Positions 1 through 64,000 of a DNA stretch of 64,000 nt are shown in pieces. Source of the DNA: Phytohabitans maris (GTDB taxonomy: Bacteria > Actinomycetota > Actinomycetes > Mycobacteriales > Micromonosporaceae); the NCBI RefSeq assembly GCF_031085175.1, contig NZ_JAVHUY010000004.1:1-64000 (forward strand), given 5' to 3'. The position numbers were made by a program, and so were the translations under genes. Under the pieces are notes generated by a model. The model was not told the DNA's origin, ran no database searches, and saw only the letters and a list, made by a program, of their open reading frames with translations. How positions within the stretch are numbered: the stretch's first letter is position 1; each line of letters begins with the position of its first letter.

Positions 1-159
1 CGCCTCTTCTGGGGTTCCGACCTCTCCCGCCTGCCCTGCTCCTACCGCGAGCTCGTCGACGTATTCACCGCACACCTACCCCGGCTCGACGACGGCGAGC
101 GGCGGCTGGTGCTCGGCGGAGCGCTCGCGACCTGGCTGGACTGGCCCGACCACCCCTAG
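1..159 (+). CDS. Amidohydrolase family 2 protein, C-terminal 52 residues only
   Basis: The window opens inside a reading frame that ends with TAG at 157-159. The visible tail begins RLFWGSDLSRLPCSY and ends in WLDWPDHP. The W/F-G-S-D-x-x-R stretch is where amidohydrolase 2 (ACMSD-like TIM-barrel) enzymes carry their last metal-binding Asp, and the rest fits the helical C-terminus of that family. The gene lies 17 bp upstream of the CoA-transferase and is probably the upstream member of the same operon. Two further amidohydrolases occur at 24.8-27.7 kb, so the family is over-represented in this island. The substrate is unknown and most of the protein lies outside the window. Confidence 0.7.
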   Translation, partial: RLFWGSDLSRLPCSYRELVDVFTAHLPRLDDGERRLVLGGALATWLDWPDHP

Positions 160-176
160 CACCCGCGGAGATCCAG

Positions 177-2726
177 TTGACCGAGAGCATTCCCGGAAGC
201 CTGACCGGCGTCCGCGTCATCGAGTTCGGCGACCAGAAGGGCGAGTACTGCGGGCTCGTGCTGGCCGGCCTCGGCGCCGAGGTGGTCAAGGTCGAACCGC
301 CCGGCGGCAGCGAGACCCGCAGGTTCGGCCCGTACGCCGGCGACGGCGGCGACCCGGACCGATCGCTGCACTTCTGGGCCTACAACCGGGGCAAGCGGTC
401 GGTCGTCCTCGACCTGGACGACGACGCGGGGGCAGCCGACTTCGCCACGCTCGCGGCCGGCGCCGACGTCGTGCTGGACGCGGGACCGGCCGGCTACCTC
501 ACCGACCGGGGGCTCGGCCCGGACCAGCTGCGCGCCCGGCACCCACACCTGGTCTACGCGCGGATCACGCCGTTCGGCGACACCGGGCCGTACCGCGACT
601 GGAAGGCCTCCGACCTGGTGCACCTCGCGCTCGGCGGGGTCGTCATGAACAACGGCTACGACCCGGACCCGTCCGGCCGCTACGACCTGCCACCGGTCGC
701 CCCGCAGCTCGGCCACGCGTACGCCATCGCCGGCGAGCAGATGGCGTTCACGATCATCGCCGCTCTCGTCAGCCGGGACCGCACCGGCAAGGGCCAGTAC
801 CTGTCCTGCGCCATCCACGAGGCGGTCGCCAAGAACACCGAGGGCGACCTGATGTCGTGGGTCTGCCTGCGCACCCCGTTCCTGCGCCAGACCTGCCGGC
901 ACTCGGCCCCGGCCGTGTCCCGGCACCGCTCCATCTTCGCCACCAAGGACGGCCGGTGGATGCTCACCACCACCCGCAACGCCAACCTGCTCAAGCCGTT
1001 CCTGGACGAGTACGGCCTGGGCGGCGACATCAGCGACGGCAGCGACGAGCAGAGCAAGGACTCCCGCGTGCTGCCCGGGATGGAGGGGGGAGCGGCGCGC
1101 AACATGGACGCCGTCGAGCACACCGTGCGGCGCTACCTCTTCGACGAGCTGCCGTGGCGGCAGGCGCAGGAGGCCGGCCTCATGTGGGTACCGGTGCGCA
1201 AGCCGCACGAGAGCGCGCGCGACGAGCACTGGCTCCAGCGCGGCACGTACGCCGAGGTCGACCACCCGGAGCTGGGGCGGGCGGTGCGCTACCCGGCCAG
1301 CAAGTGGATCTCCACCGGGCCGGGCTGGGTCCCCGGCCGCCGCGCGCCCCGGCTGGACGAGGACCGCGCGGAGGTGCTCGCCGTCCGTCCCCGTACGGCG
1401 CCCCGCCCCGGCCCGGCGACGCCCGAGCAGGTTTCCGTGCACGGCAAGCCGTTCGCGCTGCAGGGCGTACGGATCCTGGACTTCACCTGGATGCTCGCCT
1501 CGGCCGGCGCGACCCGGTTCCTCGCCTCGCTGGGCGCAGAGGTGATCAAGGTGGAATGGCACAAGAACCTCGACCCGCGGCGCGGCGGCGCCCCGGTGGG
1601 TGGCCGCGCCGCCCGGGAACGCGCGACCGGTCCGGTGCCCTCCCGCTGGCCGGCCGACCTCGGCGGCCCGGTGGGTGCCCAGTACAACAACAAGAACCCC
1701 GGCAAGCGGGCCATCTCGCTGAACGTCCGGCACCCGGAGGGGCTGGCGATCGCCAAGCGGCTGGTCGCCCGGAGCACGGTCGTGGCCGAGGGCTTCTCGC
1801 CCGGCGTCATGGAGAGCTGGGGCCTCGGATACGACGTGTTGCGGGCGGTCAAGCCGGACATCATCTACGCCAAGCAGTCCGGGATGGGCTCGCGCGGCGT
1901 GTACGGGCGGTTTCGCACCATCGGGCCGATCGCCGCGGCCTTCGCCGGCACCTCGGAGATGAGCGGCCTGCCCGAACCGTTCCCACCGGCCGGCTGGGGC
2001 TACTCGTACCTGGACTGGTTCGGCGCGTACAGCTTCGCGCTGGCCATCCTGAGCGCGGTCTACCACCACCAGCGGACCGGGGAAGGGCAGGCGATCGACG
2101 CCTCGCAGACCGAGGTCGGCCTGTTCATGACCGCGGTGCCGCTGCTCGACCACCAGATCAACGGCCGGGTGTGGCAGCGGGCCGGCAACCGCTCGCCGTA
2201 CGCCACCGCGGCCCCCGAGGGCATCTACCGGTGCCGTGGCGAGGACCGCTGGATCGCGGTCACCTGCGCCACCGAGGAGGAGTGGGTGGCCCTGGCGAAG
2301 GAGGCCGGGCACCCGGAGTGGATCGAGCAGGAGGAGTTCCGCACGCTCGACGCGCGGCAGGCGAACCGGGCCGCGCTGGACAAGCTGGTCGAGTCGTGGA
2401 CCGTCACCGAAGAGCCGTTCTCGCTGATGGAGAGGCTGCAGGCGGCCGGTGTCGCGGCCGGTGTCGCGCAGACGGCGCAGGACCGGGTGGAGCGCGACCC
2501 GCAGCTGGCCGCGCTCGACTGGCTCACCGAACTCGACGCCACCGAGTTCGGCCGGTGGCCGGTGGCCGCCCCGTCGGTCAAGCTGAGCGGCACCCCGCAG
2601 CACGCCGGCGGGCTCGTCGACCGCGCGGCACCGACCTACGGCGAGCACAACCACGAGGTGTACGGCCGGCTGCTCGGCCTCTCGTCCGACGAGGTCGATG
2701 CGTTGCGGGCGGAGGGTGCGATCTGA
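177..2726 (+). CDS. Double-domain CaiB/BaiF (family III) CoA-transferase
   Basis: This 849-residue protein is two family III CoA-transferase modules in one chain. Each starts with the recognisable L-x-G-x-R-V/I-x-[DE]-F segment (about residues 9 and 424) followed by L-G-A-E-V-x-K-V-E. Ordinary members are near 400 residues. In this family an Asp shortly after G-x-G-Q forms the acyl-aspartyl anhydride. Module 2 keeps it (GQAIDASQTE), whereas module 1 reads GQYLSCAIHE and has Ser there. So module 2 is probably catalytic and module 1 structural or substrate-binding. The start is TTG at 177, placed by the family alignment with a weak GGAG upstream. The next gene starts 1 bp after its stop. It is inferred to activate a carboxylic acid intermediate as a CoA thioester. 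Confidence 0.85.
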   Translation: MTESIPGSLTGVRVIEFGDQKGEYCGLVLAGLGAEVVKVEPPGGSETRRFGPYAGDGGDPDRSLHFWAYNRGKRSVVLDLDDDAGAADFATLAAGADVVLDAGPAGYLTDRGLGPDQLRARHPHLVYARITPFGDTGPYRDWKASDLVHLALGGVVMNNGYDPDPSGRYDLPPVAPQLGHAYAIAGEQMAFTIIAALVSRDRTGKGQYLSCAIHEAVAKNTEGDLMSWVCLRTPFLRQTCRHSAPAVSRHRSIFATKDGRWMLTTTRNANLLKPFLDEYGLGGDISDGSDEQSKDSRVLPGMEGGAARNMDAVEHTVRRYLFDELPWRQAQEAGLMWVPVRKPHESARDEHWLQRGTYAEVDHPELGRAVRYPASKWISTGPGWVPGRRAPRLDEDRAEVLAVRPRTAPRPGPATPEQVSVHGKPFALQGVRILDFTWMLASAGATRFLASLGAEVIKVEWHKNLDPRRGGAPVGGRAARERATGPVPSRWPADLGGPVGAQYNNKNPGKRAISLNVRHPEGLAIAKRLVARSTVVAEGFSPGVMESWGLGYDVLRAVKPDIIYAKQSGMGSRGVYGRFRTIGPIAAAFAGTSEMSGLPEPFPPAGWGYSYLDWFGAYSFALAILSAVYHHQRTGEGQAIDASQTEVGLFMTAVPLLDHQINGRVWQRAGNRSPYATAAPEGIYRCRGEDRWIAVTCATEEEWVALAKEAGHPEWIEQEEFRTLDARQANRAALDKLVESWTVTEEPFSLMERLQAAGVAAGVAQTAQDRVERDPQLAALDWLTELDATEFGRWPVAAPSVKLSGTPQHAGGLVDRAAPTYGEHNHEVYGRLLGLSSDEVDALRAEGAI

Positions 2727-2727
2727 G

Positions 2728-3873
2728 ATGGGTGGCTCATTGCCCGGGGCGATCCGCGGCCGTTCGGCGATCGTGGCGGTGGGCAACACGGCACAGGGCA
2801 CCGTGCCGGGGATCTCCGCGGACGAGCTGGCCGTCGAGGCGCTGCGGGTCACCCTCGCCGGCGCCGGCATCGCCAAGTCCGCTGTGGACGGTCTGATCAC
2901 CTGCAAGTCGTACGGTGGCTTCGGCATCGACACCGAGATCGGCCGGCTGGCCGGGCTCAACCCCGCCTACAGCGCCACGCTCGACTACGGCACCTGCAAC
3001 TTCTCGCTGCACCTGGCCTGCGCGGCCATCGACGCCGGCCTGGCCAGCACGGTGGCGATCGTGTACGGCACCACGCAGCGCAGCGACGGCAACCGGTTCT
3101 CGCACCCGCTGGGCCGGCAGGACGAGGCCTCGGTATACGGCTTCCTCAACGTCGCCGGCCCGGCCGCGATGGCGTTCCGGCGGCACCAGCACCTCTACGG
3201 CACCACGGAGGCCGACCTCGGCCGGATCGCCGTCTCCCAGCGGCGGTACGCCGAGCAGAACCCGCTGGCCGTCTTCCGGGAGCCGCTGAGCCTCGACGAC
3301 TACCTGGCCCAGCCCTACCTGGTGGCCCCGCTGCGCCGCGCGGACCTGTGCATGATCTCCGACGGCGGCGCCTGCCTGGTGGTGGCGAGCGCCGACCGGG
3401 CGGCGGAGCTGACCGACCGCCCGGTGCACGTCATGGGCATCGCCCAGCAGACCGGACTGCGCGACCGGCAGAACGCCGACCAGTGGCTGCGCCCCTGGAT
3501 CCGGCAGGTCGCCGACCGGGTCTACGCGGGGGCCGGCATCGGGCGGGACGCGATCGACGCGCTCTACATCCAGGACCCCACCAGCGTGTGGGTCATGCAG
3601 ATGCTGGAGCTGTACGGGTTCGTCGAGCCCGGCGGGGTGGGGGAGGCGTTCGCCAAGGGCGAGGTCGGCTACGGCGGGCGGCTGCCGCTGAACACCAACG
3701 GCGGGCAGCTTTCCGAGGCGTACATGTGGGGCTTCCTGCACCTGGTCGAGGCCGTGCGCCAGCTCCGCGGCGAGGCCGGCGCGCGGCAGCTGCCCGGCCT
3801 GCGCGCCGCCCAGTACTGCTCGACGTTCGGCTTCATGAAGGCGGCCAGCACGATCCTGAGCCGGGAGCGGTGA
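2728..3873 (+). CDS. Thiolase-like / lipid-transfer-type acyl-CoA protein (possible retro-aldolase)
   Basis: A 381-residue thiolase-fold protein of the SCP-x/lipid-transfer subgroup. An upstream in-frame ATG (2698) lies inside the previous gene, so ATG 2728 is preferred; GGAGGG lies about 10 bp before it. Residue 90 (DYGTCNFSLH) sits near the thiolase nucleophile position. In the C-terminal half, the usual H-G-H-P of degradative thiolases is replaced by NTNGGQLSEAY, as in Ltp2-type proteins. The next gene encodes a DUF35 protein and overlaps it by one base. In steroid side-chain degradation, Ltp2 works with a DUF35 domain as a retro-aldolase, so C-C cleavage of a CoA thioester is a reasonable inference. 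Ordinary thiolysis cannot be excluded. Confidence 0.8.
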   Translation: MGGSLPGAIRGRSAIVAVGNTAQGTVPGISADELAVEALRVTLAGAGIAKSAVDGLITCKSYGGFGIDTEIGRLAGLNPAYSATLDYGTCNFSLHLACAAIDAGLASTVAIVYGTTQRSDGNRFSHPLGRQDEASVYGFLNVAGPAAMAFRRHQHLYGTTEADLGRIAVSQRRYAEQNPLAVFREPLSLDDYLAQPYLVAPLRRADLCMISDGGACLVVASADRAAELTDRPVHVMGIAQQTGLRDRQNADQWLRPWIRQVADRVYAGAGIGRDAIDALYIQDPTSVWVMQMLELYGFVEPGGVGEAFAKGEVGYGGRLPLNTNGGQLSEAYMWGFLHLVEAVRQLRGEAGARQLPGLRAAQYCSTFGFMKAASTILSRER

Positions 3874-4253
3874 TGACGACGGCGGACGACACCACGTTCT
3901 GGGCGCAGGCGCGGGCCGGCCGCCTGGTCTTCCAGCACTGCGCCGGCTGCGGCTACGTCCGGTGGCCGGCGGCCGGCGTCTGCCCGGAGTGCCTGGGGCG
4001 CGAGTACGAGTGGAAGCCGGTCGAGCCGGTCGGGACCGTGTGGAGCTACGCGGTCTACCACCGCGCCTACTCGGCCGCGCTCAAGGGCGCGGTCCCCTAC
4101 AACGTGGCCCTGGTCGAGCTCGCCTGCGGCGTCCGGCTGCTCACCCGGCTGGTCGGCGAACCGGCCGTGGGCAGCCCGGTGCGGGCCCGGTTCGAGGAGG
4201 TCGGCGAGCACGGCGTGGTGCCGGTGTTCGCCCCGCTGCCCACGGCGGCGTGA
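3873..4253 (+). CDS. DUF35 OB-fold / zinc-ribbon acyl-CoA-associated protein
   Basis: This 126-residue protein starts at the ATG embedded in the TGATG overlap with the thiolase-like gene. A rubredoxin-like zinc ribbon is clear from Cys23, Cys26, Cys37 and Cys40 (CAGCG ... CPEC). It is followed by a beta-rich OB-fold segment with G-T-V-W-S-Y. DUF35 proteins accompany thiolase-like partners and bind the CoA part of the substrate; the best-known case is the ChsH2 DUF35 domain with Ltp2. The one-base overlap implies translational coupling and a stoichiometric complex with the 2728-3873 product. Confidence 0.85.
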   Translation: MTTADDTTFWAQARAGRLVFQHCAGCGYVRWPAAGVCPECLGREYEWKPVEPVGTVWSYAVYHRAYSAALKGAVPYNVALVELACGVRLLTRLVGEPAVGSPVRARFEEVGEHGVVPVFAPLPTAA

Positions 4254-4254
4254 C

Positions 4255-5451
4255 GTGGGCGGGGCGCTGGAGGGCCTGCTCGTCGTCGACCTGTCCCGGA
4301 TCCTGGCCGGACCGTACTGCACCCAGATGCTCGGCGACCACGGCGCCGAGGTGGTCAAGGTCGAGCCGCCGGAGGGCGACGGCACCCGGGAGTGGGCGGA
4401 GTCGTACGGCGACGGCGTGAGCGCCTACTACGCGGGCCTCAACCGCAACAAGCGCCACGTCACCGTCGACCTCTCCACCGCGGCCGGCCGCACGCTGGTG
4501 TTGCGGATGCTGGAGAACGCCGACGTCCTGGTGGAGAACTTCAAAACCGGCACGATGGAACGCTGGGGCATCGGCGCCGAGACGCTCCTGGCCCGGTTTC
4601 CGCGCCTGGTCTACTGCCGGATCAGCGCCTTCGGGGCCGACGGACCGATGGGCGGGCTCCCCGGCTACGACGCGGTCATCCAGGCGTACTCCGGCATCAT
4701 GCACATGAACGGCGAGCCGGGGAGCCGACCCCTGCGGATACCGATGCCGATCACCGACCTCACGACCGGCATGCTGGCGTTCAGCGGCGTCCTGCTGGCG
4801 CTCCAGGAACGCACGCGCTCGGGACGCGGTCAGCTCGTCGACCTCAGCCTGCTCGACGGCGCGCTCAGCCTCCTGCACCCGGCCGCGGCCAACTACTTCC
4901 GCACCGGCGAACGTCCGGAACGGCTCGGCAGCGCGCATCCGAACATCGCGCCCTGCGACACGTTCACCTCGCCGATGGGGGAGATCTACGTGGCGGCGGG
5001 CACCGACCGGCAGTTCGCGATCCTCTGCGAGTATCTCGGCGCGCCCGAGGTCGCGCGGGACGAACGGTTTCGCACCAACGCCGCCCGGCTGGCGCACCGG
5101 GCGGAGCTCACCGCGATCCTCGCCGACCTGGTGGCGCGGATGGAGTACGACGCCGACGCCGCCCGGACGATGATCGCCAAGGGGATACCGGCCAGCCTGG
5201 TTCGCCCTCTCGACGAGGTGCTCGGCGACCCCGAGGTGCACCGGCGCCGGATGGTCCAGACCGTGGACGGCCGGCGGGTGCTCGGCATCCCGGTCAAGCT
5301 CGGCCGGACGCCCGGGACGATCCGCACGCCGCCCCGCCCGGCCGGCGCCGACACCCGGGACGTGCTGGCCCGCTTCGGCCTGGCGGCGCGGGAGATCGAG
5401 AGGCTGATCGCGGATGGCGTCGTGACGCAGCACCGGCCCAGCCGGGGGTGA
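4255..5451 (+). CDS. CaiB/BaiF CoA-transferase (single domain)
   Basis: A 398-residue family III CoA-transferase of normal length. It starts at GTG 4255, one base after the DUF35 stop. The N-terminus reads LLVVDLSRILAGPYCTQ, then LGDHGAEVVKVEPP, both typical of the nucleotide-binding part. The catalytic Asp is intact in GRGQLVDLSLLDG (about residue 199). It is the last gene of the tight upstream operon (1-5451). It most likely transfers CoA between an acid intermediate and another acyl-CoA, and contrasts with the two double-domain paralogues in this window. Confidence 0.9.
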   Translation: MGGALEGLLVVDLSRILAGPYCTQMLGDHGAEVVKVEPPEGDGTREWAESYGDGVSAYYAGLNRNKRHVTVDLSTAAGRTLVLRMLENADVLVENFKTGTMERWGIGAETLLARFPRLVYCRISAFGADGPMGGLPGYDAVIQAYSGIMHMNGEPGSRPLRIPMPITDLTTGMLAFSGVLLALQERTRSGRGQLVDLSLLDGALSLLHPAAANYFRTGERPERLGSAHPNIAPCDTFTSPMGEIYVAAGTDRQFAILCEYLGAPEVARDERFRTNAARLAHRAELTAILADLVARMEYDADAARTMIAKGIPASLVRPLDEVLGDPEVHRRRMVQTVDGRRVLGIPVKLGRTPGTIRTPPRPAGADTRDVLARFGLAAREIERLIADGVVTQHRPSRG

Positions 5452-5545
5452 GCGCGCCGGGCACTGGTGGTCTGAACACGCGAAGGGCTTGCCTAACCCG
5501 GGCCAGGCAGCAATGATGAAGCGATCCTCTAATGATGGAGAAATT

Positions 5546-7018
5546 GTGGGCATCGAGGTGACCCTCCCGCAGGGGACGTACCGCGGCCGCGCGAGCGACG
5601 GTGTCCTCAGCTTCAAGGGCGTGCCGTACGCGGCGGCGCCGGTCGGTGACCTGCGCTTCGCACCGCCGCAGCCGCCCCCGCCCGTCGCCGGCGTCGTCGA
5701 CGCGAGCCGGTACGGGCCGACGGTGTCCGGGCCGCCGCAGCGCTCGGCGGTCATGGCCGAGCTCGTGCCGGACCCGACGATCCCCGGCGAGAACGGCCTC
5801 AACCTCAGCGTCTGGACGCCGGACACCGGCGCGAGCCTGCCGGTGTTCGTCTGGATCCACGGCGGCGGCTTCGTCACCGGCACCGGCGCGGTGACCGCGT
5901 TCGACGGCAGCGCGTTCGCCCGCGACGGCGTGGTGGCCGTGGTGATCAACTACCGGCTGGCCGTCGAGGGGTTCCTCCAGATCGCCGGCACCGTCGCCAA
6001 CCGCGGCCTGCTCGACCAGGTCGCGGCGCTGAAGTGGGTCCGCGACAACATCGCCGCGTTCGGCGGCGACCCGGCCCGGGTGACGATCGCCGGCGAGTCG
6101 GCCGGCGGGATGAGCGTCCTGACGCTGCTGGCGACGCCCGGGGCGCGCGGGCTCTTCCACCGGGCGATCTCCCAGAGCGGCGACGGGCACCACGTGCACA
6201 CGCCGGACCAGGCCGCGCGGGTCACCGCCCAGCTCTGCGCCGACCTGGGCGTCGCGGAGAGCCCGGAGGCGCTCGGTGCCGTGCCCGGCGACCTGCTCCA
6301 CCGCACGCTCAACGAGGTCATCGGCGCCGTGCAGGCGGGCCGGGACCCGAAGTGGCGGGCGCTCAACCGGCTCGTCGTACAGCCGGTCGTCGACGGCGAC
6401 GTGCTGCCCCGGCACCCGGTCGAGGCGTACGCCGACGGAGCCGGTGCCGACGCCGCCCTGCTGGTCGGCACCAACGCCAACGAGTACGGCCTCTTCACGA
6501 TCCCTACCGGCCTCGCCGACGCCCTGGACGAGCCCATGCTCGAGGCCCTCGTCGGCCGGCTGGGCGTGGACCCACGCGAGATGATCGCCACCTACCGCGA
6601 CCTGATGCCCTCCGCCGACCACGCCGACCTGTTCATGGCGATCCAGAGCGACTGGTTCGCCGGCGTGCCGATCGTCCGGGCCGTCGAGGCGCGCGAGAAG
6701 GCCGGCGCCGCGTCGTACGCCTACGAGTTCGCGTGGGACCCGCCCACCTTCGGCGGCCGGCTGGGCGCCTGCCACACCCTGGAGGTGCCGTTCGTCTTCG
6801 ACACCCTCGCCGACCCGTGGGGAGCCCGGCTGCGCGGCGACGCCCCGCCGCAGCCGCTCGCCGACGAGATGCACGGCGCCTGGGTGGCCTTCGTGTCCGG
6901 CACGGTCGACTGGCCCGCGTACGGGCGCGACCGGCTGGTCCAGCGGTTCGACATCGAAAGCACGGTCGTCCGGGACCCGTACCCGGGGCGGCACGGTGCG
7001 TGGGACGGCATCATCTGA
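5546..7018 (+). CDS. Type B carboxylesterase
   Basis: A 490-residue alpha/beta-hydrolase of the carboxylesterase type B family. The oxyanion-hole motif HGGG is at residues 105-108 and the nucleophile elbow GESAGG has Ser185. The conserved N-E-Y-G-L-F and G-A-C-H-T-L-E-V-P-F segments supply the later acid/histidine region. GTG 5546 is preferred because GGAG ends 5 bp upstream. In-frame starts exist at 5489 (TTG) and 5513/5516 (ATG), but they add residues atypical of the family. No signal peptide is visible, so it is probably cytosolic. Its place between the CoA-transferase operon and the Baeyer-Villiger monooxygenase suggests hydrolysis of an ester or lactone made by that enzyme. Confidence 0.9.
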   Translation: MGIEVTLPQGTYRGRASDGVLSFKGVPYAAAPVGDLRFAPPQPPPPVAGVVDASRYGPTVSGPPQRSAVMAELVPDPTIPGENGLNLSVWTPDTGASLPVFVWIHGGGFVTGTGAVTAFDGSAFARDGVVAVVINYRLAVEGFLQIAGTVANRGLLDQVAALKWVRDNIAAFGGDPARVTIAGESAGGMSVLTLLATPGARGLFHRAISQSGDGHHVHTPDQAARVTAQLCADLGVAESPEALGAVPGDLLHRTLNEVIGAVQAGRDPKWRALNRLVVQPVVDGDVLPRHPVEAYADGAGADAALLVGTNANEYGLFTIPTGLADALDEPMLEALVGRLGVDPREMIATYRDLMPSADHADLFMAIQSDWFAGVPIVRAVEAREKAGAASYAYEFAWDPPTFGGRLGACHTLEVPFVFDTLADPWGARLRGDAPPQPLADEMHGAWVAFVSGTVDWPAYGRDRLVQRFDIESTVVRDPYPGRHGAWDGII

Positions 7019-7037
7019 CGACGGAAGGCGGTACCCC

Positions 7038-7547
7038 ATGACCACGACCGAAACGGTCGCCGACAAGATCGCCCTCAACGAGCTCGTCGCGCGGCTCTCC
7101 CGGGCGGTCGACCGGACCGACCGGGAGGCGATCATCGCCTGCTACACCGAGAAGTCCTTCGACGACCACGGTCGCTTCCGGGGCAGCGGGGTCGAGTTCG
7201 CCGAGTTCATCTGCAACTCCGACTTCACCAACGCCTCGCCGTTCCTCTACCACCTGCTCGGCCAGTCCATCTGGGACGTCGAGGGCGACGAGGCGTTCGG
7301 CGAGACGTACTTCGACTTCTACATGCAGACCGACGACTCGTCGCTGGCCCATTCGTTCGGCCGCTACCTCGACTACTGCCAGCGGGTGGACGGGCAGTGG
7401 CTGGTCACCTACCGGCGGGTGGTCATGGACTACCGGGGTACGCACCCGGCCACCCACGTCACGACCGCGTCGGCCGGCCACTTCGCCGGGACCCGGGACC
7501 GCGACGACCCGGTCTACAAGCGGCTGCGCTGGCCCGAGGACCACTGA
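7038..7547 (+). CDS. SnoaL-like / NTF2-fold protein
   Basis: A 169-residue SnoaL-4-type protein of the ketosteroid-isomerase/NTF2 fold. Recognisable features are the N-terminal helix ALNELVARLSRAVDR, the acidic/aromatic strand CYTEKSFDDHGRF, and a C-terminal Y-C-x-R-V-D-G-x-W. ATG 7038 is preceded by GGAAGGCGG, and the gene follows the esterase by 19 bp. Members of this fold act as isomerases, dehydratases or small-ligand binders. The exact reaction cannot be read from sequence. Related NTF2-fold genes occur at 10710, 27785 and 43324. Confidence 0.8.
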   Translation: MTTTETVADKIALNELVARLSRAVDRTDREAIIACYTEKSFDDHGRFRGSGVEFAEFICNSDFTNASPFLYHLLGQSIWDVEGDEAFGETYFDFYMQTDDSSLAHSFGRYLDYCQRVDGQWLVTYRRVVMDYRGTHPATHVTTASAGHFAGTRDRDDPVYKRLRWPEDH

Positions 7548-7560
7548 CAGCCGGCTGTCT

Positions 7561-7596
7561 CCGAGGGCCTACCGGTGCGCGCCGGTAGGCCCTCGG
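7561..7596. terminator. Bidirectional hairpin terminator between convergent genes
   Basis: A perfect 15-bp inverted repeat (CCGAGGGCCTACCGG at 7561-7575 and its complement at 7582-7596) encloses a 6-nt loop. It lies exactly between the convergent SnoaL-like gene (ends 7547) and the monooxygenase gene (ends 7602). There is no long U-tract, as is common for actinomycete terminators. Confidence 0.85.
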
Positions 7597-7601
7597 CTCC
7601 C

Positions 7602-9182
7602 TCAGCCGAAGACGAAGCCGGTGTAGCCCGCCTCGACCGCCTCCGCGCACCGGGCGCGGTACTGCGGGATGCCGCCGGCGTACAGCTGGTACACCCGGGG
7701 CTTGCCCGGCACGTTCGAGCCGAACGCCCACGAGGTCGCGTCCTCCAGGACCGTGCCGCGCACCGTCGATTCCACGTGCGCCAGCCACGCTTCCTCGGCC
7801 GCCGGGGTGGTTTCCACGTACCGGTGGCCGTGGTCCGCCATGTGGCGCAGGCAGTCCATGACCCAGTCCACCTGGATCTCGGTGGCGCGCGGGATGTTGC
7901 CGGTGGTGCTCTGCGGCCCGCCGACGAAGAACAGGTTGGGGAACCCGGCACTCTGCAGCCCCAGATGCGTACGCGGGCCGGCCTCCCAGTGGCGGTCGAG
8001 GCGGACCCCGTCCCGCCCGCGGATGTCGATGCGCCGGATCGCCCCGGTGACGGCGTCGAATCCGGTGGCGAGGACGGCGACGTCGATCTCGTAGTGCCGG
8101 GCCGCGGTCTGGATGCCCGCCGGCGTGAACCGCAGGATCGGCTCCTCGGCCAGCGACACCAGCGACACGTGCTCCTGCGCGAACACTTCGTAGAAGCCGT
8201 CCTCCAGCGGCGGCCGCTTCATCCCGAACGTGTGGTCGGTCGGGATGAGCCGCTCCGCCACCTCCGGATCCTTGACCCGTTCCCGGATCTTGCCGCGCAG
8301 GAAGTCGGTGACCGCGGCGTTGGCCGCCCGGTCGGTGGTGATGTCCCGGTAGTTCGCCAGGACCATCGTCAGGCCCGGAGCGTCGTACAGCCGCTGGAAC
8401 CGCTCGCGGCGCTCCTCCTCGCCGACCTCCAGCGCCGAGACCGAGAGCGGCCGGTGCACGAACCCGCCCGGCGTCTCCTGGCACGTGCGGTGGATGGTCC
8501 GCGCCGTGCGGCGGATCTCCCGCATCCGCTCCGGCGTGATCGGCCGGTTGTTGATGGGCGTGCACCAGTTCGCGGTCCGCTGGAACACGACCAGCTCAGC
8601 GGCCTCGGCCGCGATGTGCGGGATCACCTGTACGCCGCTGGAGCCGGTGCCGATCACCGCGACCCGCTTGCCGCGCAGGTCCACCGGTTCGCGCGGCCAG
8701 CGGGCGGTGTGGTGCCAGACGCCGGCGAAGCCGGCCAGCCCGGGGATCGCCGGCACGTACGGCTCCGACAGCGGCCCCACGGCGGTGACGAGGAACCGCG
8801 CCCGCAGCCGCTCGCCGTTCTCGACGGTCACCGTCCAGGCGGCGGCCGCGTCGTCGTACACCGCGGCGCTGACCCGGGCGCCGAGGCGGATGTCGCGGCG
8901 CAGGTCGAACCGGTCGACGACGTGGTTGAGGTAGCGCTCGGTCTCGGGCTGGCCGGCGAACTCCTCGCTCCAGCTCCACTCGTCGAGCAGCTCGCGGGAG
9001 AAGAAGTAGCCGTACGTGTAGCTCTCCGAGTCGAAGCGGGCACCCGGGTACCGGTTCCAGAACCAGGTGCCGCCGACGCCGTCGCCGGCCTCGCAGAGCT
9101 GGACGGAGAGGCCCGCCTGCCGCAGCCGGTAGAGCTGGTAGATACCGCTGATGCCCGCGCCGACCACGACGGCGTCCAACAT
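7602..9182 (-). CDS. Baeyer-Villiger flavin monooxygenase
   Basis: A 526-residue FAD/NADPH class B monooxygenase. The first Rossmann motif GAGISG is at residues 8-13, followed by GVGGTWFWNRYPGARFD, the usual FAD-contact stretch. The Baeyer-Villiger fingerprint FxGxxxHxxxWP is matched exactly by FAGVWHHTARWP (residues 152-163). The NADPH-binding GTGSSG follows at about 178-183. The family inserts oxygen next to a ketone to form an ester or lactone. ATG 9182 has a GAGGGAG Shine-Dalgarno sequence. It is divergent from the aldehyde dehydrogenase. Together with the esterase at 5546 and the dehydrogenase it could form a ketone to ester to acid route; the natural ketone is unknown. Confidence 0.92.
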   Translation of the reverse strand: MLDAVVVGAGISGIYQLYRLRQAGLSVQLCEAGDGVGGTWFWNRYPGARFDSESYTYGYFFSRELLDEWSWSEEFAGQPETERYLNHVVDRFDLRRDIRLGARVSAAVYDDAAAAWTVTVENGERLRARFLVTAVGPLSEPYVPAIPGLAGFAGVWHHTARWPREPVDLRGKRVAVIGTGSSGVQVIPHIAAEAAELVVFQRTANWCTPINNRPITPERMREIRRTARTIHRTCQETPGGFVHRPLSVSALEVGEEERRERFQRLYDAPGLTMVLANYRDITTDRAANAAVTDFLRGKIRERVKDPEVAERLIPTDHTFGMKRPPLEDGFYEVFAQEHVSLVSLAEEPILRFTPAGIQTAARHYEIDVAVLATGFDAVTGAIRRIDIRGRDGVRLDRHWEAGPRTHLGLQSAGFPNLFFVGGPQSTTGNIPRATEIQVDWVMDCLRHMADHGHRYVETTPAAEEAWLAHVESTVRGTVLEDATSWAFGSNVPGKPRVYQLYAGGIPQYRARCAEAVEAGYTGFVFG

Positions 9183-9240
9183 GGGAAGGCTCCCTCTCAG
9201 AGCGGGGGCGGCTTGCCGTCCTACCTCGGCCGCGGCACCG

Positions 9241-9253
9241 CCGTATAGTGTTC
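9241..9253 (-). promoter_or_regulatory. Candidate shared operator (GAACACTATACGG)
   Basis: On the minus strand this reads GAACACTATACGG, a relative of the GAACACGATAGC sites at 18851 and 18994. It lies in the 107-bp divergent region between the monooxygenase and aldehyde dehydrogenase genes, ending 36 bp before the ATG of the latter. On the plus strand it also contains TATAGT, a possible -10 element. The assignment rests only on recurrence of the motif at promoters in this island. Confidence 0.4.
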
Positions 9254-9289
9254 ATAATAGTGGAAGTCCATTACTTGTTGGGCGGGTCG

Positions 9290-10699
9290 ATGAGAGAGTT
9301 ACATCATTGGGTGCACGGGGAGCCGCGTAGCGGCGGCACGCCCCTGACCGTGTACGGCCCCTTCGACAGGTCGGCCCTGGCCGCCGTACCGCTGGCCGGT
9401 GCGGACGTCGTGGCGGCGGCGGTGGAGTCCGCCAAAGCGGCGTTCGCCGGCTGGCGCCAGTGGTCCCCGGCCGACCGCGGCCGGCTGCTGGTCGAGCTGT
9501 CGCGCCAGATGCGCGAGCGGGCCGACGCCTTCGTCGACGCCGAGGTCGCCGAGACCGGCAAGCTCGCCGCCGAGATGCGCGGCCTGCTCGGCATGAGCGC
9601 CGACTACTTCGAGTACTACGGCGGGGTCGTCCGCGCCCTGTTCGGCGAGACGATCGCGCTCGGCCCCGACGACCACGCGTTCACCACCCGGGAGCCCTTC
9701 GGGCCGGTCGGCATGATCACGCCGTGGAACGGTCCGCTGAGCCAGGCGTCGCGGGGGATCGCCGCCGCGGTCGCCGCCGGCAACACGGTGGTGATCAAGC
9801 CTTCGGAGTTCACCCCCGGCACGACGCTCATGCTGGCCCGCCTCGCCTCGGAGGTGGGCTTCCCGCCGGGGGTCGTCAACGTCGTGCTGGGGGACGGCCC
9901 CGGCGCCGGGGCGGCACTCGTCGGCCACCCCGACATCCGGCTGGTCGCCTTCACCGGCTCCGTGACGACCGGACGGAGCATCGCGCGGGCCGCGGCCGAC
10001 CGGCTCGTACCGGCGATCCTTGAGCTCGGCGGCAAGTCACCCAACCTGGTCTTCGAAGACGCCGACCTGGACGCCGCCCGCGCGAGCGCGCTGAGCGTCT
10101 GCGTCGGCGCCGGCCAGCAGTGCTCGGCCCTGTCCCGGCTGATCGTCCAGTCCAGCGTCTACGACAGCTTCGTCGCGCGGGTCGGCAAGGAGATGGCCGG
10201 ACTCGTACCCGGTCCACAGCTGGCGCCGATGACGACCGAGGCGCAGTACGAGAAGGTGCTGGCCTACTTCGAGATCGCCCAGCGGGACGGCGCCCGGCTG
10301 GTGACCGGCGGCGGCACACCCGGGGGCGACCTCGCCGCGGGCCGCTACGTCCAGCCGACCGTCTACGCGGACGTCACGCCCGGCATGCGGATCTTCCAGG
10401 AGGAGATCTTCGGGCCGGTGCTCGCGGTGTCGTCGTTCGCCGACGAGGACGAGGCCGTGGCGCTCGCCAACGACTCCGAGTACGGCCTCGTCGCCAGCGT
10501 GTGGACCAGCGACTCGGCCCGGGCCCTGCGCGTGGCGTCGCGCCTGGAAGCCGGCCAGGTGATCGTCAACGGCGGCCGGACCGGCATCGAGACGCCATTC
10601 GGCGGATACAAGGCCAGCGGCCTCGGCCGGGAGAAGGGCTTCGAGTCGCTGTACCACTACACCCAGGTGAAGACCACCGTCGTGTCGACCCGCCGGTGA
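9290..10699 (+). CDS. NAD(P)-dependent aldehyde dehydrogenase
   Basis: A 469-residue aldehyde dehydrogenase with all landmarks: PWN (145-147), Lys170 in VVIKPSE, the general base Glu245 in LELGGKSP, and nucleophile Cys278 in GQQCSA. The C-terminal F-G-G-Y-K-x-S-G-x-G-R-E-K-G is also present. A GTG at 9248 opens the same frame, but ATG 9290 (MRELHHW) matches the usual length better. It is inferred to oxidise an aldehyde made by the alcohol dehydrogenase or by hydrolysis of a Baeyer-Villiger product. The gene converges with the next one, 10 bp away. Confidence 0.93.
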   Translation: MRELHHWVHGEPRSGGTPLTVYGPFDRSALAAVPLAGADVVAAAVESAKAAFAGWRQWSPADRGRLLVELSRQMRERADAFVDAEVAETGKLAAEMRGLLGMSADYFEYYGGVVRALFGETIALGPDDHAFTTREPFGPVGMITPWNGPLSQASRGIAAAVAAGNTVVIKPSEFTPGTTLMLARLASEVGFPPGVVNVVLGDGPGAGAALVGHPDIRLVAFTGSVTTGRSIARAAADRLVPAILELGGKSPNLVFEDADLDAARASALSVCVGAGQQCSALSRLIVQSSVYDSFVARVGKEMAGLVPGPQLAPMTTEAQYEKVLAYFEIAQRDGARLVTGGGTPGGDLAAGRYVQPTVYADVTPGMRIFQEEIFGPVLAVSSFADEDEAVALANDSEYGLVASVWTSDSARALRVASRLEAGQVIVNGGRTGIETPFGGYKASGLGREKGFESLYHYTQVKTTVVSTRR

Positions 10700-10709
10700 C
10701 GGCTGCGCG

Positions 10710-11252
10710 TCAGTCCTCGAACGGTCCGAGCGGCCGGGCGTAGGAGGAGTCGGTGCGGTCCCGCGCGACCACACCGCCGGGACGGCGCTCGACCGGCGGC
10801 AGATCCGGCTCGGCGACCCCGCCGACCCACTCGAGCAGCGAGACCCGGTAGGCGATCGCCCACCGCCCGGCACGCCGCTCGAACCGGTCGAGGTAGCGAC
10901 CGCCGTGCAGCGTCACCGGCGTGCCGGCCCGGTTCTGCCCGACGAAGATGTAGTACGTCTCGGTGTGCGCCACGTCGCCGTCGAGGTCGCAGGTGTGGTT
11001 CATGACGTAGTGGTGGTGGCCACGATGGTTGGCCCGGTGCCCGGCGAACGCCCAGTCGGCGAACTCCTCGACCGTGCCGCGGAAGATGCCGTGGTCGTCG
11101 ATCGCGCCAGGATGGTACGCGGAGAGCAGCAGATCACGGTCGAGCCGGTCGACGCCGCGGCAGCACCGGTAGACGCAGTCGAGGATCTCCTGGCGGTCGA
11201 GCAGCCGCCGCAGCCGCCCGGACTCCGCATCGGTCATTCCTTTAAACACCAT
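10710..11252 (-). CDS. SnoaL-like / NTF2-fold protein
   Basis: A 180-residue SnoaL-type protein. The helix RRLLDRQEILDCVYRCCRGVDRLD is followed by AYHPGAIDDHG and a histidine-rich strand (NHRGHHHYVMNHTCD), then GRYLDRFERRAGRWAI. The histidine-rich centre is unusual for a mere ligand binder and may hold catalytic residues or metal. Two starts are possible. ATG 11252 has no Shine-Dalgarno sequence and sits about 6 bp after a TATTGT element, so it could be leaderless. ATG 11237 follows AAAGGA directly, too close for normal use. It converges with the aldehyde dehydrogenase. Confidence 0.8.
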   Translation of the reverse strand: MVFKGMTDAESGRLRRLLDRQEILDCVYRCCRGVDRLDRDLLLSAYHPGAIDDHGIFRGTVEEFADWAFAGHRANHRGHHHYVMNHTCDLDGDVAHTETYYIFVGQNRAGTPVTLHGGRYLDRFERRAGRWAIAYRVSLLEWVGGVAEPDLPPVERRPGGVVARDRTDSSYARPLGPFED

Positions 11253-11254
11253 TA

Positions 11255-11266
11255 GAACACAATAAT
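11255..11266 (+). promoter_or_regulatory. Candidate shared operator / -10 region (GAACACAATAAT)
   Basis: GAACACAATAAT ends 3 bp upstream of the start of the minus-strand SnoaL-like gene. Read in the gene direction it is ATTATTGTGTTC, containing TATTGT as a possible -10 element. It is a variant of the GAACACGATAGC sites found elsewhere in the island. It may be an operator, a promoter element, or both. Confidence 0.35.
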
Positions 11267-12072
11267 ACTGGGCGGCCTGGATCCGCCATGACCACGCATG
11301 GAGAGTGGTGACGGCGAGACCGGGGCGTGCGGCGCTTCGGCGGGCGGGGCGGTCGGTGCGAAGAGGCTCTCGAGCTGCCCCGCCTGTGCGCCCAAGTACT
11401 CCCGTCCGTCCGGGCCGGTCTGGCCGACGACGTGGTCCGCAGACCCTGGCCCCGTCGCGTGGCCGGCCCGCCCGGGCGCACAGGCGGGGCAGCTCGAGAG
11501 CTCCGCGCGAGAGCCCGTGGGGCGCGGTCTGTGGCGCCCGCTGTGGCCGCGTGAGGGCAACCCGTGGGCCGCCCCGGTCTGTGGCGGCCCGCCGTGGACA
11601 GCGCGAGGGGACCCGACCCAGGGCGCTGGTCTGCGGCCGCCCGCCGCGCCGGCGGGTAGCCCCGAGCCGGCGGAGGCCGCTGGGGCTCGGGTCGTGGTGA
11701 GGCCGCCGGGAGCGACGCGATCGCTGCGGGCGGCCGTCGAGATCGTGGTACATAGGTGCCCTCAGGCGGGCGGATCCGTACCACGATCTGGTGGGACGGG
11801 CTCGCTGTCGAGGTCACCACCCCGGCTCCGCGCACCCGCGTCCCGGGCCTTGAGCCGACCCGCGGGAGTGGGATCGCGCGACAGGACGCTGCCGCCCGCC
11901 CGGCCGCACGCACGGAACGGGGCGCCGAGCGTCGATCAATGACCCGGCACCGTCCATCCTGTGGGCACGCGGGCGGAGGAGGCAGGGATGAGCGCGACCG
12001 AACGCGTGGGGTGAGGCCGCGGGAGCAACGGTCCGGACCACGACGGGCGTCGCGGTAGCTCAAAATCTCTGT
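11267..12072. other. 806-bp intergenic stretch rich in inverted repeats, no supported gene
   Basis: No reading frame here has family-like composition on either strand; the open frames are compositional. The stretch holds a perfect 28-bp inverted repeat (listed separately), a CCCGAGCC/GGCTCGGG hairpin (11661-11668 and 11684-11691) and a 12-bp hairpin AGATCGTGGTAC/GTACCACGATCT (11740-11751 and 11778-11789). It separates the SnoaL-like gene from the 3' end of the acyl-CoA ligase gene. It could be a transposable-element relic, a structured RNA or simply a terminator-rich spacer. Confidence 0.6.
11366..11501. repeat. Perfect 28-bp inverted repeat with 80-bp interior
   Basis: The left arm at 11366-11393 begins GCTCTCGAGCTGCCCCGCC. 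The right arm at 11474-11501 is its exact reverse complement. No tnpA-like frame lies inside (80 bp only), and flanking target duplications were not seen. It could be a MITE-like remnant or fold into a long hairpin RNA. Confidence 0.85.
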
Positions 12073-12159
12073 CAACTGACCGCGGAGCGCAACTGACCGC
12101 GGAGCGCAACTAACAGCGGAGCGCAACTGGCCGCGGAGCGCGCAACCAAGCACGGAGCG
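12073..12159. repeat. 17-bp tandem repeat, four phased copies plus a degenerate fifth
   Basis: The unit CAACTGACCGCGGAGCG occurs exactly at 12073-12089 and 12090-12106. It recurs with two or one changes at 12107-12123 and 12124-12140, and a diverged copy fills 12141-12159. Each unit centres on CCGCGG. The array abuts the stop codon of the acyl-CoA ligase gene (12164). Confidence 0.9.
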
Positions 12160-12163
12160 CGGC

Positions 12164-13840
12164 CTAGACGGTGTCGGTGAGGAGCCGGTCGAAGTCCAGC
12201 GCGGCCGCGACGTGGCGTTTGATGATCTTTCCGCTGGGCGTGCGGGGGATGGGGATCGGTGAGATCGCCAGTTTTGCCGGCACCTTGAACGCCGCGAGCC
12301 GCTCGGCGGCGTAGGCGCGCAGCGACGCCGCGTCGGTCGTGCTGCCGGTCCGCAGCCGGACGATGGCGCCGAGCTCCTCGCCGAGCGTCGGGTGGGGGAG
12401 CCCGAAGACGACCGCTTCGACGACGTCGGGATGGGTGGCCAGGCAGGCCTCGACCTCGGCGCAGTTGATGTTTTCGCCGCCGCGGATGACCACGTCCTTG
12501 AGCCGCCCGACGAGGTAGAGGTAGCCGTCGGCGTCCAGCCGGCCCAGGTCGCCGGTGCGGAACCAGCCGTCGAGGAAGTTGTCCTCGCTGGCCGTCCGGT
12601 AGTAGCCGGCCACCACCTGCGGTCCGCGCAGCGCCACCTCGCCCTCCGCGCCGGCCGGCACGGCGTGTCCGGTGCCGTCCTCGATGCGTACCTCGACGGT
12701 GGGCAGCGGCCGGCCGACGCTGTCCGGGTGGGCCACGAAGTCGGCGCCGGAGATCGCGAAGACCCCGGACGTGGTCTCGGTCAGGCCGTAGCCGGTGCGC
12801 GGGCTCACCCGCCCGCCGAAGATCTCGTGGATCTCCTGGATGAGCGCCTTCGGCGCCGGCGCGCCACCCATGCCGAGGCTGCGCAGGCTCGACAGGTCAC
12901 GCTCCGACGTCGCGGCCGCGGCCAGGAACGTCTGCACGACGAACGGCGGGCCGGACATCTCGCCGACCCGCTCCGCCTCGACCAGCCGCAGCGCCTCGGG
13001 CGCGTCCCACTTGTACATCAGCACGGTGCGGTGGCCGGAGTACGCGTTGGAGTAGAGGTTGTTGATGCCGGCGATGTGGAAGAAGGGGAACGTCAGCAGC
13101 TTCACCGACGGCGCGGGCGGCAGCGGCTTCCCGCCCGGGCGGTCCGGCGGCGACACGGCGCGGATCAGCTTGTTGAGCAGCGAGGCGGCGTGGTTGAGGT
13201 GGGTGCCGGGGGCGCCCTTGGGGCGGCCGGTCGTGCCCGAGGTGTAGAGGATGGTCGCGACGTCGTCCGGGTCGACGTCGCAGGCCGGCGGCGTGTCCAG
13301 GGGGTGGTCGAGGTCGAGCAGGTCGGTGTAGTCGAGGGGTGCCTCGGTGCAGCGCACCCCGACGAGCGCGCCGACCCCGTCGACACCGCGCAGCTGCTCG
13401 ACCCGTTCCCGGTCGGCGAAGAGCGCCTTCGGCGCCGTCTCGCGGATCAGGTCGGTCATCTCGGCCGCCTTGAGCCAGGCGTTCAGCGGCACCGCGACCG
13501 CCCCGAGGAGCTGGGCCGCCCAGAAGGTGAAGGCGAACTCCGGGTAGTTGCGCATGGCGATGGCGACCCGGTCGCCCTTGACGACCCCGAGCTTGTCGCG
13601 GAGCCGGTGTGCCAGCGTGACGACGATCGACCACTGGTCGGCGTACGTGTACCGGTCGTCGCGGTAGACGATCGCCTCGCGGTCTGCGTGGCGGCGGGTC
13701 GCGAGGAACGCCTCGCGCAGCGTCCGCGGGTCGCGGTCGAACACCTCGAGCGCCACACCGCCGACGGAACGCCGCACGAGCGGGAAGCCGCCGCCGGGCG
13801 CGGTGAGCAGCGCGAGTCGCTCCCGGTCGTCCATCGTCAC
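12164..13840 (-). CDS. AMP-dependent acyl-CoA synthetase / ligase
   Basis: A 558-residue adenylate-forming enzyme. The P-loop reads ILYTSGTTGRPKG, the adenine motif GYGLTETTSG, the hinge region GWFRTGDLGRLDADGYLYLVGR, and the C-terminal catalytic Lys lies in PRTPSGKIIKR. The middle motif after the P-loop (THLNHAAS) is typical of medium/long-chain FadD-like ligases. GTG 13840 has GGAGAGG 8 bp upstream and is preferred; ATG 13834 is an alternative. It lies 41 bp downstream of the corrinoid/Fe-S gene and is probably cotranscribed, so it likely activates an acid handled by that enzyme. Confidence 0.92.
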   Translation of the reverse strand: MTMDDRERLALLTAPGGGFPLVRRSVGGVALEVFDRDPRTLREAFLATRRHADREAIVYRDDRYTYADQWSIVVTLAHRLRDKLGVVKGDRVAIAMRNYPEFAFTFWAAQLLGAVAVPLNAWLKAAEMTDLIRETAPKALFADRERVEQLRGVDGVGALVGVRCTEAPLDYTDLLDLDHPLDTPPACDVDPDDVATILYTSGTTGRPKGAPGTHLNHAASLLNKLIRAVSPPDRPGGKPLPPAPSVKLLTFPFFHIAGINNLYSNAYSGHRTVLMYKWDAPEALRLVEAERVGEMSGPPFVVQTFLAAAATSERDLSSLRSLGMGGAPAPKALIQEIHEIFGGRVSPRTGYGLTETTSGVFAISGADFVAHPDSVGRPLPTVEVRIEDGTGHAVPAGAEGEVALRGPQVVAGYYRTASEDNFLDGWFRTGDLGRLDADGYLYLVGRLKDVVIRGGENINCAEVEACLATHPDVVEAVVFGLPHPTLGEELGAIVRLRTGSTTDAASLRAYAAERLAAFKVPAKLAISPIPIPRTPSGKIIKRHVAAALDFDRLLTDTV

Positions 13841-13881
13841 CGGACCATCCTCTCCATCGTGTGCATCGTCCTGGCAAGGGA

Positions 13882-15210
13882 TCAGTAGCCGAGTGCGCCG
13901 AGCCGTTCGTCCGAGGAAAGGTCCTTCTTGGTGTCCGAGGGAGGCTCGGTGCGGTTGGGGTCGAAGTCGAAGCCGGGCGTCTCGATCAGCTCCGGGCCGA
14001 TCCTCGGCTTCTCGCCGGGCCCGTAGTGCTTGCCGTCGACGGGCCAGTCGTACCCTTCGAGGTCGTCGGTGCCCTTGCCGAGGATGCGCCCGGTCGCCTC
14101 GAACTCGGCCAGTACGGCGGGCAGCCCGAACCGCTGGACCGGGCAGACCTTCATGCACACCGAGCAGCCGGCGGTCTTGCCCATGACGGGCAGGCACCGC
14201 TTGGTGTTCAGCTTCGCTTTCATCACCCCGCGGCTGTCCTTGCGGGCGGCGGGGATGGCCCCCGGCGGGCAGCGCCGCACGCAGATCTGGCAGTTGTCGC
14301 AGATGCCCTCGATCCCGTAGTCGACCGGCTCGTCGTGCACGAACGGCGCGTCGGTCGACATCACGTGCAGCCGGGCCCGCGAGCCGGCGTGCGGCGAGAG
14401 GAGCTGGCCGTTGAGGCCGAGCTGGCCGAGGCCGGCCTGCACCGCGTACGGGATGTTCATCGACTCGCCGACGAACCCCTCGGGGCGCGCCTTGTAGCCT
14501 TGCGCGTGGATCCAGGTGGCCAGCAGGCGCATGCGGTCCTCGAGCTCGGCGTACGTGGTGAGCGCCGCCTTCTCCGCGCGGATGCTCGGCGCCGTCTGGG
14601 TGGAGTCGTAGTTCTGTTCCAGGATCCCGACGATGATCGTGTCGCCGACGTTGAGCCCGTAGTACTCGGCGAAGTTGTACTTCTTGTCGTAGTGGGTGAC
14701 GCCGATCGCGCTCAGCCCGAGCCGGGCCGCCTCGGCGCGCAGGGCCGCGGTCAGCGCGGCGGGGTCCGCGGCGGCCTCCTTCTTCGCCGGCTTGGCGGTG
14801 CGGGCGAAGAAGGCCCGCCGGCGGGCGGCCCGCTGCACGCGGGGCGACGTCGACAGCAGCGAGACCCACATCCGGCCGGTCGGGCTGTGCACGCCGCGCA
14901 TCTCGGGGTTGAGGCGGATGAAGTCGTGCAGCGGCGCCTCCTCCATCGCCTTCTGCTGCGCGACCGGGTCCAGCTTTATCCCCGGTACGGTCCTGAGCTC
15001 CTCGGGCGGCGGGCCGACCGGCTGGGTCCAGGGCCGCGCCGGCGACCTGCGCCGGCGGTGCAGCGCGACGGGAAGCGTCGGGATCCACCACATCTTGGGC
15101 CGGTACGGCAGGGTGTGGCGCATCAGCGGGTACAGCAGGTCGGAAAGGCGGTGTCCGGTGTGGTGCGCCCACCGTTGGATCGCGTTACGCGCGTACCTGT
15201 TACCTGGCAT
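13882..15210 (-). CDS. Cytosolic reductive-dehalogenase/QueG-like corrinoid and 2x[4Fe-4S] protein
   Basis: A 442-residue protein. The segment around 259-285 (AGLGQLGLNGQLLSPHAG, then RARLHVMSTD) matches the corrinoid-binding region shared by reductive dehalogenases and epoxyqueuosine reductase (QueG). Two ferredoxin-type cluster motifs follow: Cys304-x2-Cys307-x2-Cys310-x3-Cys314-Pro and Cys339-x9-Cys349-x2-Cys352-x3-Cys356-Pro. Upstream, TTYAELEDRMRLLATWIHAQGYKA resembles the helix before the corrinoid site in RdhA. No twin-arginine signal is visible, so it is not a classical exported RdhA. It lacks the usual QueG layout and has a long basic N-terminus. ATG 15210 has GCGGAGGT 8 bp upstream. 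It probably catalyses a corrinoid-dependent reduction in this pathway; the substrate is unknown. Confidence 0.8.
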   Translation of the reverse strand: MPGNRYARNAIQRWAHHTGHRLSDLLYPLMRHTLPYRPKMWWIPTLPVALHRRRRSPARPWTQPVGPPPEELRTVPGIKLDPVAQQKAMEEAPLHDFIRLNPEMRGVHSPTGRMWVSLLSTSPRVQRAARRRAFFARTAKPAKKEAAADPAALTAALRAEAARLGLSAIGVTHYDKKYNFAEYYGLNVGDTIIVGILEQNYDSTQTAPSIRAEKAALTTYAELEDRMRLLATWIHAQGYKARPEGFVGESMNIPYAVQAGLGQLGLNGQLLSPHAGSRARLHVMSTDAPFVHDEPVDYGIEGICDNCQICVRRCPPGAIPAARKDSRGVMKAKLNTKRCLPVMGKTAGCSVCMKVCPVQRFGLPAVLAEFEATGRILGKGTDDLEGYDWPVDGKHYGPGEKPRIGPELIETPGFDFDPNRTEPPSDTKKDLSSDERLGALGY

Positions 15211-15243
15211 CGATGTCGACCTCCGCTGAGCCCTAGTGGTGTC

Positions 15244-15254
15244 GAAGTCGTGTT
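15244..15254 (-). promoter_or_regulatory. Weak copy of the shared operator motif (AACACGACTTC)
   Basis: On the minus strand this reads AACACGACTTC, preceded by ATT. It matches the first seven bases of the AACACGATAGC core. It lies in the 85-bp divergent region between the corrinoid/Fe-S gene and the VOC gene. It is the weakest of the copies and may be chance. Confidence 0.2.
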
Positions 15255-15295
15255 AATAGTACGCTTGCAATCATGGTAGTTGCGAGCGGGCCGGT

Positions 15296-15763
15296 ATGAG
15301 AGCCGCCTCCCACATCGCCATCGGCGTCACGGACCTCGAACGCTCACTGGTGTTCTACCGCGATCTGCTCGGCCTGACCGTCATCCGCGACGCGGTGAAC
15401 GAACCCCCCTCCGACACGGGCCTCTACCACCCCGTCCCGCCGACGACCCGCCGCCGCGAGGTCTTCCTCCGCTTCGGCGATCCAGGCGACGTGGAGAGCG
15501 TCTTCATCGCCCTCTCGCAGCCCGACGCGCCGGACGACAGCCGTCCGATCGGGCTCGGGCAGGTCGGCATCCACCACGTGGGCTTCTGGGCCGACGACGT
15601 CGCCGCGCGCGCGGAGAGGCTGCGGGCCGCCGGTGTCGAGGTGGTCTCGGTGACCGACACCACCGGCGTCGGGTACGGCGAGGACGCGCGGACGAGGATG
15701 CGGGCGATGTTCGTCAAGGACCCGGACGGCACGATCCTGCAGTTCGACGAGCGGCTCGGCTGA
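15296..15763 (+). CDS. VOC-superfamily (glyoxalase fold) protein
   Basis: A 155-residue protein with two beta-alpha-beta-beta-beta modules. Candidate metal ligands are His6 (SHIAIGV), one of the His pair in GIHHVGFW, and a C-terminal ILQFDE, where Gln replaces the more usual Glu. Family members include methylmalonyl-CoA epimerase-like, dioxygenase and lyase enzymes. It heads a three-gene unit with an NRAMP metal importer (10 bp gap) and a crotonase, so a divalent-metal-dependent step is likely. The exact reaction is not predictable. Confidence 0.8.
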   Translation: MRAASHIAIGVTDLERSLVFYRDLLGLTVIRDAVNEPPSDTGLYHPVPPTTRRREVFLRFGDPGDVESVFIALSQPDAPDDSRPIGLGQVGIHHVGFWADDVAARAERLRAAGVEVVSVTDTTGVGYGEDARTRMRAMFVKDPDGTILQFDERLG

Positions 15764-15773
15764 GCCGTCGCGG

Positions 15774-17018
15774 ATGGCGACGGCACAGGGGCGGATGGCG
15801 GTCCGGCGCCCGCCGGCGGCCCGGTGGCTGGCGCTGCTCGGCCCCGCGTTCGTCGCCGCGATGGCGTACGTGGACCCCGGCAACGTCGCCACCAACGTGA
15901 CCGCCGGCGCCCGGTTCGGCTACGCCCTGGTCTGGGTCGTGGTGCTGGCCAACGCCATGGCGGTGCTGGTGCAGTACCTGTCGGCGAAGCTCGGCATCGT
16001 CACCGAGCGCTCCCTCGCCGAGCACCTCGGCCGGCGGTTGCCGGCGCGGATCCGGGTCGGCTACTGGCTGCAGGCCGAGGCGGTGGCCATCGCCACCGAC
16101 CTGGCCGAGGTGGTGGGCGGCGCGATCGCGCTGCGCATGCTGTTCGACCTGCCGCTGGTCGTGGGCGCGGTCATCACCGCGGCGGTCGCGATGGCGGTGC
16201 TCAGGATCGGCGACATGTTTGGGCAGAGCGCCCTCGAACGCCTCGTCATCGGCTTCCTCGCGCTGATCGCCGTCGGCTTCGCGGCCGGCCTGGTCGCCGC
16301 CCCGCCCGAGGCCGGGGCGCTCGCGGCCGGCCTGGTTCCCGGCTTCGACGGCCCGGAGAGCGTGCTGCTGGCGTCGGGCATCATCGGGGCGACCGTCATG
16401 CCACACGTGATCTACCTACACTCCGGCCTGACCGCCCGGCGCCTCGACGCCCGCGGGGAGGGGCGGACCGTACGGCAGTTGCTGGCCGTGACCCGTACGG
16501 ACGTCGTCGCCGCGCTGGTCGTCGCCGGGCTCCTCAACCTCTGCCTGCTGCTCGTCGCGGCGGCCAGCCTGACCGGACACCCCGGCACCGACAAGCTGGA
16601 GGGCGTACACGCGGTGGTCACCTCCGAACTCGGGGCCGGCATCGCGCTGCTGTTCGCGGTCGGGCTCCTCAGCTCGGGCCTGGGATCGACATCGGTCGGC
16701 AGTGCCGCCGGAGCGGAGATCATGAACGGGCTGCTGGGTATCCGCGTCCCCGTGCTGGTCCGACGGCTGGTGACGCTGGCGCCGGCTCTGCTCCTCTTGG
16801 GCGCGGGCGCCGATCCGACCCGGAGCCTCGTGCTCTCGCAGGTCGCCCTCTCGCTCGGCATCCCGTTCGCGCTCGTCCCGCTGGTCGTCCTGACCGCGAG
16901 CCGCTCGGTGATGGGCGAGCACCGCAACAGCCCGGCGACGACGGTGGCGGCTTCCGTCGCGGCCGCACTGGTGATCGGGCTCAACGCCGTCCTGCTCTGG
17001 CTCACGTTCACGGGGTGA
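15774..17018 (+). CDS. NRAMP-family divalent metal (Mn/Fe) transporter
   Basis: A 414-residue polytopic membrane protein with the NRAMP signatures: DPGN at residues 34-37 in TM1 and MPH at 209-211 in TM6, both direct metal-coordinating segments. About eleven hydrophobic segments are visible, matching the family. It sits 10 bp after the VOC gene and its stop is next to the crotonase start, so the three genes are almost certainly one operon. Placement of a metal importer inside a catabolic operon suggests supply of Mn2+ or Fe2+ to neighbouring enzymes. A general housekeeping role is the alternative. Confidence 0.92.
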   Translation: MATAQGRMAVRRPPAARWLALLGPAFVAAMAYVDPGNVATNVTAGARFGYALVWVVVLANAMAVLVQYLSAKLGIVTERSLAEHLGRRLPARIRVGYWLQAEAVAIATDLAEVVGGAIALRMLFDLPLVVGAVITAAVAMAVLRIGDMFGQSALERLVIGFLALIAVGFAAGLVAAPPEAGALAAGLVPGFDGPESVLLASGIIGATVMPHVIYLHSGLTARRLDARGEGRTVRQLLAVTRTDVVAALVVAGLLNLCLLLVAAASLTGHPGTDKLEGVHAVVTSELGAGIALLFAVGLLSSGLGSTSVGSAAGAEIMNGLLGIRVPVLVRRLVTLAPALLLLGAGADPTRSLVLSQVALSLGIPFALVPLVVLTASRSVMGEHRNSPATTVAASVAAALVIGLNAVLLWLTFTG

Positions 17019-17023
17019 CGACG

Positions 17024-17794
17024 ATGGAAGCTGACACGCGCTCGCGGGTGCTGGTCGAGCGGCAGGGGCCGGTACTCCTGGTCGTCCTCGACCGCCCGGA
17101 GAAGCGGAACGCGGTCGACGAGGCGATGACCCGCGGCCTCGACGCCGCCTTCGCCCGCCTCGAAAGCGAGCCTGCCCTGCGGGTCGGGATCCTCGCCGCC
17201 AACGGCCCGGCGTTCTGCGCGGGCAGTGACCTGCTCGGCGGGCCCGGCGACCCGACCCCGGACGGCGGCCCCTACGGCCTGGCCCGGCGGGTACGGCGCA
17301 AGCCGCTCGTCGCGGCGGTCGACGGCCCGGCGCTCGGCGGCGGCTTCGAGCTCGTCCTGGCCTGCGATCTCGTCGTAGCCTCCACCCGTGCGACGTTCTC
17401 CCTGCCCGAGGCGCGGCGCGGCCGCGTGGCCAACGCGGGCGGGCTGTTTCGCGCGCCCCACCGCCTGCCGCGCAACCTCGCGCTGGAGCTGCTGCTCACC
17501 GGCGGCCAGCTCGACGCGACCCGGGCACACCGGGTCGGGCTCGTGAACCGGCTGACCGGCCCCGGCGGCGCCCTCGCCGGCGCGGTTGACCTCGCCATCG
17601 AGATCTGCCGCTCCGCGCCGAGCGCGGTCGCGCAGGTGCTCGGCGCGCGCCGGGCGGTCGAGGCCGCGGCCGAGGAGGCCGGATGGCGGGCCACCGGGAC
17701 GGCGGTCGCCGACCTGCGGGGTTCCGCCGACTGGGTGGAGGGCACCGCGGCGTTCCGGGAGAAGCGGCCGGCCCGATGGGAGCCGGGCGAATGA
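17024..17794 (+). CDS. Enoyl-CoA hydratase/isomerase family (crotonase)
   Basis: A 256-residue crotonase. The oxyanion-hole segments are FCAGSDL and GPALGGGFELVLACD. The LPEARRG and LALELLLTGG segments each carry a Glu at or near the two catalytic positions of hydratases. Starts overlap the NRAMP stop: GTG 17015 and ATG 17024 are in frame, and ATG is preferred because GGGGTGA lies 5 bp upstream. It is expected to hydrate, isomerise or cleave an unsaturated acyl-CoA. Confidence 0.9.
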   Translation: MEADTRSRVLVERQGPVLLVVLDRPEKRNAVDEAMTRGLDAAFARLESEPALRVGILAANGPAFCAGSDLLGGPGDPTPDGGPYGLARRVRRKPLVAAVDGPALGGGFELVLACDLVVASTRATFSLPEARRGRVANAGGLFRAPHRLPRNLALELLLTGGQLDATRAHRVGLVNRLTGPGGALAGAVDLAIEICRSAPSAVAQVLGARRAVEAAAEEAGWRATGTAVADLRGSADWVEGTAAFREKRPARWEPGE

Positions 17795-17857
17795 ACGGCC
17801 GGCAGCAGCGCCGCGGGCGTTCCGAACCAGATAGCCCATGGCGCTTCCTCGACCAGG

Positions 17858-18814
17858 TCAGAGTTCGAGGACCAGGCGGGGGCCGACCGACCGCGAGACG
17901 CAGATCATCATGGTCTCGTTGGCGGCCCGTTCCTCGTCCGACAGCACGGAGTCGCGGTGGTCCGGGATGCCTTCGACGACCACGGTCTCGCAGGTCCCGC
18001 AGGTCCCCTCCTGGCAGGACGAGTACACCGGCGCCCCGGCCTCTTCCAGGACGTCGAGGATGGACCGGTCGGGCGGTACGACCACGGTCGTGCCCGTGAC
18101 CGTCAGCTCCACCTCGAACGACCCGGCGCGGGCGGGCGCGTCCACCGGGCGGGGCGCGAAGCGCTCGACGTGCAGCGAGCCGGCCGGCCAGGAGGCGCAG
18201 CGCGCCTCCACGGCGCGTAGCAGCGGTTCGGGCCCGCAGCAGTAGACGCTGGTGCCGGCGCGGGGCGTGCCGATCGCGGCGTCGAGGTCCAGCAGCCCGA
18301 ACTCGTCCTGGGGATGGATCGTGACCCGGTCGCCGTGTGCGGCGGCGAGGTCGCCGGCGAAGGCCATCGTGTCCCGCGACCGGCCTCCGTAGTAGAGGTG
18401 CCAGTCGACGCCGCCCGCGCCCGCGGCGGCGACCATGGGTACCAGTGGCGTGATGCCGACACCGCCGGCGATGAACACGACGGCCCGCCCCGGTGCGAAG
18501 GCGAAGTGGTTGCGCGGGCCGCGGACCGCGACGGAGTCGCCCTCGGCCAGCCGGTCGTGGACGAAGGCGGAGCCGCCGCGCCCGTCGGGCTCGCGGAGCA
18601 CCGCCACCTGCCAGCGTGCCCGGTCGGCCGGATCGCCGCAGAGCGAGTACTGGCGGACCAGGTCCGGCCCCAACAGCAGGTCGACGTGCGCCCCCGGCGC
18701 CCACGCCGGAAGCGCGGAGCCGTCGGCGGCGACCAGGTCGAGGAGGACCACGTCGCGGGCCACCGCGGTGCGCCGGGCCACCAGGAGGGTGCACTCGAAC
18801 TCGGGCTCGGGCAA
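17858..18814 (-). CDS. Phthalate-dioxygenase-reductase-type flavin/2Fe-2S oxidoreductase
   Basis: A 318-residue reductase with domain order flavin (RQYSLCG), NAD(P) (FIAGGVGITPLVPM) and C-terminal plant-type [2Fe-2S] ferredoxin. The iron-sulfur ligands read CQEGTCGTC with a fourth Cys in MMICVSRS. This is the VanB/PDR architecture. The start is TTG 18814: AGGAGGAA lies 4-5 bp upstream and the length then fits the family. The nearby ATG at about 18833 is out of frame. It is divergent from the alcohol dehydrogenase/P450 operon and probably passes electrons to the P450 (20167) or, less directly, to the Rieske protein at 25931. Confidence 0.92.
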   Translation of the reverse strand: MPEPEFECTLLVARRTAVARDVVLLDLVAADGSALPAWAPGAHVDLLLGPDLVRQYSLCGDPADRARWQVAVLREPDGRGGSAFVHDRLAEGDSVAVRGPRNHFAFAPGRAVVFIAGGVGITPLVPMVAAAGAGGVDWHLYYGGRSRDTMAFAGDLAAAHGDRVTIHPQDEFGLLDLDAAIGTPRAGTSVYCCGPEPLLRAVEARCASWPAGSLHVERFAPRPVDAPARAGSFEVELTVTGTTVVVPPDRSILDVLEEAGAPVYSSCQEGTCGTCETVVVEGIPDHRDSVLSDEERAANETMMICVSRSVGPRLVLEL

Positions 18815-18850
18815 CGGTTCCTCCTGCCGACCATGAGTATAACAAGCTAG

Positions 18851-18862
18851 GAACACGATAGC
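18851..18862 (+). promoter_or_regulatory. Candidate shared operator, copy 1 (GAACACGATAGC)
   Basis: An exact GAACACGATAGC lies 36 bp upstream of the TTG start of the minus-strand reductase. A second exact copy lies 132 bp away at 18994, on the alcohol dehydrogenase side of the same divergent region. A TATACT -10-like element lies between this site and the reductase start. Confidence 0.55.
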
Positions 18863-18986
18863 GGCCGGGTTCGGGAACGGCCAGCGCGGGAGTGAGCCCT
18901 GCCGGGCCGGAACCCGCCGCGGTCCTGGCGTGCCGGCCGGATCGCCAGCTCCTCGTCCTTGACACGTGACCTGGGTCATCCCTACG

Positions 18987-19016
18987 TTGATACGAACACG
19001 ATAGCAGCACTAATTA
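18987..19016 (+). promoter_or_regulatory. Promoter of the ADH-P450 operon with embedded operator copy 2
   Basis: TTGATA (18987-18992) and TAATTA (19011-19016) are spaced 18 bp apart, a plausible -35/-10 pair. The 12-bp GAACACGATAGC (18994-19005) fills the spacer, exactly where a repressor would block RNA polymerase. The GTG start at 19042 lies 36 bp beyond the motif. Confidence 0.6.
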
Positions 19017-19041
19017 GGCACAACTGTGAGGCGCTGACATA

Positions 19042-20142
19042 GTGAAGACCAGGTCGGCCACGCTGTGGCACGTCGGGCAACGCTGGGCGGTCGAGGAGCT
19101 CGACCTGGCCGAGCCCGGACCGGGCCAGGTGCTGGTCAGGATCCGGGCGACCGGCCTGTGCCACTCCGACGACCACGCGGTCACCGGCGACAGCCGCCCG
19201 CCCCTGCCGCTCGTCGGAGGCCACGAGGGCGCGGGGGTCGTCGAGGCGATCGGGCCCGGGGTCACCAGGGCGAGCGTCGGCGACCACGTCGTGCTGGCGT
19301 TCAACTCACCCTGCGGGCACTGCCGGTACTGCGCCGGCGGCCTCTCCAACCTCTGCGCGATCGCCCGGCGCCGGGTCGGTGGCGAGCCGGCGGCGAGCCC
19401 GTTCAGCAGGGCGGGGGAGACCGTCTGGGCGATGGGCGGGCTCGGCACGTTCAGCGAGCGGACGGTCGTACCCGAGGACAGCGTGATCGTCATCGACAAG
19501 GACGTGCCGTTCGCGGTCGCGGCGCTGCTGGGCTGCGCCGTCACGACCGGCTGGGGCGCCGCCGTGTACCTCGCGGACGTGCGCCGGGGCGAGACCGTGG
19601 TCGTCGTCGGCTGCGGTGGCGTCGGCGTCAACTCGCTGCAGGGGGCCCGGAACGCGGGAGCGGACATCATCGTCGCGGTCGACCCCAGCGAGTTCAAACG
19701 CGAGCAGGCCGTGCGGTTCGGCGCCACCCACGCGGTCGCCGACCTGGCCCGCGCGCGGGAGGTGCTGGCCGAGCTGACCGGCGGCCACATGGCCGACGTC
19801 GCGATCCTCTCGGTCGGGGTCGCCGACAGCGACATCCTCGGCGACATGATGTCGACGCTCGGCCTCAACGGCCGCGGCATCATCACCGCCGTGTCGCCCG
19901 CCGCGGCCACCACGGTCAACCTCTCGCTGGTCGACTTCACCCTGTCGCAGCAGACCATCCGGGGCAACGTGTACGGCGGCACGAACATGCACCGGGACAT
20001 TCCGCTGCTGCTCGGGCTCTACCGGCGCGGCAAGCTCCAGCTCGACGAGCTCATCTCCCGGACGTACCCACTGGACGAGATCAACCAGGGATACGCCGAC
20101 ATGCACGCCGGCCGGAACCTGCGCGGGGTCGTCCTGCCGTGA
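19042..20142 (+). CDS. Zinc-dependent alcohol dehydrogenase, NDMA-dependent type
   Basis: A 366-residue MDR-superfamily dehydrogenase. The catalytic zinc residues include Cys40 (GLCHSDDH) and His61 (GGHEG). Structural-zinc cysteines are 91, 94, 97 and 105 (CGHCRYC ... LC). The Rossmann motif is GCGGVG. Overall wording (VKTRSATLWHVG, PVELD-like hinge, NVYGGTNMHRDIP) resembles the NDMA-dependent alcohol dehydrogenases of actinomycetes. Those hold NAD tightly and are linked to the cofactor mycofactocin. GTG 19042 is the start. It lies 24 bp before the P450 and should oxidise the P450-generated alcohol. Confidence 0.88.
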   Translation: MKTRSATLWHVGQRWAVEELDLAEPGPGQVLVRIRATGLCHSDDHAVTGDSRPPLPLVGGHEGAGVVEAIGPGVTRASVGDHVVLAFNSPCGHCRYCAGGLSNLCAIARRRVGGEPAASPFSRAGETVWAMGGLGTFSERTVVPEDSVIVIDKDVPFAVAALLGCAVTTGWGAAVYLADVRRGETVVVVGCGGVGVNSLQGARNAGADIIVAVDPSEFKREQAVRFGATHAVADLARAREVLAELTGGHMADVAILSVGVADSDILGDMMSTLGLNGRGIITAVSPAAATTVNLSLVDFTLSQQTIRGNVYGGTNMHRDIPLLLGLYRRGKLQLDELISRTYPLDEINQGYADMHAGRNLRGVVLP

Positions 20143-20166
20143 TCGACGTGACCACCGAGGAGAAAC

Positions 20167-21384
20167 ATGATCACGACCAGCCCCAACCTTCTCGACCCCG
20201 CCCTCTACCTGGACGGCGTGCCGTACGACCAGCTGCGGTGGCTGCGCGAGAACGATCCCGTCCACTGGCACGAGGAGCCGGACGGCGGCCCGGGTTTCTG
20301 GGCGCTGACCCGGCACCGGGACGTGAAGGCGGTGGAGGCGGACTCGGAGACGTTCTCGTCCGAGCCCTCCACCGTCATCGTCGACACGGTCTCGATGTCG
20401 GACACCGGGACGGCCAAGCACCTGATCATGTCCGACCCGCCGCACCACACCGCCCACCGCAGGACGCTGGGGGTGGAGCTCAACCCGATCCCCGTACGGA
20501 GCATGCGTGAGCAGCTCCAGGTCGTCGTGGACGAGATCGTCGACGACGTCGTCGAGTCCGGCGCCTGCGACGTCACCCCCGACCTCGGGCAGAAGCTCGC
20601 CTCGTACGTGACCGCCGACCTGCTGGGCCTGTCCCGCCCGGAGGCCATCGAGCTCTGCGAGGCTGCGGACGTCCTCACCCGCGGCGGGAGCAAGGAGGAG
20701 GGGCCGGGGCTCGCCGCGGTCCAGGTCATGTTCCGGCACGCCTCGACCGCGTGGCAGCAGCGGCGGGCCGCGCCCGGCGACGGCCTGCTCGGCCGGCTCG
20801 CGTACGCCAGCGTCGGCGACATCCCGATGGACTTGACCCAGTTCTCGATGGATTTCCTACTGCTGGTCACCGCGGGCAGCGACACCACGCGCAACGTGGT
20901 CGGCGCGGGCATGGCGGCGTTCTTCGAGTTTCCGGAGCAGCACCGGCTGCTGCTCGACGACCCCGGCCTCATCTCCGGCGCGGTCGAGGAGATCCTGCGC
21001 TGGTCGACCCCGATCGTGTACCAGCGCCGCACCGCGACCAGGGACACCGAGGTCGCCGGTCAGAAGATCAGGCGGGGGCAGAAGGTCGTCTCGTACTACA
21101 CCGCGGCCAACCGTGACCCCGAGGTCTTCGCCGACCCGGACGTCTTCGACATCCGCCGCTCACCGAACCCGCATCTGGCATTCGGCGTCGGCCGGCACTT
21201 CTGCCTCGGCTCACACCTCGCCCGCCTCGAGCTCACCCTGATCTTCCAGGCGATCATGCGGCGGATGCCGGACATCAGGCCGGCGGGCCCGGTGCGCTAC
21301 CGGCGCTCCCCGATCGCGCCGTCCGTGCTGGGGCCGGTGTCCGTGCCCGCGACGTTCACGCCCGGGGCGCGCCTGCGCTCGTAG
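20167..21384 (+). CDS. Cytochrome P450
   Basis: A 405-residue soluble bacterial P450. The I-helix AGSDTTR is at 236-242, the K-helix EEILR at 274-278, and the haem loop FGVGRHFCLG at 339-348 with Cys346 as thiolate ligand. The N-terminus (FWALTRHRDV, DPPHHTAHRR) resembles the CYP125/CYP124/CYP142-like group of actinomycetes, which hydroxylate sterol or isoprenoid alkyl chains; this is from recall, not alignment. GAGGAG precedes ATG 20167. It is cotranscribed with the alcohol dehydrogenase, and the PDR-type reductase at 17858 is the nearest candidate electron donor. Confidence 0.93.
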   Translation: MITTSPNLLDPALYLDGVPYDQLRWLRENDPVHWHEEPDGGPGFWALTRHRDVKAVEADSETFSSEPSTVIVDTVSMSDTGTAKHLIMSDPPHHTAHRRTLGVELNPIPVRSMREQLQVVVDEIVDDVVESGACDVTPDLGQKLASYVTADLLGLSRPEAIELCEAADVLTRGGSKEEGPGLAAVQVMFRHASTAWQQRRAAPGDGLLGRLAYASVGDIPMDLTQFSMDFLLLVTAGSDTTRNVVGAGMAAFFEFPEQHRLLLDDPGLISGAVEEILRWSTPIVYQRRTATRDTEVAGQKIRRGQKVVSYYTAANRDPEVFADPDVFDIRRSPNPHLAFGVGRHFCLGSHLARLELTLIFQAIMRRMPDIRPAGPVRYRRSPIAPSVLGPVSVPATFTPGARLRS

Positions 21385-21407
21385 GCGGGGCCACCGGATC
21401 GTACTCA

Positions 21408-21444
21408 AATTATGGTTGATCATAATTATAAGACCATTTAGGCT
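21408..21444 (+). promoter_or_regulatory. Promoter with overlapping palindromic operator for the TRAP operon
   Basis: A perfect inverted repeat AATTATG-N6-CATAATT spans 21408-21427. It overlaps a -35 element TTGATC (21416-21421), which is 17 bp from TAGGCT (21439-21444). The dctP ATG is at 21481. The AT-rich dyad stands out in this GC-rich DNA and looks like a GntR- or TetR-type repressor site. Confidence 0.65.
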
Positions 21445-21480
21445 ATCCGGTACCCATGAAGCGTTGAGACAAGGGGCACC

Positions 21481-22710
21481 ATGTCCAGACATAGGAAGAC
21501 AGCAGCGGCCGCCGGTTCGGCGGTGCTCGCGCTGGCGCTCGCCGCGTGCGGCGGCTCCGACGCGGAGGGCTCCGGCTCGGAGCAGAGCCTGGAGTCGATG
21601 AAGCCGGTCACCCTCAGCTTCAACGAGTCGGTCGCCCCGGGCAGCGGGATGGCCACCGCCCTGAACGAGTTCCTCGACACGGTCACCGAGAAGTCCGGCG
21701 GGAAGATCACCTTCGAGAAGTTCTACTCCAGCTCGCTGCTGGCGCCGACCGAGACCCTCACCGGAGTCTCCGACGGTGTCGGCTCCATCTCCCAGGTCAC
21801 GCCCGCTTTCTTCCAGGAGAAGCTGCCGGTCACCGCCTGGTTGGCCCGTGCGGCGCCGGCGCTGGAGCCGGGATTTCCGCTCACCACGATCCAGGGACCG
21901 CTCGCCGGCTCCGACTTCGCGCTGGGCAGCGAGGAGCTGACGCGGGAGTACGCCGACAACAACGTCGTCATCCTCCGCTCGTACACCAGTGGCTACGGCA
22001 ACGCGATCTGTACCAAGAGGATCGAGACGCTCGCCGACGCCAAGGGCGTGCGGATCCGGGTCGCCGGCGAGCCGTTCGCCTCGGAGGCGAAGGCGATCGG
22101 CATGGAGCCGGTCGTCATCCCGGGCACCGAGATGTTCGAGGCGCTGCAGCGCGGCGTGGTCGACTGCGTGACCGCCGCGGACGGTGGCGAGATCTACTCC
22201 ACGTTCGGGCTGACCGAGGTGGGCAAGTACCTCGTGCCGATCCAGTTCTCCCCGACCACGTTCATCAGCTTCATGATGAACAAGGACCAGTGGGACGAGC
22301 TGCCCGAGGCCGGGCAGAAGATCATCCTGGAGACCTGGGCGGACTACGAGGTCAAGCGCCTGCGGGAGACCCTCACCGGGTTCGGCCGGTTCCTCGACGA
22401 CGCCGAGGAGAAGCGCATCGAGTTCACCGACCCGCGCGAGATCAACGTCAAGCTCGCCGCCCACCAGAAGGCCGCGGTCGCCGACCTGGCCACGTCGGCG
22501 CCACCGGGCGTCGCGGACCCCGAGGGCGTGCTGAAGGCGTACCTGGACAAGCTCGCCGAGTACCTGCCGGTCGCCCAGGGGCTGGTCAAGGGGGGAGCCG
22601 CTCCGCCCGGCATCGAGCTGAAGGCGGCTTACCGGACCGCCATCGACCAGGTCGACTTCGACGGCCTGCACGAGGCGTACGTGAAGATGTACACGAGCCA
22701 TGCCGGGTAG
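21481..22710 (+). CDS. dctP: TRAP transporter solute-binding lipoprotein (DctP family)
   Basis: A 409-residue extracytoplasmic binding protein. The N-terminus has a basic/hydrophobic signal ending in the lipobox LAAC with Cys23. The mature part has the DctP layout: an early FLDTVTEKSGGKITFEKF, then GVRIRVAGEPFASEAKAIG with the Arg that usually salt-bridges the substrate carboxylate, and EALQRGVVDCV. AAGGGG precedes the ATG. It should capture a carboxylate outside the membrane and deliver it to the DctQM permease encoded next. Its position in the catabolic island suggests the imported compound is the pathway substrate. Confidence 0.92.
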   Translation: MSRHRKTAAAAGSAVLALALAACGGSDAEGSGSEQSLESMKPVTLSFNESVAPGSGMATALNEFLDTVTEKSGGKITFEKFYSSSLLAPTETLTGVSDGVGSISQVTPAFFQEKLPVTAWLARAAPALEPGFPLTTIQGPLAGSDFALGSEELTREYADNNVVILRSYTSGYGNAICTKRIETLADAKGVRIRVAGEPFASEAKAIGMEPVVIPGTEMFEALQRGVVDCVTAADGGEIYSTFGLTEVGKYLVPIQFSPTTFISFMMNKDQWDELPEAGQKIILETWADYEVKRLRETLTGFGRFLDDAEEKRIEFTDPREINVKLAAHQKAAVADLATSAPPGVADPEGVLKAYLDKLAEYLPVAQGLVKGGAAPPGIELKAAYRTAIDQVDFDGLHEAYVKMYTSHAG

Positions 22711-23281
22711 CCGCGCCGGCGTCGTGAGCCGGCCGCCCGACAAGCTGCTCCTCACCCGCGTCGTGGAGCTGGCCAACCGGGCGGCCGTGGCGCTCTGCGG
22801 CGTCGGGATCGCCCTCATGGGCCTGCACATCGTCGTCGACGTGGCGGCCCGCAACGCTCTCGAGCACGGCCTCGAGGACACCATCGCGTTCGTCGGATAC
22901 CTCTGGATGCCGGTGGTCTGCTTCCTCGCCCTCGGCGCGGTCCAGCTCAAGGGCGAGCACATCTACGTGGGGCTGATGGCCGACCACGCCGGCCCGCGCA
23001 CCCGCCGGGTCGTCGAGGTCGTCTCGGACCTGCTCGTGGCCGGCCTGATGGCCTGGATGGCGGTGCTCGCCTTCCGCGCGGCCGACGAGGCGTGGGCGCT
23101 CGACGAGCGGGTCGGCGTCAACCGCTGGCTCGTGCTCTGGCCGGTCAAGCTCGTGGTCGCGCTCGGCATGAGCCTCTACGTGCTGTCGCTGGTGGCGACC
23201 GCGGCCGAGCGCGTCCTCAACAGAACCAGGTACGCGAAGGAACTGGAGCGGCACGATGACATCCCAGACCCAGGCGCCTGA
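22700..23281 (+). CDS. dctQ: TRAP transporter small permease (DctQ family)
   Basis: A 193-residue membrane protein with four predicted hydrophobic segments. It has the family-typical FVGYLWMPVVCFLALGAVQLKGEHI segment in the second and third helices. Its ATG lies 11 bp inside the end of dctP, and its own end overlaps dctM by 26 bp, so the three are translationally coupled. It forms the permease complex with DctM. Confidence 0.9.
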   Translation: MPGSRAGVVSRPPDKLLLTRVVELANRAAVALCGVGIALMGLHIVVDVAARNALEHGLEDTIAFVGYLWMPVVCFLALGAVQLKGEHIYVGLMADHAGPRTRRVVEVVSDLLVAGLMAWMAVLAFRAADEAWALDERVGVNRWLVLWPVKLVVALGMSLYVLSLVATAAERVLNRTRYAKELERHDDIPDPGA

Positions 23282-24773
23282 CCTCGTACTCGACGAGGCC
23301 CCGCCGGCTGCGGACGGCGCGCCGCCCCGGCGGTCCGAGCGGGCCGGTGCGATCGTCTACGGCGCGATCTGGGTCTCGACCCTCGTCGTGGCCGGCATCA
23401 TCCTCTGGGGCGACCTGGAACGGGCGACCGTCGGCGTCCTGGTGCTCGTGCTCATGCTGCAGCTGCTGGCGGTGAACGTACCCATCGGGCTGGCGATGGT
23501 CATGGCCTCGGTGGTCGGGTTCTACGCGCTGGGCGGCACCCGGGTCGTCGTCTCGTCGCTGACGTCGCAGCCGTTCGACGCGGTGGCGTCGTGGAGCCTC
23601 AGCGTGGTCCCGCTGTTCATCTTCCTCGGCATGGTGATCTGGCGTGGCGGCCTCGCCGACTCGGCGTACGAGGCGACCCGGCAGTGGTTCGGGAAGGTGC
23701 CCGGCGGCCTCGCCGTCGCCTCCAACCTCGCCGGCGCGGGCCTGTCGGCGGGCACCGGCAGCACCATCGGCACCGCGTACGCCCTGGGCCGGATGGCGCT
23801 GCCGCAGATGTTCCGGGCCGGCTACGACGTCCGGCTGGCGACCGGCGTGATCGCCATGGCCGGCACGCTCGGGCAGATCATCCCGCCCAGCATCCTGCTC
23901 GTGGTCTACGCCGGGATCGCCGAGACGCCGGTGGGCCCGCAGCTGCTGGCCGGCATCGTCCCCGGCCTCCTGCTGGCTCTGGCCTACGCGCTGCTGGTCG
24001 TCGTACGGGCGACGCTGAAGCCCGGCCTCGCGCCCCGCCCCGACCTCTCGGACGTCACCTGGGGGAGCCGGCTGCGGTCGCTCGGGATGCTCGTGCCGCT
24101 CGGCGCGGTCGTCTTCGTCGTCATCGGCGGCATGTACTTCGGCTTCTTCACCGCCACCGAGTCCGCCGCCTTCGGCGTGGTGGCGGCGCTCGTGGTCAGC
24201 TGGAAGCCGTGGAGCCGGAAACGGCTCAAGCCGCGCGAGATGGGCGCGCTGGTGAAGACCGCGGCGACCGAGTCGAGCCTTTCGGTCGGCGGCATCGTGT
24301 TCATGATCATCGGCGCCGTCGCGCTCACCCGCGTGCTCGCCATGAGCGGAGTCACCCGGCAGCTGACCGATGTACTGATCGACCTCAACCTGAGCCGCGT
24401 CTGGTTTCTGATCCTGCTCATCGCGTTCTACATGCTGCTCGGCACGTTCATCGAGCCGCTGCCGATGATGCTGCTCACCGTCCCCATCCTGCACGCGCCG
24501 CTGGAATCCATGGGCGTCGACATGGTGTGGTTCGGCGTCTTCATCGTGATCCTGGCCGAGATGGGCATCGTCACCCCACCGGTCGGCATCCTGGCGAACG
24601 TCGTACACCGGATCGCCCAGCGCCCCGAGGTCAACCAGGGCCGCGAGGTGAAGGCGGCCGACGTCTTCAAGGGCGTGCTCCCGTTCCTCGTGGTCGTCTG
24701 CCTGGTCCTGGTCGCGCTCATCCTCGAGCCCGCCATCGTCACCTGGCTCCCCGGGAGCGCGTCAACCAGGTAA
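23256..24773 (+). CDS. dctM: TRAP transporter large permease (DctM family)
   Basis: A 505-residue polytopic permease with 12 or more hydrophobic segments. Features typical of DctM include LSVVPLFIFLGMVIWRGG, NLAGAGLSAGTGSTIGTAYALG and the re-entrant GQIIPPSILLVVYA. Near the C-terminus are FIEPLPMMLLTVPIL and GIVTPPVGI. It drives sodium-coupled (or proton-coupled) uptake of the substrate bound by DctP. Complete TRAP systems are less common in actinomycetes than ABC or MFS importers, which makes this placement notable. Confidence 0.93.
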   Translation: MTSQTQAPDLVLDEAPPAADGAPPRRSERAGAIVYGAIWVSTLVVAGIILWGDLERATVGVLVLVLMLQLLAVNVPIGLAMVMASVVGFYALGGTRVVVSSLTSQPFDAVASWSLSVVPLFIFLGMVIWRGGLADSAYEATRQWFGKVPGGLAVASNLAGAGLSAGTGSTIGTAYALGRMALPQMFRAGYDVRLATGVIAMAGTLGQIIPPSILLVVYAGIAETPVGPQLLAGIVPGLLLALAYALLVVVRATLKPGLAPRPDLSDVTWGSRLRSLGMLVPLGAVVFVVIGGMYFGFFTATESAAFGVVAALVVSWKPWSRKRLKPREMGALVKTAATESSLSVGGIVFMIIGAVALTRVLAMSGVTRQLTDVLIDLNLSRVWFLILLIAFYMLLGTFIEPLPMMLLTVPILHAPLESMGVDMVWFGVFIVILAEMGIVTPPVGILANVVHRIAQRPEVNQGREVKAADVFKGVLPFLVVVCLVLVALILEPAIVTWLPGSASTR

Positions 24774-24788
24774 CCCCGGTCCCCGCGT

Positions 24789-24850
24789 GTTGATCAGGGA
24801 GTTCGTGGGCGGGTCGGCCGGCGCGCCACCGCACGAGGTCCCTGATCAAC
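24789..24850. terminator. Long hairpin between convergent dctM and amidohydrolase genes
   Basis: GTTGATCAGGGA (24789-24800) is the exact reverse complement of 24839-24850. A second 5-bp helix inside (TCGTG at 24803-24807 with CACGA at 24832-24836) extends the stem. The right arm overlaps the last codons of the amidohydrolase gene. It probably serves as a bidirectional terminator. Confidence 0.65.
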
Positions 24851-25934
24851 CGCGACGGGGGAGGCGGTACCAGTGGCGGGCGTTCTCGGACATGGTCTTG
24901 GCGCGCATGGTCTCCGGCATCGCCGCCAGCAGCCGGGTCAGGTCGTCGTCGTGGGCGTGGGGGTAGTCGGTCGCGAACATCAGCGCTTCTTCGGTGCGCA
25001 GCCAGCCGAGCGACCTTTCCAGCGTGCTCGCCGGCCCGGCCTCGGTCGGGGCGGTGGAGAAGCGGAAGTGGCGGCGCACGACGTCGAAGGGCGGCTCGTC
25101 GAGCCACGGCACCTCGCGGCGCAGCCCCTTCCAGTCCTTGTTCATGCGCCAGCCCCAGGCGGGCAGCCAGAGGAACCCGCCTTCGAGGACCGCGACCCGC
25201 AGGTCGGGTACGGCCTGGAAGAGCCCCTCGGCGACCATGCTGGTGATCTGGCTGCCGAACGCCTGCCACTCGGCGGCGTACTCCTCGATGAAGTACGACG
25301 GGTAGCCGGTGGTCGACGGTACGCCGTCGTTGGTGCCGCCGTAGTGCAGGCCGGCCACCAGGTCGTGTTCGGCCATGGCCGCGAAGACCGGGAAGAACAT
25401 GCGGCGGCCCCAGAGGGCGTCGGTCCGCACCGGGAGCAGGACCTGGACGAACCCGGGGTGGGAGCCGACGCGCCGGATCTCCTTGACCATCGACTCCGGG
25501 TCGCGGGCCGGCAGGACGAGCGACGCGCGGAGCCGGGAGTCCTTCTCCAGCCAGTGTTCGACGAGCCAGTCGTTGACCGCGCTGGCCATCGCGTTGTGCC
25601 AGTCGGGTTGCCGGATGCTGTCGACGCCGTAGTAGCAGTTGACGATCGCGTGGTCGACGCCCCAGGGGTCGAGGACGTGCGCCCGGAGCAGGTCCACATC
25701 GGACGACGGCACGCGGCCGTCGGCCGGGCGCCACTCGGGGCGGCAGGCGCGGGGCGAGTTCGGCGGGTAGTGGACGGTGGGCCCCTGGGGCGCCTTCCAG
25801 TTTCGCTCGGTGCACCAGTCGACCCACTGCCGGGCGAGGTAGGGGAAGAGCGCCTCGGCGGAGGGGACGTTGGCGTGCACGTCGACGTCGATGACGGGCC
25901 CGGTCCAGGCCGGTGCCGCGGTGGTGGTCGTCAT
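24846..25934 (-). CDS. Amidohydrolase family 2 protein
   Basis: A 362-residue metal-dependent TIM-barrel enzyme of the amidohydrolase 2/ACMSD group. The N-terminal motif is VIDVDVHANVP, with D-x-H in place of the classical H-x-H. Later ligand segments are LHYGG and FATDYPHAHDDD. ATG 25934 is preferred because upstream sequence belongs to the Rieske gene. Members hydrolyse C-C or C-N bonds or decarboxylate. The start overlaps the end of the Rieske gene by 4 bp, so the two are coupled. The substrate is unknown. Confidence 0.88.
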   Translation of the reverse strand: MTTTTAAPAWTGPVIDVDVHANVPSAEALFPYLARQWVDWCTERNWKAPQGPTVHYPPNSPRACRPEWRPADGRVPSSDVDLLRAHVLDPWGVDHAIVNCYYGVDSIRQPDWHNAMASAVNDWLVEHWLEKDSRLRASLVLPARDPESMVKEIRRVGSHPGFVQVLLPVRTDALWGRRMFFPVFAAMAEHDLVAGLHYGGTNDGVPSTTGYPSYFIEEYAAEWQAFGSQITSMVAEGLFQAVPDLRVAVLEGGFLWLPAWGWRMNKDWKGLRREVPWLDEPPFDVVRRHFRFSTAPTEAGPASTLERSLGWLRTEEALMFATDYPHAHDDDLTRLLAAMPETMRAKTMSENARHWYRLPRRG

Positions 25935-26491
25935 GCGGTGGGCTGCCTCTCGGTGCGGTCGGACCGGGGTGCCGGGCGGGGCGGCCGGAGGTCGACGACC
26001 AGGTAGTCGTCCTCCACGCAGACGGCAACGGTCTCGGCGGTGTACGGGCCGGGGACCCGCTCGCCGGCCCGGCCGGAAGCCGCGGTCGCCTGGGCGTACT
26101 GCGCGGGTGTCAGGTCCAGCGAGCCGCGGCGCAGTTCCTCGGCGACGAGCGCGCCGTTCTCCACCTCGACCGTGTACGGGCGGCCCCGGGTGCCCGCCGG
26201 GTCGAAGTACGACTGTCCGGTGGTGACGTCGAACTCCCAGCCGTGCCAGGGGCAGGCGAGCAGCGGGCGGCCGGTGTCGTACGTGTACTGGCCGGGCATC
26301 GTCGATGTCACGAGCGGCAGGAACCGGCCGCGGCACAGGTCGGCGCCGCGGTGCGGGCAGCTGTTGAGCAGCCCGTAGTAGCGACCGTCCACATTGAACA
26401 CCGCGATCGACCGCCCGTTGACCTCGACGGCCATCTTCTCTCCGGGGGCCAGGTCGGACGCCCGCCCCACGACGAACCTCCGACCGCTCAC
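25931..26491 (-). CDS. Stand-alone Rieske [2Fe-2S] protein
   Basis: A 186-residue protein with a Rieske domain in the first 110 residues. The cluster ligands are Cys45-x-His47 (CPHRG) and Cys80-x2-His83 (CPWHGW). A C-terminal extension of about 60 residues ends AVCVEDDYLVVDLRPPRP. It lacks the catalytic domain of a Rieske oxygenase, so it is a ferredoxin-like carrier or a regulatory subunit. GTG 26491 overlaps the upstream TGA (GTGA), and its own stop overlaps the next ATG, locking it between two amidohydrolases. Whether it serves them or an oxygenase elsewhere is unclear. Confidence 0.88.
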   Translation of the reverse strand: MSGRRFVVGRASDLAPGEKMAVEVNGRSIAVFNVDGRYYGLLNSCPHRGADLCRGRFLPLVTSTMPGQYTYDTGRPLLACPWHGWEFDVTTGQSYFDPAGTRGRPYTVEVENGALVAEELRRGSLDLTPAQYAQATAASGRAGERVPGPYTAETVAVCVEDDYLVVDLRPPRPAPRSDRTERQPTA

Positions 26492-27672
26492 AGCGGGTAG
26501 CCCTGGCCGGGCAGGAGCGGGATGCCGTACAGCTCGCTGGCGACGCCGCCGAGCACCGCGGCGCGCCGCCGCGGGGAGAGGTTTCTCGGCAGGGCGGCCG
26601 GCTCGTCGAAGTCCCAATGTGGATAGTCGGAGGAGTACATCAGCTTCTCGCCCATGCCGGACTCGTAGAAGGCCTCGAAGACCTCGTCGAGGTGCCGGTT
26701 CTCCTCCGGCTCCTCCATCGGCTGGGTGGTGAAGTAGAAGTTGTCCCGCAGGTACTGCGACGGGCGCTTGCGCAGGTCCGGTACCTCGGCGCCGAGCACC
26801 CGCTGGGCCGCGTCGAGGCGCCAGGCCAGCGGCAGCGCCCAGGACCAGCCCAGCTCGACCAGGACGATCTTCAAGCTGGGGAACCGGTCGAGCGTCCCCT
26901 CGAAGACGTAGCTCGCCACGAGCGGGAAGTTGAACGCCGCGTAGTCCGTGTGCTCTTCGAAGTAGTAGTTGGGGCCGCCGGACGGGGTGACCCGGTTGGC
27001 CGTCATCACGTGGAAGGTGACCGGGATGTCGTAGTGCTCGCAGGCCTCGTAGATCGGCCAGTAGCTGGGGTGGCCCGGCGGGCGCAGGTTGTCGGGGGCC
27101 AGCATGATCTGTTTGAAGCGGCCGTTGTACTCGCCCATCTCCTCCATGCAGAACTCGATCTCCCGCACCGCGAGCTCGGGCAGCTCGTACGGCAGGTTGA
27201 TCGAGGCGTACCAGCGCGGGTCCTGGGCCAGCCAGTTGTCGCGGCGGTGCTCGTTGAGGGCGCGGCAGTAGGCGGCCGCGAAACCGGCCGGCTGGCCCTT
27301 CATCCCCGCCGAGCTGAACGCGCCGAGGTCGTTGAGGAGCGCGCCGCTGATCTCGTACCGGTCCAGCAGCTGCTCCGCCGCGAAGGCCGGGTCGCTGCCG
27401 GGCGGGCCGCCGCTCGGCGTCTCGGTGTCCCAGCGCTGCCCGAACTCGCGCGGGCGCGGGCGGTCGCCGCCGGCGAAGCCGCCCCGGGCGACGCCCACCT
27501 CCAGCGCGTGGCGGCGCCACCTCTCGGGCAGGTACGACAGCACGCCGGCGCCCCGCTGGTGGTGCTCGCGCAGCTTCAGCGGGTGTACGTCGCAGTCGAT
27601 GATGCCGAGTTTCGCCGGCTCCCCGGCCTGGTCGTTCGGGCGCGCGTCGAGGTCTGGAAGTGTCGTGGTCAT
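26488..27672 (-). CDS. Amidohydrolase family 2 protein
   Basis: A 394-residue member of the same family as the 24846 product, with the N-terminal motif IIDCDVHPLK, again D-x-H. The middle segment is VTFHVMTANR, and the C-terminal ligand region is MYSSDYPHWDFDEP. It is the first gene of a three-gene operon (amidohydrolase, Rieske, amidohydrolase) with 4-bp overlaps. The two amidohydrolases are clearly diverged rather than recent duplicates. The upstream region (27673-27784) is shared with the SnoaL-like gene and contains a copy of the shared operator motif. Confidence 0.88.
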   Translation of the reverse strand: MTTTLPDLDARPNDQAGEPAKLGIIDCDVHPLKLREHHQRGAGVLSYLPERWRRHALEVGVARGGFAGGDRPRPREFGQRWDTETPSGGPPGSDPAFAAEQLLDRYEISGALLNDLGAFSSAGMKGQPAGFAAAYCRALNEHRRDNWLAQDPRWYASINLPYELPELAVREIEFCMEEMGEYNGRFKQIMLAPDNLRPPGHPSYWPIYEACEHYDIPVTFHVMTANRVTPSGGPNYYFEEHTDYAAFNFPLVASYVFEGTLDRFPSLKIVLVELGWSWALPLAWRLDAAQRVLGAEVPDLRKRPSQYLRDNFYFTTQPMEEPEENRHLDEVFEAFYESGMGEKLMYSSDYPHWDFDEPAALPRNLSPRRRAAVLGGVASELYGIPLLPGQGYPL

Positions 27673-27770
27673 CGGCCCGGGATCCCCTCGCCCTTTGTTG
27701 TCCTGTAATGATGACTGTAACGCTGGTCAGGTATCCTGGCCAGGCTCCTTCTGGGGACAGCATGCGTGTT

Positions 27771-27782
27771 GCTATCGTGTTG
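27771..27782 (-). promoter_or_regulatory. Candidate shared operator, copy 3 (core AACACGATAGC)
   Basis: The minus strand reads cAACACGATAGC, identical over 11 bases to the sites at 18851 and 18994. It ends 2 bp before the GTG start of the SnoaL-like gene. Read forward it gives TATCGT about 6 bp before the GTG, compatible with a -10 element and a leaderless mRNA. Confidence 0.5.
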
Positions 27783-27784
27783 AT

Positions 27785-28312
27785 GTGAGCACGGAGCAGG
27801 CACTCGAGGACGCCGTCGGCCGGATCGCCGCGCTGGAGAGCCGGCTGGCCGCGCTGGAGGACGACAAGGCGATCCGCGAGCTTCTGGCCCGGTACGGCCA
27901 CTACGCCGACGCCTGCCTGGACGACGACTACCTCGCCCTCTTCACCGCGGACTGCGTCATGGACGTCTCGTCCGGCGCCGAGCCGGAGCCGTACGAGGTG
28001 ATCCGCTGGGAGGGCATCGACACGATGCGGGAGTTCCTCGCCGTACGCACGGCCGCGCACGGGGACGGCTTCTACGGGCGCAGCATGCACGCGCAGGGAA
28101 ACAACCTCGCGATCCGGGTCGACGGTGCGACCGCCGTCGCGACCGGGTACTCGTTCATCCTCCACCAGGACGGTCCCCGGATCAGACTGGTGAGCGCGTC
28201 GATCAACGAGTGGCACGTCGTCAAGGTCGACGGCGCCTGGCGGATCAAGGAGCGCCGGCGCCGGATGCTGGGCGCGCCGGACACGGCCGCGATCGTCCGG
28301 GCGAGCGAGTGA
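27785..28312 (+). CDS. SnoaL-like / NTF2-fold protein
   Basis: A 175-residue protein. An N-terminal coiled helix (ALEDAVGRIAALESRLAALED) is followed by IRELLARYGHYADACLDDDYLALFTADCVMD, a standard SnoaL-4 opening. WRIKERRRRMLG lies near the end. GTG 27785 has no Shine-Dalgarno sequence and may be leaderless. It heads a unit with a crotonase and a VOC protein. It probably acts as an isomerase or dehydratase or binds an intermediate; nothing more specific can be read. Confidence 0.82.
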   Translation: MSTEQALEDAVGRIAALESRLAALEDDKAIRELLARYGHYADACLDDDYLALFTADCVMDVSSGAEPEPYEVIRWEGIDTMREFLAVRTAAHGDGFYGRSMHAQGNNLAIRVDGATAVATGYSFILHQDGPRIRLVSASINEWHVVKVDGAWRIKERRRRMLGAPDTAAIVRASE

Positions 28313-28366
28313 TCGTCGGGCGAGGCGAGCGAGCGATCGTCGGGCCAGCGGGCGAGGCGAGCGAGT
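28291..28366. repeat. Three imperfect repeats spanning the end of the SnoaL-like gene
   Basis: Units beginning GATCGTC and ending GCGAGCGAG lie at 28291-28310, 28311-28334 and 28335-28366. The first is the coding end of the SnoaL-like gene, including its stop. The other two lie in the spacer before the crotonase, suggesting local duplication of the gene end. Confidence 0.75.
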
Positions 28367-28379
28367 GAGAGGAACCCGA

Positions 28380-29237
28380 GTGGAGTTCGAGAACATCCTG
28401 TACGCGGTGGAGGAGCGGATCGCCACCATCACGCTCAACCGGCCGGAGAAGCGCAACGCGCTCAGCCCCGGCCTGCGCAACGACGTCGTGGCCGCCCTCA
28501 AGCGGGCCGAGGCCGACGACGACGTGACGGTCGTCCTCATCCAGGGGGCGGGCGAGGCGTTCTGCGCCGGGTACGACATGAACAGCTACGCCGGCGGGGA
28601 CGAGCACCCGGAGCGCCCGGCGGGGTGGAACCACTCGCCGCTGTTCGAGTCGTGGACCGGCCAGTTCCCGCGCAGCTGCCTGCGCGACTGGCTGACGATC
28701 TGGGACCTGCTCAAGCCGGTGGTGGCCAAGGTGCACGGCTACTGCCTCGCGGGCGGTTCCGAGCTGATGTCGATGTGCGACATCGTCTTCGCCGCCGAGG
28801 ACGCGATCATCGGGTACCCGCCCACCCGGGCCCAGGCCACCCCCGACATCGAGTACTTCCCGTGGAAGATGTCGATGGCCCAGGCCAAGTACCTGCAGCT
28901 GACCGGAAACTCGATCACCGGCGCGCGGGCCGAGCAGATCGGGTGGATCGCGAAGAGCTTTCCCGCCGGCGAACTGGACGAGCAGGTCATGCGCGAGCTG
29001 CGCCCGATGGCGAAGATCCACCCGGCGATGCTCGCGGCCAACAAGGCGACCCTGAACCAGTCGTACGAGGCGATGGGCTTCCGTGCCGCCCTGCAAGGCA
29101 GCGTGCCCTGGTACGTGCTGAGCCGCGGCTTCCGTCCGGGCGGCGGCGAGTTTCAGCGGATGGCCGCGGCCGAGGGTCTCAAGACCGCCCTGAACTGGCG
29201 GGACGGCGCGTTCAAGGCCGAGGGTTTTCCGCTCTGA
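28380..29237 (+). CDS. Enoyl-CoA hydratase family protein (crotonase)
   Basis: A 285-residue crotonase, longer than the usual 260. It starts ITLNRPEKRNALSPGL, with oxyanion-hole segments FCAGYDMNSY and GYCLAGGSELMSMCD. Around the catalytic region it reads YPPTRAQATPDIEYFPWKMS rather than the usual PEVxLGxxPGxGG, so the acid/base residues differ. It belongs to a divergent subfamily and may not be a simple hydratase. GTG 28380 has GAGAGGA 7 bp upstream. It lies between the SnoaL-like and VOC genes in one direction. Confidence 0.87.
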   Translation: MEFENILYAVEERIATITLNRPEKRNALSPGLRNDVVAALKRAEADDDVTVVLIQGAGEAFCAGYDMNSYAGGDEHPERPAGWNHSPLFESWTGQFPRSCLRDWLTIWDLLKPVVAKVHGYCLAGGSELMSMCDIVFAAEDAIIGYPPTRAQATPDIEYFPWKMSMAQAKYLQLTGNSITGARAEQIGWIAKSFPAGELDEQVMRELRPMAKIHPAMLAANKATLNQSYEAMGFRAALQGSVPWYVLSRGFRPGGGEFQRMAAAEGLKTALNWRDGAFKAEGFPL

Positions 29238-29280
29238 ACCGCTCTTGGCCGCTCTGCTTCGCGCGACGGCGGCCGCCGAC

Positions 29281-29376
29281 CAGCACAACGACGACGAGCA
29301 CAAACGACGACGAGCACAAACGACGACGAGCACAAACGACGACCAGCACAAACGACGACCAGCACAAACGACGACC
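29281..29376. repeat. 16-bp tandem repeat, about six copies
   Basis: The unit GAGCACAAACGACGAC (with a CAGCAC variant) begins at 29296, 29312, 29328, 29344 and 29360. A slightly shorter 15-bp first copy begins at 29281. It fills the spacer between the crotonase stop (29237) and the VOC start (29393). Because 16 is not a multiple of 3, a coding role is unlikely. Confidence 0.9.
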
Positions 29377-29392
29377 GGAACGGGAGACCCGA

Positions 29393-29935
29393 GTGAGTGA
29401 AGCAGCGGTCAAGGAGCTCAACCACGTCGCCATCGGGGTGCGCGACCTCGACGCGTCCCTCCGCTTCTACGTCGACGGGCTGGGGATGCGCAAGACGCTG
29501 GAAAAGCCGGTGAGCGACCTGACCTGGCGGCTGATGCGGCTGCCGGAGGGGACGACGGGGCTGTCGGTATTCGTCCAGGGACCGTCGCGCGTGGGGCAGA
29601 TCGAGCTGGTCAAGTGGGACCTGCCCGAGTCGGACGCGGGAAAGCCGAAGCGTCCCGGCGACATCGGTATCGGCGTGCTGTCGTTCCCGGTGGCCCCGGA
29701 GCACATCGGTGCGATCCACCGGCGGTTGGTCGACCTCGGCGCCGAGGTCTACTCCGAGCCGACGACGACCATCGTGAAGAACTACGGGCCGGTCACGCTC
29801 TTCCTCTGCGAGGATCCGGACGGCAACCAGGTCGAGCTCATCGCGCTGCCGACCGCCGACCAGGTCCGCGAGTTTCGGGCGTCGGTCGGAGCGGAGTCGA
29901 TCGGGGCGGAGTCGGTGGGGGCGGATCAGCGGTAG
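29393..29935 (+). CDS. VOC-superfamily (glyoxalase fold) protein
   Basis: A 180-residue protein beginning ELNHVAIGVRDLDASLRFYVDGLGM and ending CEDPDGNQVELIAL, the standard VOC opening and closing strands. His and Glu ligands are visible at these ends, but the second-module His is not obvious (GDIGIGVLSF). A low-complexity ESIGAESVGADQ tail follows. GTG 29393 is preceded by GGGAG. Its last 10 bp overlap the end of the convergent CoA-transferase gene. The family reaction is not predictable. Confidence 0.82.
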   Translation: MSEAAVKELNHVAIGVRDLDASLRFYVDGLGMRKTLEKPVSDLTWRLMRLPEGTTGLSVFVQGPSRVGQIELVKWDLPESDAGKPKRPGDIGIGVLSFPVAPEHIGAIHRRLVDLGAEVYSEPTTTIVKNYGPVTLFLCEDPDGNQVELIALPTADQVREFRASVGAESIGAESVGADQR

Positions 29936-32190
29936 CCGGTGCCCGCCACCGAGTGCAGCGGCTCGCCCTGGAAGACGACGCCGGCCGCGATCAGGTCGTC
30001 GACGGTCGCGCTCGCCAGGCCCGCCTCGGCGAGGACCTGGCGGCTGTGCTCGCCGAGGCCCGGAGTGGTCAGGACCGGGCGCTCCGGGTGCCGGCTGAAG
30101 ACCGCGTAGCGATGCGGCAGGTAGCTCTGGTTTCCGTCCGGCCAGACGTACCTCGTCACGTGTCCGTCCGCCAGGACGGCGGGGTCGAAGAGCAGCCCCT
30201 TGTTGTCCCGGGCCGGGGCGGCGGTGCCGCCCGCGGCCTCGACGAGCTCGACGATCTTTTCGCTCGGCAGGTCCGCGAGGGCCGCGCCGACAGCCTGGGC
30301 CAGGCCGTCGTGGCCGGTGCCGGCGCTGGCGAGGCCGGCGCGCACCGCGACGCCGGCGGAGGGCAGGTGGAGGCGGACCCAGCCGTCGGCGCAGGCGTAG
30401 TACCGGGACAGCGCCGACGGTCCCGGGTGGTCGCGGCCGCCGGTCTCCGCGGGTACCCGGCCTTCGTACCGGACCAGCTCGTTGCTCTGCATGAACGTGG
30501 CCGAGACGGCAAGCGACGCGTGCACGCTCTGACCGCCGCGCCCCGTGGCCCGCTGGTACAGGGCGGCGCAGGTGCCCAGCGCGGCGAGGCAGGCGACGGT
30601 CACGTCGTTGACCGCCACCGTCGAGAACACCGGCTCCGCGTCTCCGCCCTGCGCTTTCATGATCCCTGACATCGCCTGGACCACCGGGTCGTATCCGGGA
30701 TGGTCGCCGAGCGGACCGGTGCCGCCGTAGCCGGTGATCGAGGTGGAGACGAGGTCCGGGTTGTCGGCGCGGAGCGTCTCGTGGTCGATGCCCAGCCGCC
30801 CGCGCACTCCGGGCCGGAAGTTGTCGAGTACGACGTCGCTGGCCGAGACGAGTCGGCGGAACGCGGCCAGCCCGCCAGGGTTGCGCAGGTCGATGGAGAG
30901 TCCGCGCTGACCCCGGTTGATCATGTAGCCGCGGACCCGGAACTCGTCGCCCTTGAGCGTCTCGACCTTGACCACGTCCGCGCCGAGGGCGGCCAGCAGC
31001 ATGCCGGCGTAGGGCCCGGCGAGGACGGTGCCGAGGTCGAGCACGCGGACACCGGCGAGCGGACCGCCGCCCGCCCGCGGCTGGCCGGCGGTCGCCGCGG
31101 CGGCGTGCGCCGGCCGGTCGTCCGCCCAACCCGCGGTGCCGGCGAAGCGGCGGGGCGACAGTGCCGGGCGGGGATCGCCGGAGAGCTCGACCGGTACGCC
31201 GCCCATGACCGCCGGGCCGACCACGGGGTCGTCCAGCTCGACGCGTTGGCCGAGCGCGGCGACCTGCGGGTGGTCGAGCCACGCGTCCCGGTCGGCCACC
31301 GCGCTCGCCGGGCAGCCGGCCGCGGCGAACTCCGCGAGCCACTCGGCGCGGGCCTTGCGCCGGAACCCCTCGGCGATCCGGGCCCGGACCCGGTCCCGCC
31401 GGTCCGGCGCGTAGATCAGCTCCCGGTTGGCGGCGATCTCCGGGTCCGCGGTGATGTCGGTCGTGCCGAGCAGTTCGAAGGCGATGTCCTGGTACTTGAT
31501 CCCGAGCGCGCCGAGGAAGAGCCAGGCGCCGTCGGCGCAGCGGTAGGTGCCGAACGCCGGGTTGGGCCCGCCCGGCCCGACCGTGGTGGAGGGGAGCGTG
31601 ACCGCCGGGTCGGCGAACATCGTCGTGGTCGCGGCGACCATCGCGCCGTGGAGGGCGTCGACGGTCACGGTCTGGCCGAGGCCGGTGCGGACCCGTTCGG
31701 TCAGGGCGGCGATCGCCGCCGTCGCCCCCCAGGCGCCCTGCAGGTAGCTGCAGAACGGGTAGATGCCGTCGACCGGCCCGCCGCTGAACGAGGTCTGCCG
31801 GCGGGCGATGCCGTACTCCGCCTGGGCCAGCCGGTCCTGGGCCAGTGGGTCGAGCGTGGCGTCGGGGCGAAGCGGTGGCAGGTGCAGGTGGACGAGGCCG
31901 GCGGGCGGCTCGCGGTCGACCGGTACGCCGAGCGCGGCGGCCACCTCCGGGTGGCTGGTGACCACGAGGTCCGCGGTGGCGACGAGCCCTTGCGCCGCCG
32001 GCACGATCGTCTTGTTGCGGTGCCACATCACCGCCCCCGGCAGGTGCGTGCCGCTGTCCGGCCAGCCGCCCTCGACGCGGATCACCTGGCCGCCGAGGTC
32101 GCCCAGGAGCATCGTGGCGACCGGACCGGCGATCCCGGTCGTGGCGTCGAGCACGCGAAGACCTGACAGGGCCGGGGTCGTCTCGGTCAC
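29926..32190 (-). CDS. Double-domain CaiB/BaiF CoA-transferase with altered catalytic positions
   Basis: A 754-residue tandem family III CoA-transferase. Module starts are LSGLRVLDATTGIAG (about residue 9) and LAGVRVLDLGTVLAGPYAGM (about residue 385). The Asp expected just after G-x-G-Q is missing in both modules: the first reads GQTVTVDALHG and the second GQSVHASLAVS. A shifted Asp two residues later in module 1 might substitute. It is therefore either an unusual transferase, a lyase-like derivative or a regulatory pseudoenzyme. GTG 32190 has GAGGAGAACCC upstream and overlaps the hydrolase stop (GTGA). Confidence 0.85.
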   Translation of the reverse strand: MTETTPALSGLRVLDATTGIAGPVATMLLGDLGGQVIRVEGGWPDSGTHLPGAVMWHRNKTIVPAAQGLVATADLVVTSHPEVAAALGVPVDREPPAGLVHLHLPPLRPDATLDPLAQDRLAQAEYGIARRQTSFSGGPVDGIYPFCSYLQGAWGATAAIAALTERVRTGLGQTVTVDALHGAMVAATTTMFADPAVTLPSTTVGPGGPNPAFGTYRCADGAWLFLGALGIKYQDIAFELLGTTDITADPEIAANRELIYAPDRRDRVRARIAEGFRRKARAEWLAEFAAAGCPASAVADRDAWLDHPQVAALGQRVELDDPVVGPAVMGGVPVELSGDPRPALSPRRFAGTAGWADDRPAHAAAATAGQPRAGGGPLAGVRVLDLGTVLAGPYAGMLLAALGADVVKVETLKGDEFRVRGYMINRGQRGLSIDLRNPGGLAAFRRLVSASDVVLDNFRPGVRGRLGIDHETLRADNPDLVSTSITGYGGTGPLGDHPGYDPVVQAMSGIMKAQGGDAEPVFSTVAVNDVTVACLAALGTCAALYQRATGRGGQSVHASLAVSATFMQSNELVRYEGRVPAETGGRDHPGPSALSRYYACADGWVRLHLPSAGVAVRAGLASAGTGHDGLAQAVGAALADLPSEKIVELVEAAGGTAAPARDNKGLLFDPAVLADGHVTRYVWPDGNQSYLPHRYAVFSRHPERPVLTTPGLGEHSRQVLAEAGLASATVDDLIAAGVVFQGEPLHSVAGTGYR

Positions 32191-33050
32191 GGGTTCTCCT
32201 CGTCGCCGCCGTCCAATGTGGTCACCAGGTGCTCGATCGCCCGTACTGTCGCCGCCGGCGCGTCGAGCGGTACGTGATGGTGGGCGCCGGGGATCTCCAC
32301 CCGCGCCACCGGGCGGCCCACCACGTCCGCGAGGCGGTCGGCGGCGGCCGCGCTGGCCAGCTCGCTGCGGCCGCCGTACAGCAGACCGATCGGCGCCTTG
32401 ACCCGCCGGGCCGCGTCCTCGATCCCCTCGCGGGTGAAGCGCCGGAAGGTCCGCGGGTCGAACTTCCAGCGCCAGCCGGCCGGGGTCTGGCGCAGGCCGG
32501 CCCGCGCGACGGCCGCGAGCGTGGCGGCGTCGGCGAGCGTCGCCCGCGGCCGCAACCGGAAGTTGGCCAGCCCTTCCTCCAGGCTGGCGTAGTACCTCAC
32601 CTCGGTGCTGGGCGGGGGTGGCGGCGCGCCGCGCCTGATCACGCTGTCGACGAGCAGCAACCGCCGGGTCAGCTCCGGTGCCAGCGCCGCGGCGTAGAAC
32701 CCGACCAGGCCGCCCATGCTGTGCCCGGCGACCGTGGCGGCGCGCCCGCCGGCGGCTTCGAGCACGGCGGTCACCTCCCGCGCCCAGAGCTCGGGCCGGT
32801 ACGCGTCGCGGTGGCCGGAGTCGCCGTGCCCGGACAGCTCGACCACGACGACCTCGTGCCGGCGGGCCAGCGCCGGCGCGACGTGCAGCCACCAGCCGGC
32901 GTGCGCGGCCCCGCCGTGGATCAGCAGGATCGGCTCGCCGGCCGGAGGGCCGATCCGCCGGTAGTGGATCTCGCAGCCCTCGACGAGGACGGTCTGCGCC
33001 GGCGCGTCGAGCCAGGCGGCGGCCGGGCCGCCGGTCGCCGGGGGAAGCAT
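32187..33050 (-). CDS. Alpha/beta-fold hydrolase
   Basis: A 287-residue hydrolase with ILLIHGGAAH as the oxyanion segment, nucleophile elbow AGHSMGG (Ser111) and a late IPGAHHHVPLD containing the catalytic His. No signal peptide is apparent. ATG 33050 is preferred (MLPPATGG); a GTG one codon upstream and longer in-frame starts run into the promoter of the divergent aldo/keto reductase. It is the upstream partner of the double-domain CoA-transferase. It resembles meta-cleavage-product or ester hydrolases; the substrate is unknown. Confidence 0.87.
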   Translation of the reverse strand: MLPPATGGPAAAWLDAPAQTVLVEGCEIHYRRIGPPAGEPILLIHGGAAHAGWWLHVAPALARRHEVVVVELSGHGDSGHRDAYRPELWAREVTAVLEAAGGRAATVAGHSMGGLVGFYAAALAPELTRRLLLVDSVIRRGAPPPPPSTEVRYYASLEEGLANFRLRPRATLADAATLAAVARAGLRQTPAGWRWKFDPRTFRRFTREGIEDAARRVKAPIGLLYGGRSELASAAAADRLADVVGRPVARVEIPGAHHHVPLDAPAATVRAIEHLVTTLDGGDEENP

Positions 33051-33123
33051 CACGCCAACGATGCTACTACTGTCTTCCAATACTGATAGTCGGTACCCTT
33101 GTGCGACCACTAGGAGGGCGTGC

Positions 33124-34182
33124 ATGGCCACGATGAACTACCGCCTGCTGGGCCGTAGCGGGCTGCGGGTCTCCGACTTCGGCCTGGGGACCATGACGTT
33201 CGGGGCGACCAGCGGGTGGGGCGTCACCGCCCGGGTCGCCCGCGAGCTCTACGAGGTATACCGGGCGGCCGGCGGCAACTACCTGGACACCGCCAACCAG
33301 TACGCCGGCGGGGAGAGCGAACGGATCGTCGGCCAGCTCGTCGCCGGTCACCGCGAGCAGGTGGTGATCGCCACGAAGTACACCAACTCCGCCCCGCGCG
33401 ACGGCGACGCCAACGCCGGCGGCAACCAGCGCAAGAACATGGCGCAGTCCGTCGAAGCGAGCCTGCGCCGCCTCGGCACCGACTACGTCGACCTGTACGT
33501 CGTCCACTCCTGGGACCTGCTGACCCCGGTGGACGAGGTCATGCGCGGCCTCGATGACCTGGTCCGCGCCGGCAAGGTGCTCTACGCCGGCGTCTCCAAC
33601 ACCCCGGCCTGGGTGGTCGCCAAGTCCAACACGATCGCCGAGCTGCGCGGCTGGAGCCGCTACGTCGGCCTGCAGATCGAGTACAACCTGCTCGGGCGCA
33701 GCGCCGAGGCCGAGTACCTGCCGATGGCCCAGGACCAGGGCCTTTCCATCCTGGCCTGGTCGCCGCTGAAGAACGGCCTGCTGACCGGCAAGTACGCCGG
33801 CGGCGGAGGCCGGGGCTCGCGGCTGACCACCGAGATGTGGAACTCGCCGCGGCTCGCCTGGGCCGACCCGCACGGCACCAGATCCGGGCCGGCCGTCGAG
33901 GAGCTCGTCCGGCTGGCCAGGACGCTCGACGTGAGCGCCGCGCGGCTGGCACTGGCCTGGCTGCGCCACCGCCCCGTCCACGTCGTACCCATCCTCGGCG
34001 CGACGAACGCGACCCAGCTGGCCGAGAACATCGCCGCGGTCGACCTCCAGCTGACACCGGAGCAGGTGGCCCGGCTCGACGAGGCGAGTGAGGTGCCGCT
34101 CCCGTACCCGCACCACTACCTCGCCAGCGCGATGGCGCGTTCGTTCCGGTCGGCGGGCATGTTCGAGCGGATCTCCCGCTGA
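33124..34182 (+). CDS. Aldo/keto reductase
   Basis: A 352-residue NADPH-dependent oxidoreductase with the complete AKR tetrad: Asp55 and Tyr60 (YLDTANQY), Lys85 (VIATKYTN) and His128 (LYVVHSWD). It has the Kv-beta-like opening MNYRLLGRSGLRVSDFGLGTMTFG. AGGAGGG lies 7 bp before ATG 33124. It is coupled to the next gene by a one-base overlap. It probably interconverts a ketone and an alcohol in the pathway. Confidence 0.92.
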   Translation: MATMNYRLLGRSGLRVSDFGLGTMTFGATSGWGVTARVARELYEVYRAAGGNYLDTANQYAGGESERIVGQLVAGHREQVVIATKYTNSAPRDGDANAGGNQRKNMAQSVEASLRRLGTDYVDLYVVHSWDLLTPVDEVMRGLDDLVRAGKVLYAGVSNTPAWVVAKSNTIAELRGWSRYVGLQIEYNLLGRSAEAEYLPMAQDQGLSILAWSPLKNGLLTGKYAGGGGRGSRLTTEMWNSPRLAWADPHGTRSGPAVEELVRLARTLDVSAARLALAWLRHRPVHVVPILGATNATQLAENIAAVDLQLTPEQVARLDEASEVPLPYPHHYLASAMARSFRSAGMFERISR

Positions 34183-34649
34183 TGTCGCGGCGGGACCAGA
34201 TCCGGATGCCGGACGACCAGGTGTACGCGTTCCTGGAGTCGCAGCGCCTCGGTGTGCTCGGCACGGTCGGACCGGACGGCACACCGCACCTGGTGAACGT
34301 CGGGTACCTCGTGGCCGGTCGCCGGATCGTCTTCACCTCGTTCGCGGCGGCGCAGAAGGTCCGCAACATCGAGCGCGCCGCAAGCGCGACCCTGCTGGTC
34401 GAGATCCCGTGGCCCTACAACGAGATCCAGGGCGTGATGGTCACCGGCGGCACCGAGATCGTCCGCGACACCGCCACGGTGATCGACATAACGACGCGGA
34501 TGCGGGCCAGGCACGCCGCGATGAGCGGGTCACGCGACGGCACGCCGGAGATCGACATCGCGCGGCACGCCGCCAAGCGGGTCGCGGTCTTCATCGAACC
34601 CACGCGGCTGCGCAGCTGGGACCACCGCCGGCTCGGCGGGACGTACTGA
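34182..34649 (+). CDS. PPOX-fold (F420- or FMN-dependent) split-barrel protein
   Basis: A 155-residue pyridoxamine-phosphate-oxidase-like split barrel. LGVLGTVGPDGTPHLVNVGYLVAGRRIVFTS and KVRNIERAASATLLV are the two characteristic segments. In actinomycetes such proteins often use F420 or FMN and reduce or bind enone-like substrates. Its ATG overlaps the aldo/keto reductase stop (TGATG), so a functional partnership is likely. Confidence 0.82.
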   Translation: MSRRDQIRMPDDQVYAFLESQRLGVLGTVGPDGTPHLVNVGYLVAGRRIVFTSFAAAQKVRNIERAASATLLVEIPWPYNEIQGVMVTGGTEIVRDTATVIDITTRMRARHAAMSGSRDGTPEIDIARHAAKRVAVFIEPTRLRSWDHRRLGGTY

Positions 34650-34653
34650 CCGC

Positions 34654-35208
34654 ATGACCGCCACGGTGGATCATCGGTCCTGGTACCGGGACGGCCCGGA
34701 GGAGGTCGGCGACGGTGTCGTCCGGCTCCCCATGCCGGTCGGGGGTCCGGGAGCTGCACGCGGTCAACGTGTACGTGCTGAGCGACCGGGACGGCGCGGT
34801 CGATCTGGTCGACGCCGGCGACGCGAGCGAGGTCGGCGTCGACACGCTGGACGAGGCCCTGCGCGGGATCGGCGGCGGTGTGGACGCGGTGCGCCGCGTC
34901 CTGGTCACGCACGTCCATCCCGACCACTACACGCTGGCCCACCCACCTCGTCTTCCACGACCGGGAGCGGGGCCTGTACTTCACCGGCGACCACGTACTC
35001 CCGCACGTCACCCCGTCGATCGGGTTCGAGTCCGCCCCCGTGCGCTCGGCCCTCGCCGGCTACCTCGACTCCCTGCGGCGCCTCCTCGACCGAGACCGCC
35101 GCCCACCTGGAGATGCTGGTCGACCGGCGGCTGCTGGAGCGCGCCCCGGCCCGCGGGGCCGCGGCCGTGTACCGACCCGCTGGAGGCTGCCGTGTGGCTC
35201 GACCCTGA
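34654..35208 (+). pseudogene. Decayed metallo-beta-lactamase-fold hydrolase gene
   Basis: Pieces of one MBL-fold protein occur in different frames. Frame one starts MTATVDHRSWYRDGPEEVG and breaks in a G5 run at 34741-34745. Removing one G restores VGVRELHAVNVYVLSD in continuous frame. The zinc motif THVHPDHY follows at about 34908-34931. The text then jumps directly to THLVFHDRERGLYFTGDHVLPH in another frame, with the roughly 90 residues that normally separate these motifs missing. A further jump leads to TAAHLEMLVDRRLLE in the first frame. So at least one frameshift and two internal deletions are present. Its end overlaps the start of the next ligase gene. Assembly error could explain the G-run but not the deletions. 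Confidence 0.8.
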
Positions 35209-36727
35209 CCGCGCCGTGCTCCGTACCGTCATCGAGGCGAACGCGGTCGAACACCCCGACCGTCCCGCCGTCGAGTTCGAGGACGGCGAGACCTGGACCG
35301 GCGCGAGGGTGCGCGAGGAGGCGTACCGGGCCGCGAACGTCCTGGCCGCGCACGGAGTGCGCCAGGGCGACCGCGTGGGCGTCATGCTCGCCAACGGGCC
35401 CGACTTCCTCCGGGCCTGGTGGGGCACGCGCTGCCTGGGCGCCGCCGTCATGCCGATCAACCCGGCGCTCAAAGGGCGGATGCTCACCCATCCGCTGAGC
35501 GTGGCGGAGCCGAACCTCGTCGTCTCGACGCCCGACCAGGTCGCCGCCGTGGCGGACGAGCTCGCTCCACATCGGACGCTCGACCCGGCCGCCCTGCGCG
35601 AGGGGCCGGCCGACGAGCCGCCCCTGCGGCGCGCGATCGCGCTCTCCGACCCGGAGGTGGTCCTGATGACCTCCGGTACGACCGGCCCGTCCAAGCTGTG
35701 GTCGTCCACGGTCCTGCAGGCCTCCACCACCGGCGCGTACGTCCGCGACGGCAACCTCACCGCGGACGACCGGTTCCTGGTCGACCTCCCGCTGTTTCAC
35801 ACCGCCGGCCTCGGCGTGACGGCCGGGTGCCTGCGCTCCGGTACGGTCGCCGTCCTGCGCCGCCGCCCGTCCCTGTCCCGCTACTTCGCGATCGCACGCG
35901 AGCTCGGCGTGACGGCCGGCTTCCTGGTCGGCTCGATGGCGGCGAAGCTGCTCGCCACGCCGGAGACGCCGGACGACCGCGACCACCGCCTGCGGGTCAT
36001 GGTCGCCGCGCCGCTCCCACCGGACCTGGACCGGTTCCTGGCGCGGTTCGGCGTCGCGCGGATCCTGACCTCGTTCGGCAGCACCGAGACCGGCGGCCCG
36101 ATCGGCACCGGTGACCACAGTGGACTCCCCACGCCCGGCTCCGCCGGCCGGGAGCGACCCGGGTACGGCGAGTACAAGCTCGTGGACGGCGACGGCGTGG
36201 AGGTCCCCGCGGGCGAGGTCGGGGAGTTGCTGATCCGCCCCGCGCACCCGGCCATGCGGCACGGCCACTACCTGAAGGACCCGGAGGCGAACGCCAAGGC
36301 GTGGGCGGGAGGCTGGTTTCACACCGGCGACCTGTTTCGCCGCGACGCCGGCGGCGAGTACTTCTGGGTCGGCCGGGACCGCGACACGATCCGGCGCCGG
36401 GGTGAGAACATCTCCAGCTTCGAGGTCGAACGCGAGGTCCTGCTCGAACCCGGGGTGGCGTCGGCGGCCTGCGTCGGCGTCGAGGCCCACGACGACGTCG
36501 GCGTCGAGGTGAAGGTGTACGTCGTCGCCGCGCCGGGCGCCGGCGGCATCGACTTCGAGACGATGGCGCGAAACCTCGCCGCGCGGATGCCGGCCTACAT
36601 GGTGCCGCGGTACTTCGAGCTGATCGACGAGATGCCCATGACCGCGACGCAGCGGGTCACCAAGTACCTGCTCCAGCGGCGCGGGAACGGCCCTCGGACG
36701 TGGGACCGGAAGCGGTTGTCGTCGTGA
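35192..36727 (+). CDS. AMP-dependent acyl-CoA synthetase / ligase
   Basis: A 511-residue adenylate-forming enzyme. The P-loop is VLMTSGTTGPSKLW, the adenine motif SFGSTETGGPIG, the hinge GWFHTGDLFRRDAGGEYFWVGR, and the C-terminal catalytic Lys lies in TATQRVTKYLL. The residue after the P-loop Lys is Leu where Gly is usual. GTG 35192 has GGAGG 5 bp upstream and lies inside the tail of the MBL pseudogene. It resembles crotonobetaine/carnitine-CoA ligase-type members (DRDTIRRRGENISSFEVE). It is the second free-standing ligase of the island. Confidence 0.9.
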   Translation: MWLDPDRAVLRTVIEANAVEHPDRPAVEFEDGETWTGARVREEAYRAANVLAAHGVRQGDRVGVMLANGPDFLRAWWGTRCLGAAVMPINPALKGRMLTHPLSVAEPNLVVSTPDQVAAVADELAPHRTLDPAALREGPADEPPLRRAIALSDPEVVLMTSGTTGPSKLWSSTVLQASTTGAYVRDGNLTADDRFLVDLPLFHTAGLGVTAGCLRSGTVAVLRRRPSLSRYFAIARELGVTAGFLVGSMAAKLLATPETPDDRDHRLRVMVAAPLPPDLDRFLARFGVARILTSFGSTETGGPIGTGDHSGLPTPGSAGRERPGYGEYKLVDGDGVEVPAGEVGELLIRPAHPAMRHGHYLKDPEANAKAWAGGWFHTGDLFRRDAGGEYFWVGRDRDTIRRRGENISSFEVEREVLLEPGVASAACVGVEAHDDVGVEVKVYVVAAPGAGGIDFETMARNLAARMPAYMVPRYFELIDEMPMTATQRVTKYLLQRRGNGPRTWDRKRLSS

Positions 36728-36736
36728 GCGTCCCGC

Positions 36737-37561
36737 TCAGGTCAGGCGCCCGGCGCGGTCGAGGATCCGGCGGGCGCGGGCCAGGACCGGCTCGTCGACC
36801 ATCTCGCCGTCCATCCGGAACGCGTGGTGGTCGCGGCGGGTGGCCGCGTTGGCGAGCAGGGTGCGCGCCCACTCGACGTCCGTACGGCTCGGTGTGAACG
36901 CGGCGTTGACCGCCTCGATCTGGGCGGGGTGGACGCAGAGTTTGCCGCCGAAGCCGAGGCCGCGGGCGCGCGCCGCGGCGTCCCGGACGGCGGCGGTGTC
37001 CGTGGTCCGCACCGTCACGCCGTCGATCGGGGCCGGCAGGCCCGCCGCGCGGGAGGCGACGACGAGGGCGCCGCGGGCGTACAGCAGGGCCTGGTCGGTC
37101 TCGTCCGCGTCGATGTCCAGGGCGTAGTCGATGGACCCGAACGCCAGGACCGTGACCGCGGGACAGGCGGCGATCGCGGCGGCGTTGTGGACGCCGAGCG
37201 CGGTCTCCACGAGCGGGACGATCCCGATGTGGCGGGGCAGGCTGTCGGCGACCCGGGTGAGCGTGGCCGGGCCCTGGCTCTTGGGCACCATGACGCCGCG
37301 CAGCCCCGGGCAGGCCGCGAGAGCGGCGAGGTCGGCGTCGTGCCAGGGGCTGCCGACCGGGTTGACCCGTACCCAACCGGTGCAGCCGCTGGTGAGCCAG
37401 GTCGCGGCGTGGTCGCGAGCGATCCGTTTGCGCTCGGGCCCGACGCTGTCTTCGAGGTCGATGATGATCTCGTGTGCGCCGCTGCACGCGGCCTTGTCGA
37501 ACCGCTCCGGCCGGTCGCCGGGGACGAAGAGCCAGGAGGCGGAGGGGCGGTAGGTGGTCAC
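36737..37561 (-). CDS. HpcH/HpaI aldolase / citrate lyase beta-subunit (CitE)-like protein
   Basis: A 274-residue CitE-like TIM barrel. It begins SWLFVPGDRPERFDKA, followed by EIIIDLEDSVGPERK with the acidic Mg2+ ligands. VRVNPVGSPW, VPLVETALGVHNA and GFGGKLCVHPAQI are all family signatures. CitE-like enzymes cleave or form C-C bonds of 3-hydroxy- or malyl-type CoA thioesters. GTG 37561 overlaps the acyl-CoA dehydrogenase stop (GTGA). It probably acts on a 3-hydroxyacyl-CoA formed downstream of that dehydrogenase. Confidence 0.9.
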   Translation of the reverse strand: MTTYRPSASWLFVPGDRPERFDKAACSGAHEIIIDLEDSVGPERKRIARDHAATWLTSGCTGWVRVNPVGSPWHDADLAALAACPGLRGVMVPKSQGPATLTRVADSLPRHIGIVPLVETALGVHNAAAIAACPAVTVLAFGSIDYALDIDADETDQALLYARGALVVASRAAGLPAPIDGVTVRTTDTAAVRDAAARARGLGFGGKLCVHPAQIEAVNAAFTPSRTDVEWARTLLANAATRRDHHAFRMDGEMVDEPVLARARRILDRAGRLT

Positions 37562-38715
37562 GAGCGCACCGGGTATCGCTTGATCAGTTCCCGGGTGATC
37601 ACGTTGCGCTGGATCTCGTTGGTGCCTTCGCCGACGATCATGAGTGGTGCGTCGCGGAAGTACCGTTCGACGTCGAACTCGGTGGAGTAGCCGTAGCCGC
37701 CGTGGATCCGTACCGCGTCGAGGGCGATCTTCATCGCGGTCTCCGAGGCGAACAGCTTGGCCATGCCGGCCTCGAGGTCGCAGCGTCGGCCCGACTCGTA
37801 GCGGCGGGCGGCGTGGATGACCAACTGCCGGGCGGCGCTGAGGCTGGTCGCCATGTCGGCGAGGTAGTTGCTGATGGACTGGTGTTTCCAGATCGGCTGG
37901 CCGAAGCTCTCCCGTTCCTGGGCGTAGCGCAGCGAGTCCTCCAGCGCGGCCCGGCCGACGCCGAGCGCGCGGCTGGCGACCTGGATGCGGCCGATCTCCA
38001 GGCCGCGCATCATCTGGGCGAAGCCGCGCCCTTCCTGCCGTCCGAGCAGCGCGGTGGCGGGGACCCGGAAGTCGTCGAAGGACAGCTCGCAGCTCTCCAC
38101 GCCCTTGTACCCGAGCTTGGGCAGGTCGCGGGAGACGGCGAAGCCGGGCCCCGGCTCGACGAGCAGGATGCTGATGCCGCGGTGCGCGGGCCGGGCCGCC
38201 GGATCGGTGCGGCACAGCAGCGCGACCAGGCGCGAGTGGCGGGCGTTGGTGATCCAGGTCTTCGAGCCGTTGACGACGTAGTCGTCGCCGTCGCGGCGTG
38301 CGGTGGTGCGCATCGCCTGCAGGTCGGAGCCCCCGCCGGGCTCGGTCAACGCCATCGTGGCCCGGATCTCGCCGGTGGCCATCCTGGGCAGGTAGCGGTC
38401 TTTCTGTTCGTCGGTGCCGTGCTCCAGCAGCAGCTTGGCCACGACGGTGTGGCCGCCCATCGCCCCGGCCAGGCTCATCCAGCCGCGGGCCAGCTCTTCG
38501 GTGACGGCGGCGTAGCAGGGCACGGAGACCCGCGCGTCGCCCCAGGGCCCGGGTATGGCCAGGCCGAAGATCCCCAGGTGCTTCATCTGGTCGATGAGCT
38601 TCTCCGGGTAGGTGTTGGCGTGTTCGAGGTCCCGCGCGACCGGCCTCACCGCCTGGTCGACGAAGTCCTTGACGACGTCGACGATCGCGGCCTCGTCCGG
38701 GTCCAGCTCATACAT
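37558..38715 (-). CDS. Acyl-CoA dehydrogenase
   Basis: A 385-residue flavin acyl-CoA dehydrogenase of standard length. FAD/substrate segments are ATMALTEPGGGSDLQAM and GSKTWITNARHS, with RESFGQPIWKHQSI later on. The C-terminal VGEGTNEIQR carries Glu363 near the usual catalytic base position. ATG 38715 is the start. It is the promoter-proximal gene of a two-gene unit with the CitE-like lyase and should introduce the alpha,beta double bond. Confidence 0.94.
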   Translation of the reverse strand: MYELDPDEAAIVDVVKDFVDQAVRPVARDLEHANTYPEKLIDQMKHLGIFGLAIPGPWGDARVSVPCYAAVTEELARGWMSLAGAMGGHTVVAKLLLEHGTDEQKDRYLPRMATGEIRATMALTEPGGGSDLQAMRTTARRDGDDYVVNGSKTWITNARHSRLVALLCRTDPAARPAHRGISILLVEPGPGFAVSRDLPKLGYKGVESCELSFDDFRVPATALLGRQEGRGFAQMMRGLEIGRIQVASRALGVGRAALEDSLRYAQERESFGQPIWKHQSISNYLADMATSLSAARQLVIHAARRYESGRRCDLEAGMAKLFASETAMKIALDAVRIHGGYGYSTEFDVERYFRDAPLMIVGEGTNEIQRNVITRELIKRYPVRS

Positions 38716-38860
38716 GCCTACATCATGAAATCTGATGGGCTCGCCAGGGAACTAACATTTCGTGATGGGGGTATCCGGGGTTGAGATGGTGAGGAGCGGG
38801 CGGCGACGGAGCCGAAGCGGCTCAGGACGCGGCGCGCTTGCCCAAGGAGCGGGGCGGGCG

Positions 38861-39615
38861 CTACGAGCGGGAGCGGGCGGGGCGGCGCGACGCCTGGAGG
38901 TAGTCGCGGTTGAGCTGGCCGATCGTCTCCAGCGGGATGCCCTTCGGGCAGACCGCGGTGCACTCGCCGGTGTTGGTGCAGCCGCCGAAGCCGGCCTCGT
39001 CCTGCGCGGCCACCATGTCCAGGACGCGCGACTGGCGTTCCGGCTGGCCTTGGGGGAGCAGGCCGAGGTGCGTCACCTTCGCGGCGGTGAAGAGCATCGC
39101 GGAGCCGTTGGGGCAGGCGGCCACGCACGCGCCGCAGCCGATGCAGGTCGCGGCCTCGAAGGCGGCGTCGGCGTCCGCCTTGGGGACGGGGAGCGCGTGG
39201 GCGTCGGGGGCGCTGCCGGTCGGGGCGCTCACGTAGCCGCCGGCCTGGATCACCCGGTCCAGCGCGCCGCGGTCGACGACCAGGTCCTTCACGACCGGAA
39301 ACGCCCGGGCGCGCCACGGCTCGACGTCGATCGTGTCGCCGTCGCGAAAGTGTCGCATGTGGAGCTGGCAGGTGGTGGTCGCCTTCTGCGGGCCGTGCGG
39401 GACGCCGTTGACGACCACGCCGCAGGCGCCGCAGATGCCCTCGCGGCAGTCGTGGTCGAACGCGACCGGGTCGGCGCCCTCCAGCGTGAGGCGCTCGTTC
39501 AGCATGTCGAGCACCTCCAGGAAGGACATGTCCGGGGAGACGCCGGTGACCTGGTACGCGACCATGCGGCCGCGGACGTCGGGACCGGCCTGCCGCCAGA
39601 TGCGCAGGGTCAGGT

Positions 39616-39619
<4 letters not shown>
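38861..39619 (-). CDS. sdhB: Succinate dehydrogenase iron-sulfur subunit
   Basis: A 252-residue SdhB with three cluster regions: the [2Fe-2S] motif [10 protein letters not shown] with a later Cys in TTTCQLH, then [14 protein letters not shown], and [14 protein letters not shown]. It starts at GTG 39619, overlapping the sdhA stop (GTGA). It transfers electrons from the flavin of SdhA to the membrane subunit. The order sdhC-sdhA-sdhB with a single large membrane subunit is like the actinobacterial second-type enzyme. Confidence 0.93.
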
Positions 39620-41678
<2,059 letters not shown>

Positions 41679-41679
<1 letters not shown>

Positions 41680-42359
41680 CAACCCACCAACCCCGACATC
41701 ACCGCGAACGGAACGGACAGGTAACCGGCGCACAACCCCACCGCGACCGCCGACGCCGCCAGCCGCGCCCGCCGCTCGCCCACGGCCGTGCGCTGCCCCA
41801 GCGTGCGAACCGCGCTGAACACCCCGTGCCACAGATGCAGCCCCACGGCGAGCACGGCCAGCGTGTAGAAGAGCGTCACGTACCACCGTTCCGGCGCGAA
41901 GTCGGCCACCACGTTCGCGTAGGGGTGCGCGCGGTCGCCGACCGGGTTGAGGTGGCCGGTGGTGAGGTCCAGCACGTGGAAGACGGCGAAGAGCAGGATG
42001 ATCACGCCGCCCCACCGCATGGTCCGCGCGGCGTAGCTGCCCTGGACCGGGCGGCGGTGCGCGTACCGCACCGGGCGCGCGGCGCGGGCCCGCAGCGCGA
42101 GGGAGGTCGCCGCCCAGACGTGGGCGACCAGCGCCGCGGTGAGCACGGTCCGCTGGATCCACAGGTATCCCGAGTCGGGCAGCAGCGGCGCGCCGATCGT
42201 GCGCAGCCAGTGCGCGTAGTGGTCGAACGACTCGGCGCCCACGAACACCTTGAGGTTGCCGGCCATGTGCGCCACCAGGAACAGCACCAGCACGATGCCG
42301 CTCACCGCCATGAGCATCTTCTGCCCGACGGTCGACCGGACCGCACTAGCTGTGACCAC
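41679..42359 (-). CDS. sdhC: Succinate dehydrogenase cytochrome b membrane subunit
   Basis: A 226-residue membrane protein with five hydrophobic segments and conserved histidines for two haems ([45 protein letters not shown]). This matches the single-polypeptide diheme type. The start is uncertain: GTG 42359 (VVTASAVRS) is chosen because ATG 42401 would intrude on the regulator's operator region. It heads the sdhCAB operon, divergent from a LysR-type gene that probably controls it. Confidence 0.87.
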
Positions 42360-42410
42360 GGCACCGACGCTAGGGCCGGAAGACCTATTCGTCCAATGCA
42401 TCGTCGATAC

Positions 42411-42430
42411 AGTCTCGATAGCTGTAGACT
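42411..42430. promoter_or_regulatory. LysR-type dyad in the sdhC-lysR divergent promoter
   Basis: AGTCT-N10-AGACT forms an inverted repeat of the LysR type just upstream of the regulator start (42438). A direct repeat TCGATA is superimposed (42404-42409 and 42415-42420). It is suited to autoregulation and control of sdhCAB. Confidence 0.5.
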
Positions 42431-42437
42431 ATGGCGA

Positions 42438-43319
42438 GTGCGGCTCCAGCAGCTCAGGTACTTCGTGGCCGTCGCCGATGAGCGCCACTTCACACGCGCG
42501 GCGGCCGGCCTCGGCGTGGCGCAGCCCACGCTGAGCAAGCAGATCCACAGCCTGGAGCGGGACATCGGCGCCCCGCTGCTCGACCGCGCCCGCGGCACCG
42601 TCACGCTCACCCCGGCCGGCGCCGCGCTGCTGCCGATCGCGCGGCGCGTCCTGGCCGACATCGAGACCGCCCGCCGCGAGGTGCAGGAGCTCGTCGGGCT
42701 GCGCCGCGGCCGGGTGCGGCTCGGCGCCACGCCCAGCCTCTCCACCAGCCTCGTCGCGCGGGTGCTGCCCCGCTTCCGCGCCGCCCACCCCGGCATCGAC
42801 CTGCACGTGGAGGAGAGCGGCTCGCAGGACCTGGTCCGCCACCTCACCGAGGGCAACCTCGACCTCGCGCTGGTCATCCTGCCGCCGCACGGCATCGACC
42901 CGGCCCTGCGGGCCGAGCCGATCCTCCGCGAAGACCTCGTCGTCGCCTCGGCCTCACCCCTCCCGGCCTATGCCGGGGGCATGCCGATCACGGAGCTGCG
43001 GGACCGACCCCTGGTGATGTTCCGCAGGGGGTACGACGTTCGCGACGCGACCCTCCACGCCTGTCACGCCGCGGGCTTCGAGCCGGCGTTCGCGGTCGAG
43101 GGCGGTGAGATGGACGCGGTGCTCAGCTTCGTGGCGGCGGGGCTGGGCGTGGCGGTGGTGCCGAGCATGGTGGTCGCGGGGCGGCCCGGGCTGCACTCCA
43201 CGCCGCTCGCCCCGCCCGGCATCCAGCGCACCGTCGCCGTCGCCGAGCGCCGCGAGTCCACCCCCACCCACGCGGCCGCCGCGTTGCGCGGCACGATCCT
43301 GGCGTTCCTGCGAGGATGA
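42438..43319 (+). CDS. LysR-family transcriptional regulator
   Basis: A 293-residue LysR protein. The N-terminal winged helix-turn-helix reads LQQLRYFVAVADERHFTRAA, then LGVAQPTLSKQIHSLE. A C-terminal periplasmic-binding-like effector domain begins GRVRLGATPSLSTSLV. GTG 42438 is the start; a clear Shine-Dalgarno sequence is lacking. It is divergent from sdhCAB with a dyad in between, so it likely responds to a C4 acid or related metabolite to set succinate dehydrogenase levels. Control of the catabolic island is the alternative. Confidence 0.92.
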   Translation: MRLQQLRYFVAVADERHFTRAAAGLGVAQPTLSKQIHSLERDIGAPLLDRARGTVTLTPAGAALLPIARRVLADIETARREVQELVGLRRGRVRLGATPSLSTSLVARVLPRFRAAHPGIDLHVEESGSQDLVRHLTEGNLDLALVILPPHGIDPALRAEPILREDLVVASASPLPAYAGGMPITELRDRPLVMFRRGYDVRDATLHACHAAGFEPAFAVEGGEMDAVLSFVAAGLGVAVVPSMVVAGRPGLHSTPLAPPGIQRTVAVAERRESTPTHAAAALRGTILAFLRG

Positions 43320-43323
43320 GGGC

Positions 43324-43689
43324 GTGGACCGATCTGACGTGCTGAGCTGGGTCGACGCGTACGAGCGGGCGTGGCACTCGCCCGGCACCGCGGCGCTCGC
43401 CGAGATCTTCACCGACGACGCCAGCTACCTCCAGGGGCCCTACCGCGAGCCGGTCGTCGGCCTGCCCGCGATCGCGCGGATGTGGGAGGCGGAGCGGGCC
43501 GGGCCGGACGAGGCGTTCGACATGAGCCGCGACGTCGTGGCCGTCGACGGCGACACGGCCGTGGTACGGGTCGAGGTGCGCTACGGGCCGCCGCTCGACG
43601 AGCAGTGGCGTGACCTGTGGATCGTGCGCTTCGCGGCCGGCGGCCGGTGCGCCTGGTTCGAGGAGTGGCCGATCGCGCCGGGTCATTGA
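43324..43689 (+). CDS. Small NTF2-like (SnoaL) protein
   Basis: A 121-residue protein opening VLSWVDAYERAWHSPGTAALAEIFTDDASYLQGPY, a typical NTF2/SnoaL start, and ending in DLWIVRFAAGGRCAWFEEWPI. It begins 4 bp after the LysR stop and is probably cotranscribed with it. Such proteins often bind or isomerise small ligands; no specific function is evident. Confidence 0.82.
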   Translation: MDRSDVLSWVDAYERAWHSPGTAALAEIFTDDASYLQGPYREPVVGLPAIARMWEAERAGPDEAFDMSRDVVAVDGDTAVVRVEVRYGPPLDEQWRDLWIVRFAAGGRCAWFEEWPIAPGH

Positions 43690-43697
43690 CCTGTCGT

Positions 43698-43716
43698 CCA
43701 GGCGATTGACGCCTGG
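43698..43716. terminator. Short hairpin after the NTF2-like gene
   Basis: CCAGGCG-ATTGA-CGCCTGG is a perfect 7-bp stem with a 5-nt loop, beginning 8 bp after the stop codon at 43689. It probably ends the lysR unit before the membrane-protein gene. Confidence 0.55.
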
Positions 43717-43773
43717 CGATCAACCCGGGGCTCTTGGGAGGATATGGACCGTCTCCTGGGGAGGTGGTCCGTC

Positions 43774-44847
43774 ATGTCCACGTCGCTGTCCGACACTCCC
43801 ACCCGCACCGGCCGCGCCACCGCGCCGGCCACGCCGCGCGAAGACCTGGTCACCGTGCTCCTCGGTGCCTGCCTGGTCGGCGGCGCGATGTCCGACGGGT
43901 GGGCGCACAGCAACATCCTCGACACGATCGAGGGGTTCTTCACGCCGTGGCACGCGCTGCTCTACTTCGGGTTCGCCGCCACCGGCGCCTGGATCTTCTT
44001 CCTCGCGTACCGGCGGCGGGCCGACCACCCGTACTGGTGGCGCGACGCCTGGCCCAGCGGCTACCGGGTGGGCGCCGCCGGCGTGCTGCTCTTCCTCTTC
44101 GGCGGCCTCGCCGACATGGTGTGGCACGAGACGCTCGGCGTGGAGGTGGGGCTCAACGCGGCGTTCAGCCCCAGCCACATGCTCCTCGACATCGGCGCGC
44201 TGCTGATGCTGAGCAGCCCGCTGCGCTCCTGGTGGGCGGCGGGCGCGGGTGGCGGCCTGCGCGCCGGCACGGGCGTCGCCTCGCTGGCGCTGACCGCGAT
44301 GGGCGCGACGATCCTGCTGAGCCACTCGATCGCGTTCACGATGTCCCGCCCCACGATGCCGTACGAGGCGATGGACGGGCGCAACCTCGGCCGGATCGAG
44401 CACGTGCTCGCCGTGCAGGGCGTCGACGCGTACCTGGTGACGACGCTGCTGGTCGGGATACCCGTGCTGATGGCTCACCGGCGGCGGGCGACGCCCGGCG
44501 CGGCGGCCGCGGTGGTCGGTGGCGTGGCGCTCTTCACGCTGGTCATGCTGGAGTTTCCGAGCGTGCTGGTCGCGGGGGCGCTCGGCGCGCTGGCCGGTGC
44601 CGCCGTCGCCGACCTCGTCCTGGAACGGCTCGACGCCACCCGCGGCACCGCCGCCCCGCTGCGCATGCCGATCGCCGGCGCGGTCTTCGCCGCCACCGTC
44701 TGGAGCGGCCACCTGCTGGGGCTGCACCTGGCCGAGGGGGTCCGCTGGCCGGTCGAGATGTGGACCGGGCTCGTCGTGCTCTGCGCCGCGCTGGGCGCGC
44801 TCCTCGGCGGGCTGCTGGCGCGCCCCGCCACGCATCTGCACAGCTGA
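43774..44847 (+). CDS. Multi-pass membrane protein of unknown function
   Basis: A 357-residue protein with eight or nine hydrophobic segments. Conserved-looking motifs include GWAHSNILDTIEGFFTPWHALLY, GGLADMVWHETLG, FSPSHMLLDIGALLM and LLSHSIAF. Buried His and acidic residues suggest metal or cofactor binding. ATG 43774 (GGGGAGGTGG upstream) is preferred over ATG 43744, whose Shine-Dalgarno sequence is too close. I do not recognise a named family. Confidence 0.75.
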   Translation: MSTSLSDTPTRTGRATAPATPREDLVTVLLGACLVGGAMSDGWAHSNILDTIEGFFTPWHALLYFGFAATGAWIFFLAYRRRADHPYWWRDAWPSGYRVGAAGVLLFLFGGLADMVWHETLGVEVGLNAAFSPSHMLLDIGALLMLSSPLRSWWAAGAGGGLRAGTGVASLALTAMGATILLSHSIAFTMSRPTMPYEAMDGRNLGRIEHVLAVQGVDAYLVTTLLVGIPVLMAHRRRATPGAAAAVVGGVALFTLVMLEFPSVLVAGALGALAGAAVADLVLERLDATRGTAAPLRMPIAGAVFAATVWSGHLLGLHLAEGVRWPVEMWTGLVVLCAALGALLGGLLARPATHLHS

Positions 44848-44881
44848 CTTTCAGTCGCCTTTCAGCCCGCGGCGCTACCGT
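44848..44881 (+). promoter_or_regulatory. Direct-repeat (OmpR/PhoP-like) promoter of a small gene
   Basis: CTTTCAG occurs at 44848-44854 and 44859-44865, a 7-bp repeat with a 4-bp gap, the spacing of OmpR/PhoP-type response-regulator sites. TACCGT (44876-44881) follows as a -10 element, and the ATG at 44888 is 6 bp further, consistent with a leaderless transcript. Confidence 0.5.
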
Positions 44882-44887
44882 CGCGGC

Positions 44888-45259
44888 ATGGACGAGAGCA
44901 GGGCCCAGCGGGTCGTCGACGCGCTCCGCGACCGCGGCGTGCCGGCGCACCTGGAGCGGGCGGGCGTCGCGCAGTACGGCGTACGCGTCGCGCTGCGCGA
45001 CGGCCGCCAGGCGATGTGGGACACGGACGGCACCGCGGGGCTGGAGGCACAGGTCATGCGCAACGGCGTGCTGGTCGGCTTCGTGCCGCACATCGAGGGC
45101 TCGGAAAACTTCGACGAGCACGAGGTGGTCGACGCGATCGCCCGCACCGACTACGACCAGCCGATCGCGCGGCAGCGCGCCACCGCCCCGCCCGCCACGG
45201 CGCCGTTGCCCCGCGAGGGTGGCTTCTTCCGCCGGTTCCGGCAGGGCTTTCGCGAGTAG
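44888..45259 (+). CDS. Small hypothetical protein
   Basis: A 123-residue acidic/basic mixed protein, MDESRAQRVVDALRDRGVPAHLER at the start and GGFFRRFRQGFRE at the end. No membrane segment or signal is present. The middle (WDTDGTAGLEAQVMRNGVLVGFVPHIEG) could be a small alpha/beta domain. It has its own direct-repeat promoter, so it is probably a response gene of a two-component system. No family is recognised. Confidence 0.7.
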   Translation: MDESRAQRVVDALRDRGVPAHLERAGVAQYGVRVALRDGRQAMWDTDGTAGLEAQVMRNGVLVGFVPHIEGSENFDEHEVVDAIARTDYDQPIARQRATAPPATAPLPREGGFFRRFRQGFRE

Positions 45260-45621
45260 CCCGCTCGTGGCCGGCGCCACCGTATTGTCGGCCCGCCCCA
45301 TGATTGTCGGATCATCCAACTATCGGATCGAGTTCGTCGAATTGGCGTGGTCGCGGGCTTTCCGTCGCTGATTGAAAAGGCCGCCGGAAGACCGATCTCT
45401 ATGCTCTCTATGGCGGCTCTCTATGGCGCCGACGAGTTCGAGAACGAGATCGAGAGCGTCGTGACGCCGATGCGGGAAAGCCGCGACCTTACGCCCGTGA
45501 ATCCGCCGTCCTGTTCACCCGACCGCTTTTCCAAAAAGTCATCCCAACCGGGGAATGCGATATCGTCAATGCCTTGATATCGTGCGGTGACCGTACGACA
45601 GCGGAGGGCGACACGGGCCTG
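45260..45621. other. 362-bp intergenic region of lower GC upstream of the secreted-protein gene
   Basis: Base composition drops compared with the surroundings and no convincing gene is seen. Short direct repeats occur: GCTCTCTATGGCG-like copies near 45401-45427, and GATATCGT near 45559 and 45577. TTGATA at 45574 may be a -35 element for the downstream gene. It probably carries the regulatory region of the secreted protein. Confidence 0.5.
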
Positions 45622-47520
45622 ATGACCAGCACGCCGGCAGTCCGAGCAGCGGTACGCGCAGTGCTGCTCGGCACCACGGCGGTCGCCGCCTACCTGCTGC
45701 TCTCACTCCTGGACGACCCCGCGCACGCCGACGACGGCGGCCTCGACCTCGGCCTGGGCCTGAGCCCTCCGCCAGCGGCGGCCGAGCCGTCACCCGGCCT
45801 GCCGCTGATCTCCGGCCTCCTCGCCACGCTCACCACCGGCGACGCCACCCCCGCCCCGGCCGCCCCGCCCCCTGGCCCGGCCGCCCTGCCCCCTGGTCCG
45901 GCCGCCCTGCCCCCTGGTCCGGCCGGCCCTCCCGCTGCTCCGGGCAGTGCTCCTGCCCGCCCGGGCGGCCCTCCCGCTGGTCCGGTCACTGTCCCCGCTG
46001 GCCCGGGTGGCGCTCCCGCTGCCCGGGGTGGCGCTCCTGCCCGGCCGGGCGGCCCTCCCGCTGGCCCAGCCGCGACCCCGGCCGGTCGGGACGGCGCTCG
46101 TGACGGTGGGCCTCGCGGGGGCGCCAGGCCCGGCGGTGCCGGCACGGCCCGGGACGGCGCCCGCGACAACCGGCCGGCCGGTGGCTCGGCGGGCACGCCC
46201 GACCCCGCCGGCGGCGCCGGGCCGTCCGGCGGTCCGGACCGCACCTCCGAGCCGGCGCACGACCCCGAGCCGGCTGCGGTCGGGGATCCGGGTGCGGGCG
46301 GGGATCCGGCTGCGGTTGGGGATCCGGCTGCGGTTGGGGATCCGGGCGCGGTTGGGGATCCGGCTGCGGGCGGGGATCCGGGCGCGGGCGGGGAGTCGGC
46401 TGCGGGCGGAGAGCCAGGCGCGGGCGGAGAGTCGGCTGCGGGCGAGGAGTCGGGCGCGAGTGGGTCGGGCGTGGGCGGGTCGGGCGCGGAGTCGGGTGCG
46501 GGCGGGTCCGCGGAGTCGGGTGCCGGCGGCGATGGCGCGGCCGATCGCCCCGGTGCTTCGCCGGAAAGCGGAGCCGATGCGGACCACCCACCCCTGAAGC
46601 CCGGACAGCCGGCGGACGGCAGCCAGCCGGCCGCCGGCACCGGCACGGTGGTCGTCGGATCGGCTCCGGACAGCGGCGCCGCTCCGGACCCAGCGGCTGG
46701 AGACCGCCAAACCACCGGCGGCAGGACAGCCCCGGTCGGGCCCGCCGCCACCGAGGCGCCGCCCTCGACCGGCCTGGGAGGGTTCGCCACCGAGGCGTCG
46801 CCGCCGGTCGGCCTGGGAGGGCTTGCCACCACCGGGACGTCACCGCTGGCCGGCCCGGAAAGGCCCGCCGCCACCGAGGCGTCGCCGCCGGCCGGGCCGC
46901 TCGGGCTTGTGACCGGCACCCTCGCCGCCGTGACGCGGCCCCTGTCCGGCGTCCTGCAGACGGCCGTCGTCGGGGTGCTCGAGCCGGTCCTGCGGGTCGT
47001 CCAGGTGACCGTGACCGCCGTCCTTGAGCCGATCGAGCCGATCCTGGGCGGCCTGCTGCCCGGCCAGCCCGGTCCGGCGGAGCCGGATGGGCAGGGCATC
47101 CCGCCCGAGGAGGCGCCCGGTGCCGAGCCTCCGGCCGCCGCGCCGCAGGGTGCCGGCACACCCGCGCCGAGCAAGGCGGCCGCCGGCACGCCGAAGCCGG
47201 CCGGCGTGCCGCGATGGACCACGGCCGGCGCGGGGCCGTGGATCGGCGGCGGCCGCGTCACCGCGGCGCCGGAGAAGACCACCGCCGCCCCGGACGCCGC
47301 CGGCGCGGGCACGGTGCCCACGCCCTCCGGGGCCGGGTTCGCCGGATGCGCGCTGGGTGGGTGCGCGCACACCAGCGACGCGATCAACGCCGGCGGACAG
47401 CCCCTCGTCCTGCCCGCCGCCCTCGCCGTGCGGCCGGACGTGCGCGGTCGCCTCGTGACCCCGCCCACCGACCCGACCTTCACCGGCCGGCTCCCCGGGG
47501 TCGCCCCCGCTCCCGGCTGA
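45622..47520 (+). CDS. Secreted Ala/Gly/Pro-rich low-complexity protein
   Basis: A 632-residue predicted exported protein. The N-terminus (VRAAVRAVLLGTTAVAAYLLLSLL) is a signal sequence, with possible cleavage after PAHA. Residues 50-380 are low complexity: PAGPAALPPGP-type tracts, then repeats of GDPAAVGDPGAGG and GESAAGGEPGAGG. A more ordered segment follows (LGLVTGTLAAVTRPLSGVLQ through LEPVLRVVQVTVTAVLEPIE), with hydrophobic helices. The C-terminus has a Cys pair in FAGCALGGCAHTSD and ends in RLVTPPTDPTFTG. ATG 45622 is chosen, with GGAGGG 13 bp upstream. It may be a wall or matrix protein. The repeats make the frame strongly open on the opposite strand as well. Confidence 0.7.
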   Translation: MTSTPAVRAAVRAVLLGTTAVAAYLLLSLLDDPAHADDGGLDLGLGLSPPPAAAEPSPGLPLISGLLATLTTGDATPAPAAPPPGPAALPPGPAALPPGPAGPPAAPGSAPARPGGPPAGPVTVPAGPGGAPAARGGAPARPGGPPAGPAATPAGRDGARDGGPRGGARPGGAGTARDGARDNRPAGGSAGTPDPAGGAGPSGGPDRTSEPAHDPEPAAVGDPGAGGDPAAVGDPAAVGDPGAVGDPAAGGDPGAGGESAAGGEPGAGGESAAGEESGASGSGVGGSGAESGAGGSAESGAGGDGAADRPGASPESGADADHPPLKPGQPADGSQPAAGTGTVVVGSAPDSGAAPDPAAGDRQTTGGRTAPVGPAATEAPPSTGLGGFATEASPPVGLGGLATTGTSPLAGPERPAATEASPPAGPLGLVTGTLAAVTRPLSGVLQTAVVGVLEPVLRVVQVTVTAVLEPIEPILGGLLPGQPGPAEPDGQGIPPEEAPGAEPPAAAPQGAGTPAPSKAAAGTPKPAGVPRWTTAGAGPWIGGGRVTAAPEKTTAAPDAAGAGTVPTPSGAGFAGCALGGCAHTSDAINAGGQPLVLPAALAVRPDVRGRLVTPPTDPTFTGRLPGVAPAPG

Positions 47521-47547
47521 TCTCCGCCCGCGCAGGCGTCGGACCCG

Positions 47548-47950
47548 GCGCTGTGCCCGGCCATCGGGTCGCGGCGGCGTCCGGGGAAGGCCTGACCGCA
47601 GCGCTGTGCCCGGTCACCGGGTCGCGGCGGCGTCCGGGGAAGGCCTGACCGCAGCGCCGTGCCCGGCCATCCGGGTCGCGGTGGCCCCCGGAAAGGCCTG
47701 ACCACGGCGCTGTGCCCGGTCACCGGGTCGCAGCAGCGTCCGCGGAAGGGCCTGGCCAGGGCGGCGTGTCCGGTAGCCGGGTCGCGGTGGCGCTCAGGGA
47801 GGGCCTGACCACGGCGCCGTGCCCGGCCGTCGGGGTCGCAGGGGTGCCCGGGGAAGGCCTGACCACGGCGGCGCATCCGGCCCTCGGGTCGCGCCAGCGT
47901 CGGCGAAAGGCCTGACCACGGGGCCGTGCGCGTCCCCGGAGAAAGGCCGG
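47548..47950. repeat. 53-bp tandem repeat array, about eight copies
   Basis: The marker AAGGCCTGACC, or a one- to two-base variant, starts at 47587, 47640, 47693, 47746, 47799, 47854 and 47907, giving steps of 53, 53, 53, 53, 55 and 53 bp. A truncated last unit follows at 47943. Each unit contains a short palindrome such as CCCGGTCACCGGG. The unit length is not a multiple of 3 and the array begins about 28 bp after the stop of the secreted-protein gene. Confidence 0.92.
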
Positions 47951-48374
47951 CCACCGCGTCGCCGGAGAGGGTGGCCACGTCGTCGGCCCGACCCGGGACC
48001 CGGTCCGCCGCCTGCGGAAACCCCAGTCACCAGGCCGACCGCGCCGGCCCGGACGCAGTCCTGAGCCCACCGCACCGGAGCGACCACTCGGCGGAAGGCC
48101 GCCGCCGTGGCGGACCCGCCGGGACCGGCGCCGCCGCGGGTGGGCGGGGCCGCCGGGCAAGGCGCAACCACTCCACCGGGTGAATGGCGAAACCGGCCGC
48201 CCGCGTTCGCGCGGGTCACCCCTGATGGGGGGCCGCGGCCCCTTGGATCGCGCGGGATGGGTGTTGCGGTGCGTGGGTCGCGAGCGATGACCCATAGAGC
48301 GACGCGGAACTACCCGGCGGTCCACAAAGGACCGGATTAGCGCTACGGGGTACCAGAGATCGGAGAACTCCCTC
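47951..48374. other. 424-bp intergenic region before the NarL-type regulator
   Basis: No gene is supported; the open frames are compositional. A hairpin TGGGTC-N9-GACCCA lies at 48274-48294 upstream of the regulator and may affect its expression. The regulator's Shine-Dalgarno sequence GGAGAA is at about 48363. Confidence 0.45.
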
Positions 48375-48980
48375 GTGATCCGCATCATGGTCGTCGAGGA
48401 GATGGGGCTGCTGCGGAGCGCCCTGCGCACCGTGCTGTCGAGCGAGCACGACCTGGAGGTGGTCGCCGAGATCGGGGAGCGGACGCAGATCCTGCCCGCC
48501 GCCGGGCGGGAGCGGCCGGACGTGGTCGTGGTGGACGTGGACCTGACGGCCGCGGACACCCGTGGCGTACTGGCGCGCCTGCGGGAGCAGTTGCCGCAGG
48601 TGGCCCTCCTGGCGCTGAGCGGGCGCTGGACCGCCGACTCGCTGCGGCGGGCGCTCGCGGCGGGCACGCTCGGGTTCGCCGGGACGGATGTGGCGCCGGC
48701 GCAGTTCGTGCGGATCGTGCGGTCGGTCGCCGGGGGCAACCGCGTGATCGACCCGGCGGTCGCGGCTGCCGTGCTGAACCCGCCGCCGAACCCGCTGACC
48801 ACCCGCGAGCGGGAGATCCTCCGCGCCGCCGCGGAGGGCCTCCCGCCCAAGGAGATCGCCGTCCGCCTCTACCTGGCGCACGGCACCGTCCGTAACCGGA
48901 TGTCCGCGATCCTCCGCAAGACCGGCGCCCGCAACCGGCTGGAGGCGATCCGCCGGGCTCAGGAGAGGGGGTGGCTCTGA
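48375..48980 (+). CDS. NarL/LuxR-type response regulator with degenerate receiver
   Basis: A 201-residue protein with a receiver domain and a LuxR-type helix-turn-helix (LTTREREILRAAAEGLPPKEIAVRL, then GTVRNRMSAILRKTGARNR). The phospho-acceptor Asp54 is present in VVVDVDL. The acidic pair is Glu8-Glu9 instead of Asp-Asp, and the conserved Lys is replaced by Thr104 (GFAGTDVAP). No kinase gene is adjacent. It resembles DesR-like orphan regulators and may be controlled without phosphorylation. GTG 48375 follows GGAGAA. Confidence 0.85.
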   Translation: MIRIMVVEEMGLLRSALRTVLSSEHDLEVVAEIGERTQILPAAGRERPDVVVVDVDLTAADTRGVLARLREQLPQVALLALSGRWTADSLRRALAAGTLGFAGTDVAPAQFVRIVRSVAGGNRVIDPAVAAAVLNPPPNPLTTREREILRAAAEGLPPKEIAVRLYLAHGTVRNRMSAILRKTGARNRLEAIRRAQERGWL

Positions 48981-49054
48981 CCGCGCCCCGGGCACGCCGA
49001 CCCCGCCGCCGCGAGCCACGGCGACGGGGCGAAGAGGCCCAGCGGGAACGGTGG

Positions 49055-49924
49055 CTACGACGCCAGGCGGGCCAGGGCAGCGGCCACCGACTCGGTGAGC
49101 GGCGTCGTGGGGCGGCCGATCAAGCGGCTCAGGTCACCGGTCTCGACCAGCAGCTTCCCCTCCTTCAGCGACACGTCGGAGCCGGCCAGCACGTGGGCAT
49201 ACCCGTCGGGCAGCCCCGCCGCGACCAGCGCCCGCGCGTACTCCTCCTGGGACAGGTCGCGGTAGACGACCTCGGTGCCGCTCTGCCGGGACACCTCGGC
49301 GGCCAGCTCGGTGAGGGTGAACGGCTGGTCGCCGCCGAGCTCGTACACCTTGTTGTCGTGCCCCTCGCCGACCAGGACGGCGGCCGCCGCGGCGGCGAAG
49401 TCGGCGCGGGTCGCGGCCGAGACCTTGCCGTCGCCGGCCGCGCCCAGGATGGCGCCGTGCCGCAACGCGGCGGCGAGGTTGGCGGTGTAGTTCTCGACGT
49501 ACCAGCAGTTGCGCAGGAACGTGAACGGCACCCCGCTGGCGAGGATGACCTCCTCGGTGGCCTTGTGCTCGGGCGCGACGGGCAGGTCGCTGGTGTCCGC
49601 GTAGGAGGCGCTCGTGTACGCGATCAGGGACACACCCGCCGCCACCGCCGCGTTGACCGCGTTGGTGTGGCCCGGGACGCGCGTGCCCACCGCGTTGCCC
49701 GAGATCAGCAGGAGCCGGTCGACCCCGGCGAACGCCCCGGCGAGCGTCTCGGGCCGGTCGTAGTCGGCCTCGCGCACCAGCACGCCCAGCGCGGCCAGGT
49801 CGGCGATCTTCTCCGGGCTGCGCGCGCCGGCGACGATGTCACCGGCCGGGACGCCCCGGTCGAGCAGGGCGCGGACGGTGAGCCGGCCCAGGTGGCCACT
49901 GGCGGCGGTGACGGCAACGGTCAT
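49055..49924 (-). CDS. qorB: NAD(P)H:quinone oxidoreductase / NmrA-like reductase (QorB type)
   Basis: A 289-residue atypical short-chain reductase opening MTVAVTAASGHLGRLTVRALL, with an ASGHLG nucleotide loop. RNCWYVENY, SAATRADFAAAAAAVL and YELGGDQPFTLTELAAEVS are hallmarks of QorB/YtfG-like quinone reductases. It is divergent from an HxlR-type regulator, the same arrangement as enterobacterial ytfG-ytfH. It probably detoxifies quinones or electrophiles using NADPH. Confidence 0.88.
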   Translation of the reverse strand: MTVAVTAASGHLGRLTVRALLDRGVPAGDIVAGARSPEKIADLAALGVLVREADYDRPETLAGAFAGVDRLLLISGNAVGTRVPGHTNAVNAAVAAGVSLIAYTSASYADTSDLPVAPEHKATEEVILASGVPFTFLRNCWYVENYTANLAAALRHGAILGAAGDGKVSAATRADFAAAAAAVLVGEGHDNKVYELGGDQPFTLTELAAEVSRQSGTEVVYRDLSQEEYARALVAAGLPDGYAHVLAGSDVSLKEGKLLVETGDLSRLIGRPTTPLTESVAAALARLAS

Positions 49925-49997
49925 GGGGGAGACTCCACTAACTCTCGGAGAGCACTAACCATGAGAGAGTACCCCACCATCGGGTAGTCTGGTGGTC
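49925..49997. promoter_or_regulatory. Divergent qorB-hxlR control region
   Basis: The 73-bp region holds two CACTAAC repeats (49936-49942 and 49953-49959) flanking a perfect 11-bp palindrome CTCTCGGAGAG (49942-49952). TAGTCT at 49985-49990 may be the -10 element for the regulator, 7 bp before ATG 49998. These are likely HxlR binding sites. Confidence 0.5.
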
Positions 49998-50378
49998 ATG
50001 CAAGAGGAGGCCATGGAGGATCTCGTCGCCGACGTGTTCGCGCGTGCCTGCACCTCCCGCCCCGTGCTGGAAAACGTCGCCGGCAAGTGGGGCATCCTCG
50101 CCCTCGCCGCGCTCTCCGGGGACACCTACCGGTTCAACGCGCTGCGCCGCCGGGTCGACGGGATCAGCGAGAAGATGCTTGCCCAGACCCTCCAGGCGCT
50201 CGAGCGCGACGGCCTGGTCCGGCGCGACGTGCGGGCGACGATCCCGCCCCGCGTGGAGTATTCGCTGACCGAGGTCGGCAAGCGGATCGCCGCCAAGCTC
50301 CTGGAGCTGATCGAGCTGGTCGAGGACGCGATGCCCGCCGTCCGCGAGGCCCAGTCGGCGTACGACGGCGGCCGCTAG
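49998..50378 (+). CDS. HxlR-family transcriptional regulator
   Basis: A 126-residue winged-helix protein with the HxlR core VLENVAGKWGILALAALSGDTYRFNALRRRVDGISEKMLAQTL and EYSLTEVGKRIA. Family members sense quinones or electrophiles through a conserved Cys near the N-terminus; here Cys lies in ARACTSRPVL. In-frame starts are GTG 49992, ATG 49998 and ATG 50013; the middle one is chosen as compatible with a leaderless transcript. It probably represses qorB. Its end overlaps the convergent TetR gene by 4 bp. Confidence 0.9.
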   Translation: MQEEAMEDLVADVFARACTSRPVLENVAGKWGILALAALSGDTYRFNALRRRVDGISEKMLAQTLQALERDGLVRRDVRATIPPRVEYSLTEVGKRIAAKLLELIELVEDAMPAVREAQSAYDGGR

Positions 50379-51133
50379 CGGCGCTCGATCAGCGCGGCCA
50401 CCCCGTCCAGCAGCCGCTCCAGACCGAACTCGAACGCGCGAGCCGGGTCGACCGGCGCGTTGTACTCCTCGCCGGCCGCCGCGCCGACCCGCGTCGCCAG
50501 CGGAAACCGTGCGGCGTCGTAGACCTGCTCCAGCAGCGGGGAGAGCTCCTCCCACCACTCGTCGTCGCTCTTGCCGGTGTCCCGGGGGAGCGCGGCGGCG
50601 GCCAGCGCGCCCCGTACGGCGCCGTGCACGTAGTCGCCGACCATCGTCACGACCAGGTCCATCTCGATGTCGGTGAGGCCGGTGCCCTCCACCGCGCGCA
50701 GCTCGTAGTCGTACCGGGCGATGAGGTTGGGGCCGAGCACCGGGCGGTTCGTCGCGACGTGCAGTAGCCACGGGTGGCGCAGGTAGAGCGCCCAGGCCTC
50801 GCGGGCCACCAGTGCCAGCCGGGCCCGCCAGCCACCCGGTACGTCGTCGGGCTTGGCGGTCTCCGCGCAGGCCCGGTCGAGCATGAGGTCGAGCAGCTCC
50901 GCCTTGCCCGGCACATACGTGTACAGCGACATCGCCGTCACCCCGAGCCGCTCGGCGACCCGGCGCATGGAGAGCGCGGCCAGCCCTTCGGCGTCGGCGA
51001 GCGCGGTGGCCGCCGCCACGATCTGGTCGACGGAGAGGCGGGGCTTGGGGCCGCGGCGGGTCCGCTCCGGGGCGCCCCAGAGCAGCTCCATGATCCGCTT
51101 CGGGTCGCTCCCGCCGCTGTACTCGGTGGTCAC
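50375..51133 (-). CDS. TetR-family transcriptional regulator
   Basis: A 252-residue TetR protein with helix-turn-helix SVDQIVAAATALADAEGLAAL to RLGVTAMSLYTYVPGKAELLDLM and a TetR-C-like ligand domain (WRARLALVAREAWALYLRHPWLL). GTG 51133 is the start. It is divergent from a DrrAB-type ABC exporter and two dyad operators lie in between. It probably represses the exporter and itself until an antibiotic-like ligand binds. Confidence 0.93.
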   Translation of the reverse strand: MTTEYSGGSDPKRIMELLWGAPERTRRGPKPRLSVDQIVAAATALADAEGLAALSMRRVAERLGVTAMSLYTYVPGKAELLDLMLDRACAETAKPDDVPGGWRARLALVAREAWALYLRHPWLLHVATNRPVLGPNLIARYDYELRAVEGTGLTDIEMDLVVTMVGDYVHGAVRGALAAAALPRDTGKSDDEWWEELSPLLEQVYDAARFPLATRVGAAAGEEYNAPVDPARAFEFGLERLLDGVAALIERR

Positions 51134-51134
51134 T

Positions 51135-51186
51135 CTGTACAGCGTAGAGCTATACTCCGCGAGCGCCTATTCTGTACGGCGTAGAG
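51135..51186. promoter_or_regulatory. Two 15-bp TetR dyad operators
   Basis: CTGTACAGCGTAGAG (51135-51149) and CTGTACGGCGTAGAG (51172-51186) differ at one central base and are 37 bp apart. Each is a near-perfect inverted repeat (CTGTAC-N3-GTAGAG). One abuts the TetR start and the other lies before the exporter start at 51201, so both promoters are probably covered. Confidence 0.75.
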
Positions 51187-51200
51187 AGTATGGGGGTGTC

Positions 51201-52145
51201 ATGGCTTCTGACCTCGCGGTCCAGGTGGAGGGGCTGCACAAGCGGTACGGCGAGAAGCCCGCGCTGGACGGCTTCGACCTCGACGTGCGGGCCGGCACGG
51301 TGCACGGCCTGCTCGGCCCCAACGGGGCCGGCAAGACCACCGCGGTGCGCGTTCTCGCGACGCTGCTGCGGGCCGACGGGGGCCGGGCTCTCGTCGCCGG
51401 GTACGACGTGTCGCGCCAGCCGGCCCACGTCCGGGAACGGATCGGGCTGGTCGGCCAGCACGCGGCGGTCGACGAGGTGCTCGGCGGGCGGGACAACCTG
51501 GTGATGTTCGGCCGCCTCTTCCACCTCGGCAAGCGGGAGGCCGGCCGCCGCGCCGACCACCTGCTCGAACGCTTCGGGCTCGCCGACGCGGCGGGCAAGC
51601 CGGTCAAGCGGTACTCGGGTGGCATGCGCCGCCGCCTCGACCTGGCCGCCAGCCTCATCCTGCGGCCGGCGGTGCTCTTCCTCGACGAGCCGACCACCGG
51701 CCTCGACCCGCGCGGGCGCAACGAGGTGTGGGCGGCGGTCCGGGCGCTGGTCGCCGACGGTACGACCGTGCTGCTCACCACGCAGTACCTGGACGAGGCC
51801 GACCAGCTGGCGAGCCGGATCTCGGTGCTCGACCACGGGCGGGTCGTCGCCGGCGGTACCCCGGACGAGCTGAAATCCCGGATCGGGGGTGACCGTCTCG
51901 ACGTGGTCGTGCGCGCGGACGCCGACCTGGCCGGTGCGGCGGCGGTGCTGAAGGGTCTCGCGGACGCCGAGCCGGAGGTCGACCCGGACAGCCGGCGCGT
52001 CTCCGCGCCGGTGCGCGACCGGGTCGCGGCGCTCACCGAGGCGGTGCGGATCCTCGCCGCGCGCGGCATCGCGGTCGAGGACATCGCGCTGCGCCGCCCC
52101 ACGCTCGACGAGGTCTTCCTGCGTACGACGGAGGTGGCGGGATGA
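51201..52145 (+). CDS. ABC exporter ATP-binding protein (DrrA-like)
   Basis: A 314-residue ATPase. Walker A is GPNGAGKTT, the signature YSGGMRRRLDLA, Walker B LFLDEPTTGLD, and the switch His is replaced by Gln (TTQYLDEAD), as in DrrA/daunorubicin-type exporters. A C-terminal segment (RPTLDEVFLRTT) is the DrrA regulatory tail. ATG 51201 follows the TetR operators. It overlaps the permease gene by 4 bp and should power drug or lipid export. Confidence 0.93.
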   Translation: MASDLAVQVEGLHKRYGEKPALDGFDLDVRAGTVHGLLGPNGAGKTTAVRVLATLLRADGGRALVAGYDVSRQPAHVRERIGLVGQHAAVDEVLGGRDNLVMFGRLFHLGKREAGRRADHLLERFGLADAAGKPVKRYSGGMRRRLDLAASLILRPAVLFLDEPTTGLDPRGRNEVWAAVRALVADGTTVLLTTQYLDEADQLASRISVLDHGRVVAGGTPDELKSRIGGDRLDVVVRADADLAGAAAVLKGLADAEPEVDPDSRRVSAPVRDRVAALTEAVRILAARGIAVEDIALRRPTLDEVFLRTTEVAG

Positions 52146-52930
52146 GATTGCGCTGGGCACTGGCTGATGGGTGGACGATCACGCTGCGCGACCTGAAGCA
52201 CTGGGCCGCCCAGCCGTGGCAGATCGTGTTCGGGCTGCTGTTCTCGGTGATGCTCGTGCTGATGTTCGGGTACCTCTTCGGCGGCGCGATCGAGGTGCCC
52301 GGCGGCGGCGACTACCGGGAGTTCCTGCTGCCCGGGATGTTCGCGACGACGATGCTCTTCGGGCTGGAGGCGACCTACACCGCGGTCACCACGGACGCCG
52401 ACCGCGGCGTGACCGACCGCTTCCGGGCGATGCCGATCGCCGGCTCGGCCGTCGTGGTGGGGCGGGCCACCGCCGACATGCTCAACTCGCTGCTCACCCT
52501 CGCCGCCATGGTCGCCTGCGGCCTCGCCGTCGGCTGGCGCTGGCACGAGGGGATCGGGGCGGCGCTGGGGGCGTTCGGGCTGTTGCTGCTGCTGCGGTTC
52601 GCGCTGCTGTGGCTCGGCATCTGGCTCGCGCTGGTGCTGCGCAGCCCAGAGGCGCTGATGGCGTTGCAGGTGCTGGTGTGGCCGCTCGGCTTTCTGTCCA
52701 ATGTGTACGTCTCGCCCGAGACGATGCCCGGCTGGCTCGGCGCGCTCGCCGAGTGGAACCCGCTCTCCGCCACCGTCGGCGCCGCCCGCGAGCTGTTCGG
52801 CAACCCCGGCTGGGGCGGCGACTCCTGGGTGGCCCAGCACACCACGCTCATGGCCGTCGCGTGGCCGGCGCTGCTGGTCGCGATCTTCTTCCCCCTGTCG
52901 GTCCGCGCCTACCAGCGCCTCAGCCGCTGA
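52142..52930 (+). CDS. ABC exporter permease (DrrB-like, ABC-2 type)
   Basis: A 262-residue ABC-2 permease with six hydrophobic segments. FREFLLPGM-like YREFLLPGMFATTMLFG, EATYTAVTTDADRGVTDRFRAMPI and FLSNVYVSPETMPGWLGALAEWNP are typical of DrrB. ATG 52142 lies in the overlap with the ATPase gene. With the 51201 product it forms a resistance-type exporter. Confidence 0.92.
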   Translation: MRLRWALADGWTITLRDLKHWAAQPWQIVFGLLFSVMLVLMFGYLFGGAIEVPGGGDYREFLLPGMFATTMLFGLEATYTAVTTDADRGVTDRFRAMPIAGSAVVVGRATADMLNSLLTLAAMVACGLAVGWRWHEGIGAALGAFGLLLLLRFALLWLGIWLALVLRSPEALMALQVLVWPLGFLSNVYVSPETMPGWLGALAEWNPLSATVGAARELFGNPGWGGDSWVAQHTTLMAVAWPALLVAIFFPLSVRAYQRLSR

Positions 52931-53034
52931 CACCCGCACCCGCTACGAACCGTCCCGGGGCCGCCGCGCCGCTGCCGGCGCGGCGGCCCCGCCGGCGTGG
53001 TCCACGCCATACGAGCCCGCCGCGGCGGGCGGGA

Positions 53035-53478
53035 GTGTCAGGCCGCAGGGGGGATCTCTTCCAGGTCCGCGTCGGGGTGCGCGGCTACGAGCTGGACATC
53101 CAGGGCCACCTCAACCAGGCCGTCTACCTGCAGTACGCGGAGCACGCCCGCTGGGAGTACCTGCGCGCCGCCGGCATCACGCCCGCCAAGCTGCAGGCCA
53201 GCCGCTCCGGCCCGGTGGTCCTGGAGACCACGATCCGGTACCTGTCCGAGCTGCGCGCCGGCGACGAGGTGGACGTGTCCTGCGCATTCGAGTGGGGCGG
53301 CGGCAAGACGTTCAAGCTGCGGCAGGAGCTCCGCAAGCCCGACGGCACGCTGGCCGCGGACGTGGTCGCGGTGGGCGGCATCCTCGACCTGGACGCCCGC
53401 AGGCTGGTGGCCGACCCGGGCGCCCACCTGCGGAAGATCGCCGACAACCCCGACCTCTTCGACCCGCCCACCCCCTGA
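53035..53478 (+). CDS. Hotdog-fold acyl-CoA thioesterase (4HBT-like)
   Basis: A 147-residue thioesterase with YELDIQGHLNQAVYLQYAEHARWEYL, the D-x-x-G-H-x-N motif of 4-hydroxybenzoyl-CoA thioesterase-like enzymes, and LRAGDEVDV later. GTG 53035 has only a weak Shine-Dalgarno sequence. It lies 104 bp after the exporter. It probably releases CoA from an acyl-CoA; a link to the exporter is not evident. Confidence 0.87.
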   Translation: MSGRRGDLFQVRVGVRGYELDIQGHLNQAVYLQYAEHARWEYLRAAGITPAKLQASRSGPVVLETTIRYLSELRAGDEVDVSCAFEWGGGKTFKLRQELRKPDGTLAADVVAVGGILDLDARRLVADPGAHLRKIADNPDLFDPPTP

Positions 53479-53988
53479 CCGAGCCCGCCCACGATCTCTG
53501 GTGAGCGCGCCAGTGCGGTGGCACTAACCTTTGCCGGCTTCGCCGGCCCGGGTGACCAGCGGCCGAAGGCCGCCGGTCACCCGGTGAACGTTGGTGGCCA
53601 GCGCACTGACTAGCGGGTGCTGCTCATGTGGCCGCCGCGGCGTCCTTCGTGCGTCCGACCCTGGCGTTGTCCCGCTCGACTTGATCGGTGGCCGCGCTTT
53701 CGGGGGATGCTGCCCGCTGTGGCGGGGGACGAGCCGGTCGATCCCGCCGCAGTCACGGAGTTGGCCGTGCGGCGGCTTCGGACGCGGACATCGACTGGTC
53801 GGGTGAGCGACACACGGTCGAGGACGCCGTGGTGGAACTGCGCATGGACTTGGCACAGGCGCTGGCCAGCGTGGTCGGGTCCAGACCGGATGCTGGATGG
53901 CGTGCCGGGCGTGGCGATCCCTCGGCCCGGTTCAACCCGGCTTCGTCGAGCGGGGGAGCGAAAGGGCGAGCCGCGCACGCCCTGCTCG
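53479..53988. other. 510-bp gap with strong hairpins, no supported gene
   Basis: The region holds the two hairpins listed next. After them (53584-53988) frames are open on both strands but lack recognisable domains. One plus-strand stretch (DEPVDPAAVTELAVRRL) looks faintly like a fragment of a secreted actinobacterial protein and may be a relic. The gap separates the thioesterase from the HNH gene. Confidence 0.4.
53533..53583. terminator. Two adjacent hairpins, the second with a 16-position stem
   Basis: GCCGGC-TTC-GCCGGC (53533-53547) is followed by a stem from 53549 to 53583: CGGGTGACC-A-GCGGCC, loop GAA, then the complement with a single A/C mismatch. Such a strong structure near a DUF222/HNH gene may be a terminator or an element end. 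Confidence 0.75.
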
Positions 53989-55275
53989 TCACGTCCGGTG
54001 GTGGTAGAGGTTGCGGCGGGGACGTTGTCGCGGGTCGACGTAGGTGGGCGGGACGAACTCGGGCCGTCCGTCGGTGGCGAGGCGGACGGCCCAATGTCCA
54101 CGGTGGACGATGCGGTGGTGGTGTCCGCACAGCAGGACGCTGTTGTCGAGGGTGGTCGCCCCACCCTCGGCCCAGGCGCGGATGTGGTGTGCGTGGCACC
54201 AGCGCGGCGGCCGGTCGCAGCCGGGAAACGCACAGCCGCGGTCGCGTAGCTCCAGGGCCCGGCGCAGTGGTCCGGTAATGAGTCGGCGGGTGCGGCCCAG
54301 GTCGAGGACCTGCCCATCCCCGCCGAGGACGGCGGGGAGGATGCGGGCGTCGCAGGCGAGCCGACGGACCTGTTCGGCGCTGAGCCGGCCGCCGGTGTCC
54401 AGCGTCCCGATGCCGAGTTGTTGGTGCAGTAGGTCGTAGGGGACGGTGACGACGACGTGCGGCCGCTGTCCGCCGTTGTCGGGCAGTCGCTCGGTGTGGG
54501 TGGCCAGGTCGCAGACCTCGACCAGGGCGTCGGCTCGGCGTTGGGCGGGGGTGCGGGGTTCGTCATGGTCGTGGCGGGGTGCGCACAACGGATCCAGGGC
54601 GGCGTCGACTACGGCGGCGCCGGCTTCGTCGAGCCAGCCGGTCACCCGGACCCGACCGTCACCCTGCCGGGTCAGGTGGAACGCGCGGGACTGCGCGGCG
54701 CGCGTCTCCATGCGCTGCAGGGCGGCGGCATCCGCGGCGTCGGCCACCTCGGGTGCGACGTGGGTGAGGATCCGCTGCCCGGCCTTACGCAGGATGCTCG
54801 GCTCGAACTGGCTGGCCTGCCCGATCAGCACCGTCTCGGCTTCGCCGACCAGCTCCTGGCCGAGGTCGGCGGGCAGGTCTCGGACGGCGGCGGCCACGAC
54901 CGCGGCCTGCTCGGCGTTGACGGCGCCGCCGACGAGGGCGGCGTCGAGCGCGGGCCGCTCGTCGAGGGCCTGTGCCAGGTCGATCAACCGTTTCGCGGAA
55001 TGGATGCTGATCCGCAGGTGCTCGCGAAGCCAGACGGCGGTCGCGGACGCGTGCCGCGTAACGGATAGATTGCGGCCGTCGATTTCTCGGACCAGATGCA
55101 ACTCCGTGGCGGTGACGGCCTGCATAACCTGGTGGATGGCGTCCAGAGAATCGACGAGCGCGTCATCGTCAAGCGGCCAGGTCGGAGCGTCGGCACACTT
55201 ACCAGCAAGCCCTCTGAGCTCGGCAAACGCATCCGCCAACACCCCATAATTGTCTCCCGCCGCCGCCAAGAGCAC
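53989..55275 (-). CDS. DUF222 / 13E12-type HNH endonuclease-domain protein
   Basis: A 428-residue protein. An N-terminal DUF222 helical region (LVREIDGRN, ATAVWLREHLRIS, AKRLIDLA) leads to a C-terminal HNH domain with CAFPGCDRPPRWCHAHHI and LCGHHHRIVH, which hold the zinc cysteines and catalytic histidines. Such proteins are the product of REP13E12-like repeats scattered in actinomycete genomes. The start is uncertain within the first 12 codons. An AT-rich patch lies just upstream (about 55265-55330). It may be a mobile or homing-type gene, but no element ends could be proven. Confidence 0.88.
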   Translation of the reverse strand: MLLAAAGDNYGVLADAFAELRGLAGKCADAPTWPLDDDALVDSLDAIHQVMQAVTATELHLVREIDGRNLSVTRHASATAVWLREHLRISIHSAKRLIDLAQALDERPALDAALVGGAVNAEQAAVVAAAVRDLPADLGQELVGEAETVLIGQASQFEPSILRKAGQRILTHVAPEVADAADAAALQRMETRAAQSRAFHLTRQGDGRVRVTGWLDEAGAAVVDAALDPLCAPRHDHDEPRTPAQRRADALVEVCDLATHTERLPDNGGQRPHVVVTVPYDLLHQQLGIGTLDTGGRLSAEQVRRLACDARILPAVLGGDGQVLDLGRTRRLITGPLRRALELRDRGCAFPGCDRPPRWCHAHHIRAWAEGGATTLDNSVLLCGHHHRIVHRGHWAVRLATDGRPEFVPPTYVDPRQRPRRNLYHHRT

Positions 55276-55417
55276 CAGCTATTTTCGTCGATCAAGGGAA
55301 ATTCGCCACGAATTATCAAGTCGCAAAAATGAGCCATAGGGATTCGAATGAGCGGAAGAACAAGGGGAGTGGGAGCCGGCGGATGCGCGCGGCGCGAAGC
55401 TGCGGTTGGTCGTCAGG

Positions 55418-56791
55418 TCAGCGGGCGGCGCGGTGCAGCGGCCGGGTGCGGTGGCCGCTCGCCCGGTGCCGCGCGCCCGCCGCCTCGGCGAGGATCGCGG
55501 CCAGGTCCTCGAAGCCGTCCCGGACCAGGCCGACCGTGACTCGGATGTGGTCGCCGCCGACCGGGCGTACCTCGAACGGCGCGCCCGGCGCCGCGCCGAT
55601 CCCGTGCGCGGCGAGGGTGACCAGGGCGACCTGCTGGTCGCGTACCGCGATCCACATGTTGATGCCGTCCGCGGCGGTCGCCTCCACGCCGTGGACGGCG
55701 AGCGCGGTCAGGAGCAGGTCGCGGCGGCGGGCGTACTCGCGGCGGGCGCCGGCCACCACGCGAACCGTCGCGGGGTCGGTGAGCAGGTCCAGCAGCACCG
55801 CCTGGAGCACGCGGCTGGACCACCCCGGGCCGAGCAGGCGGCGGTCGGCGATCGCGGCGACCAGCGCGGCCGGGCCGCCCACCGCGGCCAGGCGCAGGTC
55901 GGGGCCGTGGCTCTTGGAGAAGCTGCGCACGTGCAGCACCCGGTCGGGCAGGTGCACGCCGAGTGAAACCGCCGGAGCTGTGGCGATATCGCCCACATGG
56001 TCGTCCTCGACCACGATGATCGACTCATGGGCGGCGAGGAGGGCGGCGAGGTCCGCGGCGCGTTCCGGGGTCATCGAGACGCCGGTCGGGTTGTGCGCGC
56101 GCGGCTGGAGGAAGACCGCGGTGGGCGCGGACTCCAGGGCGGCCGCCAGCGCGGCCGGCGAGATGCCCGCGCCGTCGAGCGTGACCGGTACCGGCACCGC
56201 GCCGACCGACTCGAGCAGGTCGAGCAGGGGCGGGAAGGTCGGGTTCTCCACCACCACCCGCGCGCCGAACCGGATCACCGCCCCGACCACGCGGTCGAGC
56301 GCGTCCAGCGCGCCGTCGACGACGGTGAGCTGCTGCGGCGGGTACGGCCAGCGCTCGCGCAGCACCACCTCCAGCCGGGGCAGCACCGGGTCCTCCAGGT
56401 ACGAGGTGGTGAGCCGGGTGTCGCCGATCCGCCGCAGTGCCGGCGCCAGGTCGGGGAGCAGGTCGTGGTCGGGTACCCCGGTGGAGAAGTCGTGCGGCAG
56501 CGTCGACGGGTTGGCGACGAGGCGGGAGAAGCGCATCTTCTGCCGGGGCCGGCTCGGCGTGAGCACGAACGTGCCGGAGCGCCCGCGGGTCTGGATCGCC
56601 CCCGCGCTGGCCAGGGAACGCCACGCCTCGCTGACCGTCGTCGGGCTGATCCCGAGCGCCTGCGCGACCGAGCGCACGGTCGGCAGCCGGGTGCCGGCGG
56701 GGAGCTCGCCGGTGTGCACGAGACGGCTCACCGCCGCGGCGACCCCGCGGGCGGTGCGATCGTCGACCGCACCGGCGATGAGCTGGAGCAT
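55418..56791 (-). CDS. MocR-type (GntR-aminotransferase fusion) regulator
   Basis: A 457-residue protein. The N-terminal GntR helix-turn-helix (LPAGTRLPTVRSVAQALGISPTTVSEAW) is fused to a class I aminotransferase-like domain. In place of a normal aminotransferase site it keeps RSFSKSHGPDLRL, with the Lys expected to bind PLP. ATG 56791 follows AGGAG. It is divergent from the pyrimidine-degradation operon with a pair of direct repeats in between, so it probably regulates that operon in response to a PLP-reactive amino compound such as beta-alanine. Confidence 0.9.
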   Translation of the reverse strand: MLQLIAGAVDDRTARGVAAAVSRLVHTGELPAGTRLPTVRSVAQALGISPTTVSEAWRSLASAGAIQTRGRSGTFVLTPSRPRQKMRFSRLVANPSTLPHDFSTGVPDHDLLPDLAPALRRIGDTRLTTSYLEDPVLPRLEVVLRERWPYPPQQLTVVDGALDALDRVVGAVIRFGARVVVENPTFPPLLDLLESVGAVPVPVTLDGAGISPAALAAALESAPTAVFLQPRAHNPTGVSMTPERAADLAALLAAHESIIVVEDDHVGDIATAPAVSLGVHLPDRVLHVRSFSKSHGPDLRLAAVGGPAALVAAIADRRLLGPGWSSRVLQAVLLDLLTDPATVRVVAGARREYARRRDLLLTALAVHGVEATAADGINMWIAVRDQQVALVTLAAHGIGAAPGAPFEVRPVGGDHIRVTVGLVRDGFEDLAAILAEAAGARHRASGHRTRPLHRAAR

Positions 56792-56796
56792 GTTAC

Positions 56797-56867
56797 TCCT
56801 ACGCAATATCCTGTAACAATCTCGCCATTGTCCGCCCGCACCTGTGTCACTAAAGTCCTACGCCATA
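56797..56867. promoter_or_regulatory. MocR-type direct repeats in the divergent promoter
   Basis: TCCTACGCAATA (56797-56808) and TCCTACGCCATA (56856-56867) match at 11 of 12 positions and are 59 bp apart. Direct repeats are the usual target of MocR dimers. The first lies within the regulator's own leader, suggesting autoregulation. Confidence 0.6.
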
Positions 56868-56870
56868 CCG

Positions 56871-56912
56871 CCAGAAGAGGGCAAGCGGAGACCAGAAGAG
56901 GGCAAGCGGAGT
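56871..56912. repeat. 21-bp tandem duplication upstream of the operon start
   Basis: CCAGAAGAGGGCAAGCGGAG plus one more base occurs twice in tandem (56871-56891 and 56892-56912), differing only at the last base. It lies in the untranslated leader, about 22 bp before the ATG of the first gene. It may duplicate a purine-rich ribosome-binding region. Confidence 0.85.
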
Positions 56913-56933
56913 AAAGAGCAGAGGGGACCCCCT

Positions 56934-57773
56934 ATGGCAGACCTCATCCGCGCGGCGCTCGTCCAGACCACCTGGACCGGCGACAAAGAATCGATGATCA
57001 AGGCTCACGAGGAGTACGCGCGCCAGGCGGCCGCCCAGGGCGCGAAGGTGACCTGCTTCCAGGAGCTCTTCTACGGGCCGTACTTCTGCCAGGTCCAGGA
57101 CAGCGCCTACTACTCGTACGCCGAGTCGATCCCCGGGCCGACCACCGAGCGGTTCCAGGCGCTCGCCGCCGAGCTCGGCATGGTGATGGTCCTGCCGATG
57201 TACGAGCAGGAGCAGCCCGGCGTCCTCTACAACACGGCCGCGGTGGTCGACGCCGACGGCACCTACCTCGGCAAGTACCGCAAGACGCACATCCCGCAGG
57301 TCAAGGGCTTCTGGGAGAAGTTCTACTTCCGCCCCGGCAACCTCGGCTACCCCACGTTCGACACCGCCGTGGGCCGGATCGGCGTGTACATCTGCTACGA
57401 CCGCCACTTCCCGGAGGGCTGGCGGGCGCTCGGCCTCGCCGGCGCGACCGTCGTCTTCAACCCGAGCGCCACCCACCGCGGCCTCTCGTCGTACCTGTGG
57501 AAGCTGGAGCAGCCGGCCAGCGCGGTCGCCAACGAGTACTTCGTCGGCGCGATCAACCGCGTGGGCGTCGAGCCGCTCGGCGAGAACGACTTCTACGGCA
57601 CGTCGTACTTCGTCGACCCGGAGGGGAAGTTCGTCGGCGAGACCGGCGACCCGCACCAGGCCGAGCTGATCGTCCGCGACCTCGACCTGGCCCTGCTGGC
57701 CGAGGTGCGCGACCGGTGGGCCTTCTACCGCGACCGCCGCCCGGACGCCTACGGCCCGCTGGTCCAGCCATAA
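56934..57773 (+). CDS. Nitrilase-superfamily N-carbamoyl-beta-alanine amidohydrolase (beta-ureidopropionase)
   Basis: A 279-residue nitrilase-fold amidase. The Glu-Lys-Cys triad is Glu44 (CFQELFYGPY), Lys117 (GKYRKTHIP) and Cys154 (VYICYDRHFPE). The F-Y-F-x-P-G-N and D-F-Y-G-T-S-Y segments match beta-ureidopropionase and N-carbamoyl-putrescine amidase-like members. Next to dihydropyrimidinase, it should hydrolyse N-carbamoyl-beta-alanine to beta-alanine, CO2 and ammonia. GAGGGG precedes ATG 56934. Confidence 0.9.
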   Translation: MADLIRAALVQTTWTGDKESMIKAHEEYARQAAAQGAKVTCFQELFYGPYFCQVQDSAYYSYAESIPGPTTERFQALAAELGMVMVLPMYEQEQPGVLYNTAAVVDADGTYLGKYRKTHIPQVKGFWEKFYFRPGNLGYPTFDTAVGRIGVYICYDRHFPEGWRALGLAGATVVFNPSATHRGLSSYLWKLEQPASAVANEYFVGAINRVGVEPLGENDFYGTSYFVDPEGKFVGETGDPHQAELIVRDLDLALLAEVRDRWAFYRDRRPDAYGPLVQP

Positions 57774-57795
57774 CCGAAAGCCCGGAGGGGAAAAC

Positions 57796-59196
57796 ATGAC
57801 TCTGCTGATCACCGGGGGCACCGTGATCGGCCCCACCGGCGCGGCCCCGGCCGACGTCCTGGTCGACGGTGAGACCATCGCCGCGATCTACACGCCCGGC
57901 GCCGGACCCGCCGACACCGAGACCATGGACGCCACCGGCAAGTACGTGATCCCGGGCGGCATCGACGCGCACACGCACATGGAGCTGCCGTTCGGCGGCA
58001 CGTTCGCGTCGGACACGTTCGAGACGGGTACGAAGGCCGCGGCGTTCGGCGGCACCACCACGATCATCGACTTCGCCGTGCAGCGCACCGGCGAGGTGGT
58101 GCAGGACGGGCTCGCCGCCTGGCACGCCAAGGCCGACGGCAACTGCCACGTCGACTACGCGTTCCACATGATCCTCGGCGGGGTCGACGACGACTCGCTC
58201 AAGGCCATGGACCAGCTCGTCGCCGACGAGGGGATCACGAGCTTCAAGCTCTTCATGGCGTACCCGGGCGTCTTCTACTCCAACGACGGCCAGATCCTGC
58301 GCGCGATGCAGAAGGCCCGCGACAACGGCGCGGTCATCATGATGCACGCGGAGAACGGCATCGCGATCGACGTCCTCGTCCAGCAGGCCCTGGCCCGCGG
58401 CGAGACCGACCCGATCCACCACGGCCTGACCCGCCCCGAGGCCCTCGAAGCCGAGGCGACCAACCGGGCGATCATGCTGGCCGAGGTGGCCCAGGACTGC
58501 CCGCTGTACATCGTGCACCTCTCCGCGAGCCGCGCCCTCGCCGCGGTGGCCGCCGCCCGCGACGCCGGCCGCAACGTCTTCGCCGAGACCTGCCCGCAGT
58601 ACCTCTACCTGACGCTGGAGGACCAGCTCGGCGCGCCCGGCTTCGAGGGCGCCAAGTGGGTCTGCTCCACGCCGCTGCGCAGCAAGCACGAGTCGCACCA
58701 GAAGGACCTGTGGCAGGGGCTGCGCACCAACGACCTCGCCGTGGTCTCGACCGACCACTGCCCGTTCTGCTTCAAGGACCAGAAGGAGCTGGGCATCGGC
58801 GACTTCTCCAAGATCCCGAACGGCATCGGCGGCGTCGAGCACCGCGTCGACCTGCTGTACCAGGGCGTGGTCGACGGCAAGCTCTCACTGCGGCGCTGGG
58901 TGGAGACGATCGCCACGACCCCGGCCCGGATGTTCGGCCTGTACCCGCGCAAGGGCGTCATCGCGCCCGGCTCGGACGCCGACATCGTGGTGTACGACCC
59001 GAACGGCCGCACCCGGATCAGCGTCGAGACCCACCACATGAACATGGACCACTCCGCGTACGAGGGTTACGAGATCGCCGGAAAGGTCGACACCGTCATC
59101 TCCCGCGGCGAGGTCATCGTGCGCGAGGGCGCCTACCACGGGGCGAAGGGGCGCGGTAAGTACCTGCCCCGTGGACTCTCGAGCTACCTGGTGTGA
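57796..59196 (+). CDS. hydA: Dihydropyrimidinase
   Basis: A 466-residue cyclic amidohydrolase. The zinc ligands begin with His59-x-His61 (DAHTHMEL). The bridging carboxylated Lys is Lys151 (ITSFKLFMAYPG), and HAENG and STDHCPF follow. This wording is typical of dihydropyrimidinase/D-hydantoinase rather than dihydroorotase. The reaction opens dihydrouracil or dihydrothymine to N-carbamoyl-beta-amino acids, the substrate of the upstream gene product. AGGGG lies before ATG 57796. Confidence 0.94.
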   Translation: MTLLITGGTVIGPTGAAPADVLVDGETIAAIYTPGAGPADTETMDATGKYVIPGGIDAHTHMELPFGGTFASDTFETGTKAAAFGGTTTIIDFAVQRTGEVVQDGLAAWHAKADGNCHVDYAFHMILGGVDDDSLKAMDQLVADEGITSFKLFMAYPGVFYSNDGQILRAMQKARDNGAVIMMHAENGIAIDVLVQQALARGETDPIHHGLTRPEALEAEATNRAIMLAEVAQDCPLYIVHLSASRALAAVAAARDAGRNVFAETCPQYLYLTLEDQLGAPGFEGAKWVCSTPLRSKHESHQKDLWQGLRTNDLAVVSTDHCPFCFKDQKELGIGDFSKIPNGIGGVEHRVDLLYQGVVDGKLSLRRWVETIATTPARMFGLYPRKGVIAPGSDADIVVYDPNGRTRISVETHHMNMDHSAYEGYEIAGKVDTVISRGEVIVREGAYHGAKGRGKYLPRGLSSYLV

Positions 59197-60698
59197 TGGC
59201 CATGCGAATCGTTCCACATTGGATCAACGGCGGCCGGGTCGAGGGCGCGGGCGAGCGCCGCCTCCCGGTCTGGGACCCGGCCACCGGCGAGCAGCAGGCC
59301 GCCGTCGTCGCGGCCACCGACGCGGAGGTACGCGCGGCGGTCCAGGCCGCCCTCGACGCCCAGCCGAAGTGGCGGGCGGCCTCGCTGTCCCGCCGCGCCG
59401 AGGTGATGTTCCGCTTCCGCGACCTGGTCGACTCGGGCCGCAAGGAGATCGCCACCCTGCTCTCCGCCGAGCACGGCAAGACCGTCGCCGACGCGGCCGG
59501 CGAGGTGGCCCGCGGCCTGGAGAACGCCGAGTTCGCGGCCGGCGCGCCGCACCTGCTCAAGGGCGGGTACAGCGAGCAGGCCGCCACCGGTGTCGACGTG
59601 TACTCGATCAGGCAGCCGCTCGGCGTCGTCGCCGGCATCACGCCGTTCAACTTCCCGGCGATGGTGCCGATGTGGATGTTCTGCAACGCGCTCGTCGCCG
59701 GCAACGCGTTCGTGCTCAAGCCGAGCGAAAAGGACCCGTCGGTCTCCCTGCTCCTGGCCGACCTGCTGCGCCGCGCCGGGCTGCCGGACGGCGCGTTCAA
59801 CGTGGTCCAGGGCGACAAGAGCGCGGTCGACGCGCTGATCGCCGACCCGGACGTGCGGGCGCTCTCGTTCGTCGGCTCGACCCCGGTGGCGCGGGCGATC
59901 TACGAGGCGGGCACCCGGGCCGGCAAGCGGGTCCAGGCGCTCGGCGGCGCCAAGAACCACATGGTCGTGCTCCCCGACGCGGACGTGGACGCGGCCGCCG
60001 ACGCGGCGGTCTCGGCCGGCTACGGCTCGGCGGGGGAGCGGTGCATGGCCGTCTCCGTCGTGGTCGCGGTCGGCTCGGCCGGCGACGCGCTCGTCCCGGC
60101 GATCGCTTCGCGCCTCGGCAAGATCCGTGTCGGGCCCGCGTCCGACCCGGACGCGGAGATGGGCCCGCTCATCACCCGCGAGCACCGCGACCGGGTGGCC
60201 AGCTACCTCTCCGCGGGCGAGCTCGTCGTCGACGGCAGGGACCACCCGGCGACGGACGGACCCGGCTTCTTCCTCGGCCCGTCCCTTGTGGACAACGTCG
60301 ATGTCGGGTCCACTCTGTACACCGACGAGATCTTCGGTCCGGTGCTCTCCGTGGTGCGGGTGGAGACGTACGACGAGGCGCTCAAGCTCGTCAACGACAA
60401 CCCGTACGGCAACGGCACCGCCATCTTCACCCGCGACGGCGGGGCGGCCCGCCGCTTCCAGTACGACGCGGTCTGTGGCATGGTCGGCGTCAACGTGCCG
60501 ATCCCGGTGCCGGTGGCGTACTACAGCTTCGGCGGCTGGAAGGCCTCCCTCTTCGGCGACCTGCACATGTACGGCCCGGAGGGGTTGCAGTTCTACACGC
60601 GTACCAAGGTGGTCACCTCCCGGTGGCCCACGGAGCCGCCGAAAATCAAGAGCGAGACGACGTCCGAAGTGGACCTCGGCTTCCCGAAAGTACGGTGA
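59196..60698 (+). CDS. mmsA: Methylmalonate-semialdehyde dehydrogenase (CoA-acylating)-like
   Basis: A 500-residue aldehyde dehydrogenase. Nucleophile Cys283 lies in GERCMAVS. GGAKNHMVVLPDAD stands where ordinary ALDHs have the base Glu, the mark of MMSDH. ITPFNFPAMVPMW is also typical. ATG 59196 overlaps the hydA stop (TGATG); GTG 59193 and ATG 59202 are alternatives. In pyrimidine breakdown it would turn malonate or methylmalonate semialdehyde into acetyl- or propionyl-CoA after transamination of the beta-amino acid. Confidence 0.92.
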   Translation: MAMRIVPHWINGGRVEGAGERRLPVWDPATGEQQAAVVAATDAEVRAAVQAALDAQPKWRAASLSRRAEVMFRFRDLVDSGRKEIATLLSAEHGKTVADAAGEVARGLENAEFAAGAPHLLKGGYSEQAATGVDVYSIRQPLGVVAGITPFNFPAMVPMWMFCNALVAGNAFVLKPSEKDPSVSLLLADLLRRAGLPDGAFNVVQGDKSAVDALIADPDVRALSFVGSTPVARAIYEAGTRAGKRVQALGGAKNHMVVLPDADVDAAADAAVSAGYGSAGERCMAVSVVVAVGSAGDALVPAIASRLGKIRVGPASDPDAEMGPLITREHRDRVASYLSAGELVVDGRDHPATDGPGFFLGPSLVDNVDVGSTLYTDEIFGPVLSVVRVETYDEALKLVNDNPYGNGTAIFTRDGGAARRFQYDAVCGMVGVNVPIPVPVAYYSFGGWKASLFGDLHMYGPEGLQFYTRTKVVTSRWPTEPPKIKSETTSEVDLGFPKVR

Positions 60699-60701
60699 CA
60701 T

Positions 60702-61721
60702 ATGGACATCGGCGTCGTGTTCCAGTGCGACCCACCCGCGTCCACTGTGGTCGACCTCGCCGTGGAGGCCGAGGCGGCGGGGTTCAGTCACGTGTGGACG
60801 TTCGACTCGCACCTGCTGTGGCAGGAGCCGTTCGTCATCTACTCGCGGATCCTCGCCCGTACGTCCACGGTGGTCGTCGGCCCGATGGTGACCAATCCGG
60901 GCACCCGCGACTGGACCGTGACGGCGTCGCTGTTCGCCACGCTCAACGAGATGTACGGCGACCGCACCATCTGCGGCATCGGCCGCGGCGACTCGGCGCT
61001 GCGCACGCTCGGCTATCCGCCCACCACGCTCAAGGAGCTGGGCGAGTGCGTACACGTGATCCGCGAGCTGGTCGCCGGCCGGCCGGTCGCGTACCGGGGC
61101 AACGAGGTACGCCTGCCGTGGGTCGAACCCGGCACCGAGCTGCCCATGTGGGTCGCCGCGTACGGCCCGAAGGCGCTCGCGCTCACCGGTGAGGTCGGCG
61201 ACGGGTACATCCTGCAGCTCGCCGACCCGGACATCGCCGCCTGGATGATCAGCACCGTACGGCTGGCGGCGGAGAAGGCGGGGCGCGACCCGGCGGCCAT
61301 CAAGTTTTGCGTGGCCGCCCCGGCGTACGTCGGCGACGACCTGGCCCACCAGCGCGAGCAGACCCGCTGGTTCGGCGGCATGGTCGGCAACCACGTGGCC
61401 GACATCGTCGCCAGGTACGGCGCGAGCGGCGCGGTGCCGCAGGCGCTGACCGACTACATCGAGGGGCGCCGGGGCTACGACTACTCGCAGCACGGCAAGG
61501 CGGGCAACACGCACACCGCGTTCGTGCCGGACGAGATCGTCGACCGGTTCTGCGTGCTCGGCCCGGTGGAGTCCCACCTGGCCAAGCTGCGGGCGCTGCG
61601 CGACCTGGGCGTGGACCAGTTCGCGGTGTACCTGCAGCACGACGACAAGGAGCACACCCTCGCCGCGTACGGGGAGCGGATCATCCCCGCGCTGCGCGCC
61701 GAGCACGCCGCCACGCGATGA
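60702..61721 (+). CDS. LLM-class flavin (probably F420-dependent) oxidoreductase
   Basis: A 339-residue luciferase-like TIM barrel. It opens MDIGVVFQCDPPASTVVDLA and contains SHVWTFDSHLLWQEPFV, GPMVTNPGTRDWTVTASLFATL and RGYDYSQHGKAGNTH. This strongly resembles a family recalled as TIGR03842, often encoded next to dihydropyrimidinase in actinomycetes. Its reaction is not established; reduction or oxidation of a pyrimidine-derived compound is the obvious inference. It follows mmsA by 3 bp and overlaps the permease start. Confidence 0.87.
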   Translation: MDIGVVFQCDPPASTVVDLAVEAEAAGFSHVWTFDSHLLWQEPFVIYSRILARTSTVVVGPMVTNPGTRDWTVTASLFATLNEMYGDRTICGIGRGDSALRTLGYPPTTLKELGECVHVIRELVAGRPVAYRGNEVRLPWVEPGTELPMWVAAYGPKALALTGEVGDGYILQLADPDIAAWMISTVRLAAEKAGRDPAAIKFCVAAPAYVGDDLAHQREQTRWFGGMVGNHVADIVARYGASGAVPQALTDYIEGRRGYDYSQHGKAGNTHTAFVPDEIVDRFCVLGPVESHLAKLRALRDLGVDQFAVYLQHDDKEHTLAAYGERIIPALRAEHAATR

Positions 61722-62569
61722 GAAGGGCGCGGGCGCTCGCCACGGGGATCGGCGCGGTCCTCGTGGCGGTGCTGCTGTGGGAGGCGTACAAGGCGGTCGG
61801 CGGCGACGACGGCACCAGCCTCTTCGGGGTGCGCCTGCTGCCCCGGGCCGACGACGCGGCCATGCCGCACGTGTACGACGTGCTGCGCCGCTTCGGCGAG
61901 CCGGAGCTGCCCGGCGGCGACCCCATCGGCCTCGTCGTGCTGAAGGCGTGCCTGTTCACGCTCCGCGGCGTCGCGGTCGGCTTCGGCGTCGGGGCGCTCG
62001 TCGGGCTGCTGCTGGCGGTCCTGATGCAGCGGTTCCGGGTGGTCGAGCGGGGCCTGCTGCCGTACGTGATCCTCTCCCAGACCGTGCCGCTCATCGCCCT
62101 CGCGCCGGCCATCGCCGGGTGGGGCGGCCGGCTGTCGCTCGGCTCCTACCCGTGGCAGCCCTGGATGTCCGTCGCGACGATCGCGGCCTACCTGGCGTTC
62201 TTCCCGGTCGCGGTCGGCATGCTGCGCGGCCTCCAGTCGCCGCCGCGGGTGGCCGAGGAGCTGATGCGGACCTACGCCGCCGGGTGGTGGCACACGCTGG
62301 TCAAGCTCCGCCTGCCGGCGTCGACCCCCTATCTCTTCCCGGCGTTGCGGCTCGCGGGGGCCGCGGCCGTCGTCGGGGCCGTGGTCGGAGAGATCTCCAC
62401 GGGTACGCGGGGCGGCATCGGCCGCCTCGTCATCGAGTACTCCCGGGAGGCGACCGCCGACCCGGCCAAGGTCTACACCGCGATGGTCGGCGCGGCACTG
62501 CTCGGCCTGGCGGTGGCCGCGGTGGTGGGGATCGCCGAGTTCGCACTCAACCGCCGGAGGGCGGCATGA
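61718..62569 (+). CDS. ABC transporter permease (SsuC/TauC-like)
   Basis: A 283-residue inner-membrane permease with six hydrophobic segments. The EAA-like loop reads ELMRTYAAGWWHTLVKLRLPASTPYLFPALRLA, contacting the ATPase. It belongs to the nitrate/sulfonate/taurine/pyrimidine importer group. ATG 61718 overlaps the LLM stop. It probably pairs with the second permease at 63428 and the ATPase at 62634 to import pyrimidine or its catabolic precursor. A 23-codon frame (62566-62637) fills the space before the ATPase and is probably only coupling sequence. Confidence 0.9.
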   Translation: MRRARALATGIGAVLVAVLLWEAYKAVGGDDGTSLFGVRLLPRADDAAMPHVYDVLRRFGEPELPGGDPIGLVVLKACLFTLRGVAVGFGVGALVGLLLAVLMQRFRVVERGLLPYVILSQTVPLIALAPAIAGWGGRLSLGSYPWQPWMSVATIAAYLAFFPVAVGMLRGLQSPPRVAEELMRTYAAGWWHTLVKLRLPASTPYLFPALRLAGAAAVVGAVVGEISTGTRGGIGRLVIEYSREATADPAKVYTAMVGAALLGLAVAAVVGIAEFALNRRRAA

Positions 62570-62633
62570 CCGCGGGCGTCAGGGAGCGCGGCGAGCGAGC
62601 CGCCGGGGTCCTGGCGGGAAGGGTGGGCGCAGC

Positions 62634-63431
62634 ATGACCGCCGCTGTGGAGCTGACCGGCGTCGGCAAGGTCTTCAACCCGGGGCGCGCCGGCCAGGTCG
62701 TCGCGCTCACCGGCGTCGACCTGACCGTCGAGAGTGGACAGTTCGTGTCGCTGATCGGCCCCTCCGGCTGCGGCAAGTCCACGCTGCTGCGGCTCGTCGC
62801 CGACCTGGTGCCGCCGACCGAGGGCACCGTCACGGTCGCCGGCAAGCCGGCCCGCAGGGCCCGGCTGGACCAGGAGTACGGGATCGCGTTCCAGCAGGCC
62901 GGCCTCTTCGACTGGCGCACCGTGCGGCGCAACGTGGAGCTCCCCCTCGAACTGCGCGGCGCCTCCCGCACCGAGCGGCGGGAGCGGGCGGGGGAGATGC
63001 TCGACCTGGTCGGGCTCGCCGAGTTCGCCGGCCACTACCCGGCGCAGCTCTCCGGCGGCATGCAGCAGCGGGTCGCGATCGCGCGGGCGCTCGCGGTACA
63101 CCCGCCGCTGCTGCTGATGGACGAGCCGTTCGGCGCCCTCGACGAGATGACCCGCGAGCGGCTGCAGGACGAGCTGCTGCGGATCTGCGCGCGGACCGGC
63201 ACCAGCACGATCTTCGTGACCCACTCGATCCCCGAGGCGGTCTACCTCTCCGACCGGGTCGTCGTCATGTCCCCGCGCCCGGGGCGGATCACCGACGTGA
63301 TCGAGATCGACCTCGGCGACCGCACCGAGGCCACCCGGCAGTCGGCCGGCTTCTTCGCCGGCATCACCAAGGTGCGCAAGGCGCTGCGCGGTACGCCCGC
63401 GCCCGCTTCGACCGAGGTCGCGGCCTCATGA
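62634..63431 (+). CDS. ABC transporter ATP-binding protein (SsuB/TauB-like)
   Basis: A 265-residue ATPase with Walker A GPSGCGKST, signature LSGGMQQRVAIARAL, Walker B LLLMDEPFGALD and switch VTHSIPEAVYLSDR. It is typical of nitrate/sulfonate-type importers. ATG 62634 overlaps the end of the 23-codon frame and its own stop overlaps the next permease start (ATGA). It powers uptake through the two flanking permeases. Confidence 0.93.
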   Translation: MTAAVELTGVGKVFNPGRAGQVVALTGVDLTVESGQFVSLIGPSGCGKSTLLRLVADLVPPTEGTVTVAGKPARRARLDQEYGIAFQQAGLFDWRTVRRNVELPLELRGASRTERRERAGEMLDLVGLAEFAGHYPAQLSGGMQQRVAIARALAVHPPLLLMDEPFGALDEMTRERLQDELLRICARTGTSTIFVTHSIPEAVYLSDRVVVMSPRPGRITDVIEIDLGDRTEATRQSAGFFAGITKVRKALRGTPAPASTEVAAS

Positions 63432-64000
63432 GCGGCAGTCGCGAGGCTACCGGCGTCAGCCACGACGGCGGACCGGCGCCGAGCGGAGGAGTGTGGCAGG
63501 CCGGGAGCGCGACCGCCGACCCGGTGGTCGCGGCCGACCCGACCGCGCCGGTCACGCTCGGCCGCCGCCGGCGCGCCCGCGGGCTCTCCGGCCTGCTACG
63601 CGCGCTGCTGCCGCCGCTGGCCGTCGGGGTCGGCGGGCTGGCGCTGTGGGAGCTGGTCGTCAAGGCCGGCCGGGTGGCGCCGTTCATCCTGCCGGCGCCG
63701 TCGGCGATCGGGGAGCAGTTCTGGCTCAGCCGCGAGATCATCTGGCAGACCGGGAAGGCGAGCGGGGCCAACGCGCTCGTCGGCCTGGTCGCCGGCGCGC
63801 TGCTCGGCATCCTCGCGGCGATGGCGGCCAGCCGCTTCCGGCTGCTCGGTGAGGCGTCGATCCCGGTGGCCGCGGCCCTCAACGCGCTGCCGATCATCGC
63901 GCTCGCGCCGATCCTCAACAACATGTTCGAGTCGACCAGCAGCATCCCCCGCCGCATGGTCGTCGCGATCGTGGTCTTCTTCCCCGTCTTCGTCAACACC
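63428..64000 (+). CDS. ABC transporter permease (SsuC-like), N-terminal part, cut by window end
   Basis: An open frame from ATG 63428 to the window end (191 codons, no stop). A polar Ala/Gly-rich N-terminus of about 50 residues is followed by LPPLAVGVGGLALWELVVKAG, APFILPAPSAIGEQFW and an approach to the cytoplasmic loop (NALPIIALAPILNNMF). It matches SsuC/ThiX-like permeases. A substrate-binding protein gene is expected further downstream. Confidence 0.9.
   Translation, partial: MSGSREATGVSHDGGPAPSGGVWQAGSATADPVVAADPTAPVTLGRRRRARGLSGLLRALLPPLAVGVGGLALWELVVKAGRVAPFILPAPSAIGEQFWLSREIIWQTGKASGANALVGLVAGALLGILAAMAASRFRLLGEASIPVAAALNALPIIALAPILNNMFESTSSIPRRMVVAIVVFFPVFVNT

Follow-up and report, generated by a model that had tools for sequence, protein, structure and literature searches.

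What kind of enzyme is encoded by an open reading frame that resembles both reductive dehalogenases (RdhA) and epoxyqueuosine reductases (QueG), and that lies among genes of CoA-thioester catabolism? According to an excerpt of PMC10463259, these two groups together make up the class III cobalamin enzymes, and RdhA is divided into four subfamilies by domain make-up. The window, the whole stretch of DNA that was analyzed, comprises 64,000 nucleotides of Phytohabitans maris (positions 1 to 64,000 of contig NZ_JAVHUY010000004.1). Its initial annotation proposed a cytosolic corrinoid reductase that would belong to neither group.

The features of the locus are collected in Table 1. The RdhA-like protein carries the corrinoid-type stretch AGLGQLGLNGQLLSPHAG (residues 259–276 of 442) and two ferredoxin motifs, C304-C307-C310-C314-P and C339...C349-C352-C356-P, the eight cysteines of which are invariant across all 20 aligned rows of its family (defined below). 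Two NCBIfam models matched the protein, that for reductive dehalogenases (RDH, TIGR02486) with 99.6 bits (3e-28), below its cut-off of 160.35, and that for QueG (TIGR00276) with 56.1 bits (3e-15), against an equivalog cut-off of 200. The Pfam search matched the 4Fe-4S part and returned neither a dehalogenase nor a QueG domain. Among solved structures, the sequence matched NpRdhA (4ras, 8.4e-21), PceA (4uqu, 5.2e-20) and QueG (5d08, 4.9e-8). Judged by these scores, the likeness to the RDH and QueG models and to the structures is far beyond chance. No RR-x-hydrophobic (TAT) motif occurs in the first 70 residues and a simple hydropathy scan revealed no hydrophobic or membrane segment (maximum KD19 of 1.16). 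The protein looks cytosolic, and the initial description of a corrinoid-type stretch with two ferredoxin motifs and no TAT signal is borne out by the sequence. An RR-x-hydrophobic string was seen near the N-terminus in four of the 20 family rows, all of them other than the window protein, and in three of the four RdhA rows scanned. Comparison with the P. suffuscus copy gave a dN/dS of 0.147, and the gene is therefore maintained. A search of the whole window for cobalamin riboswitches with Rfam, at the gathering threshold, gave 0 matches.

Table 1. Features of the window that bear on the RdhA-like gene
Feature	Coordinates	Strand	Remarks
Type III CoA-transferase (CaiB)	4255..5451	+	In 5/5 islands
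Carboxylesterase	5546..7018	+	Orthologs in Streptomyces and Dactylosporangium islands
Flavin monooxygenase, Baeyer-Villiger-like	7602..9182	-	Best match pentalenolactone D synthase, below cut-off
Acyl-CoA ligase	12164..13834	-	Best NCBIfam match steroid-24-oyl-CoA synthetase, 432 bits (cut-off 750)
RdhA-like corrinoid/2x[4Fe-4S] reductase (putative)	13882..15210	-	442 aa, ATG start; Y220 and R280 as in RdhA
VOC/glyoxalase-fold protein, divergent	15296..15763	+	Orthologs in Streptomyces and Dactylosporangium islands
NRAMP metal transporter	15795..17018	+	Ortholog in Streptomyces island (69%), also in P. suffuscus
Crotonase/enoyl-CoA hydratase family	17048..17794	+	
Stand-alone reductase of phthalate-dioxygenase-reductase (PDR) type, NAD-binding and 2Fe-2S	17858..18814	-	In 5/5 islands
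NDMA-dependent alcohol dehydrogenase	19042..20142	+	TIGR03989, above cut-off
Cytochrome P450	20167..21384	+	CYP125-like, nearest CYP125 entry 1.2e-93; in 5/5 islands
Two PF04909 amidohydrolases flanking a Rieske protein	24846..27672	-	70-78% with Streptomyces island
Crotonase	28380..29237	+	82-83% identity with Streptomyces, Dactylosporangium and Nocardia islands
Second VOC protein	29393..29935	+	74-81% identity with Streptomyces, Dactylosporangium and Nocardia islands
Long protein, type III CoA-transferase matches below cut-offs	29926..32154	-	Orthologs in Streptomyces (60%) and Nocardia (67%)

An AlphaFold2 model of the protein, built from a 19-row alignment, had a pLDDT of 82.9 and a pTM of 0.87. 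When this model was used as the query in Foldseek against the PDB, PceA ranked first (1.2e-15), with NpRdhA at 7.7e-15 and QueG at 2.2e-7; the TM-scores by query length were modest (about 0.46 to PceA and 0.51–0.57 to NpRdhA). The predicted fold is RdhA-like, with a corrinoid domain and then the two [4Fe-4S] motifs.

The residues that distinguish the two groups of class III enzymes were inspected next to this fold. The Tyr246-Arg305 motif of RdhA has been implicated in proton transfer, and the equivalent of Arg-305 is missing from QueG (excerpt of PMC4646009). In the portion of PMC5500849 used here, mutation of the Tyr246 equivalent inactivates NpRdhA, and the pocket lining of PceA includes Trp376 and Tyr246. 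In a structure-sequence match alignment, Y220 of the window protein aligned with Y246 of PceA and Y426 of NpRdhA, and R280 aligned with R305 of PceA and K488 of NpRdhA. We take the NpRdhA residues to be those named Tyr426, Lys488 and Arg552, their positions having been counted on the printed alignment. The proton-donor dyad of RdhA (Tyr and Arg/Lys) is thus present in the window protein. Y220 is a tyrosine in 18 of the 20 family rows (L049 and L050 are the exceptions), and its equivalent is found in six of nine QueG rows. The R280 position holds Arg throughout the family (20/20), Arg or Lys in all nine RdhA rows, and V, L, F or Y in all nine of QueG. R278 is conserved in 20/20 family rows, and the GLGQxGxNGQLL loop, in the corrinoid half of the protein, is also conserved in the family. 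The catalytic aspartate of QueG (St Asp-130) is D in nine of nine QueG rows; the 20 family rows have F, Y, V, H, T, S or L in its place. The position of M343 corresponds to Trp376 of PceA and, by manual count, to Arg552 of NpRdhA. Here the nine RdhA rows have W (3, respiratory-type), R (5, catabolic) or D (1), and the family has Met (7) or Val (13). Tyr382 of PceA falls in an alignment gap of the RdhA-like protein, again with positions counted by hand. Since the dyad is kept and Met or Val stands at the Trp376/Arg552 position, the family probably retains the proton-donor machinery in a pocket that differs from that of RdhA and is less aromatic. An R-G-V-x-K-x-K loop lies between the cluster motifs; its R327, K331 and K333 are found in 20/20 family rows and in 4/4 rows of a sister clade. 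R327 and K331 occur in no RdhA or QueG row, and K333 is matched by Lys in six of nine RdhA rows.

The tree (46 rows, 248 columns) placed the 20 family sequences, all from Actinomycetota, in one clade (98/95), joined at 95/90 to the sister clade of four actinobacterial rows (L104–L107). The nine RdhA rows, respiratory and catabolic, formed one clade (100/94) and the nine QueG rows another (100/99), with the family outside the latter. The branch uniting the family, the sister clade and RdhA had values of 94/88, just under the mark set by the program. In this tree the nine sampled RdhAs are the neighbors of the family plus its sister clade, and the window protein, which the initial annotation had set apart from QueG, does not cluster with it. 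Seven QueG rows were scored with TIGR00276, six at 213–327 bits, passing the cut-off of 200, and L017 below it at 188.9; of two RdhA rows scored with TIGR02486, L012 passed (297.5 bits) and L011 fell below 160.35 (132 bits). L044, an N-terminally short copy, was retained in the tree; the partial L006 was excluded from the alignments and the tree, and the phylum-search loci L014, L015, L022, L023, L025, L026, L028 and L030–L033 were left out of the tree.

The gene is sparsely distributed. It was found in two of six Phytohabitans genomes, the P. suffuscus copy (95%) being the closest named relative from a scan of genome contigs. In a sample of 396 genomes of the phylum, a match below 1e-60 was present in three, one of them the genome of the window itself; in the same 396, the RDH model scored above its cut-off in one and reached 1e-20 in eight. 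The contig scan relied on two peptide patterns, and its family count is a lower bound: 84 pattern matches led to 19 relatives, with at least 18 family members, all 18 from Actinomycetota, L053 (35% over 84 residues) having been excluded from the family. Nine of 72,556 plasmid records matched, none over 80% of the protein (the best was 31% over 40%), and no family member was among them. No publication on this clade was found among the open-access papers searched. P. suffuscus has a second family member (L043, 10001-11239, 51%) in another cluster, whose neighbors, by reading, are acyl-CoA dehydrogenase, crotonase, Rieske oxygenase and 2-oxoacid dehydrogenase genes. Two short superfamily relatives, L013 and L019, have Glu and Gly aligned at the first two Cys of the first [4Fe-4S] motif.

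How the protein stands among the described systems follows from its domain make-up. It gave one domain match and has no vestigial second core, whereas five catabolic RdhAs each gave an extra N-terminal core match. No reductase is fused to it; the reductase is a separate gene (17858-18814). The TAT motif, which respiratory RdhA has together with a neighboring anchor gene, is missing, and the gene neighbors are a ligase and a VOC protein. Because it has no TAT motif, membrane segment, vestigial core or fused reductase, the protein falls outside all four RdhA subfamilies described. With PceA of Sulfurospirillum multivorans it has in common the corrinoid-domain fold, the two [4Fe-4S] motifs and the equivalents of Tyr246 and Arg305, but it differs in the absent TAT signal, in the replacement of Trp376 by Met/Val and in the gap at Tyr382. 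The catabolic BhbA, NpRdhA and JtRdhA are alike in the Tyr/Lys-Arg dyad and in an aerobic catabolic setting (as given in the excerpt of PMC10463259). Unlike these, the RdhA-like protein is a single core of 442 aa with no vestigial duplicate, in a separate clade; their reductase is fused, whereas a PDR-type reductase is a separate gene nearby, and where five catabolic RdhAs have an Arg in the pocket, the family has Met/Val. The class III cobalamin architecture is shared with QueG, as is the Tyr with six of its nine rows, but the family has Arg280 in addition to lacking the catalytic Asp, forms a clade of its own and resides, in the case of the window, in a genome with no queuosine pathway. The sister clade shares the Tyr, the Arg and the extra R-G-V-x-K-x-K loop, but is about 30% identical and has a different gene setting. 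Scores, missing Asp, tree and domain make-up thus all support the initial proposal of an enzyme distinct both from QueG and from the RdhA subfamilies described.

The gene setting was assessed by comparing the window proteins with the 60-kb stretches that surround the orthologs in Streptomyces shenzhenensis, Dactylosporangium sp. AC04546 and Nocardia miyunensis. Before 38.8 kb, 24 of the 33 called genes were matched at 42% or more in at least one of the three stretches (21 in Streptomyces, 14 in Dactylosporangium and 10 in Nocardia); after 38.8 kb, none of 23 did. Six genes occur in all five islands, P. suffuscus included: those for CaiB, the RdhA-like protein, the PDR-type reductase, the P450, a crotonase and a VOC protein. 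The five islands span four genera (Phytohabitans, Streptomyces, Dactylosporangium and Nocardia), and amount to about three independent lineages because the genes of Streptomyces and Dactylosporangium are closely related to each other. The CoA-type catabolic setting perceived initially is therefore upheld, the RdhA-like gene being one of six kept in a CoA/P450 island in five genomes, and the divergent unit of VOC, NRAMP and crotonase genes (from 15296, 15795 and 17048) is as described. Distant family matches, on which the substrate class rests, point to an alicyclic, terpenoid- or steroid-like acid as the substrate of the island, because a CYP125-like P450, a ligase resembling steroid-24-oyl-CoA synthetase, a Baeyer-Villiger-like monooxygenase, an esterase, an NDMA-type alcohol dehydrogenase and several CoA-transferases are encoded together. 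Cobalt, manganese or iron for the pathway might be provided by the NRAMP transporter. A TRAP transporter is present in the Phytohabitans islands (21523-24773; DctP by profile match, the rest by reading), where those of Streptomyces, Dactylosporangium and Nocardia share an apparent LIV-type ABC transporter (by reading). Outside the island, at 56934-60698, an apparent set for reductive pyrimidine/hydantoin degradation was noted by reading (nitrilase-type amidohydrolase, dihydropyrimidinase and semialdehyde dehydrogenase).

The PDR-type reductase is 34–43% identical to the C-terminal module of five self-sufficient (catabolic) RdhAs. Its best solved relatives are P450-reductase fusions (6kbh and 6laa, presumably CYP116B), and each of 11 genomes searched has 1–10 reductases of this type. 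It may serve the P450. As proof of an electron donor to the RdhA-like protein, it is weakened by these P450-fusion relatives and by the abundance of paralogs.

A closer partnership was considered for the acyl-CoA ligase. The initial annotation placed it 41 bp downstream; the adjacency stands and the distance fits a GTG at 13840, but it is 47 bp from the ATG at 13834. The ligase did not prove to be a conserved partner. Among the five islands, its ortholog is adjacent to the RdhA-like gene in the two Phytohabitans only; it lies about 12 kb away in Streptomyces, and the 60-kb stretches of Dactylosporangium and Nocardia yielded no match to it. The P. suffuscus ortholog (L081-L082) matches in two reading frames and is either broken or a sequencing misread. 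With adjacency in only two of five islands, the ligase was rejected as an obligatory partner in the window clade. General enrichment of CoA genes around the distant family members was likewise discarded, as it was not significant: at least one of five probes was found at 4 of 11 loci and at 3 of 20 controls. Acyl-CoA dehydrogenase alone gave p=0.042 at the 11 loci, uncorrected for 12 probes. Near-duplicates (L037, L042, L046 and L052) were omitted from this test, leaving a non-redundant 14, and the far 11 also omit L035, L036 and L039.

The sister clade offers a different setting. All four of its loci (L104–L107; genomes G114, G148, G266 and G396) have an acyl-CoA ligase, at 67 bp in L104, 59 bp in L105, ~2.3 kb in L107 and ~4.2 kb in L106, and an OYE-type flavoprotein (PF00724), that of L104 with sub-cut-off similarity to BaiCD. 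Acyl-CoA dehydrogenase and crotonase were each found by probe at three of the four loci, molybdopterin oxidoreductases in three, URO-D-type (methyltransferase) proteins in three (two by scan, L105 by reading) and a corrinoid protein in one. Such a gene content resembles an anaerobic CoA pathway. Because the four loci have a common ancestry and the 20 control stretches came from other genomes, the p-values obtained for the sister clade are optimistic. By its ligase, OYE, acyl-CoA dehydrogenase and crotonase, the sister-clade setting, from four loci of common ancestry, suggests a tie between the wider branch and CoA-linked catabolism. The acyl-CoA ligases at all four loci are an unexpected argument for the initial interpretation.

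The reading that we favor, with moderate confidence, is that of a cytosolic, single-core, RdhA-type class III cobalamin enzyme acting as a catabolic reductase in a conserved island. Six of its elements follow from the sequence: the cluster ligands, the Tyr/Arg dyad, the RdhA-like fold of the model, the phylogenetic place, the island membership and an N-terminus in which no export signal was found. By its position in the tree, the RdhA-like branch is actinobacterial and sister to the reductive dehalogenases sampled. The probable substrate of the island, a class that we infer, is a bulky alicyclic acid of terpenoid- or steroid-like type, or the CoA ester of such an acid. In the mechanism envisaged, electrons would pass from a putative donor, an NAD(P)H-dependent (flavin/2Fe-2S) reductase or a ferredoxin, to the two [4Fe-4S] clusters (Cys 304-314 and 339-356). 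The clusters would reduce base-off cob(II)alamin, the presumed cofactor, to cob(I)alamin. The cob(I) species would expel a leaving group, conceivably a halide or an activated oxygen function, and Tyr220, tuned by Arg280, would donate the proton. The genome contains the cobaltochelatase CobN, and corrinoid synthesis is therefore plausible.

Within the favored reading, the protein could be a true reductive dehalogenase whose substrate is a natural halogenated terpenoid or aromatic acid; once its Cl or Br is gone, the island could degrade the rest. BhbA acts in this manner on bromoxynil in Comamonas. The dyad common to all nine RdhA rows, the sister position to RdhA, the RdhA-like fold of the model and the stand-alone reductase, of the type fused in BhbA, in five of five islands are all consistent with this role, but the Met/Val at M343, where RdhA rows have Trp (3) or Arg (5), the absence of a vestigial core and of a TAT signal, the RDH score below the cut-off and the lack of any halogen-related gene recognized on a plain reading of the gene calls leave it a possible, though doubtful, assignment.

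The other sub-case is a C-O bond reductase, with QueG-like chemistry on an RdhA scaffold. Its target would be an epoxide, an allylic or alpha-keto hydroxyl, or an ether, introduced into the acid or into its CoA thioester by the neighboring P450 or SDR. The P450 of all five islands could furnish such groups, the Nocardia island has the order RdhA-SDR-P450 with gaps of 4 and 11 bp, and the sister clade lies beside genes for acyl-CoA ligase, OYE and corrinoid-methyltransfer-type proteins, with no halogen gene noticed. The Asp that is D in nine of nine QueG rows is absent, however, and we know of no RdhA-type enzyme that cleaves C-O bonds; this sub-case seems rather unlikely to us. We also put forward, quite tentatively, a wider proposal: the family and its sister clade may form a fifth, non-respiratory RdhA-type branch that arose in Actinomycetota to serve CoA-linked catabolism. 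Its members would act on alicyclic acids or acyl-CoA thioesters and reductively remove a leaving group other than halogen, such as the oxygen of an epoxide, a hydroxyl or an ether.

Improbable, in our judgment, is a role as an Fe-S protein free of corrinoid that transfers electrons to the P450 or the Rieske enzymes of the island or otherwise assists them. Redox enzymes are indeed its neighbors, and corrinoid binding is a prediction, but the corrinoid half is conserved (Y220 in 18/20 rows, R278 and R280 in 20/20, and the GLGQxGxNGQLL loop) and a P450 is near only one of the 11 distant family members.

QueG deserves mention since the RdhA-like protein is the sole QueG-like match in its genome, with a common cluster architecture; no protein of that genome scores above the QueG cut-off. 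Tgt (tRNA-guanine transglycosylase) gave 0 matches in this assembly (97.32% complete; control positive 14/14) and the QueA match was below its cut-off (125.7 against 267.45). An epoxyqueuosine reductase or a close relative acting on tRNA is accordingly rejected as highly improbable, given a score of 56 against 200 bits, the missing Asp, the absence of Tgt, the exclusion from the QueG clade and the presence of the gene in only two of six genomes of the genus. Clear clustering with functional QueG in a genome lacking another QueG would, by the initial annotation, have spoken against its proposal; no other QueG exists in the genome, but Tgt is absent too and clustering with QueG was not seen.

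It is reasonable to regard the RdhA-like protein as a good candidate for an undescribed activity. What is new, as judged from domain make-up and tree, is a soluble RdhA-like branch outside the four described subfamilies. The occurrence of this soluble branch in culturable actinomycetes, together with a definable degradation island, makes it a tractable route to further chemistry of the scaffold, and would show either a new source of dehalogenases working in aerobes or a third class III chemistry.
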